A stretch of 64,000 nt of DNA from Owenia fusiformis (Eukaryota > Annelida > Polychaeta > Sabellida > Oweniidae): NCBI GenBank assembly GCA_903813345.2, contig CAIIXF020000058.1, forward strand, positions 62,001-126,000. Reading direction: 5' to 3'. The notes beneath the pieces are model-generated. The model did no database searches. It had not been told where the DNA came from and saw only the letters and a list, made by a program, of their open reading frames with translations. Made by a program: the position numbers and the translations under genes. This document shows, piece by piece, positions 1-64,000 of the stretch; positions within the stretch are counted from its first letter, which is position 1, and the number at the start of each line of letters is the position of its first letter.

Positions 1-165
1 CTTGGAACATGTAGCTCCTTTGTGAATCCAAACCATTACTTCATGATATGTATGTTTTTATTAGTGCTCTTCTCGGCACTCATTTCAATGATTTTGCTCC
101 TATATAATTTGATATAAGAAGTGGTCTAATGTGTTTCATCTGAATATCAACAAATATTTCAATAC

Positions 166-699
166 CTTCAATGAAAAGTCCTGCTGTTGATTTTTTACCA
201 CGAGCAGTGACATGGAAGTCTGCCTCATCATCACCATTGACATTCTTCACAATGAGACGGTGGACTCTACCCTCAGCAATAATGTCATATTTATCACCAG
301 CTGTGATTGGTTTATCATGCCTGAACCATTGAACTGGGACCTCTTTAGAGAGCTCACATTCAAATGTTGCAGTTCCAGGGATTTCAGTAACATCTTGGTC
401 TTCAAGTTTACGGATGAATTCGACTGGTTCCTCCTCAACGAAGACACCACCAGTTGATTGTTTATCAGCTATCTTGATTGTATAGTCACCTTCATCATCA
501 AGCTGTACTTCCTTGATAGTAAGGAAGTGGTTTGTACCCTCAATACGGATCTCATATCTGCCACCATGTTGGATCTCTTTGCCATCAATGTACCATTTGG
601 CAGGTATGTCAGGCTTGGACACTTCACACTCTAGTGTGATAGTTTGGTTCTCCATTGTGTCCACATCAGTCAGAGGCTTAAGGATCTCCAATGGTTCTT
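166..699 (-). CDS. E57: double Ig domain exon
   Basis: 178 codons holding two Ig domains without an intron, twice the usual 89. Domain 1 opens E-E-P-L-E-I-L-K-P-L with Trp in A-K-W-Y-I-D-G and F strand E-G-D-Y-T-I-K-I; domain 2 follows directly at E-E-P-V-E-F-I-R-K-L with Trp in V-Q-W-F-R-H-D and F strand D-E-A-D-F-H-V-T-A. Both have only the B-strand Cys. Ends L-F-I-E-G before GTATTG. The gene continues beyond position 1; 1-165 is intron. Confidence 0.92.
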
Positions 700-892
700 C
701 TACAATGCAGACAATATAAGGCAGTGTTAATACAAATTATGAACTAGTTCAGAGCCATTACGAATTGCTTTCATTTTTTAGATGTACATGTACCTCACAA
801 GAGTGTATATACTGTACATAAAATACAAATATCTAATGAACTGAATAGACAACAAGGATATGATGATATATGTATATACGAGTGCGATATAC

Positions 893-1159
893 CTTGAACA
901 GTCAGTTTAGCCGATGTCTCCTTATCAGCTATAACACAGGAGTACTCAGCTGTATCATTGATTTCTGCATCATTAACAGTAAGAGTGTGTTTGTCACCAT
1001 CAGCAGTGATGATGAATCTGGCTGATGCGGTGACCTCCTCTCCGTTCCTGTACCAAGTAGCTGGGATATTTGGCTTGGAGACTGTACATTCCATAGTTAT
1101 GCTCTGTTTCTCTGTTATGGTGGCATCTACCAAAGGTTGGATTATTTCCACTGGTAGCT
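893..1159 (-). CDS. E56: Ig domain exon with both canonical Cys
   Basis: 89 codons opening E-L-P-V-E-I-I-Q-P-L. Cys in B (T-M-E-C-T-V-S-K) and F (A-E-Y-S-C-V-I), Trp in A-T-W-Y-R-N-G, end L-T-V-Q-G. Confidence 0.93.
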
Positions 1160-1309
1160 CTGTGGAGTAAAGGAATACAATGATAATACAATTTTGCATG
1201 ATTGGGTTATGTATTGAATCAAGACAAAATATGGATACACCCTTATGTCAGGAAAATAGCCATAATACAGATAAAAACAATCTGAAGAAACTACACGTTC
1301 AGTATGTAC

Positions 1310-1576
1310 CTTTGACTGCAAGGTTAGCAGAAGTCTCTTTGTCCTCTACTGTCATTCTATAGGGACCCATATCATCAGTCTGTGCATCCTTAATGATGAG
1401 TCTATGGACAGCACCTACTGATTGTATCTCATACTTCTCTGATGGTACCACTTGTACATCACCTTTGTACCATGTAACCTTGTAGTCAGTCTTGGAAAGT
1501 TCACATTCAAATGTTGCTGTGTCTTTCTCCGAAACTAAAATTCCGACGAGGGGTCGAATTATCTCAACTGGTGCTT
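1310..1576 (-). CDS. E55: Ig I-set domain exon
   Basis: 89 codons, fully open but with no early Met. Opens E-A-P-V-E-I-I-R-P-L. B-strand Cys in T-F-E-C-E-L-S-K, Trp in V-T-W-Y-K-G-D, F strand D-D-M-G-P-Y-R-M-T-V, end L-A-V-K-G before GTACAT. Confidence 0.9.
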
Positions 1577-1688
1577 CTGCAAGGAGAATGTAACAAATAA
1601 ATATAATTCAATATACATTACTTATATTTCAGTTTGTTGAAAAAAATTCAGTTTGATAACATGTACACACTTTTTGATAATTCCCTAC

Positions 1689-1955
1689 CTTCAACAAGAA
1701 GTGTTCCATTTGATTTCTTGTCATCAATCACTATAGTGTACTTTGCTTCATCATCCAGTTCAGCTTCTGTGATTGTAATTGTGTGTTTTGTGCCATCAAC
1801 ACTGATCTTCACACGGTCATCTGCTTTGATCTCCTTACCATCCTTTAACCATTTTGCTTTAAGGTTTGGTTTGTTGATTTCACACTCAAGGGTGACAGTC
1901 TCATTTTCAATGGTCTCTTTATCAGTCAATGGAACAGTGAATTCTACTGGTTCCT
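1689..1955 (-). CDS. E54: Ig I-set domain exon
   Basis: 89 codons opening E-E-P-V-E-F-T-V-P-L. B-strand Cys in T-L-E-C-E-I-N-K, Trp in A-K-W-L-K-D-G, F strand D-D-E-A-K-Y-T-I-V-I, end L-L-V-E-G. Confidence 0.93.
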
Positions 1956-2191
1956 CTGTAAATTCAATTTATAGTAAAAATTAAGAAATTGTGACAAAAG
2001 GTATGTGGGGAATCCGGACAATATATTTAAAGAAGCCTTAAGAAGGACTTTTATTCAACAAACAAGACCATACATTTACGTCAACCCAACATTCCTTACT
2101 GATGGAATTGGTTGTATCAGACGATCAAAATGTACAATAAGGGTATAGAAATACAGAAAAGTCTTGATTTAATGCCCTAGGTTGCACATAC

Positions 2192-2458
2192 CTTCAACGA
2201 ACAGAGTTCCAGTTGATTTAGCATCATCGATTCTAATGGTATATGCTGCCTCATCATCCAGGTTACAGTCCTTGACAATCAGAACATGCTTGGTGCCTTC
2301 TACAATGATCTGATAGTGGGAATCCTCCTTGATTTCCTTGCCATCTAGCAGCCAGGTGGCCTTCTTGTCAGGCTTGGAGACCTCACACTCAAGGCGAGCT
2401 GTCTCATGCTCCATGGCATCAACATCCTTCAGTGGGACAATGAACTCCACAGGGGCTT
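2192..2458 (-). CDS. E53: Ig I-set domain exon
   Basis: 89 codons opening E-A-P-V-E-F-I-V-P-L. B-strand Cys in R-L-E-C-E-V-S-K, Trp in A-T-W-L-L-D-G, F strand D-D-E-A-A-Y-T-I-R-I, end L-F-V-E-G. Confidence 0.93.
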
Positions 2459-2859
2459 CTATAATCATGCAGTAAGGATACCATGTACTTATGAACTTAT
2501 TCAAGGGGGAATATGATGATATTGATAATTGAGAGTTATTTCTTTGTTTGTTTTTTGTGTTTTTGTTTGGCCTTTGTGCTCTCTAATGTACATGCCATTA
2601 CCCCTGCTATATTAAATTAGGTGTAAGCCAAAGCTTCAATGTATATAAAAAATATTGTCATTATTAACAAACTAAACTTGTAAGATCAAAACTGTTCTCT
2701 GGTTGATCACATTCTTCCTTTTGTGAAAAAATAGTTCATTTCATTAAGTTTAAGAGCTTAAATAATACTTTGAACATTTGGGTAACTAATTACGATATTT
2801 TGATTGAAGCAATTTTTCAAAGGTAAAAGATGGCCTATATCCTAGATGCAGCTATTCAC

Positions 2860-3129
2860 CTTCAACAAATAAAGTACAAGAGGTGGTTACAGTTTTTACT
2901 GTGCATGCATACTCTGCTTCATCCTCAATCTCCACACAGAGGACCATAAGTCGGTGTACAGGGCCTTCTACTGAGACCACATAATTCCCTGAATCTGGAG
3001 GGAGAGCCTGGCCATCTTGGGTCCAGGTTGCATGCAGATTGGGCTTTGAGAATTCACACTCTAGCTGAATAGAGTCAAACTCTAAAGCATCGGCATCTTG
3101 AAGTGGGCGCACCACATGCAAAGGCTCCT
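2860..3129 (-). CDS. E52: Ig domain exon with both canonical Cys
   Basis: 90 codons opening E-E-P-L-H-V-V-R-P-L. Cys in B (Q-L-E-C-E-F-S-K) and F (A-E-Y-A-C-T-V), Trp in A-T-W-T-Q-D-G, extra residue in P-P-D-S-G-N-Y. Further Cys in strand E (M-V-L-C) and G (T-S-C-T). Confidence 0.92.
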
Positions 3130-3346
3130 CTGTTAAAGCAAGGCAAAACCATGCACATTGTTAGTATAAGTAAAATAAAATACCAATAAATAAATTGAAA
3201 ACTTAAAATAAATGTATGTAATAAGCCAACTGAAATATTGATGGGTGATTTAAATCATGAACCATAAAGCAACAAAAGTATCTAAATAAACAAAACTTGT
3301 TAAATTGTTATCTACGTTTTTGGTTTTGCATGAGTTGAACATGTAC

Positions 3347-3613
3347 CTTCAACGATTAGATTTCCATTAGATTGTGCTTCACCAAGAATTATAGTGAACT
3401 GTGCACTATCATCCAAAGTGGCATCCTTCACAACAAGTTTATGGATCTTTCCTTCCATTATGATATCATATTTATCAGATTTGTTGACATCTATACCATT
3501 TCTCTGCCATGTTACAGGTGTATTAGGTTTGGAGATCTCACACTCAAATGTTGCAGATTCATTCTCTATTATGGTATGGTCAGTTAGTCCACGTGTGATA
3601 TTTGGTGGCAGTT
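3347..3613 (-). CDS. E51: Ig I-set domain exon
   Basis: 89 codons opening E-L-P-P-N-I-T-R-G-L. B-strand Cys in T-F-E-C-E-I-S-K, Trp in V-T-W-Q-R-N-G, F strand D-D-S-A-Q-F-T-I-I-L, end L-I-V-E-G. Confidence 0.92.
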
Positions 3614-4404
3614 CTGTTAGCAAATAAATCATATACAGGTCACACAAAGTCACATAACACTTGGCACAGACTAGTGCACAGCCACAGTCAATGCATCTAT
3701 CCAATTGGTATGTTCTGTTGGGGCTGTGTGCTAGACTGAGGTACACAACAATCTACACTCTCTAATACTATAAAGCATGGGGAATTATATCCAACACTGA
3801 TTGGCAGAGTAATATATTGGGTGATAATGAATGATGGAAAGCATGCAAGATCATCTTATAATGATTGATTTAATGTGATATTGATTGATGAAGATTTTGT
3901 TTGATAATGATTGATGTAATTGAATATTGTCTGATGATGACTTATGGAGACTTTGTTTGATAATGACTGATGGAATGGAATATTGTCTGATAATTATTTT
4001 ATCAAGACTTTGACTGGTAATGTATGATCATCTTGTAATGAATAAAAGATAACAAAACTATCCAATAAATGATGGAATAAAAATCTGATGACTTTGAGAA
4101 AATACTGTGTACACAAGAAATGGAAGTAAAATTTATAATGATGACTATAATAGTAATGATAAAATGATGACTGCTCAGACAACAAATGAACCAAGTAGTA
4201 TATACTGTGTAATATAATACAATAAACAAGGGAGTAGAGAGAAAAAGAAAGGACCACTCACACTGATGCAAACAAATGATTGATGGATTGAACAAAACAG
4301 GAGTCATATTGTCTTCCTTATGGTCCATCGGATAATATCATATTGAGGTAAATGGGGAGGGCAAAATGCAAGGAAAAGAAAGAGGTACACTCATGGTCAT
4401 GTAC
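3614..4404 (-). other. Intron between E50 and E51
   Basis: 791 bp; contains the 56-57 bp tandem repeat at 3836-4030 and nothing else recognised. Confidence 0.6.
3836..4030. repeat. 56-57 bp tandem repeat
   Basis: About three units; two clear units start at 3892 and 3948 (AGA-[TC]-TTTGTTTGATAATGA...GAATATTGTCTGAT), a partial one at 4005 and a decayed one before 3892. Confidence 0.7.
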
Positions 4405-4671
4405 CTTGTACAGTAAGTGTTGCGGTTGAACTAACATCCCCAGCAACACATGTAAACTCAGATCCATCTTCAACTTTACAATCAGATATGTACAGAGTGT
4501 AACTGTATTCATGGTGCTCCATTCTAAACCTGGGCCTGTCTTTGATAAGCACCTCACCAATGAACCACTCAATGTTATAATTCATTTTGTTTAATTCACA
4601 AGTGAATTGTGCTGTGGATGTTTCCATTACAGTAAGATTCTTGATATGTTCAACGATTTTAACAGGTTCCT
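4405..4671 (-). CDS. E50: Ig domain exon with both canonical Cys
   Basis: 89 codons opening E-E-P-V-K-I-V-E-H-I. Cys in B (Q-F-T-C-E-L-N-K) and F (S-E-F-T-C-V-A), Trp in I-E-W-F-I-G-E, end L-T-V-Q-G. Confidence 0.92.
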
Positions 4672-5082
4672 CTGTAAATGTATTTCTTTCAATTACAATA
4701 TGGTTTCTCAATGGGCTTATGATGATGTCTTGGATAGGGTTAACATTGCATCTAATATTCTATTCTACTTTAAACTACGACATAAATTACACTAAACTAC
4801 TCTATCAATATCTACTTTGTACTACTTCAATAATATTATACAGTCATATTAATCAGTGTGAAATTAAAACAAATGGAATGAGTAATGTGAAAATAATAAT
4901 GGTATTTAGTGGCACAGCAATATCAAAGCAACACAAGAGTGATTTTGAATCTCTTCTCAAGCAAGATTTCTGTGAAGAGGCATCATCAAATGATAAAATG
5001 ACACCATAGTACATTCAATGTTTCAAGAACAGAATCTGAAATAAATCAACTGGTCACACGCAACCAAGCACATGTATCTCAC

Positions 5083-5352
5083 CTGTAACTGTAAGTTTAG
5101 CAGTAGACTTGTTGTCGCTAGGAAGAACAACTGTTATATCAGCTGCATCATCCAAATGGGCATCATCTATCACAAGCTTGTATACCACATCATCAGAGGA
5201 CATCTTAATCCTGTTTGTGGCCTTGAGTTCTTTGTCATTCTTCAGCCACTTAACCTTAGCATTGGGTTTGGTCAGAGTGACAGTGAATTCAGCTGTCTCA
5301 GTTTCCATCACCTCCTGGTCTTGTAGTTGAACAGTGAAGTCAACTGGAGCTT
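5083..5352 (-). CDS. E49: Ig domain exon lacking both Cys
   Basis: 90 codons opening E-A-P-V-D-F-T-V-Q-L. B strand E-F-T-V-T-L-T-K (Val for Cys), Trp in V-K-W-L-K-N-D, F strand D-A-A-D-I-T-V-V-L with one extra residue (P-S-D-N-K) in the F-G turn. Ends L-T-V-T-G. Confidence 0.9.
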
Positions 5353-5715
5353 CTGTAAGTGGAGTATGAACATCACAATGTGAATCAAAAACAATAGTTT
5401 GTTTATATTCATGCCCAAGAAGATATTCCTCTGCAAGATATTAAACAAGTGATGCTGTTTAATAACTTACACTGGTGAACACATAATTAAACCTTCGTTT
5501 AATTATTGTAAGTGTTCAACATTGACATGGTCTTCAAACATAGAACCTTGTAGAATTGGAATTGCTTCATGGGCTAGAATCAAGGTTAGTCAGGTAGGGA
5601 TCCATTAGTGCAAAGCAGAGCATGATATACACAATATATACAGTTTTAAGTGCATTAGGTACTGATTAGAATCAACAATTACATGGTTATCATACCATTA
5701 GAATGTTATACACAC

Positions 5716-5985
5716 CATCAACATAAAGCATAGCAGTAGTTGAGACTTCATGTGATACCACACAGGTATATTCAGCCTCATCATCCAACACAGAGTCTTT
5801 GATAGTAAGTTGTTGGGTAACACCATCAACTACAATCTTGACCCTGTCACTCTCTGTCAACTCATGACCATCCTGTTGCCATGTGGTTGTGATATCAGGT
5901 TTTGATAGTTCACATTTCATGTCAGTTGATTCACCTTCCATTATGGTTTGATCTTTCAAAGGTTTAACAAATTCAGGCATGGCAT
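5716..5985 (-). CDS. E48: Ig domain exon with both canonical Cys
   Basis: 90 codons opening D-A-M-P-E-F-V-K-P-L. Cys in B (D-M-K-C-E-L-S-K) and F (A-E-Y-T-C-V-V), Trp in T-T-W-Q-Q-D-G, end L-Y-V-D-G before GTGTGT. Confidence 0.92.
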
Positions 5986-6346
5986 CTGTAAGGTTAATAC
6001 ATCACACTTTCAAGTATTTTAGATGACATGATTTCAGAATGCAAGTTAGAAGGATTCAAGTCATCATTTTACAGAATGATTACAAAGCAGCGCAAAATAA
6101 ACCAAATCAATCATTTTAAAACACAAGATAAACATTCTGGTTACAATTTGAAAGCATACAGACATTCCTTGCAATCTTTACTGAAGGACAAATTACAATG
6201 CAAGCAATGTGAAAAAATCACTATCTAATAGCACACACTTTTGAATTTGAACAAGCATATGGACAGATTAATAATGACAATGTTATCAAAATTATAAATG
6301 ATTGCAAGAAATTGTCTAAAGCTGAGTTAGAAAAGCATGTACCAAC

Positions 6347-6610
6347 CCTCAACAAAAAGCATAGCCGATGACTTTTCCCCATTTTCTAGTGTTATAGAAT
6401 ATTCAGCCTCATCTTCTATGGCTATATCTTTGATGAGAAGCTCATGAGTGGTGTCCTCACGGCTTATCTCATATTTATCACTAAAGATAATGATATCATC
6501 ATCTTTTCTCCAAGTTGATTCAAGGTTTGGTTCCTTGACTTCAACATCAATAGCAAGACTATCCCCTTCAATAGCCTCAACATCAGTCAAGGGGACCACA
6601 AAAGCACTCT
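6347..6610 (-). CDS. E47: Ig domain exon, short, no canonical Cys
   Basis: 88 codons opening E-S-A-F-V-V-P-L. B strand A-I-D-V-E-V-K-E (Val for Cys), Trp in S-T-W-R-K-D-D-D, F strand E-D-E-A-E-Y-S-I-T-L, end L-F-V-E-G. The donor that keeps phase 1 is G|GTTGGT; a GTACAT four bases on would leave phase 2, so I chose 6347. Confidence 0.85.
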
Positions 6611-7189
6611 CTACAAGCAGGAATCTCATTTCATGACTGTGTTTGCAACTATTATACAAGGTGCATCTAGACTCTAATTATAGGTGAATACATTTGTCTG
6701 GATTAATTGGAATTGTAGATTGTAATTTATTTCATTTTATTAGATTAGGAATTTTGAGATTAACATGGGTTATTATTATGAGGCAATATTTCACACAAGT
6801 GGGATTCACATCAAACCAACACAAATACAAAACTGCATATTAAAGGTAGAACCTGTCAAACAGAATACATCTTTTTTAAGGAAAACCTCTTTATGTACAT
6901 GGAACAGTTTTAAGATTTCCATGTTAATAAATCCTCTCTTTAAAGAACAATTTTGGCAAGTATGATTGTGTTCTACATACGCAGGCTTTTCTGTTCATAA
7001 CATTAAATAGTATGGACAAATGATATTTCAAATCATATGAGAAGACAAAATGAAGAACTAATGAAATTATTTAATGCTTAACTGAAATCATATTGTAATT
7101 TCCTGCAACTGAAATTGAACTGAAAATGTTTGGAAACTGAAACAGAATTATAAGGCAAAACACACACACAAGGACATTCCTGTACTTAC
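6611..7189 (-). other. Intron between E46 and E47
   Basis: 579 bp; nothing recognised. Confidence 0.55.
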
Positions 7190-7456
7190 CATTAACAATA
7201 AGCTTAGCAGTTGAAGCCTCATCTCCTACTTTGATTGTGTATTCTGCTTGCTGATCCAGTGTAGTGTCAGGTAGTGTCAGGGTATGGGTAACTCCTTCCA
7301 TTATGACCTGATATGATTCACTCTTGGGGAGTGGTTTGCCATTCTGCAGCCATGTAACAGGGCAGTCTGGCTTGGATAGCTCAGCAGTGAAGGAGACAGA
7401 TTCATGCTCAATACAGGTCTTGTCCTTCAGTGGAAGAGTGATGGTCACCGGTTCTT
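7190..7456 (-). CDS. E46: Ig domain exon lacking the B-strand Cys
   Basis: 89 codons opening E-E-P-V-T-I-T-L-P-L. The B strand is S-F-T-A-E-L-S-K (Ala for Cys), Trp in V-T-W-L-Q-N-G, F strand Q-Q-A-E-Y-T-I-K-V. Has an A'-strand Cys (K-T-C-I-E), like E19 and E20. Confidence 0.92.
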
Positions 7457-8139
7457 CTGCAATGCAGGATAATATATATTGAAATAATATGTTATTATTG
7501 AAGCATGTCAAACATAAGTACAAAGCCCAGCCAACTCATGTCAATAGCAAAACACAGCATGTACCATATATTTACAAAGTATGTCACAAAACACTATATT
7601 CCATTCGGCATTTTATTGTTAAGTCCATTCTGAAATAAAATCTAGTAATGTATACTGTATTTTCAATAAAACTCTACACATTCAAATTCTAGTATGCTGC
7701 TTATTTAATAAAACTCCACAAATCCAAAACATAACAGAAGGAACAAGCATTATCCATCTCACCCCATAGCATATCACATAATACAACAGGGTTATGTCTG
7801 TTAAAGATAAACACCCGTCCACCCATAATGTTATTTCTAGTCACATCTTAAAAGTGATCAAGAACTTAACTGCAAACAAAATACTAGTTTTCACAATTCA
7901 AAATGTGTTACATAAATATAAATCCAAAACATATTATCTAGCTAAGCAAGCATTAAACGATGTCCATATTCAAGGAAGAGGTCTCCATCCGTGTGTGTAA
8001 AACATGTTACTTCTAACATTAACAAAGCTAGACTTAACATGTCCAATGGGTGATAACTGTGACGAATAAAGCATCCAGGTGTACTGCATCCTAAAACATT
8101 GCAAAAGTAATTGCATTCCACCACCATTGATGCATGTAC
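7457..8139 (-). other. Intron between E45 and E46
   Basis: 683 bp, AT-rich; AATAAAACTC-[CT]-ACA occurs twice near 7665 and 7705. No exon seen. Confidence 0.55.
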
Positions 8140-8406
8140 CTTCAACAAGAAGAGTGCACTTTGAGAGCTTCCCCTTTATCTCGATATGATACTCTGCCTC
8201 ATCATCAACAATGCAGTTTGATATAACAAGGGAGTGTTTTGAACCTTCAACTTGGATTTCGTATCTATCTGAAGGCTCCAACTGTTTGTCATTTTGGAAC
8301 CACTGGGATGGCTGACCTGCCTTGTTGATTTCACACTCAAGTTTAGCAGTTTCTGTTTCCATTACTTTAGTATCTTGTAATTCCGTTGTAAATTCTATTG
8401 GGGTTT
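8140..8406 (-). CDS. E45: Ig I-set domain exon
   Basis: 89 codons opening E-T-P-I-E-F-T-T-E-L. B-strand Cys in K-L-E-C-E-I-N-K, Trp in S-Q-W-F-Q-N-D, F strand D-D-E-A-E-Y-H-I-E-I, end L-L-V-E-G. Confidence 0.93.
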
Positions 8407-8589
8407 CTGTTAATGTAAATGACCCAGATGCAATAATTGCTGGTACATATAATGTACAAATAAAATAGAAATTAAAACAAAAATTGAGAAAAATATTTAA
8501 GATAGCCTGAAACAATTAAATAAAAAATGATTCAAACTAATAAAAACTAAATGGAGATAGATACTGATTGGTTGCTAACGCTTATGTAC

Positions 8590-8856
8590 CTTCAACATAA
8601 AGAGTACATTTGGATGTTTGATCTGCAATCTGTATAGTGTATTCAGCCTGGTCTTCAGTGATACAATTCAAGATGAGCAGAACATGTTTGGAGCTCTCAA
8701 CCTCTATCTTATATCTCTCAGATGGCATGATCTCTATACCATCTTTGAGCCATGTGGGAGGTAGATCTGGTTTATTGACCTCACATTCAAGTCTAGCCAT
8801 TTCAGTTTCAGACACTTCAACGTCCTTCAGTGGTACAACAAAAGTAACTGGCTCCT
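8590..8856 (-). CDS. E44: Ig I-set domain exon
   Basis: 89 codons opening E-E-P-V-T-F-V-V-P-L. B-strand Cys in R-L-E-C-E-V-N-K, Trp in P-T-W-L-K-D-G, F strand E-D-Q-A-E-Y-T-I-Q-I, end L-Y-V-E-G. Confidence 0.93.
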
Positions 8857-9276
8857 CTGTTGAAAAAATTAGTAGCATCTACTGTAAAAGCTGACACACC
8901 ACACTGACCAAAGTTATGTGTCACAGTGATCAGGACATATATAGTTATGAAAATTAGCATAAAGTTAAGTCCTAAGGATGTGACACACAGTACATATGTA
9001 TGCTTGAAACACAATTACCTCAGATCTAAATGGAAGAAACACTTAGGACTAAAGAGCTTAAAATGGTCCTTGATCACTGTAACATGTTTGATGAAATGAT
9101 TAATCTACATATACTACTGAGTAAGTATCACACTACTTATTTTAATCATCATATGATTTATAAGTTCAATTGCTCAATCCCAATCAGAATCTTTAGATGA
9201 ATATATTTTAAATAGTAAATATCATGCACATGTCAGACATACAAAACATAAACATATAATTTTCACACAAGTCTAC

Positions 9277-9546
9277 CTTCAACATAAAGGAAGCATTTGG
9301 TCTCCTTGTCACTGATTTTAATTGTGAATTCAGCTTCATCATCTAACTTAGCATCTGTGATTATAAGATAATGTTTGGTCTCCTCCACAACTATCTGGTA
9401 TCTACTAGTGCTAGGTTTTATAACTTCCCCATCTTTGTACCATACAGGTGTCTGGTTTGGTTTGTTAACTTCACACTCTAGACGAACAGTGTGTTTTTCA
9501 GTAGTTTCTGTATCTTTGAGAGGCACAGTGAACTCTACAGGGGCTT
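9277..9546 (-). CDS. E43: Ig I-set domain exon
   Basis: 90 codons opening E-A-P-V-E-F-T-V-P-L. B-strand Cys in R-L-E-C-E-V-N-K, Trp in P-V-W-Y-K-D-G, extra residue in P-S-T-S-R-Y (as in E42), F strand D-D-E-A-E-F-T-I-K-I. Confidence 0.93.
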
Positions 9547-9719
9547 CTACATTACCAAGACAGAAAGAAACAGAGTATAAATATAACAGAACAGGCATGA
9601 CAAAAGAAATCAAAAGTAAATAGATATTCCAGAAATAGAGCAGGTGGGTAAAAGCAAGAGGATTATTGGCATATATTCTACACAGAAATATTATTAACGT
9701 TCATTTAGTCTCTAACTAC

Positions 9720-9989
9720 CTTGGACATAAAGTTTTCCCTTGGATTTCAAATCTTTGAGTTGAATTGTGAATTCTGCTGTGTCTTCTCCAAGCGCATCCT
9801 TTATAATCAGCACATGTTTTGTAGCTTCAATGATAAGTTGATATCTTTCTGTGGTAGGTTTGATCTCTTTGCCAGCTTTGAACCATTTAGCCTTCATGTT
9901 TGGTACATTGACCTCACATTCCAAACGTGCTGTTTCCTTTTCCATTATTGTTACATCTTCTAATTCCTTTATGAACTTCAGTGGTTCTT
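9720..9989 (-). CDS. E42: Ig I-set domain exon
   Basis: 90 codons opening E-E-P-L-K-F-I-K-E-L. B-strand Cys in R-L-E-C-E-V-N-V, Trp in A-K-W-F-K-A-G, one extra residue before strand D (P-T-T-E-R-Y), F strand E-D-T-A-E-F-T-I-Q-L, end L-Y-V-Q-G. Confidence 0.93.
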
Positions 9990-10160
9990 CTAAGAACAAA
10001 ATATCTCTATTCAGATCTACCCCACATATATTATATTAACAACTACATGTACTCAACTACTAGTCTAGTGTTGCTACATGCAAATCTATACATAAGGAAC
10101 TAAGAGCAGGTATAGAAAAGACAATAACATTGTTAAAAAGAAGATTTTGAGGTGTTTTAC

Positions 10161-10427
10161 CTTCTACAAGGAGAGTAGCCTCAGATGTAGCCTCTAATAG
10201 TTTAACAGAGTATTTGGCCTCATCATCCAAAACACAATCTTTGATGGTCAAGAAATGTTTTGTTGCCTCCATTGTGGTTTTTATACGCTTTGTTGATTTG
10301 ATTTCTTTGCCATCCTTAAACCATTTTGCATTAAGACGTGGCTTGGAAACCTCACATTCAAATATGGCAGTCTCTCCTTCCATAATGCTCACATCTTCCA
10401 AGGGTTTCAGGAATTCAGTTGGAGCTT
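10161..10427 (-). CDS. E41: Ig I-set domain exon
   Basis: 89 codons opening E-A-P-T-E-F-L-K-P-L. B-strand Cys in I-F-E-C-E-V-S-K, Trp in A-K-W-F-K-D-G, F strand D-D-E-A-K-Y-S-V-K-L, end L-L-V-E-G. Confidence 0.93.
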
Positions 10428-10579
10428 CTATATTAGAGAGAGATAGAAACATTGGTAAAGATGCACTAATCAGCAAAGAAAGAGATATATAGGAAAAAAC
10501 AAAGAGAAACAAGAAATATATATATATAGTTTTAGTAAAATAGACTAAGTGTTAATAAGAAAGAACTTATTTGGGTTAC

Positions 10580-10846
10580 CTTTTACAGTAACTTTACACT
10601 TTGAGGAAACATCCTCTAGTTTGATAGAATAATTTCCAGCATCATCCATTTCACTTTCTTTAATAGTCAGGAAATGTTTGGTTCCTTCCACCTTGGGGAC
10701 AACTTGTTTAGACGGTTTGATTTCTTTGCCATTTTTGAACCAATTTGCCTTGATGTTTGGCTTGGAGATTTCACACTCAAGATTGATTGTTTCTTTCTCA
10801 ATGACCGAAACATCTTCAAGTGGTGTGAGCAGCTCAACAGGCAGTT
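10580..10846 (-). CDS. E40: Ig I-set domain exon
   Basis: 89 codons opening E-L-P-V-E-L-L-T-P-L. B-strand Cys in N-L-E-C-E-I-S-K, Trp in A-N-W-F-K-N-G, F strand D-D-A-G-N-Y-S-I-K-L, end V-T-V-K-G. Confidence 0.93.
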
Positions 10847-11112
10847 CTGTTGTCAAAGTAAAAAAGGAATATAGAGATGTGAAATAGTTCACAAAGGAAG
10901 AAGAATGAAGTTCAGCTTCAAAATTCAGTTTAATAGAAATACAAATAACACAAGTACATCAAAATTGTATGCTATTGTTTTCATGCATCAAGGAAGATAT
11001 GACAAATGAACAATGAGTAATATATTAATAAAGAATGACAGTTAGTATTTAAGCATTTCTCTGCATTGTGTTTTTTTGGCTATGATACATTTCAGTGGCT
11101 AAGCTATTATAC

Positions 11113-11379
11113 CTTCAACTAGGACCATTGCAGTAGATACTTTATTTCTGACTCGTATACAGTAATCTAATTCATCGTCAAATGTGCAATCCTGTATGAC
11201 AAGAATATGTTTGGTATCTTCAGATTTCATTTGATACTTCTCAGATTCCGCAATGGGTTTCCCTTCAACAAGCCACGTTACATCTTTACAAACAATATTA
11301 GTTATAGCCTCCATTACTGCAGTAGCATGTGTATAGACAAAAACATTCTTCAACGGCTCCAGAATCTCTACAGGGGGTT
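11113..11379 (-). CDS. E39: divergent Ig domain exon
   Basis: 89 codons opening E-P-P-V-E-I-L-E-P-L. The B strand reads T-A-V-M-E-A-I-T-N, with Ala where Cys is usual, and the F strand L-D-Y-C-I-R-V has Cys one place early. The core Trp (V-T-W-L-V-E-G) and strand E (T-K-H-I-L-V-I) are normal, so the fold is probably kept. The most aberrant module of the array; splice sites and frame are intact. Confidence 0.88.
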
Positions 11380-11691
11380 CTAAATGGGAAAGAAGCAAGC
11401 AATGAAAAAGCCTACTTTTAAAAAGCATGTGAAAGCAAAGCAGATATGGGGTAAAACAACAAATATGTTTTAACAAATAGAGTGAAGTTAGTATGATTGG
11501 TGATGGTGATTATGATATGGGATTTTAGGTAAGGAAGTTTGAAAAATGTTTTACACAGGGTACAAAGGTGGTCATATAGTGTACAGTATGTGCATTCCCT
11601 CAGGGTGAATTATCCCCATCTTGGCACATAAATACAAATAAGTCCACATACCCACTATGAGACAACATTGATGGTATTAAAGTACCCTTAC

Positions 11692-11958
11692 CAATGACTT
11701 TGAGTAAGCAAGTACTCTCTTTTCCTTGCACATTAATAGTGTATTTAGCAGTGTCAGTTGGGGAACAATCGTCAACCACTAAGGTATGTGTGGTATAATC
11801 AATGGACATTTTGTGGTGATCACTAGGTGTAAGCTCAATGCCATCTTTGTACCATTTCGCCTTGAGGATAGGTCTTGATATCTCACAAACAAATGTAGCA
11901 GTCTTTTTTTCAAAAACTGTCATATCTTGAAGCGGTTTTATAAACTCCACTGGGGATT
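11692..11958 (-). CDS. E38: Ig I-set domain exon
   Basis: 89 codons opening E-S-P-V-E-F-I-K-P-L. B-strand Cys in T-F-V-C-E-I-S-R, Trp in A-K-W-Y-K-D-G, F strand T-D-T-A-K-Y-T-I-N-V, end L-K-V-I-G before GTAAGG. Confidence 0.92.
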
Positions 11959-12169
11959 CTGAAATGTGTTATTAGAGGGTAAGCAGTATATTCATGGTGT
12001 CAGTGCATCATATGGTGATGTGTAGATTAAACGAGATGGTGTATGCTTTGAAAGCAGTGAGAATTAGTAATCATTCAAAAGAATACATAAATGAACATGT
12101 AGAGAAACATCATTTATGGTTTATGATTGAGTGGTGTAAGCATACTTCGAACTTTATTATAGAACATAC

Positions 12170-12436
12170 CATCCACATAAAGAGTAGCTTTAGATGTTAC
12201 ATCTTGTATTTTGATGCTGTATTCAGCTTCATCATCGAGCACACAGTCTTTGATAGTAAGAGAGTGTATTGTTGAATCCATATCAATCTGAACTCTTTCA
12301 GACTCTTGAACCTCTTCACCTTCGATATACCATGTGGCCTTTTGATCAGGCTTTGAAATTTCACATTCAAATGATGCTGTTTCTTTTTCCATCACTGTGA
12401 CATCTTTAAGTGGAGTCATGAAGACAAGTGGGGCTT
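12170..12436 (-). CDS. E37: Ig I-set domain exon
   Basis: 89 codons opening E-A-P-L-V-F-M-T-P-L. B-strand Cys in S-F-E-C-E-I-S-K, Trp in A-T-W-Y-I-E-G, F strand D-D-E-A-E-Y-S-I-K-I, end L-Y-V-D-G. Confidence 0.93.
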
Positions 12437-12637
12437 CTGAGAAAACACACAAGAGTGGATTAGATAAAGAAAGAGATATTGAAAAGTTAATATATGAATT
12501 CCTTAAAGTACAGTTAAAGATAAAAGAGAGAGAGATAGACCTACACAGTTCATTTCCGTATCATGAATACCCTAAACCCAGATAATTCCATATATCATAA
12601 AGTAGAGCCTACATATTTGTTTGATATAAGCAAGTAC

Positions 12638-12904
12638 CTTCAACAAGTATCATTGCAGTGGATTCCTTCTTATCAATCCTGATAGTATAGTCTGCCTCGT
12701 CATCTAGTTCACAATCATGAACCACAAGATAGTGTTTTGTGCCATCAACTTTCATTTCATATTTATCTGATGGCTTTAAGAGCTCGCCATCCATAAACCA
12801 TGTTGCCTTTTGGTCAGGTTTGGACACCTCAGTATCAAGAGTTGCAGTTTCATTTTCCACAACAAACACATTCTTCAATGGGTCAAGGAACTCTATAGGC
12901 AGCT
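12638..12904 (-). CDS. E36: Ig domain exon lacking the B-strand Cys
   Basis: 89 codons opening E-L-P-I-E-F-L-D-P-L. The B strand reads T-L-D-T-E-V-S-K, Thr replacing Cys; Trp in A-T-W-F-M-D-G; F strand D-D-E-A-D-Y-T-I-R-I. It therefore has neither of the canonical Ig cysteines. Confidence 0.92.
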
Positions 12905-13146
12905 CTATAGAAGAATTCACACATAGAAAGAAAATAAGAATGCATTTCACATTAGGCCAGTGTTAAAGCAATGACCCGAGTGAAATTTTCTGCATGATAT
13001 TCAGACTGATCATAGATGTGATAGAAAAATAAGAGAAAACAACACAAAGATATTAATTCATCAGTCTGTAGAAGACAAAGAACAGATTCAACTTGCATGC
13101 TTTTGTAAAGAACATTTTTACAGGTTCATGTAGTAATGGGCCTCAC

Positions 13147-13413
13147 CTTGGACAGTCAGTTTTGCTTGAGACTTCTTTTCTTGGACATTGATTGTATACT
13201 CTGCCTCATCATCAAGAACACAATCCTTTACGGTCAGGAAATGTTTCTTTCCGTCAACTTTGATATCATATTGTCTACCAGATTTAATTTCCTTGTCTTC
13301 TCGGAACCATTTTGCAATTTGGTTTGGTTTAGAAACTTGGCATTCAAATGTTGCAGTTTCTGTTTCCATAACTGTGACATCAGAAAGTGGTGTCAAGAAT
13401 TCAACAGGGAGTT
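13147..13413 (-). CDS. E35: Ig I-set domain exon
   Basis: 89 codons opening E-L-P-V-E-F-L-T-P-L. B-strand Cys in T-F-E-C-Q-V-S-K, Trp in A-K-W-F-R-E-D, F strand D-D-E-A-E-Y-T-I-N-V, end L-T-V-Q-G. Confidence 0.93.
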
Positions 13414-13560
13414 CTAAAGAAAAGAGAAATGGAATATAGAAAGGAAATAAGATACATACAGTGCATATAGTTAGGAGGCAGTATAGTAATACAGTATACA
13501 GCAAAACAGACAAAATGAGATACTGCATACAAAAGCATGTTACATTTATGAATTTCTTAC

Positions 13561-13827
13561 CATCAACGCAAAGTAAACATTCAGAATCTTTTCCTTGGAC
13601 ATTGATGGAGTACTTTGCTTCATCATCAAGGATACAGTCTTTGATAGTTAATGTATGTTTTGTTCCATCAACTTTAACTTCATATCTATCTCCAGATTTG
13701 ATTTCCTTTCCTTCACAGAACCATTTTGCTTTCTGATTTGGTTTAGAAACTTCGCATTCCAATGTTGCAGTTTCCTTCTCCATAACTGTGACATCAGAAA
13801 GTGGTATTGTGAATTCAACAGGGAGTT
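13561..13827 (-). CDS. E34: Ig I-set domain exon
   Basis: 89 codons opening E-L-P-V-E-F-T-I-P-L. B-strand Cys in T-L-E-C-E-V-S-K, Trp in A-K-W-F-C-E-G (extra Cys), F strand D-D-E-A-K-Y-S-I-N-V. Close sister of E35 (shared S-D-V-T-V-M-E and N-V-Q). Confidence 0.93.
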
Positions 13828-13969
13828 CTAAGAAAGTGAAGAGTAAAAGGTTATTGGCAAAGATAAATTTGGAATATACAAGCGAAGAGCAGATATTAGT
13901 TTGCCACATCTACAGGACAAATAGAAAATATTGTTACATTCATACAAGAAATATTAATGAGTAAGCTAC

Positions 13970-14236
13970 CTTCAACAAGTAGTGTGCATTTTGAAGATAC
14001 ATCTTGGATTGTAATTGTATATTCAGCTTCGTCATCCAACTCAGAGTTTAAGATGACAAGGAAGTGTCTTGTTTCTTCAATTGTTATCTGGTATCTCTCA
14101 GAAGGTTTGATCTGTTCACCATCTTTGTACCAAGAAGCTGTTTTATTAGGTTTGTTAATCTCACATTGTAGCTTAGCAGTTTCCTTTTCAACTACTGTGA
14201 GATCTTTCAGTGGAACAGTGAATTCTACAGGTGCTT
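13970..14236 (-). CDS. E33: Ig I-set domain exon
   Basis: 89 codons opening E-A-P-V-E-F-T-V-P-L. B-strand Cys in K-L-Q-C-E-I-N-K, Trp in A-S-W-Y-K-D-G, F strand D-D-E-A-E-Y-T-I-T-I, end L-L-V-E-G. Confidence 0.93.
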
Positions 14237-14356
14237 CTAAAAGAGAAAAGGAAAGACTCATAGACAGGAGTGGTAAAAGGTGAAAGCAGAGTATAACAAG
14301 CATTATAAAGAAAAGTACTTGGAGAGTATGGAAAATGCCATAATACTATATCTTAC

Positions 14357-14623
14357 CATTGACAAGGACCATACATTTGGAATCTTTGTCTTTAATTTTG
14401 ATGGTATATTCAGCTTCGTCATCTAATTCAGATGGATTGATAATGAGATAATGTTTGGTAGCTTCAATTCTTATTTCATATCGCTCATTTGGCTTGATTT
14501 CTTTTCCATCCTTGTACCAAATGGCGGTCTGATTGGGCTTGTTGATCTCACACTCAAGTGTGATGATTTCGTTCTCGGTCACCTCTTGATCTTTCAGTGG
14601 GACAGTAAACGTAACTGGTTCTT
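14357..14623 (-). CDS. E32: Ig I-set domain exon
   Basis: 89 codons opening E-E-P-V-T-F-T-V-P-L. B-strand Cys in T-L-E-C-E-I-N-K, Trp in A-I-W-Y-K-D-G, F strand D-D-E-A-E-Y-T-I-K-I, end L-V-N-G. A more distant relative of E28 to E31 (shared V-P-L-K-D and N-K-P). Confidence 0.93.
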
Positions 14624-14772
14624 CTGAGAAAAGAAAGAAAATGTTGTAGCTAGAAGATTCAAGAAGAGAACTGAAGTAAAAACTAAAACACACATGTGAT
14701 TTATTAAAAAGCCAGTATCTATCTTGATCTGATAAACAATTAATTTAAAGAACCAGTTATCAAGATGTATAC

Positions 14773-15039
14773 CATTGATCAGAACTTTTCCCTTGCTTTC
14801 TTGATCACTGATTTTCACAGTGTACTCTGCTTCATCATCAAGTTCAGTTGGTTTGATTATCAGGAAATGTTTGGTGTCTTCTACTCTGATCTCATATCTA
14901 TTACTTGGTTTTATTTCTTCTCCATCCTTGAACCAAGTGGCCTTCTGTCCAGGCTTGTTCACCTCACATTCTAATGCGACCTCTTCCTTCTCCATGACTT
15001 CTTTGTCTTTGAGAGGCACAGTGAAACTGACGGGTTCTT
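14773..15039 (-). CDS. E31: Ig exon, recent duplicate group
   Basis: 89 codons opening E-E-P-V-S-F-T-V-P-L. B-strand Cys in A-L-E-C-E-V-N-K (Ala where E28 to E30 have Thr), Trp in A-T-W-F-K-D-G, end K-V-L-I-N-G. Confidence 0.93.
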
Positions 15040-15080
15040 CTAAAGGGTGGAATAAAAACAGGAGGTAAGGCACAGAAGAC

Positions 15081-15376
15081 AGATAAGAACAATGTTTCAC
15101 TCATTGTCAATTAGGAAGCATAGAATTAATTAGAAAAGTAAGTAACATTGGTTAACATGAAGAAATTAATATACAGTATACAGAGAAAACAAGTTTACAA
15201 GGAAAACATAAATGAATGTACAAATGAGACAGATAAGAACAATGTTTCACTCATTGTCAATTAGGAAGCATAGAATTAATTAGAAAAGTAAGTAACATTG
15301 GTTAACATCAAGAAATTAATATACAGTATCCTGAGAAAAACACATTTACAGGGAAAACATAAATGAATGTACAAAT
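15081..15376. repeat. 150-bp direct duplication in the intron between E30 and E31
   Basis: The segment starting AGATAAGAACAATGTTTCAC at 15081 recurs at 15231 with only a few changes; a third partial copy begins near 15736. Confidence 0.8.
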
Positions 15377-15426
15377 GAACAGTTAAATGGTTAATAATAC
15401 AAAGGTTCAGTTAAGAAGGTATATAC

Positions 15427-15693
15427 CATTGATCAAAACTGTTCCCTTGCTTTCCTGATCACTGATTTTCACAGTGTACTCTGCTTCATCATCAAGTTCA
15501 GTTGGTTTGATTATCAGGAAATGTTTGGTGTCTTCCACTCTGATCTCATATCTATTACTTGGTTTTATTTCTTCTCCATCCTTGAACCAAGTGGCCTTCT
15601 GTCCAGGTTTATTCACCTCACATTCTAATGTGACCTCTTCCTTCTCCATGACTTCCTTGTCTTTGAGAGGCACAGTGAAACTGACTGGTTCTT
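15427..15693 (-). CDS. E30: Ig exon, recent duplicate group
   Basis: 89 codons opening E-E-P-V-S-F-T-V-P-L, with P-S-N-R-Y-E-I and T-L-E-C-E-V-N-K. The upstream flank (AAAGGGTGGAATAAAAACAG) is shared with E31. Confidence 0.93.
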
Positions 15694-16015
15694 CTAAAGG
15701 GTGGAATAAAAACAGGAGGTAAGGTACAGAAGACAGATGAGAACAATGTTTCACTCATTGTCAATTGGGAAGCATAGAATTAATTAGAAAAGTAAGTAAC
15801 ACTGACTGGTTCATCTGAACGGTTGAAGAATAGGGAGCAATAGGTACATCGGACAGAAATAGAACATCCATTCATTATTTGATCATTATTGTTATTTGGG
15901 AGAGAAAAACAGAGGATTTAGTATAGAAGGTTAGGAAAAGTAAACAGTAGTGTTATAAGGTAATAAATATTGAGAAATTAATGTACATTCAAAGGACAAG
16001 GTAAAAGGCATATAC
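15694..16015 (-). other. Intron between E29 and E30 with a relic exon edge
   Basis: 322 bp. At about 15800-15830 there is a ~30-bp copy of an exon 5' edge plus acceptor (ACTGACTGGTTC then ATCTGAACGGTTGAAGAATA) with no exon body, another scar of the tandem duplications. Confidence 0.65.
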
Positions 16016-16282
16016 CATTTATCAAAACTGTTCCCTTGCTTTCCTGATCACTGATTTTCACAGTGTACTCTGCTTCATCATCAAGTTCAGTTGGTTTGAT
16101 TATCAGGAAATGTTTGGTGTCTTCTACTCTGATCTCATATCTATCACTTGGTTTTATTTCTTCTCCATCCTTGAACCAAGTGGCCTTCTGTCCGGGCTTG
16201 TTCACCTCGCATTCTAATGTGACCTCTTCCTTCTCCATGACTTCCTTGTCTTTAAGAGGCACAGTGAAACTGACTGGTTCCT
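16016..16282 (-). CDS. E29: Ig exon, recent duplicate group
   Basis: 89 codons with the same protein sequence as E28 apart from, at most, a residue or two. P-S-D-R-Y is shared with E28, against P-S-N-R-Y in E30 and E31, so E28/E29 and E30/E31 are two pairs. Distance to E28 is 486 bp. Confidence 0.93.
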
Positions 16283-16501
16283 CTGAAGGGTTGAAGAATA
16301 AGGGGGTAACAAGGGCACATCAGACAGACATTAAATATCCACTCATTTTTTGTTTATTATTGTTAATTAGGAGAGGAAAAACAAAGGATTAAGTATAGAA
16401 GGTAGGGAAATGTAATCATTAATGTTATAAAGGAAAACACTGAGACATTAATGTACAAAGAAATAGTCATTAGAAGAAAGGACTGGTTAAAATGTATATA
16501 C

Positions 16502-16768
16502 CATTGATCAAAACTGTTCCCTTGCTTTCTTGATCACTGATTTTCACAGTGTACTCTGCTTCATCATCAAGTTCAGTTGGTTTGATTATCAGGAAATGTT
16601 TGGTGTCTTCTACTCTGATCTCATATCTATCACTTGGTTTTATTTCTTCTCCATCCTTAAACCAAGTGGCCTTCTGTCCAGGCTTGTTCACCTCACATTC
16701 TAATGTGACCTCTTCCTTCTCCATGACTTCCTTGTCTTTAAGAGGCACAGTGAAACTGACTGGTTCCT
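16502..16768 (-). CDS. E28: Ig exon, recent duplicate group
   Basis: 89 codons opening E-E-P-V-S-F-T-V-P-L. B-strand Cys in T-L-E-C-E-V-N-K, Trp in A-T-W-F-K-D-G, P-S-D-R-Y-E-I, F strand D-D-E-A-E-Y-T-V-K-I. Almost identical at DNA level to E29 to E31, and the upstream flank (GAAGGGTTGAAGAATAAGGG) is shared with E29. Confidence 0.93.
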
Positions 16769-16986
16769 CTGAAGGGTTGAAGAATAAGGGGGTAACAAGG
16801 GCACATCAGACAGATATTAAATATTCACTCATTATTTGTTTATTATTGTTAATTGGGAGAGGAAAAACAAAGGTTTACGTATAGAAGGTAAGGAAATGTA
16901 AACATTAAATTTATAAAGGAAAACACTGAGACATAAATGTGCAAAGAAACAGTTGTTAGAAGAAAGGACTGGTTAAAGGTATATAC

Positions 16987-17048
16987 CATTGATAACAAAC
17001 TGTTCCCTTCATTGTCTTTGAGAGGCACAGTGAAACTGACCAGCCTTT
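16987..17048 (-). pseudogene. Dead Ig exon with internal deletion
   Basis: The first ~40 bp (acceptor side, S-F-T-V-P-L-K-D) and last ~22 bp (donor side, ATCAATG|GTATAT) of an E28-type exon are fused, with the ~205 bp between them missing. Both splice dinucleotides survive, but the 62-bp length is not a multiple of three, so inclusion would shift the frame. It sits 485 bp from E28, the spacing of the duplicate array. Confidence 0.8.
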
Positions 17049-17161
17049 CTGCATCATGTATTAATAGATAGTGAAATAGAAACAGTTGGGCATTTCTAAT
17101 AGGGAAAGGTTAATAAGCATTTTTAAAGTATTAATAAGAATATAAGATATAATATATGTAC

Positions 17162-17428
17162 CATTTACAAGAACAGTTGATTGAGATTCTTTCCCCTTTA
17201 TGTTCACAGTATAGTTAGCTTCATCATCAAGTTTGGAATCCTTAATGATGAGGAAATGTTTGGTGCCCTCAACTCTGATCTCGTATCTCTCATCTGGCTT
17301 GATTTCCTGGCCATCTTTGTACCATTTGGCAGTAAGATCTGCTTTGGTAACCTCACATTCCAGCGCTACAGTTTCTTTTTCCTCAACCTCAGAGTCTTTC
17401 AGAGGTACTGTGAATTCTACAGGTGCTT
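17162..17428 (-). CDS. E27: Ig I-set domain exon
   Basis: 89 codons opening E-A-P-V-E-F-T-V-P-L. B-strand Cys in A-L-E-C-E-V-T-K, Trp in A-K-W-Y-K-D-G, F strand D-D-E-A-N-Y-T-V-N-I, end L-V-N-G. Confidence 0.93.
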
Positions 17429-17666
17429 CTGAATGGGGGAACATAAAGATATCATGTTAGTATTGTAAACTCTTGTATAAGAAGACAGATAGGTGAGTAA
17501 AGGTTGTGGTCATTTTGTCAATATTGAGAATATAGATATTAAAAGAGAGTAAAACCAAAGCAGGAAATCAATATGTATTGAGTTGACATAAAATATATAT
17601 ACAGATAGACATGTATTCTGGGAAGATAGTTTGAACATTGACAAAACCTTTAGAATCATCTTATAC

Positions 17667-17933
17667 CTTCTACAAATAAGGTTCCAGTGGTATCTTTATC
17701 TGCTATCTTCACTGTATATTCAGCTTCTTCATCAAGTGTTGGATTCTTAACAGTTAAAGTGTGTGTCACTCCATCAACTGCTATTTGATATGTTTCATCA
17801 GGTTCTATTGGTTCGCCATTCTTAAACCAGGTGGCTATTTGATCAGGTTTAGACACCTCACATTGAAGACTAGTGGTTGCCTTCTCAGCTGTTGTTACAT
17901 CTTTGAGAGGCATGGTAAACTCAACGGGGAGCT
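17667..17933 (-). CDS. E26: Ig exon of the K-A-T family
   Basis: 89 codons opening E-L-P-V-E-F-T-M-P-L. B-strand Cys in S-L-Q-C-E-V-S-K, Trp in A-T-W-F-K-N-G, with A-E-K-A-T where E23 to E25 have K-E-K-A-T. Ends L-F-V-E-G. Confidence 0.93.
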
Positions 17934-18070
17934 CTATTGAGTAGAAAAGAAAAGGAACAATGAAAAGGGTTAAAAGGTAATGTATATGTTTTGGAAAGGG
18001 TTAGGTACAGTTTGGGAACATCAAGAGAGTTAAGAAGAGAGTAATGGGTATTAAGAGAAAGGAATAGTAC

Positions 18071-18337
18071 CTTCTACAACCAGTGTTCCTTTGGTATCCT
18101 TTTCTGCTATCTTCACTGTATATTCAGCCTCCTCATCAAGTGTTGGATTCTTAACAGTTAAAGTGTGTGTCACACCATCAACTGTCATTTGATATGTGTC
18201 ATTAGGTTCAATTGGCACTCCATTTTTGAACCATGTTGCTACTTGATCAGGTTTAGACACCTCACATTGAAGGCTTATTGTCGCCTTTTCCTTTGTTGTA
18301 ACATTTTCAAGTGGTTTTGTGAATTCAACAGGGAGTT
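18071..18337 (-). CDS. E25: Ig exon of the K-E-K-A-T family
   Basis: 89 codons opening E-L-P-V-E-F-T-K-P-L. B-strand Cys in S-L-Q-C-E-V-S-K, Trp in A-T-W-F-K-N-G, F strand E-E-A-E-Y-T-V-K-I. Ends L-V-V-E-G. Confidence 0.93.
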
Positions 18338-18446
18338 CTGAGGGAAAGATAAAGCAAGAATATAGTATTAAATATGCAAAGAGAAGGGGGAACATAATGC
18401 AAAGAAAATATCAGAGAAGTATAACATTAAAGTCAATATGCAATAC

Positions 18447-18713
18447 CTTCAACCATAAGTGTTCCCTTAGTGTCTTTATCAGATATTTTCACTGTATATT
18501 CAGCTTCTTCATCAAGTGTTGGGTTCTTAACAGTTAAAGTGTGTGTCACACCATCAACCATCATTTGATATGTGTCATCAGGTTCAATTGGCACTCCATT
18601 TTTGAACCATGTTGCTACTTGATCAGGTTTAGACACCTCACATTGAAGGCTTATTGTCGCCTTTTCCTTTGTTGTAACATTTTCAAGTGGTTTTGTGAAT
18701 TCAACAGGGAGTT
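18447..18713 (-). CDS. E24: Ig exon, 376-bp tandem duplicate of E25/E23
   Basis: 89 codons opening E-L-P-V-E-F-T-K-P-L. B-strand Cys in S-L-Q-C-E-V-S-K, Trp in A-T-W-F-K-N-G. The 5' half is almost identical to E25 and the 3' half to E23, placing a duplication junction inside the exon; both neighbours are exactly 376 bp away. Confidence 0.93.
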
Positions 18714-18822
18714 CTGAGGGAAAGATAAAGCAAGAATATAGTATTAAATATGCAAAGAGAAGGGGGAACATAATGCAAAGAAAATATCAGAGAAGTATAA
18801 CATTAAAGTCAATATGCAATAC

Positions 18823-19089
18823 CTTCAACCATAAGTGTTCCCTTAGTGTCTTTGTCTGCTATCTTCACTGTATATTCAGCTTCCTCATCAAGTGTTGGGT
18901 TCTTAACAGTTAAAGTGTGTGTCACACCATCAACTGTCATTTGATATGTGTCATCAGGTTCAATTGGCACTCCATTTTTGAACCATGTTGCTATTTGATT
19001 CGGTTTAGACACCTCACATTCAAGACTGACTGTGGCCTTTTCTTTTGTAGTCACACTAGTAAGTGGTTTTGTGAACTCAATTGGAATTT
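18823..19089 (-). CDS. E23: Ig exon of the K-E-K-A-T family
   Basis: 89 codons opening E-I-P-I-E-F-T-K-P-L. B-strand Cys in S-L-E-C-E-V-S-K, Trp in A-T-W-F-K-N-G, F strand D-E-E-A-E-Y-T-V-K-I. Its 3' part and the following intron are near-identical to those of E24. Confidence 0.93.
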
Positions 19090-19209
19090 CTGTTAAAAAG
19101 AGGAAATGTTGAATAAGAAAAAGTAAAGGTGAACAAGATTATTGGGGAAATAGCATTAGAGAGATGAGGAATTGTAAGATGTGTAAAGAATAAGCGTTAC
19201 AATATGTAC

Positions 19210-19476
19210 CTTCAACAACAAGTTTTCCTGTACAGGCTTTAGCTGCTAGTTTCACTGTATATTCTGCTTGGTCGTCAGGAGCTGCCTCCTTGACAATAAG
19301 TGAGTGTTTCACTCCTTCCACTTTGATTTCATGTGTTTCATCTGGTTTGATCTCCTCACCATTCTTGAACCAAGTGGCAATTTGGTCAGGCTTTGAGACT
19401 TCACATTCTAGAACCGTAGTTGCTTTCTCCTTGGTGACAACATCCTTGAGAGGGGTAGTGAACTCAACACCAACTT
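19210..19476 (-). CDS. E22: Ig I-set domain exon
   Basis: 89 codons opening E-V-G-V-E-F-T-T-P-L (the usual Pro replaced by Gly). B-strand Cys in V-L-E-C-E-V-S-K, Trp in A-T-W-F-K-N-G, F strand D-D-Q-A-E-Y-T-V-K-L. Shares V-T-K-E-K-A-T with E23 to E26, so it belongs to their duplication family. Confidence 0.93.
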
Positions 19477-19641
19477 CTATTATTGAAAAGAAAAGATAGG
19501 GTATTGTTATGGGCAAAGATGTAGCTTTATCAGGATAGGAGAGGAAATAGAATATGAAGATATAGTCTAAAACAAGCAAGCAAGCATGCATATTCTAGAG
19601 AGAAAGGATATATTAAGTAAAGGTGAAAAAGGAGAAAGTAC

Positions 19642-19908
19642 CTTCAACAAAGAGTGTAGCTTTGGACTTCCTATCCCCAATCTGAACAGTATATTCTGCC
19701 TCATCATCCAAGGTGCTATCTTTAATAGTTAACGTATGTTGCGTTCCCTCGATGGTGATCTCATATTTATCATCTGCTTGGATTTCTATACCATCTCTGA
19801 ACCACTTCGGTATTTGGTCAGGTTTGGACACCTCGCATACCATGCTGACAGTCTCATCTTCCAAGACGTCAGAGTCTTTCAGTGGGATGGTGAACTCAAC
19901 TGGTTTTT
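19642..19908 (-). CDS. E21: Ig I-set domain exon
   Basis: 89 codons opening E-K-P-V-E-F-T-I-P-L. B-strand Cys in S-M-V-C-E-V-S-K, Trp in P-K-W-F-R-D-G, F strand D-D-E-A-E-Y-T-V-Q-I. Ends L-F-V-E-G. Confidence 0.93.
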
Positions 19909-20149
19909 CTGATACAGAAATAAAGGATTAAGATGACAGAAAAGATAAGACAAAAGAAATTGGCTTGAAGAAAAACATTTAAAAAGGAGTTTGACAACTA
20001 GGAGAAACTACACAGGTAATCATTTTGTAATTCGTAGTATCTACATGTATATCCTGGTTTAGAGAAGTCTCAGATCAAGAATTTCAATATTATACATAGG
20101 AAAGAAATAAGCAACATACATAAAGAAGACAGTCTTAGTACAAACGAAC

Positions 20150-20416
20150 CTTCAACATGTAATTTAGCTGATGATTCTTCATCTTGAACCTTTAAAGTGT
20201 ACTCAGCCTCAGCATCAAATGATGCATCAGGGATAGTGAGTGTATGACTGACACCATCCATTGTTATCTTATAACCACTTGTATCATCAATAGGTTTACC
20301 ATCCTTCAGCCAGGTCACATGGGCATTAGCCTTGGTCAATTCACATCCAATAGTAACAGTTTCATTTTCCATGCATTTGGTTTCCTCTAGTGGTTTTGTT
20401 ATATGTACTGGTTCTT
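20150..20416 (-). CDS. E20: Ig I-set domain exon
   Basis: 89 codons opening E-E-P-V-H-I-T-K-P-L. B-strand Cys in T-I-G-C-E-L-T-K, Trp in V-T-W-L-K-D-G, F strand D-A-E-A-E-Y-T-L-K-V. Extra Cys in the A' strand (T-K-C-M-E), shared with E19. Confidence 0.93.
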
Positions 20417-20597
20417 CTATAAATCCATGCAAACAAACAGTAAAAGTGGATATACACACAAGAGAAGAAAGAGACAGAAAAGTAAATAAATACACAAAGA
20501 TTCAACAGCACAGTTACAATGAAAGGTAGTAGAGTTAGACAGAGTTACACAGTTAGAAAGATGGAAAAGTTCAAAGATTTAGAGACCCATATATTAC

Positions 20598-20864
20598 CTT
20601 CAATGATGAGAGTAGCAGTTGATAACTTTTCACCAAGTTTCACAGAATATACAGCAGCCTTTTCAAATGAGGCATCAGGGATAGTTAATGAATGTTTCAC
20701 TCCATCCACCTCAATCTTAAACTCATCGGCCTCTTCAATTGGTACTTCATCTTTCATCCATGTTACAGGAGCATTGGGTTTGGAAACTTCACACTCAAAT
20801 GTTACAGACTCATGCTCCATACATTTTGTTTCTTTCAGAGGAATGGTGAAGTCAATAGGCTCTT
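20598..20864 (-). CDS. E19: Ig I-set domain exon
   Basis: 89 codons opening E-E-P-I-D-F-T-I-P-L. B-strand Cys in T-F-E-C-E-V-S-K, Trp in V-T-W-M-K-D-E, F strand K-A-A-V-Y-S-V-K-L. It shares T-K-C-M-E and T-I-P-D-A-S-F with E20, so the two are sister duplicates. Confidence 0.93.
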
Positions 20865-21063
20865 CTGTGGGAGGACAGGGAAAACAGAAATAGGAAATGA
20901 GATTCACACATCAAAACACGAGGAAGAATTCAGGATATATAAAAAACAGAAGACATTTGACAAAGTAAAGGATAGCAAACACCCATCAAACATAAAGGCT
21001 GCCTTCAAAGCCATAATAGCCATAATATCATGGTAGCCACAAAGAGATTTGAGCTTTACTTAC

Positions 21064-21330
21064 CCTCAACTGTTAGTTTAGCTTTGGAGTTCTGGTCTTG
21101 GGCAACTATGGTGAAATCAGCAGTCATATCCAGTGTAGCATCTGGGATCCTCAGTGTGTGTGTTACACCTACCATCTCAATTTGATACTTGTCAGATTTC
21201 TCAATAGGTTTCCCTGCTTTGAGCCAGGTGACTGGACAATCTGGTTTGGAGAGCTTGCAGGTAAATGTATGGCTTGTGTGTTCCATGATGGTGGCATCTG
21301 TCAGTGGTTCCACAATGCGTACAGGTTCTT
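21064..21330 (-). CDS. E18: Ig exon, first of the 41-domain tandem block
   Basis: 89 codons opening E-E-P-V-R-I-V-E-P-L. B-strand Cys in T-F-T-C-K-L-S-K, Trp in V-T-W-L-K-A-G, F strand M-T-A-D-F-T-I-V-A, end L-T-V-E-G. Donor GTAAGT. Confidence 0.93.
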
Positions 21331-21640
21331 CTGCAACACCAACATCATTCATATATAACTGAACATCATCATTCACATGAATTAGGGCATCATGAACATA
21401 ATCTATTTCATTTTGAGTTTGAATGTTTTACATGTTGCAAATCATACTAGAGCCATTTTAGTTTGGGTTATTGAGGCGCATTCATCTGTACACTCTTTTA
21501 AAATCAGATAAGAGGCTCCTGTAATTCCTAGATCACATTCATCGTACATCTCTCTCACATACAAGCAAGCATTACATCAACCTCGCACAGTGTATTGCAT
21601 TGTTATTAATATGAGTTGTAGATTGTTAAAGTATACAAAC

Positions 21641-21754
21641 CTTGAATGTCTGGTGTTAATGTTATAGGAGATTCAGAGATATTTCTTGTTGTTAATGTTA
21701 AAGAAGATTCAGTTGGTTGAACCTCATCAGGAGTTATTACATCTGGTTGTAAGT
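21641..21754 (-). CDS. E17: small Thr/Pro linker exon
   Basis: 38 codons with a strong acceptor (CTTACAG) and GTTTGT donor, phase 1 to 1. Opens D-L-Q-P-D-V-I-T-P-D-E-V and includes a doubled S-L-T-L-T / P-I-T-L-T motif. It has no Met start, so it is easy to miss. Joins the PEVK-like exon to the tandem Ig block. Confidence 0.72.
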
Positions 21755-22710
21755 CTGTAAGTCAAGCAGGGGTTACAATAAGCACATGTATAGCAGTGAG
21801 AATATAGCGCGCAGGATAGCTGAACAAACACAATGGTCATAAGTCCCTTTACTAGAAAACTATCTTGAAATATTGAGGATCACGATACCTCCTTTTCAAT
21901 TCATGATATAGAATTTTCATAAAAGAAGAAAATGGGTTTTTTAAATCTTATGCCGTAATTCTTGTTGAGATACAGCCCCCAAAGTAGCTTGTCCAAGCCA
22001 TAAACTTTATACAGTTGTGCAAGCTGTGCAAGTGACATTTACATGGCAGCAGCGCCTCATTTAAATAGTGAATATTTAATACACACAAATTACTTCTTAC
22101 AGTAAAACATATAGATTTACATATATGACAAATACATGTACATGTGTTGACAACACTATCCATGCATTATGCTCACGTGCAGTGCTATTGCAAATTGTGC
22201 ACAGTATCCACAGATGTCCAAGCAGCAAACAAGAACTTACAAATTAGAAAAGAAATTGATAAATATTTGAAATAACTCATGTCATCTGAAGACTAAATTA
22301 TACTAATACTGACCAAGCATAGAGACATTTACAAGAGAACAAAGAATAAAACAATCCCATCTTCCTCATGGGAAAATCATAAGCATCTGAAATATCCAAA
22401 CAACAATGCAAATAACACTTCTTCTATTCATAGGGTCCAAAAGAATAAGAAACATGAGAATGTATGAATAACTGCTCTAAACAACAATGCAAATAACATA
22501 TCTTCTATTCATAAGATAGGTGTAACAAAATAATGAAGAATAGGCAATGAACATTTAGATGAATGACATTTAACATAAATTCAAACAAAACAGAGTAAAC
22601 CTGAAATACCAACTGGCAAATGCATCTCTGACCAAATATTTTGGTAACCATCTAAAGTCATCTATTAAACAGAATAAAGCAAGACAAGGGGATACACTGA
22701 ATTCAATTAC
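21755..22710 (-). other. Intron between E16 and E17
   Basis: 956 bp. A ~35-bp segment (AACAACAATGCAAATAACA ... TCTTCTATTCATA) occurs twice, near 22398 and 22480. No exon seen. Confidence 0.55.
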
Positions 22711-25700
22711 CTTGACCATGTTCAAAATATACATCACTGTTTGTGACACTGAGGTTATCCTCCCTCTGTCTGCCTTTGAGGTTCAAACCAATTACTTCAA
22801 AACTTTTCTCAACTTGATTCTCAGTCATATTTGGTTTATCTGACTCTATCATACTCAAATTTACACTTTCTGATTTTTCTTGAAATTCGGTTTCAGCCAA
22901 TTCCCATTTTGATGTTTCAGTAGGTTCAGAAGTTTCTCCTGGTTCAGTAACATGTACTTCCAAAGTGAGAGTTTCAGAAGTTTCCTCAAATATGTTTTTC
23001 TCATGTTCTTTCCTTGGTGTTTCATCAAATGCGATATCTGGTATATCCTCTGTTTCAATATCTGGTATTTCCCCTGTTTCAATATCTGGTATTTCCTCAG
23101 TGTCAATATTTGGTATTTCATCTGTTTCAAATTCTGGCGTTTCCTCAGTTCTTATACCTGGAATTTCCTCAGTTTCAATTTCTGGTATTTCATCTGTTTC
23201 AATTTCTTGTATTTTTTCTTTGATGATTTCTGGTGTTTTTTCAGATACAATTTGAGGTATTTCTTCCAGTTCATTATCAAATATTTCCTCAGGTACAGTT
23301 TGTGGTGTTTCCTCAATTTCAATTTCTGGTGTTTCCCCAGATTCAATTTCTGATGTTTTCTCAGGTACTGAATCTTGTGTTTCAGTTTCAATTTCTAGAG
23401 TTTCTTTAGTTCCTAGTTCCAATGTCTCCTCAGATTCAATTTCTTGGGTTTCCCCAGATATTGAATCTAGTGTTTCCTCAGTTGAAAATGTTGGTCTTTC
23501 CTCATTTTCAATTTCGAGTGTTTCCACAGTTTCAATTTCAGGTGTTTCCTCATGAACATTTTCTTTTTTCTCAGGTATAGTTTCTGGTGTTTCCTCAGGT
23601 AGAGTTTCTGGTATATCCTCAGTTTCTATTGTTTCCTCTGTTACAGTTTCCGGTGTTCCTTTGGGCACTGTGTCTGAATTTTCCCCAGTTTCTGTTTCTG
23701 GGGTTTCCTCTGTTAAAGTTTCAGGTGTTTCTCCTGGCAATGAGTCTGATGTTTCCATAAGTGCAGTGTCTGCTATTTCACCAAGAACTACTACTGGTGT
23801 TTCCCCAAGTACAGTTTTGGGTGTTTCATAAGGAACTATTTCTGATGTTTCCTCATGTAGAGTTTCTAGTGTTTTTTCAGTAACAGCTTCATATGTCTCC
23901 CCGGGTACTGCTTCTGTAGTTTCCCCTGCCACTGTTTCTGGTTTTTCATCAGGAGCTACTTCTGGTATTCCCTTGGAAACTGTTCCTAGTGTCTCCCCAG
24001 CTTGAGTTTCTGGCATTTTCTTAGGTTCAGTTACATGTGTTTCCTCAGGTTCAGTTTCTTGTGTTTCCTTAGCTTCAATTTTTGGTGTTTCATCAGTTTC
24101 AGTTTCTAGTGTTTCTTCAGATTCAATATCTTGTGTTTTCTTAGCTTCAATTCCTGGTGTCCCATCAGTTTCAATTGTTTCATCAGTAACATTTTTTGGT
24201 GTTTCTTCTGCCACTGCATATGGTGTTTCCTCAGAAACTATTTCTGGTGTTCCATCAGTTTCAATTTCTAGTGTTTCCTCAGGTTCAGTATCTTGTGTTT
24301 CCTTACCTTCAATTTTTGGTGTTCCATCAGTTTCAATTTCTTGTGTTTCCTTAGTAACAGTTTTTGGTATTTCATCTGCCACTGCATATGATGTCTCATC
24401 AGAAACTCTTTCTGGTGTTTCCTCAGTAACAGTTTCTTCTGCCTCTGTATCTGGTTTTTCATCAGGAACTATTTTTGATGTTCCCTCAGATACTGTTTCT
24501 GATATTTCCTCAGCTTCTAGTGTTTCATCAGCTTCAATTTCTTGTGTTTCCTCAGTAAAAGATTTTGGTGTTCCCTCTGTTAAAGATTCTGGTGTTTCTT
24601 CTAGCACTATATCTGGTTTTTCCTCAGGAACTATTTCTGGAGATTCATCAGGAACTATTTTTGGTGTTTCCTCAGGTAGAGTTTCTGTTGTTTCCTCAGT
24701 TTCAGTTTCTGGTATTTCCTCTACTGCAGTTTCTGGTGTTTCTTCTGTTGCAGTTCCAGGTGTTTCCTTTGTAACAGTTTCTGATGTTTCCTCAGTTTTA
24801 ATATCTGGTATTTCCTCTGCTACAGTTTCGAGTGTTTCTGCTGGCAATGTGTCTGATGTTTCCATAAGTGCAGTGTCTGGTTTTTCACCAAGAACTACTT
24901 CTGGTGTTTCCTCAGGTACAGATTTGGGTGTTTCCCCAGGTACAGATTTGGGTGTTACATAAGGAACTATTTCTGATGTTTCCTCATGTAGAGTTTCTCT
25001 TGTTTCCCCAGTTTCAGTTTCTAGTGTTTCCTTGGGTGATGATTCTTCAGTTTTCTCTGCCAATGTTTCTGATTTTTCATTAGGAGCTTTTTCTGGTGTT
25101 TCCACTGAAACTATTTCTGGTATTCCCTTGGAAACTGTTCCTGTTCCAGTTTCTAGTGTTTCCACAGGTTCAATTTCTTGTGTTTCCTTAGTTTCAATTT
25201 CTGGTGTTTCATCAGTTTCTATTTCTTGTGTTTCCTCAACAACAGCTTTTGGTTCTTCTGTCTCTATATCTGGTGTTTCCTCAGAAACTATTACTGGTGT
25301 TTCCTCAGGTTTTCTTTCTAGAGTTTCCTCAGATTCAGTCTCTAGTGTTTCCATTGCTTCAATATCTGGTATTTTGTTAGTTTTAATTTCTTGCGTTTCT
25401 TCAGTAACATTTTTTAGCGTTGTTTCTTCCACTGTATCTGGTGTTTCCTCAGAAACAATTTCTGATGTTCCCTCAGCTTCAGTTTTTAGTGTTTCCTCAG
25501 GTTCAATTTCCTGTGTTTCATTTGCTTCAATTTCTGGCGTTTCTTCGGTTTCATTTTGTTTTCTTTCCTTAGTAACAGTTTTTGCTGTTTCCTCTGCCAT
25601 TCTCTCTGGTGTTTCCTCAGAAACTATTTCTGGTGTCTCATCAGCTTCATATTCTTGTGTTTCTTCAGTTCTTGGTCTTTCTTTAAATAGAATTTCGGAT

Positions 25701-27399
25701 GTTTCTTCAGATACAGTTTCTGATGCTTCCTCTGGCACTGTATCTGGTATTTCATCAGCAACATTTTCTGGTGCTTCTTCTGAAACTATTCTTGTATTTT
25801 CACCAAGAACTATTTCTGGCGTTTCCTCAACAATTACAATTTCTTGTGTTTCATCAGAAACCACTTCTAGTGTTCTCTCAGAATCTATCTCTTGTGTTTG
25901 CTCTGTCACAGTTTCCTCATGTGCAGTTTCTGGTGTTTCACCAGGAACTATTTCTGATGTTTCCTCAGCAGGTACAATTTCTTGTGTTTCACCAGAAACC
26001 ACTTCTGGGTTTTCCTCAGAATCTCTTTCTTTTGTTCGCTCTGTGGCAATTTCCTCAGGTACAGTTTCTGTTGTTTCATCAGGAACTATTCCTGGTGTTT
26101 TCTCAGCAGGTACAATTTCTTGCATTTCATCAGAAACCACTTCTGGTGTTTCCTCAGAATCGCTTTCTTGTGATTGCTCTGTCACAGTTTCCTCATGTGC
26201 AGTTTCTGTAGTTTTACCAGGAACAATTTCTTGTGTATCATCAGAAACCACTTCTAGTGTTCTCTCAGAATCTATCTCTTGTGTTTGCTCTGTCGCCATT
26301 TCCTTAGGTACAGTTTCTGTTATTTCATCAGGAACTATTTCTGGTGTTTCCTTAGAATCTATTTCTTTTGTTTGCTCTGTGAAAATTTCCTCAGGTACAG
26401 TTTCTGTTGTTTCATCGGGAAGTATTTCTGCTGTTTCCTCAGCAGGTATAATTTCTTGCGCTTCATCAGAAACAACTTCTGGTGTTTCCTCAGAATCGCT
26501 TTCTTGTGTTTGCTCTGTCACAGTTTCCTCATGTGCAGTTTCTGTTGTTTTACCAGGAACTATTTCTGGTGTTTCCTTGGCAGGAACAATTTCTTGTGTA
26601 TCATCAGAAACCACTTCTAGTGTTCTCTCAGAATCTATCTCTTGTGTTTGCTCTGTCACAGTTTCCTCAGGTACAGTTTCTGTTGTTTCATCAGGAACTA
26701 TTTCTGGTGTTTTCTCAGCAGGTACAATTTCTTGCATTTCATCAGAAACCACTTCTGGTGTTTCCTCAGAATCTCTTTCTTTTGTTTGCTCTGTGACAAT
26801 TTCCTCAGGTACAGTTTCTGTTATTTCATCAGGAACTATTTCGAGTGTTTCCTCAGCAGGTACAATTTCTTGCATTTCATCAGAAACCACTTCTGGTTTT
26901 TCCTCAGAATCTCTTTCTTTTGTTTGCTCTGTGACAACTTCTTCAGGTACAGTTTCTGTTATTTCATCAGGAACTATTTCGAGTGTTTCCTCAGCAGGTA
27001 CAATTTCTTGTGTTTCACCAGAATCTATTTCTTGTGTTTCCTCTGTCACAGTTTCCTTAGGTACAGTTTCTGGTGTTTCATCAGGAACTATTTCTGGTGT
27101 TTCCTCAGGTGAAGTTTCTATCATTTCCTCGTGTACAGTTTTTGATGTTTTCTCAGTTGGTGATTCTTCATGTAATGTTTCTGGTCTTTCCTTAGATACC
27201 AATAAATCTGTAGTGCTCTCATCAAGTGTTTCTTCTTCATTTACAATAGGGAGAGCACTCATAATATCACAAGCAACTGACTGAGAATCAAGGTTTAGTT
27301 GATTGGTATCCACAACATGTGGCTGCACAGTGTCAAGAATAATATCTGACTCAAAGGCAAAGTGAAGGGTAGAGTCGGTGCTAATCGTGTGCTGAGTAG
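22711..27399 (-). CDS. E16: PEVK-like giant Glu-rich repeat exon
   Basis: 1,563 codons, phase 1 to 1: acceptor GTTCCAG, then A-T-Q-H-T-I-S-T-D; donor G|GTAATT after F-E-H-G-Q. A unique start of ~70 residues is followed by ~1,400 residues of eight-residue units of the type E-E-T-P-E-I-V-P, dominated by Glu, Thr, Pro, Val and Ile with few Lys. In the 5' part the octads are organised into a 46-residue (138-bp) super-repeat, for example Q-E-I-V-P-A-E-E-T-x-E-I-V-P-D-E. A non-repetitive acidic tail of ~80 residues closes the exon. Such Pro/Glu/Val-rich sequence is how titin PEVK and related muscle springs are built; here it is far more acidic than the vertebrate PEVK, resembling its polyE class. 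The opposite strand is also long open by base composition alone. Confidence 0.9.
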
Positions 27400-28246
27400 C
27401 TGGAACAGCAATTATTACAGTGCAGTGGGTTATCACACAGTGCATATTACAATTCCTGCATTACACAAAGATATCATTATTAAGTTCTAACACTGAGAAA
27501 TAAAGGTAATGATATCTTGTTGTAAGAAACTAGTCTCACTCGGGTCTAGTACATGGTCAGAAAGGCTGGCTCTGCTTCTACAGTGTTCAAGGTGTTTACT
27601 TTGTCTTATTGTGGTCTTGTTGACAATAGAAATCTCCATGCAATGATACATTCTGGATTCATAATCAGAGGTAGGTGCTACAGCATTTAAGCTCCTCTAT
27701 TATATACTTAAAACATACTGGTATCATTTGGGTATAGCAAATGGTATTGTGGTGTAGTGGGGGCTATAATATCTTGAAAACTACTGTGAAATAGTGTATA
27801 TTCCAAGAGTAGACACTGTACTGACATTAAGAATATATAAAATGCTCTCATTGGAATGTGATTTATCAAATTCATAAGTGAACAATTAGAATATGCAAAT
27901 GCATGACTATCATTGGAATGGGACTGTCAAATTGAAATATTGGCAAATGAGTCTTTTACTATGAAAATGATAAGGTGTATTTTTCTGCATTCATAATTGA
28001 GATCAATTAAAAATCTTAAATACCAGAATAGAGAGCTTTTATATTTGTACCATGATATCACTGCATGAGGTCGTTATCATAGGAGACACACATTTAAAGA
28101 AAGCACACTTTTTAAGGAAGCACACATAATGAGTTAGCAACACTTTAGCAAAAATCTGTTATCATTGCTTTTGCAGTATATGTTGAAAATTATATTTGTT
28201 TTAAAATTAATTTCATATTATTTTTGTTTTGAATAGCAATAGAACA

Positions 28247-28495
28247 TTACAGTAAACCATACCACGTATATTGATTATGTGATCTCATCAATAGTTTTTT
28301 TTGACAGACATTACACACTTTTGAAATTGATCTTGTAACCTCTGACATAAAAGTCACAAACCAAATGCTTCACTTCCATTTTATTGTCAAATTCGTATCA
28401 CAAGTTTTAGTTCTACATTTGATTCTATATAATGAGGAGTGATATATATCAGTTTCTTTAATTTGGCTCATCACATGAGGCGGGGTTTACTGTAA
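28247..28495. mobile_element. Putative MITE with 12-bp terminal inverted repeats
   Basis: TTACAGTAAACC at the left end is matched by GGTTTACTGTAA at the right end, 249 bp apart. The ends share ACAGTAAA with the element at 53566, so it may be a related family. No clear target duplication and no ORF. Confidence 0.45.
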
Positions 28496-29224
28496 AAGTC
28501 TAATGCTTGTATAATCACATAGGGTCAACTATGGGGTGAATTGAAATGACCACATTTTTGGAAACCATTTTTCATTGGATGTCCGAGTCTCTTACCATAT
28601 AGTTGAAGATGTTGTACCAGTAGGAATGTATGTTTATTTTGATTTCAATGCTTTTGAAGAAATTTTGAATTTCCAGTTGAAAAATAGTTTTAACAGTATT
28701 CAAATAACTGGTCATTTCAATACAGATGAGAGTCTCCTTTGTGATAACCGTTAGTCATAAGTGCATTAAATATTACACCACACATTGGTTAGTTCATATA
28801 TATATTTATTAAGATATAAACATAGACTTTATATATAATATAACTTACATGAACACTTTAACAAGCATGCAGCACCCAACAAATGTAACAGTAACATAAC
28901 AGAATAAACAGAACAGGAGATAAAAAACTCAACACTTTTAACTTGAGTTCTTACTTACCATGATCCAAGGTGCATTTAGTTACTTTTCACATTCACATAT
29001 TTCCTTCTATTCTAACTAATGTATTGGTCAGTCATCATTCAGAAAATGTATGTACATTCTTTGATTAAAAAATTCATGCAAAACATTTTTGGTTATTGTG
29101 GAATGTTAATGCTGATCAAAAGGAATCATTATATATTATAGTTCAAAAATGCATTGGTTCAATGTTTATGCTCTTTGTGCCTCACTATACATGGAGTGTA
29201 GGTTGTTGAGGTAGAAATTGTAGT

Positions 29225-29366
29225 CTCTTCACACATAGTTAGTCTATTCTAGTCTCACACAATGTTAGTATATGTTCACACTTTATTAGTATCTATTCAC
29301 ACACTGTAGCATCTATTCACACAAAGGTGGTGTCTGATCACACTGTTAGTGTCTATTCACTCTAGT
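29225..29366. repeat. Degenerate tandem repeat, ~25-30 bp unit
   Basis: Five to six diverged copies of TTAGT-[AG]-TCTATTCACAC with variable spacing. Confidence 0.6.
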
Positions 29367-29620
29367 AAGATAGTCTGCAGACAAATATATCTCAACTGGA
29401 AAAAGAAAACATAAGAAGAAAAGCAAGAGATAGTTGAACAGATATCTAGTACTATACAGAACAATTCTAATTCTAAATAGCATCAAAATGTTAATAAAAC
29501 TACTAAAATTCAATTCACTAATGAACTAGATAGAAATTAGTATTTCGTTTAAATATGCACCAAATTTGTAGCACAGTTTTATGCTCAACTCATGCTCATT
29601 AGTGTGGTAGAATTAAGTAC

Positions 29621-30937
29621 CTTCTATCCTGGGTAAGCCAACAAGTTTAGCAGTTTGAGGTATTTTAATGACCACTGGACCAGTAGAGTCATCACTATCA
29701 GGTGTTACAGTTAGTTCATTAGGACACAACACATCCACAGATAAAGGGGTTACATCAATAGTATCACACACACTCCCAGGTTCTAGGTCATGGCCAAGTA
29801 CAGTAATTTCTAAGTTTGTGTCTTCAATAGGGCCTTTGTCTGCAGCATAATTCACCGCTTGAGTATATTGAGACATTGCTGATTCAACCTCTTCTGTGAT
29901 GTGACTCTGAGTAGGTCCAAAACTGAGTTCTGTTATAACACTATGTTTAGGACTTTTTTCTCTCTCAGGTGTTGAATCTTCTTTTGTTACCCCAGCTTTT
30001 GTGATAGTGACATAGTCTTCAACATTAGTTTGTGGCAGATTATCTGGAGTGAGTTCTAATGAAACAGACTCAAAGTGACTCTTTGGTTGAGGAGAAAATT
30101 CAAACTTTGATATTTCATTTGATATCTTGTCATTGCTATCATCTGAATGGGATTTCTCAACCATTGTTAATATAGTTTCTGGTGTTTCTATATCAATACT
30201 AGTGCTTGATATCTCTGATGGTTTGTCTTTGGGAACCTCAATTTCATTTGATTTGACATCAATGTCATCTGGTTTTCCTTTACTCGATATGTCTATCGAC
30301 AATGTACTCTCGATATTCAAGTCATCAAAAACATCTATTCCCTCACTAGAGACATAAATACTGGATGGGGTATCAACAGGTTCACTTGACAAACTTTCAC
30401 TAAACATACTATCCGTTTCCTCAGTCACTGTACTTAATACAGTTCTTCTCATATGGTCTGAAGGCTCTGATTGTGGGGTTACATTGATTACTGTTAGATC
30501 TGAATCAGTTACACTTGAAGGACTTAATGCATCTTCAACCTGACCAATAATGTCACCGAGGCTAGTGTCTATAATAACATCAGTAGTCTCAGTTTCAAAT
30601 GGTGCTATAGTCAGCTGGGCATCAGTTACCAACTGTTCAAACTCAACATCATCGGTATGAGTGTCATCATCAATATCATCCACCTCAAGGTCTGATCCAT
30701 CTGGCACATCCATTGTTTTGTTTTTGTCTTTCTTTACAACATCTACATTTACAATGTTAGTTATAGGGGTAAGTACAGAAATTTGAGGAAGTTCATTATC
30801 CATTGGAACAATAGTCTGTTCTTCATCATCTATAGAGTCTAGATCTGAAGCATCACTACCAAGTGTTCTAAGAGATTCATTGCTTATAGCTGTTGTCACT
30901 GTCTTGTGGCATTGTAAGTTAAGCTCACCAGTCACAC
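29621..30937 (-). CDS. E15: long disordered linker exon
   Basis: 439 codons, phase 1 to 1, opening G-V-T-G-E-L-N-L-Q after acceptor TTAAAAG and ending G-L-P-R-I-E before G|GTACTT. Acidic and Ser/Thr/Pro-rich (D-I-D-D-D-T-H-T-D-D-V-E; E-K-S-P-K-H-S). The polypyrimidine tract is poor, but phase and length agree with its neighbours. No domain recognised. Confidence 0.8.
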
Positions 30938-31355
30938 CTTTTAAAACACATAGGGTTAGTTAGTTCACAATTAACAAATGTTATTTATCAGTTAATATGA
31001 AACATACAGTTATTTAGAATCTTGGAATTCACTTTGCTATTTCATTTCATCATAGAACAGACCCTTGCATTTAAGTAGAATCCTGCATTTGAGTTTTTTA
31101 GTTTTTTGGAGAAAAATGAATTCCAAAATTTCATGTTATTGAAGTGTACAAATACTGGATATGTGTAGTGCTATTTGTGTTATGTACATAGGTTTAGGTT
31201 TTACAGGAGAGTCCATTGTGCTAAAAACCTGGCCCTATGGAAATGAATACAGCAGAGGAGTGAGGAAGTAAGTGAAGATGATCATTTACACATTTAGTGC
31301 ACAGTAATGTTATTAGAACATTAAATCAACAGTTAAAATCATCAAAATGACAAAC

Positions 31356-32918
31356 CTGTGTCAGGCCCAGTTGACATATCAGTCTTTAGTGTGGGCAAAG
31401 CAACCAATTCATCAGGAGTTAAAGTAGGATTTAGTAGTTGATCAGCATACAATTGGTGGCTTGTGCTTTCATATATTAGTGAAGGAGAGTGAGGTGGAGA
31501 AAGCTCACCACCAGCAGAAGTATCACTAAGCATGGGGGTGCAATCATTGGGAGGGACAGGGGGATTGTCAGAGAACAGTTTTACATTGACTGTTCTTGTC
31601 TCTATGTCAGTTTGGTCATTACTAGGTCCAGGAATATGTGACATGACATCATAGTTGGCATCATCAGTGCCATCATTTAAGTCGAGGGATCTGTCAGAAC
31701 CTGGTACTGGTGTCAGTGGAATGTCAATGTCATTAACAACTTTCATAGTGTCAACAGTTTGGTATGTTTCAACCCCTGTTTTACTATTGTCAAAACCAAG
31801 TTCATTTTGAGATTGACCATTTGAGTTTTGAATTTCTTCATATCTAATATTGTCAATACTAGTATTATACAGTGTTTTGTGATTGTCTCTTTCATCTGGA
31901 GAGTCTGAATCATCTTCCTTTGTTACTCTTTCAGAATCAATGTCATCTTGGTCTTGAACAAATTCTATGATTTTTACATTGCTTTCATTGACTGTGATTG
32001 TGTTTGATATTTTCTCAGGTACATACAGTTCAACATCAGCTGTCTCTTCATTACTATCATGGCTCTTGTGTGTTGATATACTCAAAGCTGCCTGTTCAAT
32101 AACGGGATTGGGTATTTGAGTGACTGATGTATAAAATGCAATTATTTTGTCACATTGGGAAGCCTCGGTGGTAGATGCTGATATAGCTTGGGCAAGTCCA
32201 GACAAGCTTTTCAGTGACACAGCACTATTGTAAACAATTTCTGATTGGGTGCTGTAGTTCAAGTCATTCTCATCAGAATTACCTCCACCAGAGCTATCCA
32301 AAGGAGTTATCATACCACCCTTATAAATAACAGTTGTGTTCATTTCAGAATCAGCACTGCTATCAGAATCGAGACCTATCTGGGTATCATCAGTCCCAAT
32401 GTTGAAGAAGTAACTATCAAGGCCTGATTTGATGGGAAGTTCAACACTACCAATGCTGGATCCTGTCTCATGTTCAACGTCTTCCTCATCAGTATACCCT
32501 TCAGCTGTTGTATCACTGCCTGATGTCCATCTCTCAGCAGCAGAGTCAACTTCATAAATTGTCTCTAGATCACAAGCTGTGATACTAGCTTGCTCATGGT
32601 ATGGGTGCTCTATGTCAGGTGTTGCATGGTAATCAGGTAGACCACCCTCGTCTATAAACTCAATATAGGCTTCGTGTGCCTCTGCTGGGATATAAGACCC
32701 AGATTCGTCTACTAACCATATAGTTTTATCATCAGTTGATTCTTTATGCTCAGTCAAGTTATCATCAAGATGTACTTTTAAGTCATCATGTCTGTTAAAT
32801 AGAAGTTCGTCAGTCAGGGTTGGGGTAAAGCCAAAATCAAGGGAGCTTAGTGATTCAATTCTAGTATCTGCTGAGTGTGGGGCAAGTTCACCATGTGTTT
32901 TACGATCCTCCATATCCA
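31356..32918 (-). CDS. E14: long disordered linker exon
   Basis: 521 codons, phase 1 to 1, opening V-D-M-E-D-R-K-T-H-G after acceptor TTGTAG and ending S-T-G-P-D-T before G|GTTTGT. Strongly acidic with Ser/Thr/Asp clusters (S-D-S-S-A-D-S-E-M) and no internal repeat that I can see. Contains L-L-N-P-T-L-T-P-D-E-L near its end. No known domain. Confidence 0.82.
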
Positions 32919-33127
32919 CTACAATATATAACAGCACCTAGTTAGTATCAGTATCAAGAATGTTAACCTAACTACGAAGTGCAGAGATTTAGTAGATCAC
33001 ATGTCAGAGAGTTAGATCACATCTATTGTAAGACTTACCCTAACTATCAAGAGTACTTAGTGAGTAAGGGCATGCACATAACTAAAGATACAGAAGATAG
33101 ATCATAGGAGAATACTGCATTTCTTAC

Positions 33128-33661
33128 TTTCAATATCAACCTCAATGATATCCTTTTTATCATCATCCATTTCAGGTGTTTCCACTGTGGTGAGTGGTAC
33201 TTTGATTTCCATTGGCTGGACAGTTTCCATTGGTTGATTAGCATCAAAGGTAATTTCTGATTGTTGCATTTCTATTTCTTGATCAGGTTCATCAGTTGTA
33301 CTTGGCTGTGGTACATCTTCTTCAGGCTCTAGATGAGTTACTTCAGATGTGTCAGTTTCTTCCAAGGTAACAGTGGTTGTCTGGACCCCATCAATATCTT
33401 CGATTTCCTTGACAGTACTTACAACTTCAGTGACAACTGTAGTTTCGGTGCCATCTCTTTCTTCTTCATGATCATCAATTGGTTTAGAAGTTATTTCCAT
33501 CTCATATTCAGTTGTTTCTTTGGAGTCATCATCTTCATATGTTTCAGATACCTTATCTCCTCCATCTATATCTATTTCACTTGTGACATCAGCTGCAGGG
33601 ATATCAGAATCATCGGGAGTGACTATGATAGTAACAGGTGGGAATGATATAGGAGAGACAT
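33128..33661 (-). CDS. E13: acidic disordered linker exon
   Basis: 178 codons opening D-V-S-P-I-S-F-P-P-V after acceptor CCTTTCAG and ending in E-V-D-I-E before A|GTAAGA. Rich in Glu, Asp, Thr and Val, without Lys-rich or Cys-rich patches. The region around T-T-V-T-E-V-V-S-T-V is Thr/Val-alternating. Presumed entropic spring or spacer; no domain recognised. Confidence 0.8.
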
Positions 33662-34267
33662 CTGAAAGGCAATCAGTAGTAGTGCAAGGGGACATACATA
33701 GAGTGCAAGGAGCAGAGAGAGAGGGAACTGACCCCAATATCCAATTGTCAACATAAAGTGTAAATGTATAGCTGGTCATGGCAATTAAAAATGCAAGAAT
33801 AAAGATTTAGCAAACTTTGACATCAATATTTGGCGTGCCATATTTATATTTTGAAACAATGTCTATATCAGGCTGATATTACTATTGACATTTCATCAAA
33901 GAATCAAGCTACAGAACATCCAAAAAGGATTGGCAAAAGTCATGTCACTAAAGCTCGAATCATGCTCTCTCTTGAAACACATTGGGGTCACTTTCCTATC
34001 TCTCAGTCCAGTAAGTTGAACATATAGTACATGTAAGTGGCTGCAGGAAGTGCATCATCCAGAGTGGACATATAAAGCTGTATATAGGTAGCCATGTGCA
34101 CCAAGTGCTAGGTCAGTATATATGGATACAGTATTCATTAGTATTTCATATCAAGAATGTTAATTGTTGCTTATTTAGTATTAGTTTTAATATGAGTATA
34201 GACAATATATAACAAAGACATTGTGTGTACAGAATGGACATTAGCCAATAGAAAAACAGGTACAAAC
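33662..34267 (-). other. Intron between E12 and E13
   Basis: 606 bp; nothing recognised. Confidence 0.55.
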
Positions 34268-34441
34268 CTCCTACATCTTCCAATGTTTTTTGCACATCAA
34301 GATCAATGCTGTCAAGAGGGTGCTCCTGTAAGGGTTGTTGTGTTGGAGAATAGATCTCTTCAGACATTACAGAAGAACTCTCATAGTCAGTTGTATAATC
34401 AGTGTATGATTCATCAGTGGCTGTGTCAATGGGGTGAAGTT
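34268..34441 (-). CDS. E12: short acidic linker exon
   Basis: 58 codons, phase 1 to 1, opening E-L-H-P-I-D-T-A-T-D after acceptor CACTAG and ending L-E-D-V-G-G before GTTTGT. Rich in Asp, Tyr, Ser and Thr (Y-T-D-Y-T-T-D-Y-E-S). No fold recognised; part of a run of disordered exons between Ig blocks. Confidence 0.75.
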
Positions 34442-35258
34442 CTAGTGAGGAACACGCAGAGTTATTAGTTTCTAGATACCCACACAGATAAAACATTGTG
34501 ACCACACTACAGTAAAACCTGCTCTATTTTCAATGTGATGTCTATCAGAGATTTATTTGTCATCTTGTCTATATGGAAAAACCTTCCACTTATTAACATT
34601 GTTATTTTACATGAAAGACATATTAAGGTATACAGTATTTGGATTTCAGGTTTCACTATATATGAGTGTGATGTCACAATGGAATATCATAGGCAGTGTG
34701 AAATAGACTAGAGTGTACAAAGGCATGTAAGTGCATTATCTAAGAGATCATAGTAAAAGCTCTATATGCAGGGTATGTCATAAGAACTTCAGGCCTCTTG
34801 GTCAAAACATTTTATTTTACTATACACGTCCAGTCCAAAACTAACTTGGTCTGGAGGCCTCTTGGACTGTGCTTATGACACACCCTGTCTCTATGTCAAC
34901 TATGTATGATAAACATCATGATACAGAGCCTAATATTACGAGAATCCCTATATAGGTAGGAGAATACAAACAGGTGACATCATATATAATGATATGTTAA
35001 TCAATCTTACACTAAATTGTTAAGACAGAAAATATTGTACGTTAGTATTTAGTGATATACCAAATTGTGTCTGTGACATATAATAGTAGTTACTCTGTTT
35101 GCTTCATCTAAACACGCAAGATCACACAAAAACACATGAATAAAGTGTCCATTATATGTGTATACTGTACTGTACATTTCCTTTGTAAACTGGGTGCTGA
35201 GGACCTCCAGAAATAATGCAGACTTGTGTCTTATCAAGTGTCCATGCAGGATACTCAC
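34442..35258 (-). other. Intron between E11 and E12, with a hAT-like element
   Basis: 817 bp. Contains the TIR element 34769-34887 and a 14-bp match (34508-34521) to the end of the MITE at 53566. No exon seen. Confidence 0.6.
34769..34887. mobile_element. Short non-autonomous hAT-like element
   Basis: 119 bp bounded by CAGGGTATGTCATAAG and the inverted CTTATGACACACCCTG; the inner bases also pair (AGGCCTCTTGG near both ends). The flanks TCTATATG and TCTCTATG match at 7 of 8 positions, as expected for an 8-bp target duplication. CAGGG ends and 8-bp duplications are typical of hAT transposons; there is no transposase. Confidence 0.65.
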
Positions 35259-35528
35259 CATTGACAAAGAGTTGAGCAGAGGTATGATGATCCCCTGGTA
35301 GCTTCATAGTATATTTAGCTTTCTGATCAATCTGAGCATCGGGGAACTCAAGAATATAAGTATTTCCCTCCATTTTGAACACATAGCCCTCACTCTCATT
35401 CAGCTCCTTATCATCTTTCAACCATGTTACTGGTACATTGGCCTTTGAGAGCTGGCAGGAGAGCTGGGCACTGTCATGCACGTAGCAGTCAGTGTCAGTC
35501 AGAGGGCTCACAATCTCAACAGGCTCCT
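35259..35528 (-). CDS. E11: Ig I-set domain exon
   Basis: 90 codons opening E-E-P-V-E-I-V-S-P-L. B-strand Cys in Q-L-S-C-Q-L-S-K, Trp in V-T-W-L-K-D-D, F strand Q-K-A-K-Y-T-M-K-L without Cys and one extra residue (P-G-D-H-H) in the F-G turn. Ends L-F-V-N-G before GTGAGT. Last Ig before the linker block E12 to E17. Confidence 0.92.
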
Positions 35529-36428
35529 CTGTAAGTTAGTGGCAAATAGAAATGTTAAAGTTAATGAGATTGTTGTTGTTATAAAGCTAGCCTAGCCCCA
35601 AAGTTACAGGCCCAGTAAATGAAATATAGATGACGCAGTAGAGGATTAAGCAGATGGCTTAGCAGACGGCCTAGCAAACGACTTAGCAGACGGCTAAGTA
35701 GATAGCATCAAAAGACTGCTTCATCTCTTTGTATATTTAATGGGAGAGGTACTTTTTTATTCCAAGAGAGTGTAGCAAAAGGGCTAAGCTTACTAGTATA
35801 TAGTCAATGTTAGAGTCAGTAAAATATACACCAGTTATATACAGAAGATATAGTATTAACACTAGATAGCTTTAGATTTCAGATATATCTCAGTTAGACA
35901 GTTAATTTCATTATTGAAGCAAGGAATCTTGTATTTTAGAATCAGAGGATTTAGATACGTTACTGTTTGTTGTTATAAGCACACTTCTAGAATATAAGGG
36001 GATGAAATATAGAATTAGAGAGATTAACACTAAATATCAATTAAATATAGTATTATTGTATAATGTTAATGTTTGAGGAGCAAAAAGTGAGTATTCCAAA
36101 GGCTGCATTCACTCAAGTATTCACTCACTGCTACCCTTCTATAGGTAGATACTTCAGTGCTCTCTCGTATTACAATCATACACATCAAGTTTTCATGGTG
36201 ATACTCTCCATACACACATTCTCTTTTCACACAGTACATCATCACAATTTCTGATGGCCATATTGAAGTCCATATATGAAATATGTATGCAATGTCATAT
36301 GCAAGGGATGAGTTATACCAACAAGGAATGAGATTGAAACAGATTGGCATACAACAGTGTATTCATTCATTGTGTGTTCGCAAAGATTCCTACATGACCA
36401 CCAGGAAGATATGTTTATATTGACTTAC
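35529..36428 (-). other. Intron between E10 and E11
   Basis: 900 bp. Holds the 12-bp minisatellite at 35649-35708; no exon seen. Confidence 0.6.
35649..35708. repeat. 12-bp minisatellite, five units
   Basis: Five consecutive 12-mers of the form AGCAGACGGCTT with one to four differences each, inside the intron between E10 and E11. Confidence 0.75.
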
Positions 36429-36520
36429 CTTCCACCCAAAGCATAGCAACTGATGACTTGTCAGCTACCTTAAATGTATACTCTGCCTCATCATCTAAGT
36501 TTGAGTCACGGACAATCAAC
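36429..36520 (-). CDS. E10: 3' half of the split Ig domain
   Basis: 92 bp, too short to show up as a free reading frame. It opens with the G that completes Arg (H-R-L-I-V-R-D-S-N) and continues L-D-D-E-A-E-Y-T-F-K-V to L-W-V-E-G before GTAAGT. The joint H-R-L-I-V restores the conserved G-x-x-H-x-L-I-V strand E. Acceptor TTTGTAG. The separating intron (36521-36826) is 306 bp. Confidence 0.88.
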
Positions 36521-36826
36521 CTACAAATTAGTTCATATTTATGTGAGCAAATTAATTTGAATGTCCATGTAAAGATGTCACAATCGCATAACTAATAAAC
36601 TTCAGAAATTCAATAGCTCATATTCAATCATACTCACTACAAACTATGAAAAGAATCAGGACTAGAGTTACATATCAAATTATCCAACAATATTTTTGGT
36701 GCATTGATTTTTGACTTTTTTCAAAGAAGGACAGTATTAAGCCAATACACTGCCCTAGATGTCATAAAATAATATCAGTTATGGTTCCAGAAACATGAAC
36801 GTCTTTGTTCAGTCTTGCACACTTAC

Positions 36827-37001
36827 CTGTGCACACAGCCAATAGAGATCATCTCATATTTAGAGCTAGCAGCAAGAGGCTTGCCATCACAATACCATGT
36901 GACATCACAGTTCTCCTTGGACACTTCACACTCAAATGAAACTGTCTCATTCTCTGTGCACTCCTTCTCTTGGAGTGGTTTTACTATCTCAACTGGTATG
37001 G
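36827..37001 (-). CDS. E9: 5' half of a split Ig domain
   Basis: 175 bp, phase 1 acceptor (A-I-P-V-E-I-V-K-P-L), ending after the AG of an Arg codon, so phase 2. Carries the B-strand Cys (F-E-C-E-V-S-K) and Trp in V-T-W-Y-C-D-G. The donor is CACAG|GTAAGTG. Together with E10 it gives exactly 267 bp, the standard Ig module. This is the only Ig domain in the window interrupted by an intron. Confidence 0.88.
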
Positions 37002-39697
37002 CTGTAAGCAGAAACAATGTACAATAGTAAAGGATGGTGGTATAGCAAAATACAAAAATATACAGTATGAAAAACATTGTGACAGAATGTTTATCGGATT
37101 TATAATTTACCAGTGAAATATTGCTTGTCTAAGATGGATGTTCTATTAAATTTTTAATCCTCAACAATACATATTATACAATACTATACATTTTATAGAA
37201 ACATAAACAGTGCATTTCACATATAGAATAATTTAACAATGTAGTTCAGACTAACATGTATTTTTTTCAACAGCAGGCCATATATCCAATGTATATGCAA
37301 GTTTTTCATCCATCATGGGGGTTGATCTGTTGGCACTAACAAACATATACACATGTGTACTATCAAGACCCCATTCCTATATCATGAGCTTGCTTGTGGT
37401 AGCATTAATTTAAAGAGGGACATCACTCTTGAATATAGCCTGTCACATTTCTGATACTGATATCAAGCTCACAGTGGGATGGAGTCAAGAAAGATCCATG
37501 GTAACTCAAAATATAGAGAAATCAACCACTCACCTCATTTCAAGCACAGAGCACATTGCTAGATAGCAATACATACTCACTCTATGAACACTCATGTAAA
37601 TGAGGAGGGCTTCCGAAGCTAAAATGTTTGTAAGAAACCTTGACAGTGAGTCCAATAAGCCAAAACCAATACTGACCAATGCTACAGATCATGTCATCTA
37701 CCTTACAAATGTCCTACTTTGATCCAGCATGCAAAGAAAGTTCTACCATTAAAAAGCACTAGTATTCCATGAAGATATACAGTTAGTCAAATATGAAGGC
37801 TGCTAAGACTGACTAAAGGTGTTCACCATGGAGTATATGCTCACTTTAGAGAAGTGTTCACTTACATTAAGTTTAATTGTATCAAGCATGCTCATTGATT
37901 GATCACTTTTATTTCAAATGACACCTGTACCACTCACTACTACAAAGATATAGTTTAAAGGTGTAAAGCCATGACCAGATTTACCAGTGACAGTTTGTCA
38001 TTGATAGTGATCTGAAACAGTAAACCATCACCGGACCACTATATTTACTAAAATACTCATCTAATACTGTTCAATATATTGTATGATTACTACAGTGGAG
38101 TTTATTGTATGATAAGGTGCAATGATTGGCACAGTGCATGCAGGATTTGTTTCATTACACAAAGGTTGTGTGTTGTAATTGTCATGCAATACTTACCTTA
38201 CATTTACTTACTGTACAACAGACACAAGATATCCTAATAGACAAACATATAGCTGTAGAATCACAAAGCTCTACTGTCTTATAAATATGTTGAAATAAGA
38301 AAAACAATTTCAATTTCAAAATCACCTTTTGTGACTTAATTTCCCCCAATGCATTATATGAAACACCACATTCTCCAAAACAGGAGTCATATATTATCTA
38401 CTCCCCTGAATTCAATTCTTCATTCTTCCAAAAAGGGACTAAGTGGATGTTGTTTGAAGGTCTGTACTTTGAGAATAAAATTCATGTTGGTGAATTTAAA
38501 CTTGTGCCAAAGGTAGGTTAAAACCAAGTAACATCAGAAATATTAGGTTTTTTGAAAAGGTATCAAAAGTATAGTAAAGTAGGGCTTGAGATTCTACAAC
38601 ACATGCTACCTTGTTGTCTTCATTCTTCATGTTCATGATCCTCAGTCCAATGTTGTTCCTTGTCCATTGTAGGCTCAGTTTGTTCTGTTGGGTCTCCGAA
38701 AGTTACAGCATGCATGTTGTTATGTTTGTTATGTAGAATTCAAGGAGGAGTTTAGGAATTAACAGGCGCCATAACTTCAGGGGTCTTATCATTATGAAGC
38801 ATATTATCATGTGGAAAATATGAAAAATCTGATAGTAGACAAGTAAGGGAATGGAAGTCAAACAACCCTGGGATTGGTAGGTTTGCTTTAATTTGCAATT
38901 TGTTTCATTCATAGTACGTATATGATAGCCTTAGCCAAACTAGGCAATACATTTTACCAGGGTGATTGAACATAGGGTTGTGGCTTTACTCTTCTAAGAT
39001 CATATTTTGTTTTTACAATACTTTTATAAGACACACAGCATCCAGAAGGTCATTTAATAAAGATTTTATGTGCAACCATCATGAGTTTCTTTCAGGTCAA
39101 ACATGTTAAAAACATTTTACATGCCATGTTTTGTAGTTGTATCTAATAAATGTACATTAATTTTCAAAAGTATCTTTTGACTCCTCATCATGATTTGCTT
39201 CATGGATTTACAATGGTTTAAAAAGCCACAATTGCACTCACTAAAAAACATAAAAACATATGTGTTTTTTATTAATAAATCTTTAATGTTAAAGGATTCT
39301 ATATTTATATACATACATTAACAATAACAAGCAAGTTTTGTTGATAACATCCTATATGTGCCATGTAGTAACAATATACTCATGCATCAACATTTTAAGT
39401 TACATAAACTAAATAATTACACCCTAAGTATACACCCATCCTCCAAATACAGGGCCACAGCATACATGCTTCCCTCCTTCACAATTGATATTGTCTGCAG
39501 CCCTATGCTTGGGGTATGAGCATCAAAATTGGACCAAAAACTATTGAATACAAGCAAGGTGAGGTAACGTAAATGTCTTTTAAAAAATATACATCTTTTA
39601 AGAGTATTATTTTCTACAATATTTGAGTATCAATATTATATCATATTGTATCTACATTACATAATATCATATATATCTCTATATTGGCAGGCTATAT
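37002..39697 (-). other. Region between E8 stop and E9: putative 3' UTR plus intron
   Basis: 2,696 bp without an Ig exon. The first ~430 bases after the stop may be 3' UTR of the E8 isoform; in transcripts that skip E8 all of it is intron. At 38610-38693 there is an 84-bp phase-matched exon-like segment that contains one in-frame stop (see findings). Otherwise AT-rich with nothing recognised. Confidence 0.5.
39268..39273 (-). terminator. Candidate polyadenylation signal for the E8-terminated transcript
   Basis: Reads AATAAA on the minus strand, about 425 bases past the E8 stop codon, and is the first such hexamer I see downstream of it. It fits a short 3' UTR for an isoform ending in E8. A hexamer this common in AT-rich DNA can occur by chance. 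Confidence 0.35.
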
Positions 39698-42600
39698 TTA
39701 TAAGTCTATACGCCATATCTTTTTCCCATCAACAAGAGTGCTCTCCCCTGCCAAAGACCCTTCTGAACTTATAACAGAACTTCTAGACAATGGTCTTTCA
39801 ACTCTAGATACAACAGAACTAGATTGTATTACATTTTTTCTCATGGAAGAGTATGATGAGGTACTAGTTGAGACATGATCAGATCCTATCATCTGACCAC
39901 TTGCCATGTGTCTGCCAAAATCCCCAGGTCCTCGCAACTGGTAATCCATTTCTATTGGCCTTTCACTTGTGTATTCACTATGATGTTGTTCCTCTCTAAC
40001 ATAACCTGATGTGTGAGCCCCTGTGTCTGGATCAACTGATTGAAATTTTTGGAGAGACACTGAGGATCTTGGCTTAAAGCCCCCTACACTAGCACTTTGC
40101 CCTCCATCAATAACATCAACTGTTACATTGGACCTTTCAACGTCTCTTGGAAATGTGGCAAGATTGATTACAGGTGGGGGTGTATCAATACTTGAATCTT
40201 GATCAGTTGTGGTGTTTACCTTATGTACAGTAAATGCACTACCTGAACTACTAGATGATACATGAGCTTCATTATTTCTAATACTAGACTGACTAATTGA
40301 ATCTCTTCCTAACTGAGATACTGGGAGAGCAGGTTCCTGATTATCTTGGGACCCTCTACTAGATAAAGTGTCTGTTTCAATTCTATGAATTGTAAAAGTT
40401 GGTTGGACCCCTTGTTCCAGAGCTGTTGTCTGGACAGGTATTTCATGAGTATTTGAGGTGGTACTTGTAAAATGTGATTTTGTTTCTTTAATTGTAAATG
40501 TTGGATCATGAAAGCTTGTTTCATTTCTGAGATTCACTTGTATTGGTATCTCTTGTTGGGAATGTTCACCATGAACAATAGTGGTATAGGCGCTCTCATG
40601 AACAGTATTATCATCAGTGGGGTTACCTTCACGTTTTATATTTAAAACTATAGGGACTTCATAACCTGGTGAACTATGTGTCTCAGTATGTGTTGATTGA
40701 GTAGAATGATTTATTACATGAGATTCATTTCTAATGTTAACTACGGGGACCTCATAGCCAGTTGGCTCTGTAACCGTGTTCTGAAACTGGTGTGTCATTT
40801 GGACATGAGGGGATACCCTAGCTACATTCATATCAGCACTTCTAACAGGCACAACAGTGTCCCAACTAGTATTTTGAATAGTGAACTTAGGCTCTGTGGA
40901 TTTAGTCTCAGTTTGAAGATTAATCTGTATTGGTATTTCTTGACTTTGAACACCTGAAATATGCTCTGATCTTTGAGTTGTGTAAGAAGGGATTTCATAA
41001 TCTCCTGAATCTATTCGACCATGTTTTTGCCCAGTGAGAGTGACAGAAGGAGACACCATTGGTACATTCCCCTGGAAAGGGGTTTCATATTCTGAACTAT
41101 CTTCCCTGTGTGTTACCCTCTGAACATTAAAAGATGGACTCTGACTTATTCTAACTACATTGGGCGATTCTCTACCTTTGTTTTCTCTTACATTTGTTCT
41201 ATCTAATGATTCATAATCATCCTGAGTATTGAATTTTTCAAAGTTGATTGAAATAGTTTTAGGGGCAGTTTGAGTGGCATAAACATGTGTTTGATCATTT
41301 TGAGTATTTGTCTGTTGAACTACTGATGAATTGTAAGATGATTTACTCACATGTTCTGAATATGAATGCATATCAGTTGAAACCTGATCTTGAGATATAA
41401 CATCTATATATTGTGTCTGTCCACCAGGAACTGTTTCAGTGGTTACACTAACAACTTTAGCTTTAGACACTTGACCTGTAGGCACAGGGGAAAGTGAACT
41501 ACCAGGGTTTATTGTCACTTGGGTAGCATGTAGGGAAGATGATGAACTAGGCCTTGAATCAGATCTTGGTTTATGGAGGGAAGAGTATGTGCTAGACACA
41601 GAGTCGTGCCTATCAGTGATGAAATGATCAATAGTGGTATAGTCTGTCGAAACTCTATTAACCGATTTAGTATATGATTCACTGTTCTTATAATCATGAT
41701 CAATTCTATTGGTGGTTATTTCATGTACATCATCATAATCATTCCCAGATGCTCTGTTGGAAGCATATGATCTCCTATTCCGTTGTGTATTTTTAGTACC
41801 AAATGAAATCTCATTGACATCATCATAATCAGAACCTGATGCCCTGTATGAATCAGATGGGGTTCTTGTTTGTTGTCTGCGGATTTCCCGCAATGGCATG
41901 GGGGATTTTGCTCGTATTTCTTTCTGCTGTTTTTCATCAGTTGGAAATTCTAAAATGTAGCATTTTGGTGCAGTCATCTGTTCAGTCACTTCAACATTAT
42001 CATGGTCAATATGCAGGACAGTTGCCATTTGGTTGTCTTGCTTTCGCTGAATACCAACAGTATCAGACTCTCCCTTATATGGATTGGATAAATCTACTGT
42101 GATAACAGCCTTTTCAGAGTGAACAGATGATGGTCTGCTTTGTGAGGTATCCAACGACACATTTCCCATTACAGTAACATTAGGTTCTTGTATGACACCT
42201 TCTTCAAATACATCAATCTGTCGTGACTCAAGTGAGGTTACTGACTTTGTGGTATAAACTGCAATTATTTGTGGCTCAGACGGCTCATCAGGAATAACTT
42301 GTAAATATTCCTCTTCAGTCAATGTTGTATAGTCTTCCTCTTCATTTCTATAAACTTCTCTTTGTTGCTTATCTTCATTGTTGAGGATCAAATTAAGCTC
42401 AGATGTCTCAACAATTGCCGTTGTATCTTCTGCTTCATACTCTTTATCTACTATTTCTCCTTTGTTTTTCAAAATAAGATCTAGTTGCCTCTCACGTGCT
42501 TGAGCAAGAGTATCATATTCAGTTATTTTTTCATATTCAGTTATATATCTATCTTCAACTATTCCATAGTCAGTTGTATCACGTCTGACTTTTGTAGTTT

Positions 42601-45600
42601 GTTGCTCATAAGATTCATCTTTCACCATGTCTTGTACCTCTGTTTGGGTTGGAATAATTGCCCTTGTTGGCTGTAGATTTGTAGATATGGCAACATTTCT
42701 TTGGTCAAACCCAGTTTGCATCTGAATAGTTCTCTGCTTAATATGTGTTTGTGTTTCCCTAGTATCACCACTAGATTGTGCTGTTTGGGTATCAATCTCA
42801 CTCTGTTCCACATTTGTTTGTGTCTGTTCAGTGGAAGTAACAGCATGGTCTTCACCTGTTCTGACAGTTCTCATCAGTGGTTGAATTGTTTGTGTTCCAA
42901 ATGAATATGCCTCCAAAGGCTCACATTGTGTGTCACTTGTATGCTGGGTTGTTACTGGTGTCTGAGTAAAGTATTCATAACTTTCTGCAATAGCTTCAAC
43001 ACCTATTGATGATTGGCTAACAGCTGTCTGAGTTTGGGCCTCATCAAAATATGTCATCTCTTCATGGACCTCAAATCTAGGATAGTTTTCGAATTCAACT
43101 TGAGGGGCTTGAGTAGGGACAATGACTTCTTGTATGATTTCTGGTTCAGGATCAGTTTCGGTGCCCATTTCCCTTGAATTAAAAATAATTTGGGTGCCAA
43201 CATCATACAAGTCAACATACGTTTGACTGACCACCTCAGATGTTGTAGCGATACTATCTCCAGTACCTGTTGTTGATTGTGGAATTGAAGTTTGAGTTGA
43301 GGTAACAGCCTGACTTACATCTGTTGTAGTGTGTTGCTCCTTGGTTTCACTTATCATCTGGGATCCAATGGAATATTGTTCAATATAAGTCTGAGTTTGT
43401 ACAACTCCTCTATGGACTGGCTCCATTTGCGATCCAGTGGTAGTCAGATCAATACTGGTCTGAGTCTCAGTTGTAAATGCCTCTGGAATTTCAGGAACAA
43501 CATACACACCTTTAGAAGCTTGTTCCGTGGTTGGTGTCTGAGTAACTACATCTTCACCAATAAATTTAACTGGTGATGAGCCACGATCAGTAGTTACTGG
43601 TTCAAACTGTATACCAACAGTTCCCTGGTCAACTGATGTCTGTGTTCCGCATACAAATGTCTCCCATTCATATTGTGTATTTGATGTACTTTGATATATA
43701 ACTGGTGTTTGTGTTTGTGAAATACCCTGCTCAACTTGATCAGTTGAGGTATATGCTTCATAACTCTCAGGGTATATTTGAGCACCAAATGAAGTTTGCT
43801 CAATAAAAGTTTGTGTGACTTCTGTCTGGACTGGTACGGGTTCAGGAATTGCCTCACATGCTACAGAGTCTTGCTCAATGAATGTCTGAGTTTGGACAAC
43901 CCCTGTATCAATTGGTATAGGAGAGGCAGCCATTTCCCTGTATCCTATTGCCATCTGAGTTCCAGTTGTAGATTGTTCAATGAAAGTTTGACTCTGAGCA
44001 ATGGACATTTCAGCAATGTCGCTCTGCATTTCAGTTGATCTTAGTTCCACTATTGTCGTCTGTGTAGTGTTTTTTGCATATTCAACAGTATCAGTAGCTA
44101 CACCACATTCCTTAACATCAGATTCATACTGGATTCCAGAGGATGTAACATCGACTGCAGTTGTCTGTGTTTCTATGACTGAAGTATCTGTGAGGTCAGT
44201 AACCATTCCAGTTGATTCAACTTTAACGTAATTTGTCTGAGTTTGGATTTCTTCAACATCTTGTGGTATAGGTGACATTCCTCTGCTTTCTGTAACCTGG
44301 GACATTTGTATACCTATAGTGCCCTGTTCAATAACTGTTTGACTTACTCCATGTTGCAGTTCAACATTTTCAGACTGGGTCTCTGAAGAGGCCAATTCAA
44401 CAGTTGCAGTCTGTGTAGAACCCCTAGAGAATTCAAGCATGATTGTAGACATTTCTTGGTCTACAAGCTCTGCAGTATTCTGAACAGAAGAGTCCCTCTG
44501 GTCTACGCTTGTCTGGGAAAAGGCAACTGCAGATTCTGGGACATGATCAACACCGACTGATGAGTATTCTTTAATTTCAGTTTGTGTGTCACATTCATAT
44601 ACATCCAATGGGATAGGAGAGACACTTCTTTCCGTCACTGACTCAACAGCTTGAACACTAGAATTGGACTGATCTAGAAATGTTTGAGTCATTCCAGGTA
44701 ATGTTTCTGTAACATCAGATTGAGATTCACTATTGCTAAGCTGAACAATTGGAGTTTGTGTTGCTGATAGTGCAACCTCTGTTATTTCAGTCTCAGTAGT
44801 TTGATGAAACTGTCCAGGTGCCTCCTGGATACCACATGACACTTTTCGAACAGTTGGTGTCTGTGACGCGCCTACCAACATATCTGGATATGTATTACCA
44901 ACTCCGACTGACTGTTGGTCAGTGCTTGTTTGTGTGCTCCCTTCTTCAACATATAATGGTAGAGGTGAAGCACCACGATCAAACATCATTTCAACAGCTT
45001 GGGTAGATGTCTCGTCGTATTCTTTGATAAGTGTTTGACTATGGCTGACTTTCATTTCCAATGCTTCATATTGTGTCTCTGAATTAAACTGAGCCACAGA
45101 GGGTGTTTGTGTAGACATAGGGCCAAAGTCAGGTTGGATTGTACCTGTTCCCATATCATAACTCTCAGGATACATTTGAGCACCAAAGGACGTTTGCTCA
45201 ATAAATGTTTGTGTGTTAGCAGCATAAACATCTATTGGTTCGGGACTGGCGTCAACACCAACAGAATGACACTCAACATATGTTTGTGTTACTGTATCAC
45301 TGGAGACAACAGGTATTGGAGATGATGCTCTTTGTTCAGTCTCAGTGACCATCTGAGACGCAACTGAGGATTGATCTACAACTGTCTGTGTTGTACCTAG
45401 TTTTGTTTCTGTTATCTCAGATTGTGTCTCAGTAGTTGTCTGCTCTAGCACTGGTGTCTGGGTAGATGATTTGCTGTATTCTACATATACTGTTGATGTT
45501 TCCTGGTCATTTAGATCAGGGGATTCTTGAACACCATATGAAGCTTGAGCAACTATTGGAGTCTGAGACTGCCCAATAATAGTGTCTGGTGGTTGATTTC

Positions 45601-48600
45601 CAACTCCAATTGACTGCTGCTCTATCAATGTTTGAGTTTCAATGCTTCCACTCTCAATTGGTACTGGTGAGGCAGATCTGTCTTGATATAGAACTGGATC
45701 CATTTGGGTCACAGAATCATCAAATTCCTTGATAACAGTCTGCGTATGACCAGCAGATGTTTCCACTCCTTCATATTGAGTTTCAGATGTGTTTTGTACC
45801 ACAACAGGAGTCTGGGTTGATGAGAGGAGACATTCAACTGTCTCAGTTGACGTCATCTGATCTGCACTTACTGGGGTCTCCTGGACACCAAATGAAGCAT
45901 GTTGGACAATGGTAGTCTGGGAATGGCTGACCATGGTTTCTGGGGGAGATATTCCAACTCCTATTGATTCTTGCTCGATAGTTGTTTGTGTCATACAGTC
46001 CCATAAGTCAGGTTCTACAGGAGATACACCTCTGTCTGTCATCATCTCAACAGCCTGGGTAAAACTAGAGTCATATTCCACGATACGGGTTTGACTTTGT
46101 CCAACTTTCAATTCCATGGCTTCATACTGGGTCTCTGAATTGAAATGAGCGACTGAAGGTGTTTGAGTTGCTAATGGGGCTTGTTCAGGTTGAATGGTTG
46201 TGGTTGACCGATCAATGCTTTCTGGGTACATTTGAGCACCAAAAGATGACTGTTGTATAAATGTTTGAGTATTTCCAACAGACATTTCTGGAACGTCAGG
46301 GATGATTTCAACACCAATTGAATTCTGTTCAATGAAAGTCTGAGTCTGAATTTCATTTCCTTCTACTAATATTGGGGAAGTGGACCTATGATCAGTTTCA
46401 CTTTGCATTTGAATACCTTTTGATTTTTGATCAACTGAAGTTTGAGTAGTGCCAAAATTAGTTTCAGTTACATCTGATTGTGTTTCACTTGTACTTTGTT
46501 CTAATATTGGGGTCTGAGTGGAACTCTTACTTAATTCTACTGACTCAGTCGAGGTCTCTTGACTAAAGCTCTCTGGAGTTTCTTGGACACCTGTTGAAGC
46601 TAATTCAATGATATGAGTTTGAGAATGAGCCATGATAGTGTCAGGAGGTTGAATACCTACTCCTACAGACTGCTGCTCTACACTTAATGTCTGAGTTGTT
46701 ATAGTACCTAACTCTACCTGCATTGGGGAAGCTGACCTATCTTCATATATCATTGGTTCCATTTGAGTATAAGACTCATCATATTCTGCTGTGAACGTTT
46801 GGGTATGACCTATACTTTGTTCTAATGCTTCATACTGAGATTCTGAGGACGTGTGTAACACAGATGTAGTTTGAGTTGTGGTTACATTCTGTTCAATGGC
46901 AGTTGTTGATGTACTAATTTCAGAACTTTCTGGTTCTATCTGGGAACCAAATGAAGATTTGCCTACTTCAGTGGTCTGAGTCATACTAACACTTGTTTCA
47001 GCAATCTTGGGATAGACTTCAACACCTTTTGAGGCTTGTTCAATGATTAAAGTTTGAGTGACCGATTCAGACACTTCACTAGCTACAGGCGAGGTTGACC
47101 TTGTTTCAGTATCTGTATCTTTCTGAACACCAAAACTTGACCGATTTACAGATGTCTGAGTATATGTTACATTTGTATCTTTACTATCAGATTGAGTCTG
47201 AGACGTGCTTCTTTCTATTTGTATAGTTTGTGTAGCGATCTGGCTGCCATCAACATAATCAGTGTATGTTTCCTGATCAGTGGTATAACCATTTTCATAC
47301 TGAACACCCAATGATGACTGAGACACATTCACAGTTTGTGAAAAGCTAGCATAAGAATCAGGACATACACCTACACTTTTAGACTCTTGGTTGATTTCTG
47401 TCTGGACAGCCAGCTCACTCACATCTACATATTTAGGTGGTGGGGCATGCTGAATAAATTCCTGCTCAATTGAAACTATTTCTGGTTCATATACCTCAGA
47501 CTGGGTTTCTGAATCATTTTGAACTATATGAGGTGTCTGAGTAGAAGACACTCCCAGATTAACAGTAGGCATTGAGGTACCACAATCATATCTTTCATTT
47601 TCAATTAAAGTATGAATACCAACCGACGACTGATTGACCCTAGTTTGAGTTTGAGATGTATTCTGAGCAGGATACATGAAGACACCAACCCCTTGAGACT
47701 GTAAGGCTTTAGGAGATGTTTGGGTTGCAATTTCATTTCCAATGACTGATGATGAGATGGGAACAATTTCACTAACAACCTCAGTGACAAACTCATTTAT
47801 AACATGGTATTTCCTTCTCTCTGGGATACTGACAGACTTAGCTGTTGTAAACTTTTTAGGTAACTTACAAACCTTGGGAACTTCAAAAATCAGCTCTGAC
47901 TTTTTGTGACTTTCGAGTTTTTCTTCCTCAGTAAAAGTATTATGCGTTTCATGAATTATCAAAACCTCTTCTTTCCTACGTTTTCTTTCAATCTCTAGAT
48001 CAGTTTTAGTCAATCCTGGTTTGGGTACAGTGAATACAATTTCATGTGGCTCACGTACGCCTTCTAAATTTTTATAGATTGCTGAAGTGAAGCTTTGTTG
48101 TGAGTCAAGATCAGTAACACTGACACTGTCTATTTGATCTGAACTATAGTCACTCTCCACATCTGATATATTACGCTTCACTGGGGAGCGGTTGATTTCC
48201 ACTTCTACATGATATTTTACATTGCCATCCATTAGTTCATCAGAGCTACTCAGAGAGTCTTGGTTTAGGGAAGTAGTACCACCAATAGGTATTGTTTCAG
48301 CATTGTCTATATCCAGATAAAGTTCAACTGTATGATCCCCTTCAACTTGGATAGTCCTAGTGTCAGAGCTCTGAAGCGTGCTGCTTGTATCAATAGTCCT
48401 AGTACTGGATGTAGTGTGGGTTGTTGTTGTGGTATACTGGGAGCGGGATTCTTCGTCGATAGTGTCCATCACACCTTCAACAGCATATGACAGGAAGGCT
48501 TCTCTAGAGGGGTGAACAGGAGAAGTTGGCAAAGCATTCGGGTCAATGGAAGTCTGAATTAATTCATGACTGGTTAAAGATTCGGGGGACAAATCCTCAG

Positions 48601-49317
48601 ATTCTTCAACATAGTGTGTGAATTCAGAAGGTAAACCACTGACGGTTGTTTGTTCATGGCTGGTGGTACTATACGTAGTCTCCACATATTCCATACAGTG
48701 TTTTGTGGCTGTTGTTGTACTAGAACTACTTGTGATCCTAGTAGCGTTTGAGTCTGTCACTGAATCTCCCTGTGACAGAATCTGTGAAATTACATCTGAT
48801 AGTTTATCTTGATTATGATTAGAAGAATCATCCATAGAGGATTCAGATGCAGTGTAGTGCCGAGAGTGCACTGATTCTGAAAATTCAGATGAGTCATCAT
48901 AAAACACCTCACCACTTCCTGTGCTTGTAAATACACCACTTATGTTTGTGCTACCACTCGTAAATTCGTCAGTGGTATATTGGGAAGACTCTGACGCCTG
49001 AAATGGAGCTCCTGTAAAATCAAGGCTCCTGATATCTGATGTTGTCCTAAGTTCACTAGGTGCACTAGATGACCTTGACCCATTGGGTGGAATATTTCGA
49101 AATGCCATATCAGAGTCAAGGTCTGTATCCAATGGTCGAAAGTTACAATTCAAATCAGTACTGTTGAAATTGTGATTATAATCCTGGTTGATCGAGTTAG
49201 TAATATTGTCATTCAAACAATTTTTAAACAATAGTTTATCTGTGGTGTCGTAATCAGTGTCTCTAGATTCCTGTGTTGGTGGCCCTGGGCAATCCTCTGC
49301 TTGGTAACTTGTCGATT
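39698..49317 (-). CDS. E8: giant TQT-repeat exon with its own stop (Novex-3-like alternative C terminus)
   Basis: A 9,620-bp open exon: acceptor TTTTTCTCAG, phase 1 (E-S-T-S-Y-Q-A-E), then 3,206 further codons to a TAA at 39698-39700. Residues ~1-525 are Ser/Thr/Asp-rich and disordered. Residues ~525-2225 (about 47735-42640) are the TQT array: about 47 T-Q-T tripeptides plus S-Q-T, T-Q-[SYMA] and G-[VIA]-Q variants at roughly 12-residue spacing. Eleven R-x-x-S-P motifs recur through the array. Residues ~2225-3206 are a different disordered tail with repeats (S-D-Y-D-D-V; Y-E-[IV]-P; E-I-P-I-Q; P-T-F-T-I), ending K-K-I-W-R-I-D-L. There is no Ig domain or Cys-rich fold. Its acceptor matches the neighbours' phase, so inclusion gives a truncated protein, as the vertebrate titin Novex-3 exon does. 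A weak phase-1 donor (C|GTATAG, exon edge 39712) could alternatively allow read-on splicing. TQT is the core of LC8 dynein light chain binding sites, so a multivalent LC8 scaffold is proposed. Confidence 0.85.
42640..47735 (-). repeat. TQT-motif array inside E8 (candidate LC8-docking array)
   Basis: I counted about 47 TQT codon triplets here; one more lies outside near 41265. Between them sit T-Q-S-[DE], T-Q-Y-E, T-Q-M, T-Q-A and S-x-G-[VAI]-Q, so that glutamines recur every 11-12 residues over long runs. Typical linkers are x-F-I-E-Q-x-S and P-[IV]-[VL]-x-Q. The larger unit, defined by recurrence of D-R-[SG]-[AVS]-S-P, is roughly 120-150 residues and repeats about 11 times. TQT is written with several codon combinations (ACT or ACA or ACC, then CAA or CAG), which is not what a drifting DNA satellite would give. 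Confidence 0.85.
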
Positions 49318-52255
49318 CTGAGAAAAATAAAACAATATTTAATCTCTTTACCAAAAACAGACTTCAAATAATAACCACATCCATCCACCCACTGTCTAAA
49401 AGCTTCCTAAATGGTACTATCACCATATTTGCGCAGACTATCTATCATATGGTACATGCATGCTTCCTATATTCTAATAACAATGCCACCCACTTCCACT
49501 TTGATAGTGTTTACACATACATGCACTCCTTACCACTAATCTCAGACTAAAGTATTTCTATTTTTCATTTTACCTGTTTTGAAATTATTTGCTTTCATGA
49601 CATGACAACATTATATTTTTAAGAAGAAAAATAAACAGCATACTGAGGCATTTGTTTGTTTTCTAAGTGTGAAATAAATTCATGAATGGAATTTCAATTT
49701 AAATAAGGTGGGCCATGAAGAATCATTTTTGAACCTGTCAATGCATGTTTGTATGCAAATAGTAAAAGCTAGATCATGCTTCTTACCCTACCTTAACATA
49801 CACAATATATGAGACTTAGCATGTTTCACTTTGAGGAAGTTAAGTCTTCTTAACACTTCTTTAAGGTTGATTAAAAAAATCATTAAGCATATTAAAGCAC
49901 ATTGAATAAAAATTGTTAGTTTTGATATTCTAAAGGGAGCTCACCCAAACATTCTTTCCAGACACAGATCATATTTACACTATACACATATCACTGACCT
50001 TAATAACAAAGCCATACATTAAACCATGTTAATCCGACTGAACATTTCTATACCTTTAATAAATACATGTTCAGTATATACAGGTATGTTTAATCTTAGG
50101 CTGATATTTTCTCTGTATTAAACTCATACCCACATTCCTAAACATGAATTTGACGAATGGGCAACTGATTCTGAATCAAAATATGCAGGTATTAAAGTGA
50201 AAGATGATGTGTTTTGATCTTTTCTGTGACCTTAATGAATATCAAAAATAGCATGCCTGCCCTTATTTCCACCTGTAAACAAGTGATGATTGAGGGTATT
50301 CACAAAAGCCATAAAATTGTGCAAATAGTTCCCACAAATGTAAAATGTCACAATAACTCCATTGATGTTGTTTTTTCATCAGAAACGAGAGCATACTATC
50401 CACATAAAAGTTTATCACAATAAAAATATTTGATGTCACGATAGAGAGATAATAATAGTTGATGTCACAATAGTAAAAAAGTAATTTCATATAAAGCATC
50501 CATATGTTTGATCAAATGATACTTTCCAATCAAGCAATTAAAGACATTGTATAAATGAATATCCTAATGAATACATGTATGTGTAATGAGAAAGTATGAA
50601 TGATTATGCAACTATTAAAGCAATTTTTAATTACATTTAATATATTATTAATGACCCACACTGCCATTCAGCAATATCACAATCACAAAAGTAAAGCTCG
50701 TATACACTCACTTAACTGCATTTCCATTCATATTAAGACATTTGAAATCACACACCATCTGAACTCACTCGTGATCTCTGACATGCCTTTTCATATCCAT
50801 TAAAAAACTCAGTAACCTTCATTGAGAAAAGTGAATTAATCATTCAATGTGTCTCAATGGACCTTGTGGGTGTTGTCGTCAGTCAATCTCATGTTAAAAC
50901 TAACCATAATATATAGAGAATACAACATTATTTCATAATATTTAAGAAAATGTTTATAATATTTATTTCAAATTTAATTACTAAAATTTATTCAATTGAA
51001 ATTGTCTGTATAATAAAGTTGAGTTTAGTGTAATAAAAAAAGTGTACATTTAAAGCAAGAATTAAAAAATCCTTACCCAATTCCTCGAGGTATTTGCCTT
51101 CAATGGGATAACTTAAGCATGTGCTCTCGTGTAATTAATAAAACTATTCATCCAATTGTTCATCTTTATTAATTATTCCCTATTCTATTATGAATGTCCT
51201 TTAAGGCAACAAACCAGGGCCTTGTTCCAGGGCTACATCAGAAACACTGCTTCCATTTTATGTCTATCTTATATTTAAGCGAACAGGTTTAACATAGCAA
51301 GTATTTCATTGACAATACTAACCTACTTAAAGGGTATTTTTGTGTGCAGTTTAAAGCACTTCACAGATCAGTACTCCAGAATAAACCCTTACAACTTTGA
51401 AATATTTATTATCAACATCTAAATTCCCAATGTTTATTTTATTCATACATGTCCATAAGGTGGAATTCTGAAATTACCTTTGAACATGGTATAATCTTTT
51501 GGAGTGTTCTGGATGTTAAAACATAAAATGAGAATTCAAATTAAGGGAAAGATTTCAATTGAAGGTCAAATGCGAAACTTTTTAACCAAGCAAGATAATG
51601 ACATATCTTTATATCGCCCTGTGGTGAAAAGCAGTTGGGTTATACTATGCATACATGTAATATATGCAATGGACATGAAAAATGACATGAAGATATTTTG
51701 ACAATTGCATGATTTAAAGCTATCAATATTTATGTCTATCACAAGTAGGGGGTCATTAAAGAAAAGGTATGAGAAAGTAGGGGTCAATTAGTGTGTCTGA
51801 AGACAGTTTGGGGTCATGTCTGAAGGTCAGGTCATTATCTTGAGGTAGCCCATTAGAAGAAAGTAAAACTAAGGTGCACTTCATCAATGTGTTTCATCTA
51901 TTTCGTTTAATGATATACAGTATAACTATATATTAGGTTTGAAAATGGATGATTATATTATTAAAGAAAGGCAATCTACTACCAACTATACTATATGCAA
52001 GGACCCAAACCAAGCAATTACAATACCATAGATATTTTTATTTATTAACCTCTAATTATTATATGTTAACGATAACATACATGTATTAATTAACTAAGTG
52101 AAGAAAATGTGTATTATATGTTCTTTTTAGTGTTAAGATCACTTCTAATATTTTAAATCTGTAATATTAACAAACCATAGATTCTACAATATGACACCAA
52201 GCTATACATTACATCAAAGTATCTGACAATTTTGACAATGTTTATATTGACATAC
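49318..52255 (-). other. Intron between E7 and E8
   Basis: 2,938 bp, AT-rich. I see no Ig-like frame. A 21-bp phase-matched candidate microexon at 51077-51097 was considered and not accepted. Confidence 0.6.
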
Positions 52256-52465
52256 CCTCAATAGACAATGTTGCTAATGAATCTGGAGAGTCTAAGATGA
52301 AGTGTAGATCATTATATGAATCAGCGTGATCAGTGTGATGTACGTATTCAACCATTTGGACCATTTCAAAAGCATCCATGTGAGGATCATCATCGTGTAT
52401 GTGTGCATCATCATTGTTATTAGTATGACACACAATGTCAGCATCATGCTCAGATATGCGAGAAC
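52256..52465 (-). CDS. E7: short His/Asp-rich linker exon
   Basis: 70 codons, phase 1 to 1: acceptor TATGTAG, donor GTATGT. Opens G-S-R-I-S-E-H-D-A-D and ends T-L-S-I-E-G, the usual module border. The middle is dense in His and Asp (H-I-H-D-D-D-P-H-M-D and Y-V-H-H-T-D-H-A-D). No known domain; a flexible spacer that could bind metal ions. It is the last exon before giant E8. Confidence 0.72.
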
Positions 52466-53565
52466 CTACATAGTGAATGTGGATGCAAGTATGTGAAGTT
52501 CTATATGATACACAGAGATTACAGCACTTTCCTATATATTGTGGAAAGTTAATTAAAATGTATGAAATTCATTGATAATCCACTATTGTTAATAAAAAAG
52601 CTGAAGCTGCAGTGGCCGTGACCTACTATATCTAGCTAGTTGGCTGCTATAAGCAGATGATATGAAAATAGTATAAATTGCAATATTATCTATTCCCTTT
52701 TAAGCTAAGCTTAAAGGATTACAGAATAATAATCAAAAATTGTTTGCCTAACATTTCCTTGTACAACTCATCTTGAATAAGGATAAAGCAATTCAATTGA
52801 AAAAATGTGTTAGTTTTAGGTAATATAAGCAAAGAAAATTTCTGGTTCAAATGAATAACCTAAGAATAACAGAGCATGCATGCGTATGACACCATTTACA
52901 TTCTAAACCATTGTATCAGATAATAATGCAATGGACTTGATGGGGAATCATCATGCAACCCAACAAACTCTAAATCACATACACGAGATACTTATGACTC
53001 AGCCCATGACCATCCTATGACAAGGCATATGACAAGGCATGAGATCAAATAATCTCCCTACCATGAGCATCCCTTTATCACCAGCCTACAGGTAAATAAA
53101 TAACTATGACATTGACTTACCTTTAAACCTCTAGGAGCCATGCATGTTAGGAAGCTTCAGCCTGCGTGTGTTAGAGTACATGTACCTTCCATGCAATATA
53201 ATACAATTCATACCTACTCACCTGCCTACCCTCTAGCTTCATCATCTTAACTCATACGTTACAGGTGATTTCACAAATAAATGAATATTAATATAAAAAT
53301 TGCTGCATTGATGAAATTAATTGATAACAGGGTTGATTTATGGATTGGGATATTACAACTGGTTGATATTGCACTTTGATCATTATTTATAATGGGTTAT
53401 TTATCTGAAAGATATTTGAAAGTTAGGCAGTGACCGAAACATGGACTACATCCCAAGGGGGGAGTGTTTAACCAATGCAGCAGTTAATATGCAGTCAAAT
53501 TAATACAGAATGACACTATCTATTTATTAAACAGTTCAGCCTAGATAAATCATTTTTATTCATTA

Positions 53566-53746
53566 TACAGTAAAACCTGTGAATACTGAGCATTTTTGTC
53601 AAAGAAAAAAAGTTCAATGTTGGTAGGTATTCACAACAGAGAACGGAATTTATACAGAAATCAGTAGAGCATGTGATGAGGAAGGGTGTCCACTTGAGAG
53701 AGGTGTTCACTAGAGAGAGGTGTTCATTTAGACAGGTTTTACTGTA
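53566..53746. mobile_element. MITE-like element with 15-bp terminal inverted repeats
   Basis: Begins TACAGTAAAACCTGT and ends with its exact reverse complement, 181 bp in all, flanked by TTA on both sides. The interior contains GAGAGAGGTGTTCA twice in near succession. No coding capacity. A 14-bp copy of the same end occurs alone at 34508-34521. Confidence 0.7.
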
Positions 53747-55528
53747 TTAACTATGAATGTCAACTACACAAAAAATAGAATTAAGGAATCAAATGAATTA
53801 ATTTGACTGTTATCTTCAAACACCAAACCCAGTATAGGCCCATTTCTACATGTTAGTCTATAGTGTACATTGCGTTACAAAGTGGATTACTTTCAAGGAA
53901 TTTCAATATGATCCAGATTACATCAAATCATTCCTTCCTAGCAATATGCAACAAATATAGGGTATATGTATGGTTCTGTTTTCGTTTCAGGTTTACAGGA
54001 TTCATTCTGGATACATCAACATAAATTGGGCACTATTTTAGGAATGATTCGTTGTACAATGAAGGCTGCACAACCCTTACAACTCATGTTAATTCAGTGA
54101 ATTCATTTTTTTGCAAAATACAGGTGTAATATGAATAACTAACATTCAATCATTGTATCTTTTCCTCAATGTAAATGGTGAGGTAAAAATATGAGCTAAG
54201 AGTACAGTTTGGGTTGTGCAACCTAATAAATTTTTTATATGATTGCATGAAAATAATAAAAAAAAGGAAATAAAACATAAATCTAATATACAGTATATAT
54301 GGACAGAACTGAATATTGATCTCTTCATATTTGTTGTTTTTTTTTCCTGCAAGGGAAGATTAATTAGAAATTCTCAAGTTTGTAATCTTAGTGTTTTTTG
54401 TTTCTTCTCTTTTTGCAAGGGTATAGAGAACTCAAATAGAGAACTCAAATAATCCATGATGACTTTTGGTATTTTTATCTATCATTTAAGTGTATAATAC
54501 TCTCATTTTACACTGGTTTCAATTCATGGTTAGGTCTATGGGATGTTTTTAAAATTTGTATTGATAAAGAATTTTTGATCTTTTGGACCCCCCCCCCCCT
54601 TTGGATTTCATTTCATTTTAAACTTTAACCATGAAGGGTATATACAGTATTTGGAAGCACAAAATCAAGTAATCTTGATGACTTCTAATATTTTATTTAT
54701 CATTATAGTACAAATTTCATGTTAATTTTAGCCTAACCAGGAAAACCACTCATTTTTCCAATTCTAATTTGCTGCCATTTCACTGATAGTTGATATAAAG
54801 TTAATGTTGAGCAAGGTATGCTCAAATCAACTTAAGTTTTATTTACATGTTTCGGGTTTTATAGGTATGCTCTTGTTTTCAAACAAAATAATTCATAGCC
54901 GACAGTATTTTCAACTTTTTTCAATATACAGTATAAAACATTGAGTTGTACTGATAGTCGCAATGCATGAATTTGGCTTATTATTGCTTGGCTTTTTCTA
55001 TAAGGGCTTTATACCTTTCTCTGTGTTACATAAACTAATGGCTGGCAATCATTTTGTTTGTTTTGTTTGTTTTTTTTGCAAGGGCTCACTACATAAAATT
55101 TGAAACGAGTCCAAGTAGCTTAGCTGGGTAATTATACAGCAAAGCACATAAATGTATGGAGTAGTAAAACCCAAATCAATTGATTTTTGGAATCATTTCA
55201 TTGTAAATATTCTTTTTATTAAAGGATTCTTCTTAGCATCATGATGGTGCCACTTGAATGTATTGAGAAACCAATATTGTATTTTAAACCATGCATTTCT
55301 CCTTTGGAGGCATGCTAAATTTCATGATATATCCAACTTAAACTTTAAAGTTAGTGTAGTTTCTTTTCATTTTTGATTATCTATGATCCATTTGGAGTGG
55401 ATACACTGTAGAGCAAGGTATGCTCAACAGATACCATTTTTGTTTTTGTCTTACTTTTATGTTTCATGTAAGCATTTTGCTTGCATTTTTGTTTTTGTTC
55501 TTTGTTCATGATGGAAGCATAATATCAT

Positions 55529-58500
55529 ATGGTTTTAATTGCCTTTTCAACGAAAATGGATAATCCCTTGAATGTATTGCCTTTTCATAACTGTTCCAAT
55601 GTTGACTTCCTCAATGACACAAATCAGCTTGATTTTTATGAATCTTTAATTTTTGACCCTCTTGATTTTGAGAGGAGAATCGCAACCGAAGACCAATATG
55701 AAAATGTACAATCAGATATGCAGGACATTGCTCAAAAGTGCAAATTTTTTAACATTGACCAGTTCAACTCAACTGTGAGGCAGGACTCTTTTTCTCTCGT
55801 TCACTTCAACATGAGAAGTCTTCCAAAAAATAACTGGAAATTTCAAATATTTGAATCACTGAGTAGTACTAAATTTTCTGTAATTGCCATGTCAGAAACA
55901 TGGCTTAATTCCAATATTGAAAAACTTTATAAACTTGATGGATACAACTCTGTCTTTAATTCTAGGAATGGTTCAAGAGGTGGAGGCATTTGCCTTCATA
56001 TTGATAAGCATTATTCATTCAAAGTAAGAACTGATCTTCAGCTAACACTTAATCAATGTGAATCCTTAACAATCGAAATTGAGCAGATATCTGGAAAAAA
56101 TATCCTTGTTACTGGTATATATAAACCACCAAATGCTAATTTAAATGATTTTAATATAGATTTTAATTCACTGCAAGAGAAAATTGTAGCAGAAGATAAA
56201 ATTTCATATATATTAGGTGACTTTAATATTGATATTTTAAAATCAAATCAACATGAACAAACAAATGAATTTATATGTAACTTGCATTCAAATAACTTTA
56301 TACCTTTGATATATAGACCTACTAGAATTACTCAAACTACTGCCACACTTATCGATAACATTTTTTCAAATGCAAATAACATAGCTCAAACAGGTGTATT
56401 ACTTTATGATATTTCTGACCATTTCCCAATATTTGCAATTAATGATAGAACAAAATCTTGTGTTAAAAAAAGAAAAATTCAATATCGGGTTATTAATGAT
56501 GAAACACTTAGTAGACTTAAAAATGAGATATCTTTGATTAACTGGGATAATTATGATGAATCTCCTTGTATTAACACTGCTTACAATTCATTTTTAGATA
56601 TTTTATCCAGAACATATAACAGATGTCTTCCTATTAAAAATAAAATAATTAAAACGTATAATGATAACAATAAACCATGGATAACTTTAGGGATAATAAT
56701 TTCAGCCAAATATAAAAACAAACTGTACACCAAATATAAGAAAAATCCAACTTTGCAGAATAAGACAGTTTACACTAGGTATAAAAATAAATTAAATCAT
56801 GTTATCAGAAATGCAGAAAAAATGTTTTATAAAAATAAATTTGAAGAGAGCAAAGGTAATATAAAGAAATCTTGGAATATTATTAATAGCATTTTAAAAA
56901 GAAAACCAATAAATTCAAATACAAATTCCTCATTTGACCTTGGTGAACGGAAAACAACTAATGGTGAAGAGATAGCAGAACATTTTAATCACTTCTTTAG
57001 CACAATTGGTAAAAAACTTGCTGATCGTATTAAGACTAACATTGACCCAATGATTAACATGAGAAAAATGAATCAAAATTTAAACTCTCTGTTCATTACC
57101 CCAGTTACAATAAATGATGTCACAACAGGAATTAAATTACTAAAGGATTCTGCAGCTTCAATTGACGATATAAAACCAATAGTTATAAAATCGCTTCATG
57201 AATTTCTAGCAGCTCCACTTGCACAAATTTTCAATTTATCAATTTCTACAGGTAAATTTCCAGATGCACTTAAAATTGCTAGAGTTATCGCAGTATTTAA
57301 AAAGGGACTTAAAGATAAATTTACTAACTACAGACCAATTTCTATTTTGAGTGTTTTTGCGAAAATGTTAGAAAAACTTATTCATGATAAGGTAATGGTA
57401 TTCTTAGAAAAATATGAATTACTCTATTTACAGCAATATGGCTTCCGAAAAAAACATTCCACATATATGGCTCTTTTAAATTTTATTGAAAACATAAGAA
57501 CAGGTTTAGACAAATCGGAAACAAGTATTGGAATATATATTGATTTAACAAAAGCCTTTGATACCGTGGATCATAATATACTGTTGAATAAACTTGAATT
57601 TTATGGAATTAGAGGAACCCCACTTTCTTGGTTTAAAAGTTATCTTGAAAATAGGAAAATTATAACAGAATATACAATACATGATTTTGAAATTGACCCA
57701 AGTACTATAACTGATATGAAATATCAATCATCTTCTTCTAATATTGAATATGGAATTCCACAAGGCTCTGTTTTGGGGCCCCTCTTATTCATTATTTTCA
57801 TAAATGACATATATTTAACATCAGATAAATTAAAATTTGTCCTATATGCAGATGACACAAATATTTTATTGACTGATGATAACATTGATAATTTAGAAAA
57901 TGATATAAATGAGGAATTGAAGAAGGTTAATGATTGGATGACATCTAACAGATTAACACTCAATGTAGAAAAAACAAAATTTATGATTTTTGACATAAAA
58001 AGAATCAACAAAATTGACAACTTTGAAGTAAAATTAAATAATCAATCAATAGAAAGGGTAAATAATATTAATTTTCTAGGAGTAATTATTGACTCCAAAT
58101 TAACATGGGCTGCTCACATAAATGCACTTTGTACCAAAATTTCAAATTTAATTCGACTAATATATAAAACTAGACACAAACTAACTTTGAATGCCCTGCT
58201 GACAACCTATTATTCTTTAGTATATTCATATATAAGTTATGGAAACATTTTATGGGGCAATGCAACAAAAAATCACTTAAACAGACTATTTATTTTGCAA
58301 AAGAAATTTCTAAGAATAATGACAAATTCTGAAAGAACTGCTCATTCAAGTCCCATCTTCAAAAAGTTCAAAATATTAAATATTTTTGACATTAATAAAT
58401 TTCAAACGCTCACTTTTGTGCAGAAAACTGTAACAGAATCTGCAGACTTTCCGTTTCATAATTTTAAACATTTTTTTCAAGAGAGAACAGATATACACAC

Positions 58501-58684
58501 CCATGATACTAGATACAAATATAATTTAACAATCAAAAGGTTTAGAACTGAAACTGCTCGAAAATCAATTGCGATTAGAGGAGCAATACTGTATAACTCA
58601 CTGGCTAAAGACTTCAAAAAGGCAAAATATATAAAGAAATTTGAAAAACTGATAAAGAATGATCTTATCAGTAAATACCAATGA
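55529..58684 (+). CDS. Non-LTR retrotransposon endonuclease/reverse transcriptase (CR1/L2 superfamily)
   Basis: An uninterrupted 1,051-codon ORF, antisense to the host gene. Residues ~88-310 are an APE-type endonuclease: H-F-N-M-R-S-L (~92), S-E-T-W-L (~122), Y-K-P-P (~198), L-G-D-F-N-I-D (~229), T-A-T-L-I-D-N-I-F (~271) and S-D-H-F-P-I (~296). Residues ~580-860 are the reverse transcriptase: N-Y-R-P-I-S (~600), Q-Y-G-F-R-K-K-H-S-T (~636), I-D-L-T-K-A-F-D-T-V-D (~671), G-I-P-Q-G-S-V-L-G-P (~742) and the catalytic Y-A-D-D (~773). The C-terminal part (to 1051) is Lys/Asn-rich, including N-F-L-G-V-I-I-D. No RNase H or gag-like ORF1 is visible. Start chosen at the first Met; a second Met at 55556 is equally possible. 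Family placement (CR1, L2, Crack or Daphne) is by overall look only. Confidence 0.9.
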   Translation: MVLIAFSTKMDNPLNVLPFHNCSNVDFLNDTNQLDFYESLIFDPLDFERRIATEDQYENVQSDMQDIAQKCKFFNIDQFNSTVRQDSFSLVHFNMRSLPKNNWKFQIFESLSSTKFSVIAMSETWLNSNIEKLYKLDGYNSVFNSRNGSRGGGICLHIDKHYSFKVRTDLQLTLNQCESLTIEIEQISGKNILVTGIYKPPNANLNDFNIDFNSLQEKIVAEDKISYILGDFNIDILKSNQHEQTNEFICNLHSNNFIPLIYRPTRITQTTATLIDNIFSNANNIAQTGVLLYDISDHFPIFAINDRTKSCVKKRKIQYRVINDETLSRLKNEISLINWDNYDESPCINTAYNSFLDILSRTYNRCLPIKNKIIKTYNDNNKPWITLGIIISAKYKNKLYTKYKKNPTLQNKTVYTRYKNKLNHVIRNAEKMFYKNKFEESKGNIKKSWNIINSILKRKPINSNTNSSFDLGERKTTNGEEIAEHFNHFFSTIGKKLADRIKTNIDPMINMRKMNQNLNSLFITPVTINDVTTGIKLLKDSAASIDDIKPIVIKSLHEFLAAPLAQIFNLSISTGKFPDALKIARVIAVFKKGLKDKFTNYRPISILSVFAKMLEKLIHDKVMVFLEKYELLYLQQYGFRKKHSTYMALLNFIENIRTGLDKSETSIGIYIDLTKAFDTVDHNILLNKLEFYGIRGTPLSWFKSYLENRKIITEYTIHDFEIDPSTITDMKYQSSSSNIEYGIPQGSVLGPLLFIIFINDIYLTSDKLKFVLYADDTNILLTDDNIDNLENDINEELKKVNDWMTSNRLTLNVEKTKFMIFDIKRINKIDNFEVKLNNQSIERVNNINFLGVIIDSKLTWAAHINALCTKISNLIRLIYKTRHKLTLNALLTTYYSLVYSYISYGNILWGNATKNHLNRLFILQKKFLRIMTNSERTAHSSPIFKKFKILNIFDINKFQTLTFVQKTVTESADFPFHNFKHFFQERTDIHTHDTRYKYNLTIKRFRTETARKSIAIRGAILYNSLAKDFKKAKYIKKFEKLIKNDLISKYQ

Positions 58685-58782
58685 TAATCTGTGCTTCCAT
58701 TTTTCTCTTTCATTTTAATTCATTTAGCTTTTGATCTATGACTAAAACATTACTTTTAAATATTATGTCCCATGGAATATAT

Positions 58783-58798
58783 ACGCCCCTTGGGGTGT
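58783..58798 (+). other. 3' UTR hairpin of the retrotransposon
   Basis: ACGCCCC and GGGGTGT form a 7-bp stem with one G-U pair across a two-base gap. It lies about 70 bp before the GAATT tail. Short 3'-terminal hairpins next to the tail are how some CR1/L2-type reverse transcriptases recognise their own RNA; that role here is inferred. Confidence 0.45.
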
Positions 58799-59024
58799 CT
58801 TTTTCATGTAATTGATGAAATGTTGTATGATGTAATTTTGAATGAATAAATTGAATTGAATTGAATTGAAATCTCTAAAGGCAAACCAAATGAATAATGC
58901 ATAAAGAAAGGGTTGGATACTATAGTAACGGTTATTAATCAGAAAACAAATGATTGATCATTTTTAGTTAGGCACAACAAGCAAAACAAAATGACTAATC
59001 CCTACAAAATGTTAGTCTACTCAC

Positions 59025-59297
59025 CCTCTACTATAAGAGTAGCTGTTGTCTCATCTTCCCCAATTGTGGCCTTCACTTTACCACTGTCCCCTAGGACTGT
59101 GTTAGTAATAACCATGCGATGGAGGAAAGATTTCCCATCAGAGTAGATCTGATAGCGACCTCTGGATTTCACCTCAGTGCCATCTATGAACCAGTGTACC
59201 CTGGGTACAACCTTTGTGACCTCACAGACCAGTTCAGCATCTTGGGTCTCCATGACAGTGACATCACTGAGGCCCATACTAAATCTAAGGGGCAGCT
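59025..59297 (-). CDS. E6: Ig I-set domain exon
   Basis: 91 codons, the longest single-Ig module here, opening E-L-P-L-R-F-S-M-G-L. B-strand Cys in E-L-V-C-E-V-T-K, core Trp in V-H-W-F-I-D-G, F strand D-S-G-K-V-K-A-T-I without Cys, end L-I-V-E-G before GTGAGT. Last exon before the 6.6 kb retrotransposon-bearing intron. Confidence 0.9.
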
Positions 59298-60134
59298 CTA
59301 AAGGGAAACATGCAGACATGAGAATACATAGCCATGCAGGGTGGGAGCTCATGCAGTACAGTATAATCAAATAGTATTTTTATGTGAAATAAATTGTTAC
59401 AATGTACATCTACAATAAATTATATACTCGTAGGTGACTTTACTTATGTTTCTTGCATTCTATATAATTCTAACTAATGTTTAATTTTTGAATCAATATA
59501 AAAAATAATTAAATATTAATTGAATATATCTACTTTGTTAATTGAGTTATACCTCCACCACACATTAAATTACATTTTTATACCTTCACCACAAATTAGT
59601 ATACATATTTACTACACCCTCCAAAATATAGTGCACATAATGTTACACCACCACAAAACTACTCACCATTTCAAATTACACCCCACAATAAACCTTACCT
59701 ATTGCAATGCTCTTATCATAACTTAGTTAACTAACTTAAAACAACTTGAATAGTTCACTAAACATCCAGACATACAAAATACATGTAAAAGAACCTATCT
59801 ATCAGCTACTACCATGTCAGTAAATAAATTTGTCATCCAAGAAATGAACCGAATTCCAATGTTCAAGGGGATTCAACTTCCACTATAATATCTTCTTAGT
59901 AAAGTTTAGTATCTGTGCATTGTTTGTTAGACATCCTTTATTTTTTATGTGTGACTAAAGTATGTTAAATATATAGGTTCCATTGAATATTCTATGTGTG
60001 TTAAATATGAAAGTATCAGAATAAACTACATGTAGGTGTGCTAATTGTATGTGAGTGTGAGTGTATTATTTTGTACAACATATATTTTCTTCCACCAAGA
60101 CACCCTAGTCCTATATATCCATCAGTGTGTTTAC
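59298..60134 (-). other. Intron between E5 and E6
   Basis: 837 bp of AT-rich sequence. A stretch near 59550-59690 repeats a loose motif of Ac-cac-ca and tac-acc type; I see no exon, structural RNA or transposon ends. Confidence 0.6.
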
Positions 60135-60398
60135 CTCCTACATATAGAACAGCAGTTGTAACACAATCTCCAACCTTTGCAGCAACATCTCCTTCATCAT
60201 CTCTATTGACATTGTTTATGGTTAAACTATGGCTTAAACCCTTCATGTCTATTTCATACTTGGAGCCTTGTGTCACTTCAACTTCACTGACAAACCATTG
60301 CACATTAGCTGGCTTAGAGACCTCGCATGTAAAGCTAGCAGTAGTATTTTCAGCGACGCTTTGGTCTTCAAGTGTTCTCGTGAACTCAACTGGTTGAG
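60135..60398 (-). CDS. E5: Ig I-set domain exon
   Basis: 88 codons opening A-Q-P-V-E-F-T-R-T-L. B-strand Cys in S-F-T-C-E-V-S-K, core Trp in V-Q-W-F-V-S-E, F strand D-E-G-D-V-A-A-K-V, end L-Y-V-G-G before GTAAAC. One codon shorter than the standard module. Confidence 0.9.
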
Positions 60399-60626
60399 CT
60401 ATTAAAGATGAGTATGGGTTATAGTATAGATTGCATCTATATTAATTACACATTTTGATTAGGCTATATCTAGTGTTAAATTTACATTTCCTAATATGGT
60501 GTTATTTTTTGAACGAACCATCATAAAGCATATTGTCAGGAACTACAGTGTATTTACATTGAAAGGAAGCATAATGTATAAACCGGTCGCATTGATGAAT
60601 TATTTGATGGTAATTTAAAAATCTAC

Positions 60627-60893
60627 CTTTCACATAAAGATAAGCAGTGGATTCAAATTGGCTGACTCTAGCGGTAACTTGGGCTGAATCCCCAATGAGC
60701 ACATCATGTATTACCAACATATGTGTCACTCCATCCTCATAGATTGAATATTTCTGGGACTCTTTAACCTGTTCTCCCTTCACAAACCAATCAACTTCCA
60801 CATCTTCCACCGATGTCTCACATGTGAATTTTGCATTTTTATGTTCCATAACATTTTGATCCGTTAAGCGTTTGGTAAAGTTGACTGGAATAT
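60627..60893 (-). CDS. E4: Ig I-set domain exon
   Basis: 89 codons opening D-I-P-V-N-F-T-K-R-L. B-strand Cys in K-F-T-C-E-T-S, core Trp in V-D-W-F-V-K-G, F strand D-S-A-Q-V-T-A-R-V without Cys, end L-Y-V-K-G. Same upstream Ig subgroup as E1, E2, E5 and E6. Confidence 0.9.
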
Positions 60894-61472
60894 CTACATA
60901 GTGTAAGCAAAGCAAGAACATCCAATTAGATTTAATTTTAAGTTAAAGAAGAGCAATATTTAGTCATATTTAGTGTACCAAATGGATATTAAACTATTTT
61001 AAGCTAAAGCCAAGTCAGTCCTACAAAATAAATGGTGATATGTGTGTATTGTACAGTAAATTGTGTTTCTTCCAAAAATCTTTACAATTTTAAAATCTTT
61101 ACAATAATTTATTGTTGCAATCTGCATCCTGTGTATTATACCATGCATAATATTAATTAGGGAACTGACACCATATTTTATTAACCATAAACCAAATAGA
61201 CTACAAACTGACCGTGCTCTCCTTGATTCCAATAACATAACTTCAAATCATAATTATACCAGAATACCACTGCCAATCACCATAGTTAAAGTATTGTTTG
61301 AATTTAATGTGACAGAAGAAAATGGTGAAATGTGTTTGCGTGGATTGAATAATATAGGACAAATGGGTGAGTTTAGATGAATGTGACTCTGGGTGCTATA
61401 GAAGGTGTATTATTCTGCATGACTGCATGTGTTAATGTACATTCTGTAAGTGCCCCATCCTGCCTATTGTAC
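60894..61472 (-). other. Intron between E3 and E4
   Basis: 579 bp, AT-rich. I found no Ig-like frame or paired splice sites of matching phase. Confidence 0.6.
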
Positions 61473-61994
61473 CTTCAATAATTTTGGTATCAAGTTCTGT
61501 TGTGTCTATTATTTCAACATCTCTGGTCTGTTGAAAAGACTCCTCCATTCTAAATTCCTGATGTGATTGTTTCTCATCAATATTGCTGTTTAAATGCTTC
61601 ATTTTTGTACCTCTAGGTTTCTCGTTATCATCGACTACCTCGTTGATCCCTTGGTGAAGGGGTTCAATATAATTTGATTCCAAAATCAAGTTGGTGGTGG
61701 TTATCATTGAGGTGAAGTTAAGTTCACTGGAGTGTTCCTTCTGAACTTGAAATGCAAATGTAGAGTTGGTTGATTTATTCACAATTTGCTCACCAATAGG
61801 CTGGATGTTGTTGGCCTGTTTAACAGTGAGTCTCTCATGAAAATCAATCATATCCTCGGATATCTGTTCATTTGTGTGGTGGATGTCATAATCAAAGGAA
61901 TCAAGGTTATCTTGTGTTGAGGTAGCACTGTTTGTATTAAGGGTTGCTTGGAATTGATATTCAGTTACTTCCTGCCCATGTTGGCCTGCTGCAG
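61473..61994 (-). CDS. E3: disordered acidic linker exon
   Basis: 174 codons, phase 1 to 1, opening A-A-A-G-Q-H-G-Q-E-V and closing T-K-I-I-E-G before GTACAA. Rich in Asn, Gln, Glu, Ser and Thr, without Cys or an Ig core. I recognise no domain; it is presumably an unstructured spacer between Ig domains. The single open frame, good splice signals and matching phase support it as coding. Confidence 0.75.
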
Positions 61995-62383
61995 CTACAG
62001 AAGTTAACAAAGTGCCGTCTTTAGATTAACAAAGGTTTTGGGCTACTTGGGTAATTGGGAAGGAATTACTTTCGAAAAACAATGTTTGGATTTTCATCAC
62101 AACTTGTTTTTAAGTACATGAATTAATATTTTGTGAGATGAACAAATTATGTCGACTTGATCCCTACACTAAGACAACATTTAAACTAATCTATCTACAG
62201 ATGTGAAATCTAAAAGAGAATTCTACAAGTTTCTAAACTACAAGCATGTGACAAAGCTTGGACAAGTTCGGATGCAGAAGCATTTATTCCCATAATCTTT
62301 AAAACTAGAAAATCTACGAATGTACAGAATTATTTACAGCTTAAAGTATAAAACATTACGAGATTTCCTATATGGAGTCCTAC

Positions 62384-63322
62384 CTTCTACATATAAATAT
62401 GCAGTTGAGGTTTGGTTTCCACATTTGGCTGTTACTTCCCCAGAATCATCAGCAGTAATGTCTTTGATAATCAATGTATGAATAGTGTCTTCAACTTGAA
62501 TTTCATACTTTTTACTTGTCTCTATTTCTATGCCACTGATATACCATTCAACATCTGTATCAGGCTCCATGGTCTCACATGTGAAGTAAGCATCAGAGCC
62601 CTCAGACAGAGTTAGGTTTTCAAGCAGTGTTCTAAATGCTGATGTCTCCTTTTGTGTTGCAAGTCCTAGCTCAACTATTAGTTCATCCATATTATCTAGT
62701 TCATCTTTGGGAGTTAGAAGAGTGACATCATGAATAGCTTTGTCTATTATCTCTTTGGACATTGTATCAGCTTGTTGATGAATGAAAGTCTCATTGTCTC
62801 GCTGCATTAGGATGCTAGTGACAACATCCCGCAAATTCTCATCACGCCCTCTAATAATAACATCCAGTTCTGATCTCTTATCAGAGTCAGCCAATTCTCT
62901 GTTTTCAGCTGATTTTGTACTCTGACTATACTCTATGTCATATTCAGTTATATGTTGACTCCTGGTTGTAATAGTTTCAGTTGTAGCAGTTAGGATGGAC
63001 TGACTAGATTCTGATTCTGATGACTTGTACTGATTAGCACCTGTAGTGTTTGATACAGTGTTCTCCCTATCATCTGTACTGGATAAGAAACCGGTAATAA
63101 CACTTCTCAGTGTTTCCTGGTCATCATCTACACTGCCCTCTATAGTTTCAAACTCTAAATCTTCTCCTTCAATGACAGTAACAGTTCTTTCTGTTACTTC
63201 ACTGGTATGTTCAGTTTGAATATTGTCCATAATTTCACTGTTATACTGGCTTATCTGTTCAACTGTTTGGAAATGTTCATTAGTCTCTATATCTTCATCT
63301 TCTTCGAACTGCATAGGAATTG
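62384..63322 (-). CDS. E2: acidic disordered segment fused to an Ig domain
   Basis: 313 codons in one exon. The first ~220 residues are Asp/Glu/Ser/Thr-rich with no predicted fold and carry repeated T-E-T-I-T-T and D-N-E-T style stretches. The last ~90 form an Ig domain (L-L-E-N-L-T-L-S-E-G, B-strand F-T-C-E, Trp in V-E-W-Y-I-S-G, F strand D-S-G-E-V-T-A-K-C) ending L-Y-V-E-G. The acceptor is CCTCTAG followed by the codons for A-I-P-M. This is the only exon in the window that joins a long linker to an Ig domain. Confidence 0.85.
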
Positions 63323-63651
63323 CTAGAGGGGCAAAAAATAAGCAATTTCTTAAAGCAACTCCTTGTAAAGATCAAAATTTGACAAACATGAAATTTTGAC
63401 TTGTGCTCTTTTAAGTTTCTAAGAAGGAAAAAACAATGTTATTAAGATTAATTAATAGTGATCTTTTCTGAATGATCAGTATTTACAAAGTAGTTCCCAA
63501 GTGATAAACAGTAACTTAAGACAGAATGGATAATTGAAAACTACAAGCTTTCAATAATCACTATATGAACTAAAGGAATAGGGAATAACTGAATGTGATA
63601 TAGGAGTTGACAGTTTAAAGTCACTTATTTTACTTTCTATAGGTAGCATAC

Positions 63652-63918
63652 CTTTAATAAAAAGAGCAGCAGTAGATATGTATTTGCCACATCTTGCTGT
63701 GATGACACCCGAGTCTTCAGGTATAGTATTGTAAATGTTTAGGGTATGAGTGAATCTGTCTTTAGTAATCTCATATTTCTGATCAGGCATGATCTCTACT
63801 CTCCCAATGTACCATCTAACAGAGGTATTGAGTTTGGAAACTTGGCAGGAAAAGGTAGCTGTGCTATTTTCTATGATAGTGGTATCCTTAAGCTCTACAG
63901 TGAAATGATCTTCTTTGG
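63652..63918 (-). CDS. E1: Ig I-set domain exon
   Basis: 89 codons, phase 1 to 1, opening A-K-E-D-H-F-T-V-E-L. The B strand has Cys (T-F-S-C-Q-V-S-K) and the core Trp is in V-R-W-Y-I-G. The F strand reads D-S-G-V-I-T-A-R-C-G rather than the D-D-E-A-E-Y-T form of the downstream array, marking this as part of an upstream Ig subgroup (E1 to E6). Ends in L-F-I-K-G before a GTATGC donor. Only about 80 bp of intron lie beyond it at the window edge. Confidence 0.88.
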
Positions 63919-64000
63919 CTGTGGAAGAGAAAGTGATGTTGGAAATAGGAGAGGAAAATGATAACGTATACCCAGGGTTTACTACAAATTGTACCGCAAC

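Follow-up and report, generated by a model that had tools for sequence, protein, structure and literature searches.

The closest described systems are the multivalent partners of the dimeric hub LC8 (DYNLL), for which T-Q-T is a known anchor and G-I-Q a published class of site. Human ASCIZ has 11 LC8 sites, described in 2018 as more than in any other partner, and the closest sites of Drosophila ASCIZ, QT2 and QT3, are 11 residues apart, with the other sites further apart (PMC5963919). Nup159 has five LC8 sites and is reported to arrange five LC8 dimers in rigid stacks (PMC5963919, PMC10046861). The array described here is like ASCIZ/ATMIN in having many TQT anchors in a region that is predicted to be disordered, and its pitch of 11-12 residues is similar to the 11 residues separating a weak non-TQT site of ASCIZ from its neighbor (PMC5963919). 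With Nup159 it shares the presence of several sites, candidate ones in the array (PMC5963919, PMC10046861). ASCIZ is a zinc-finger transcription factor with irregularly spaced sites, 11 in human and 7 in Drosophila (PMC5963919), and Nup159 is a nucleoporin with five, whereas the array places its 47 TQT at almost constant lattice spacing within an Ig-repeat protein, its LC8 sites being candidates. The gene itself resembles the titin/obscurin family in its tandem I-set Ig domains and its PEVK-like segment. No description of a TQT array or of an LC8 array was found for titin or obscurin, and none of six papers that mention both LC8 and titin names either in its title or abstract. Nebulin, like the array, nests short motif repeats in a longer super-repeat, and its modules of about 35 residues carry SDxxYK, not TQT.

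The array was found in Owenia fusiformis, in a window of 64,000 nucleotides (the whole stretch of DNA analyzed, from contig CAIIXF020000058.1), and lies in a predicted giant exon of an Ig-rich, titin/obscurin-type gene on the minus strand (Table 1). A profile built from six of the Ig domains yields 48 Ig matches on this strand (53 rows before duplicates and fragments were merged), and the Ig run extends to both window ends. One of the downstream Ig domains gives two separate matches, at 36427-36522 and 36814-36996, a pattern that an intron inside the domain would produce. Pfam I-set is found in all three Ig ORFs scanned, including both upstream ones (60016-60441 and 62334-63371), and no kinase, Fn3, or RhoGEF domain, by which members of the titin/obscurin family are distinguished, appears in the 10 ORFs scanned with Pfam. 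ORF 13118-13909, which holds two Ig domains, finds its top PDB matches in titin and myosin-binding protein C; obscurin ranks below them. With 48 Ig matches around the exon and one pair matching titin best in PDB, the term “muscle protein” used in the preliminary description is reasonable. An Ig pair used as a protein query retrieved two short proteins besides the window's own. Recent duplications are also seen in other parts of the gene, and ORF 22703-27460 is judged PEVK-like by its composition.

The giant exon sits in an ORF that stays open for 3,221 codons. It begins at an acceptor-like site (TTTTTCTCAG followed by AATCG, boundary at 49318/49317) and ends at a weak donor-like site (C followed by GTATAG, boundary at 39712/39711). 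On these splice-like sites alone, the array is predicted to be encoded by a single exon. Because the donor is weak, a terminal exon with poly(A) was weighed as an alternative 3' end, for which the AATAAA at 39273 is a possible signal. An internal exon is favored because the length is divisible by 3 and because GTATA donors occur in 5/6 Ig exon ends picked up by pattern. The giant exon has no Pfam match at E 0.01 and nothing meaningful in PDB by sequence. When the array and the 3' part of the exon were used as protein queries, only the window's own protein was matched and no orthologue came up, one search having scored just the 7,969 candidates sharing most words.

Table 1. Features of the locus, in window coordinates.
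Feature	Position	Strand	Details
Five Ig domains upstream in the gene	59023..63904	-	At 59023, 60133, 60625, 62382, 63650; profile search
Predicted giant exon	39712..49317	-	9,606 nt, phase 1 at start, length divisible by 3; inside ORF 39698-49363
TQT array	42641..47725	-	47 TQT, 67 [TSVI]QT in 1,700 residues
Partial first unit U1	47441..47722	-	Protein residues 548-641; profile match 43.0 bits
Eleven complete ~117-residue units U2-U12	43541..47404	-	115-121 residues, lattice point 1 to next; profile matches and alignment
Degraded 3' end of array	42629..43540	-	Profile matches 8.6-25.5 bits; TQT list
Run of consecutive anchors	42704..42832	-	Gln at protein positions 2182, 2193, 2205 (TQT), 2216 (MQT); 11-12 apart
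Two downstream Ig domains	35257..36996	-	Profile search
Three more long ORFs	29613..33806	-	234, 531, 448 aa; no Pfam match, without recognized domains
PEVK-like ORF	22703..27460	-	1,585 aa; Glu/Thr/Pro/Val-rich, 24-nt repeat; no Pfam match
Tandem Ig region	164..21325	-	41 Ig domains; profile search

The count of about 47 TQT in about 1,700 residues, from which the preliminary description started, is borne out: the whole ORF 39698-49363 contains 48 TQT and 47 of them lie inside the array, with none in the 542 residues before it and one in the 962 residues after. When these residues are shuffled 2,000 times, TQT occurs 4.4 times on average (SD 2.1, maximum 11). There are 92 [ST]Q in the 1,700 residues, and the next residue is T in 61 of them vs. 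14 expected from composition. Since [ST]Q is the site of ATM/ATR-type kinases, and an SQ/TQ cluster domain is simply a dense set of [ST]Q with no demand on the residue after Gln, the array could be a phosphorylation strip in which the S-P of a conserved R-x-x-S-P serves proline-directed kinases. The density of [ST]Q and the conserved R-x-x-S-P agree with this, but the excess of T at +1 is not something that [ST]Q kinases demand and the exact spacing is left unexplained, and such a strip is very unlikely.

The TQTs are carried by a tandem repeat of about 117 residues, which is missing from the preliminary description. The strongest self-match of the array, at offset 352, corresponds to three units, and several periods are nested, with Gln periods near 5.8 and 2.9. 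Profile matches to the unit end at about protein residue 2160, beyond which TQT occur without a recognizable unit; the unit statistics given below cover U2-U12 (11 units) and leave out the partial U1 and the degraded units after U12. Each unit is a lattice of ten points with an 11.7-residue pitch. Eight of the nine measured intervals are 11 or 12 residues in every complete unit (n = 11), three of them being exactly 12 in 11/11 units, while the ninth (22-26 residues) spans two pitches across point 2. The central Gln that was said to recur about every 11-12 residues does so in part, points 2, 5, and 10 having no regular Gln. A period test that is independent of the placed centers gives 11.8 residues as the best period (p 0.0005; p 0.0045 once triads are collapsed), and the 12-residue grid is kept over about 1,290 residues. 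Point 4 reads G-[VIAS]-Q in 10/11 units, and G-[VIT]-Q is found in 5/11 at point 9, forms which resemble the published G-I-Q class of LC8 site, and at points 4, 7, and 9 the +1 residue is E, Y, S, M, A, or others. Point 10 is TSPI in one unit, TSPV in another, and xSP[IVLM] in the remaining units, resembling the Pak1 site RDVATSPI, and point 2 is IGVG in two units, resembling the GRINL1 site ETREIGVG.

Units share a mean of only 32-43% of their residues, yet 17 columns are invariant in 11/11 units and Gln is present in 77/77 unit-by-point cells at the seven Gln points. Sixteen of the 17 invariant columns lie within one residue of a lattice center (such columns make up 26 of 113), an enrichment test that is partly circular because the centers were placed on conserved Gln. 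The R-x-x-S-P is about as invariant as the Glns, with R in 10/11 units and S and P in 11/11. At fourfold codons for the same aligned residue, the third base agrees in 490 of 1,189 comparisons (0.41), where chance for five residues is 0.32-0.45. Because nearly all invariant columns sit on or beside lattice centers while silent sites are near random, the triads and their spacing look selected. A neutral by-product of recent tandem duplication would suit a tandem array with several nested periods in a gene duplicated recently elsewhere, but it is already contradicted by the Gln kept in every cell of such diverged units with near-random silent sites, and is scarcely credible. It is also improbable that the array is an elastic PEVK-like spacer, an entropic spring whose repeat fixes only length and composition: the PEVK-like ORF and Ig tandems of the same gene and the lack of a predicted fold would fit, yet composition suffices for a spring, which needs neither 17 invariant columns nor a period of 11.8 over near-random silent sites.

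An AF2 model of two array units (241 residues, 6 sequences) has a pLDDT of 28.8, a pTM of 0.10, and no secondary structure, whereas an Ig domain of the same gene used as a control at equal depth (6 sequences) reaches 95.5 and 0.84. The alignment for the array holds repeats of the same protein only, and a missing model is no proof. Charge-hydropathy places the array just on the disordered side, and it is predicted to be intrinsically disordered. A beta-solenoid whose 12-residue rungs stack Gln and Thr, in the manner of TxT antifreeze proteins, is suggested by 12-residue rungs with T-x-T and by the Gln periods near 5.8 and 2.9. The contrast between the array model and the Ig control speaks against it, and we give it almost no credence.

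The preliminary description proposed scoring all sites for the LC8 motif, and this was done with a home-made matrix built on 31 binders and 29 non-binders (leave-one-out AUC 0.80 in full and 0.71 for a flank discriminant), with flanks scored at -5 to -2 and +2. The binders are the 11 clear ones (a duplicate left out) and 4 weak ones of Table 1 and 7/7 of Table 2 of PMC6607443, plus 6/7 Drosophila ASCIZ peptides (the weak TMT left out), the phage consensus, Bmf, and gephyrin. The non-binders are 19/31 rows of Table 1 and 10/12 of Table 2 of the same paper; the rows excluded are a duplicate, a shifted peptide, peptides that were too short, and those lacking an unambiguous Q anchor, and myosin Va, Pak1, and GRINL1 are outside the matrix. 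The median score of the 47 TQT sites is 9.4 bits, compared with 13.4 among binders and 8.3 among non-binders that carry an anchor, and the flank discriminant is passed by 15/47 of them vs. 22/31 binders and 9/29 non-binders. The flanks of the TQT sites do not outscore residues drawn at random from the array (z 0.69 for the flank score and -0.18 for the binder/non-binder discriminant). Residues that are small at -3 or hydrophobic at -4 or +2 occur often in the array and are described as unfavorable to LC8, charged +1 residues being described as highly unfavorable (PMC6607443). Many published TQT peptides, mucin ones included, do not bind LC8, and the flanks of the TQT sites in the array resemble those of published TQT non-binders. 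Points 3 and 8 have LC8 flank scores of -7.6 and -8.3, below the array average of -4.2, and the best-scoring anchors are at points 1 and 6, two per unit. Against the array background, flank-only scoring across the whole lattice ranks the true phase first of 12, with a lead of just 0.2 bits over phase +2, and the five flank positions in their true order outscore each of the 119 alternative orders; against a UniProt background, phase +2 is above phase 0 (-0.88 vs. -1.69).

These scores do not support the stiff ladder of tens of LC8 dimers first envisaged, the median being nearer to non-binders than to binders, and a continuous LC8 ladder along the array is unlikely. The claim that the number of sites exceeds that of known partners holds for the TQT count, far over the 11 of human ASCIZ, and is unsupported for the binding of tens of sites. 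The notion of a multivalent LC8 scaffold keeps its footing in the predicted disorder, the many anchors, a pitch that fits LC8 cores side by side, and the anchors kept between diverged repeats. Another partner might be docked instead on a strictly periodic strip, an adaptor or a sarcomeric filament whose own repeat is matched by the grid, as nebulin modules match the actin repeat. Spacing is conserved like the residues, with three intervals exactly 12 in all units, and R-x-x-S-P, near-invariant as the Glns are, is no LC8 hallmark; neither its conserved Arg, nor the Glu at column 83, nor the common Glu at +5 is explained by LC8, and the flanks of the TQT sites are unlike those of LC8 sites. However, T-Q-T is the known LC8 anchor, to our knowledge no other animal module reads it, and against the array background the flanks fit LC8 best at the true phase. 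Such a partner is a serious alternative, though rather unlikely, and LC8/DYNLL binding, with several sites bound, seems to be the best explanation of the array, which we hold at slightly better than even confidence.

A model of LC8 binding can be proposed, in which we infer both the partner and a role in muscle. The array would be a disordered multivalent docking strip for LC8 in a giant titin/obscurin-type protein. An ancestral TQT-type segment of about 12 residues may have grown, probably through about 58, to about 117 residues before the tandem array formed. Each LC8 dimer would hold two parallel chains together at the same anchor, so that two copies of the protein would be zipped in register. 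Binding would be nucleated at points 1 and 6. The spacing of 11-12 residues (22-26 across point 2) exceeds one 8-residue LC8 core, and neighbors could be co-occupied. The sites 11-12 residues away (TQT or SQT with poor flanks, G-[VIA]-Q, S-E-T-Q, and S-P) would owe any occupancy to avidity, as does the weak TMT site in Drosophila ASCIZ. In a bolder version, the array would be an LC8-zipped molecular ruler, with dimers lying nearly edge-to-edge on two parallel chains in a stiff sarcomeric rod hundreds of nm long. The roughly 140 lattice points, at 11.7 residues, would lie near 4 nm apart in an extended chain, close to the diameter reported for LC8 densities. A 117-residue unit would then extend over about 39-40 nm and might match a filament period, with the Gln-less points serving as low-affinity sites like those of Pak1 and GRINL1. 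We regard this ruler as a long shot.

If the LC8 reading is true, a verdict for which the sequence gives a little more than even support, the array would be a multivalent LC8 client of a new variant, a nearly regular lattice in an Ig-repeat protein. Even without LC8, a 12-residue grid of this length with no predicted fold needs a periodic partner, and finding that partner would be informative. With LC8 at even one third of the TQT sites, there would be more sites than in any published client found (11). The array would then offer naturally occurring sites in an almost regular series, on which the rescue of weak motifs by avidity could be studied. The LC8 hub would enter the sarcomere as a structural part, and the pairing of giant muscle filaments by LC8 would become testable.

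The array, a TQT-rich run of 1,700 residues in a predicted giant exon, contains 47 TQT tripeptides compared with 4.4 in shuffled versions (SD 2.1, maximum 11, n = 2,000). This bears out the count of about 47 in roughly 1,700 residues made in the preliminary description, and the observation now extends to a repeat and a lattice. The same open reading frame holds no TQT in the 542 residues before the array and one in the 962 after it, and 61 of the 92 [ST]Q dipeptides are followed by T, where 14 would be expected. Compared with itself, the array matches most strongly when shifted by 352, 234, or 117 residues. A search with a profile of the ~117-residue unit recovers 11 complete units (U2-U12), preceded by an incomplete one and followed toward the 3' end by degraded copies. 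A tandem repeat finder reported no repeat within the array, and ungapped DNA comparison found short families, mostly 60-75% alike, at spacings near 351.

Within each unit, ten lattice points recur at a pitch of about 11.7 residues, with centres placed on conserved Gln. The majority patterns, to which exceptions occur, are TQT, S-x-G-V, [ST]QT, G-[VAIS]-Q, and T-x-T at points 1-5, then TQT, S-E-T-Q, [ST]QT, Q-[MA], and R-x-x-S-P at points 6-10. Gln fills all 77 unit-by-point cells at the seven Gln points, and three of the nine measured intervals are exactly 12 residues in 11/11 units. At the 3' end of the array, four consecutive anchors have their Gln at protein positions 2182, 2193, 2205, and 2216. 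After the centres, I or V is frequent at +3/+4 and E at +5.

Residue identity between units averages 32-43%, depending on the offset. Where units encode an identical residue with fourfold codons at an aligned position, the third base agrees in 490 of 1,189 comparisons, chance agreement running from 0.32 (V) to 0.45 (P). Silent sites among units are thus close to random, and the invariant residues are therefore no relic of recent copying. Of the 17 invariant columns, 16 lie no more than a residue away from a lattice centre (P 7e-12, in a partly circular test), as do 16 of the 21 columns conserved in at least 10 of the 11 units (P 6e-9). A period test that leaves the centres unused gives a best period of 11.8 residues (column-based p 0.0005, cluster-based p 0.0045). 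For all these statistics, the units are related copies in one sequence and hence not independent samples. Alignment column 12 is S in 11/11 units, perhaps as position -4 of lattice point 2, and column 83 is E in 10/11.

The array is predicted to be intrinsically disordered. AF2 modeling of two units with six aligned sequences gave a pLDDT of 28.8 and a pTM of 0.10 without secondary structure, whereas an Ig domain from the same gene, also with six sequences, reached 95.5 and 0.84. On charge-hydropathy the array falls barely on the disordered side, and the single Ig checked falls on the opposite one.

Sites for the dimeric hub LC8 (DYNLL) were scored with a matrix built from 31 binding and 29 non-binding peptides, as published in PMC6607443, PMC5963919, PMC3078936, and PMC12057147 (leave-one-out AUC 0.80 in full, 0.71 for the flank discriminant). 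Median scores are 9.4 bits for the TQT sites, 13.4 for binders, and 8.3 for non-binders; 15 of 47 TQT sites exceed the binders' lower quartile, and 4 of 47 their median. The flanks of TQT sites (residues -5 to -2 and +2) show no difference from residues drawn at random from the array (z 0.69 and -0.18). Given these low scores and undistinguished flanks, most TQT sites, judged singly, would be weak or silent for LC8. Over the whole lattice and with the array as background, flanks alone peak at the true phase of 12, 0.2 bits above phase +2. Under this background, too, the flank positions score higher in their true order than in any of the 119 others. With a UniProt background, phase +2 outscores the true phase. 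Flanks are better at points 4, 7, 5, and 10, which have no perfect TQT, than at 1, 3, 6, and 8, a pattern which, read post hoc, could reflect compensation of weak anchors by good flanks. Full scores at points 9 and 10 are poor (0.5 and -6.3).

Point 10 reads xSP[IVLM], with S and P in 11/11 units and a preceding R in 10/11, making it about as conserved as the TQTs. It resembles the Pak1 LC8 site RDVATSPI reported in PMC3078936, and may be a proline-directed phosphorylation site or a Pak1-like LC8 site. Point 2 reads IGVG in 2/11 units and resembles the GRINL1 site ETREIGVG (PMC3078936) if its register is set two residues away from the lattice.

Coordinates of the array, its exon, and neighboring features
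Feature	Position	Strand	Details
Reading frame of the array	39698-49363	-	3,221 codons open
Giant exon	39712..49317	-	9,606 nt, divisible by 3; splice-like borders: acceptor-like TTTTTCTCAG before AATCG (exon begins 49317), weak donor-like GTATAG after C (exon ends 39712)
Array	42641..47725	-	1,700 residues
Units U2-U12, with R-x-x-S-P-[IVLM] at point 10	43541..47404	-	11 complete units
AATAAA signal	39273	-	~440 bases downstream of giant exon
PEVK-like ORF	22703-27460	-	1,585 residues, Glu/Thr/Pro/Val-rich, 24-nt (8-residue) repeat
Opposite-strand long ORFs	24006-24962, 24963-27284	+	apparent by-products of PEVK-like composition
Retrotransposon-like ORF	55523-58684	+	1,053 residues, endonuclease/phosphatase-type and reverse transcriptase domains
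Tandem duplication across Ig exons	15991-17009		period 486 bp, 94% match
Tandem duplication across Ig exons	18068-19080		period 376 bp, 93% match

A home-made profile finds 48 Ig domains around the giant exon, all of them minus-strand; 5 lie upstream, 2 a short way downstream, and 41 farther downstream. Between the last two groups lie three long ORFs in which no domain was recognised, and the PEVK-like ORF. Against solved structures, one ORF with two Ig domains matches titin best, followed by myosin-binding protein C, while obscurin ranks lower; judged from such sequence features, the array-bearing gene is of titin/obscurin type. It seems to be still growing by exon duplication, given the two tandem duplications. 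The weak donor-like site and the downstream AATAAA make an alternative terminal exon possible. The intron preceding the giant exon probably harbors a non-LTR retrotransposon.

As of 2018, the LC8 partner with the most sites had 11, according to PMC5963919. Among the listed titles of open-licence literature matches, none reports a TQT/LC8 array in a titin, obscurin, or sarcomere context, which is weak evidence of absence. Open-licence literature retrieved for LC8 with titin has neither term in any title or abstract, and for dynein light chain with titin or obscurin no title or abstract among the matches listed has dynein light chain. In known clients, as described in PMC5963919 and PMC10046861, one LC8 dimer holds two chains and neighbors help weak sites; linkers of 6 and 9 residues lead to uniform complexes, and those of 3, 30, and 41 to mixed ones. 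Subtracting 8-residue cores from the 11-12 pitch leaves linkers of 3-4 residues, and the TQT-only spacings, clustered near 24, 35, and 58, leave about 16, 27, and 50. Since these match neither 6 nor 9, occupancy would be expected to be mixed and any rod less than perfect. A continuous ladder, with tens of LC8 dimers zipping two chains, is unlikely in our estimate, and a molecular ruler, a stiff rod with LC8 dimers stacked nearly edge to edge, is less likely still. That the array serves as an LC8 scaffold is plausible, slightly favored, and the best single explanation: by analogy with known clients, LC8 would hold a pair of the giant protein chains together along it.
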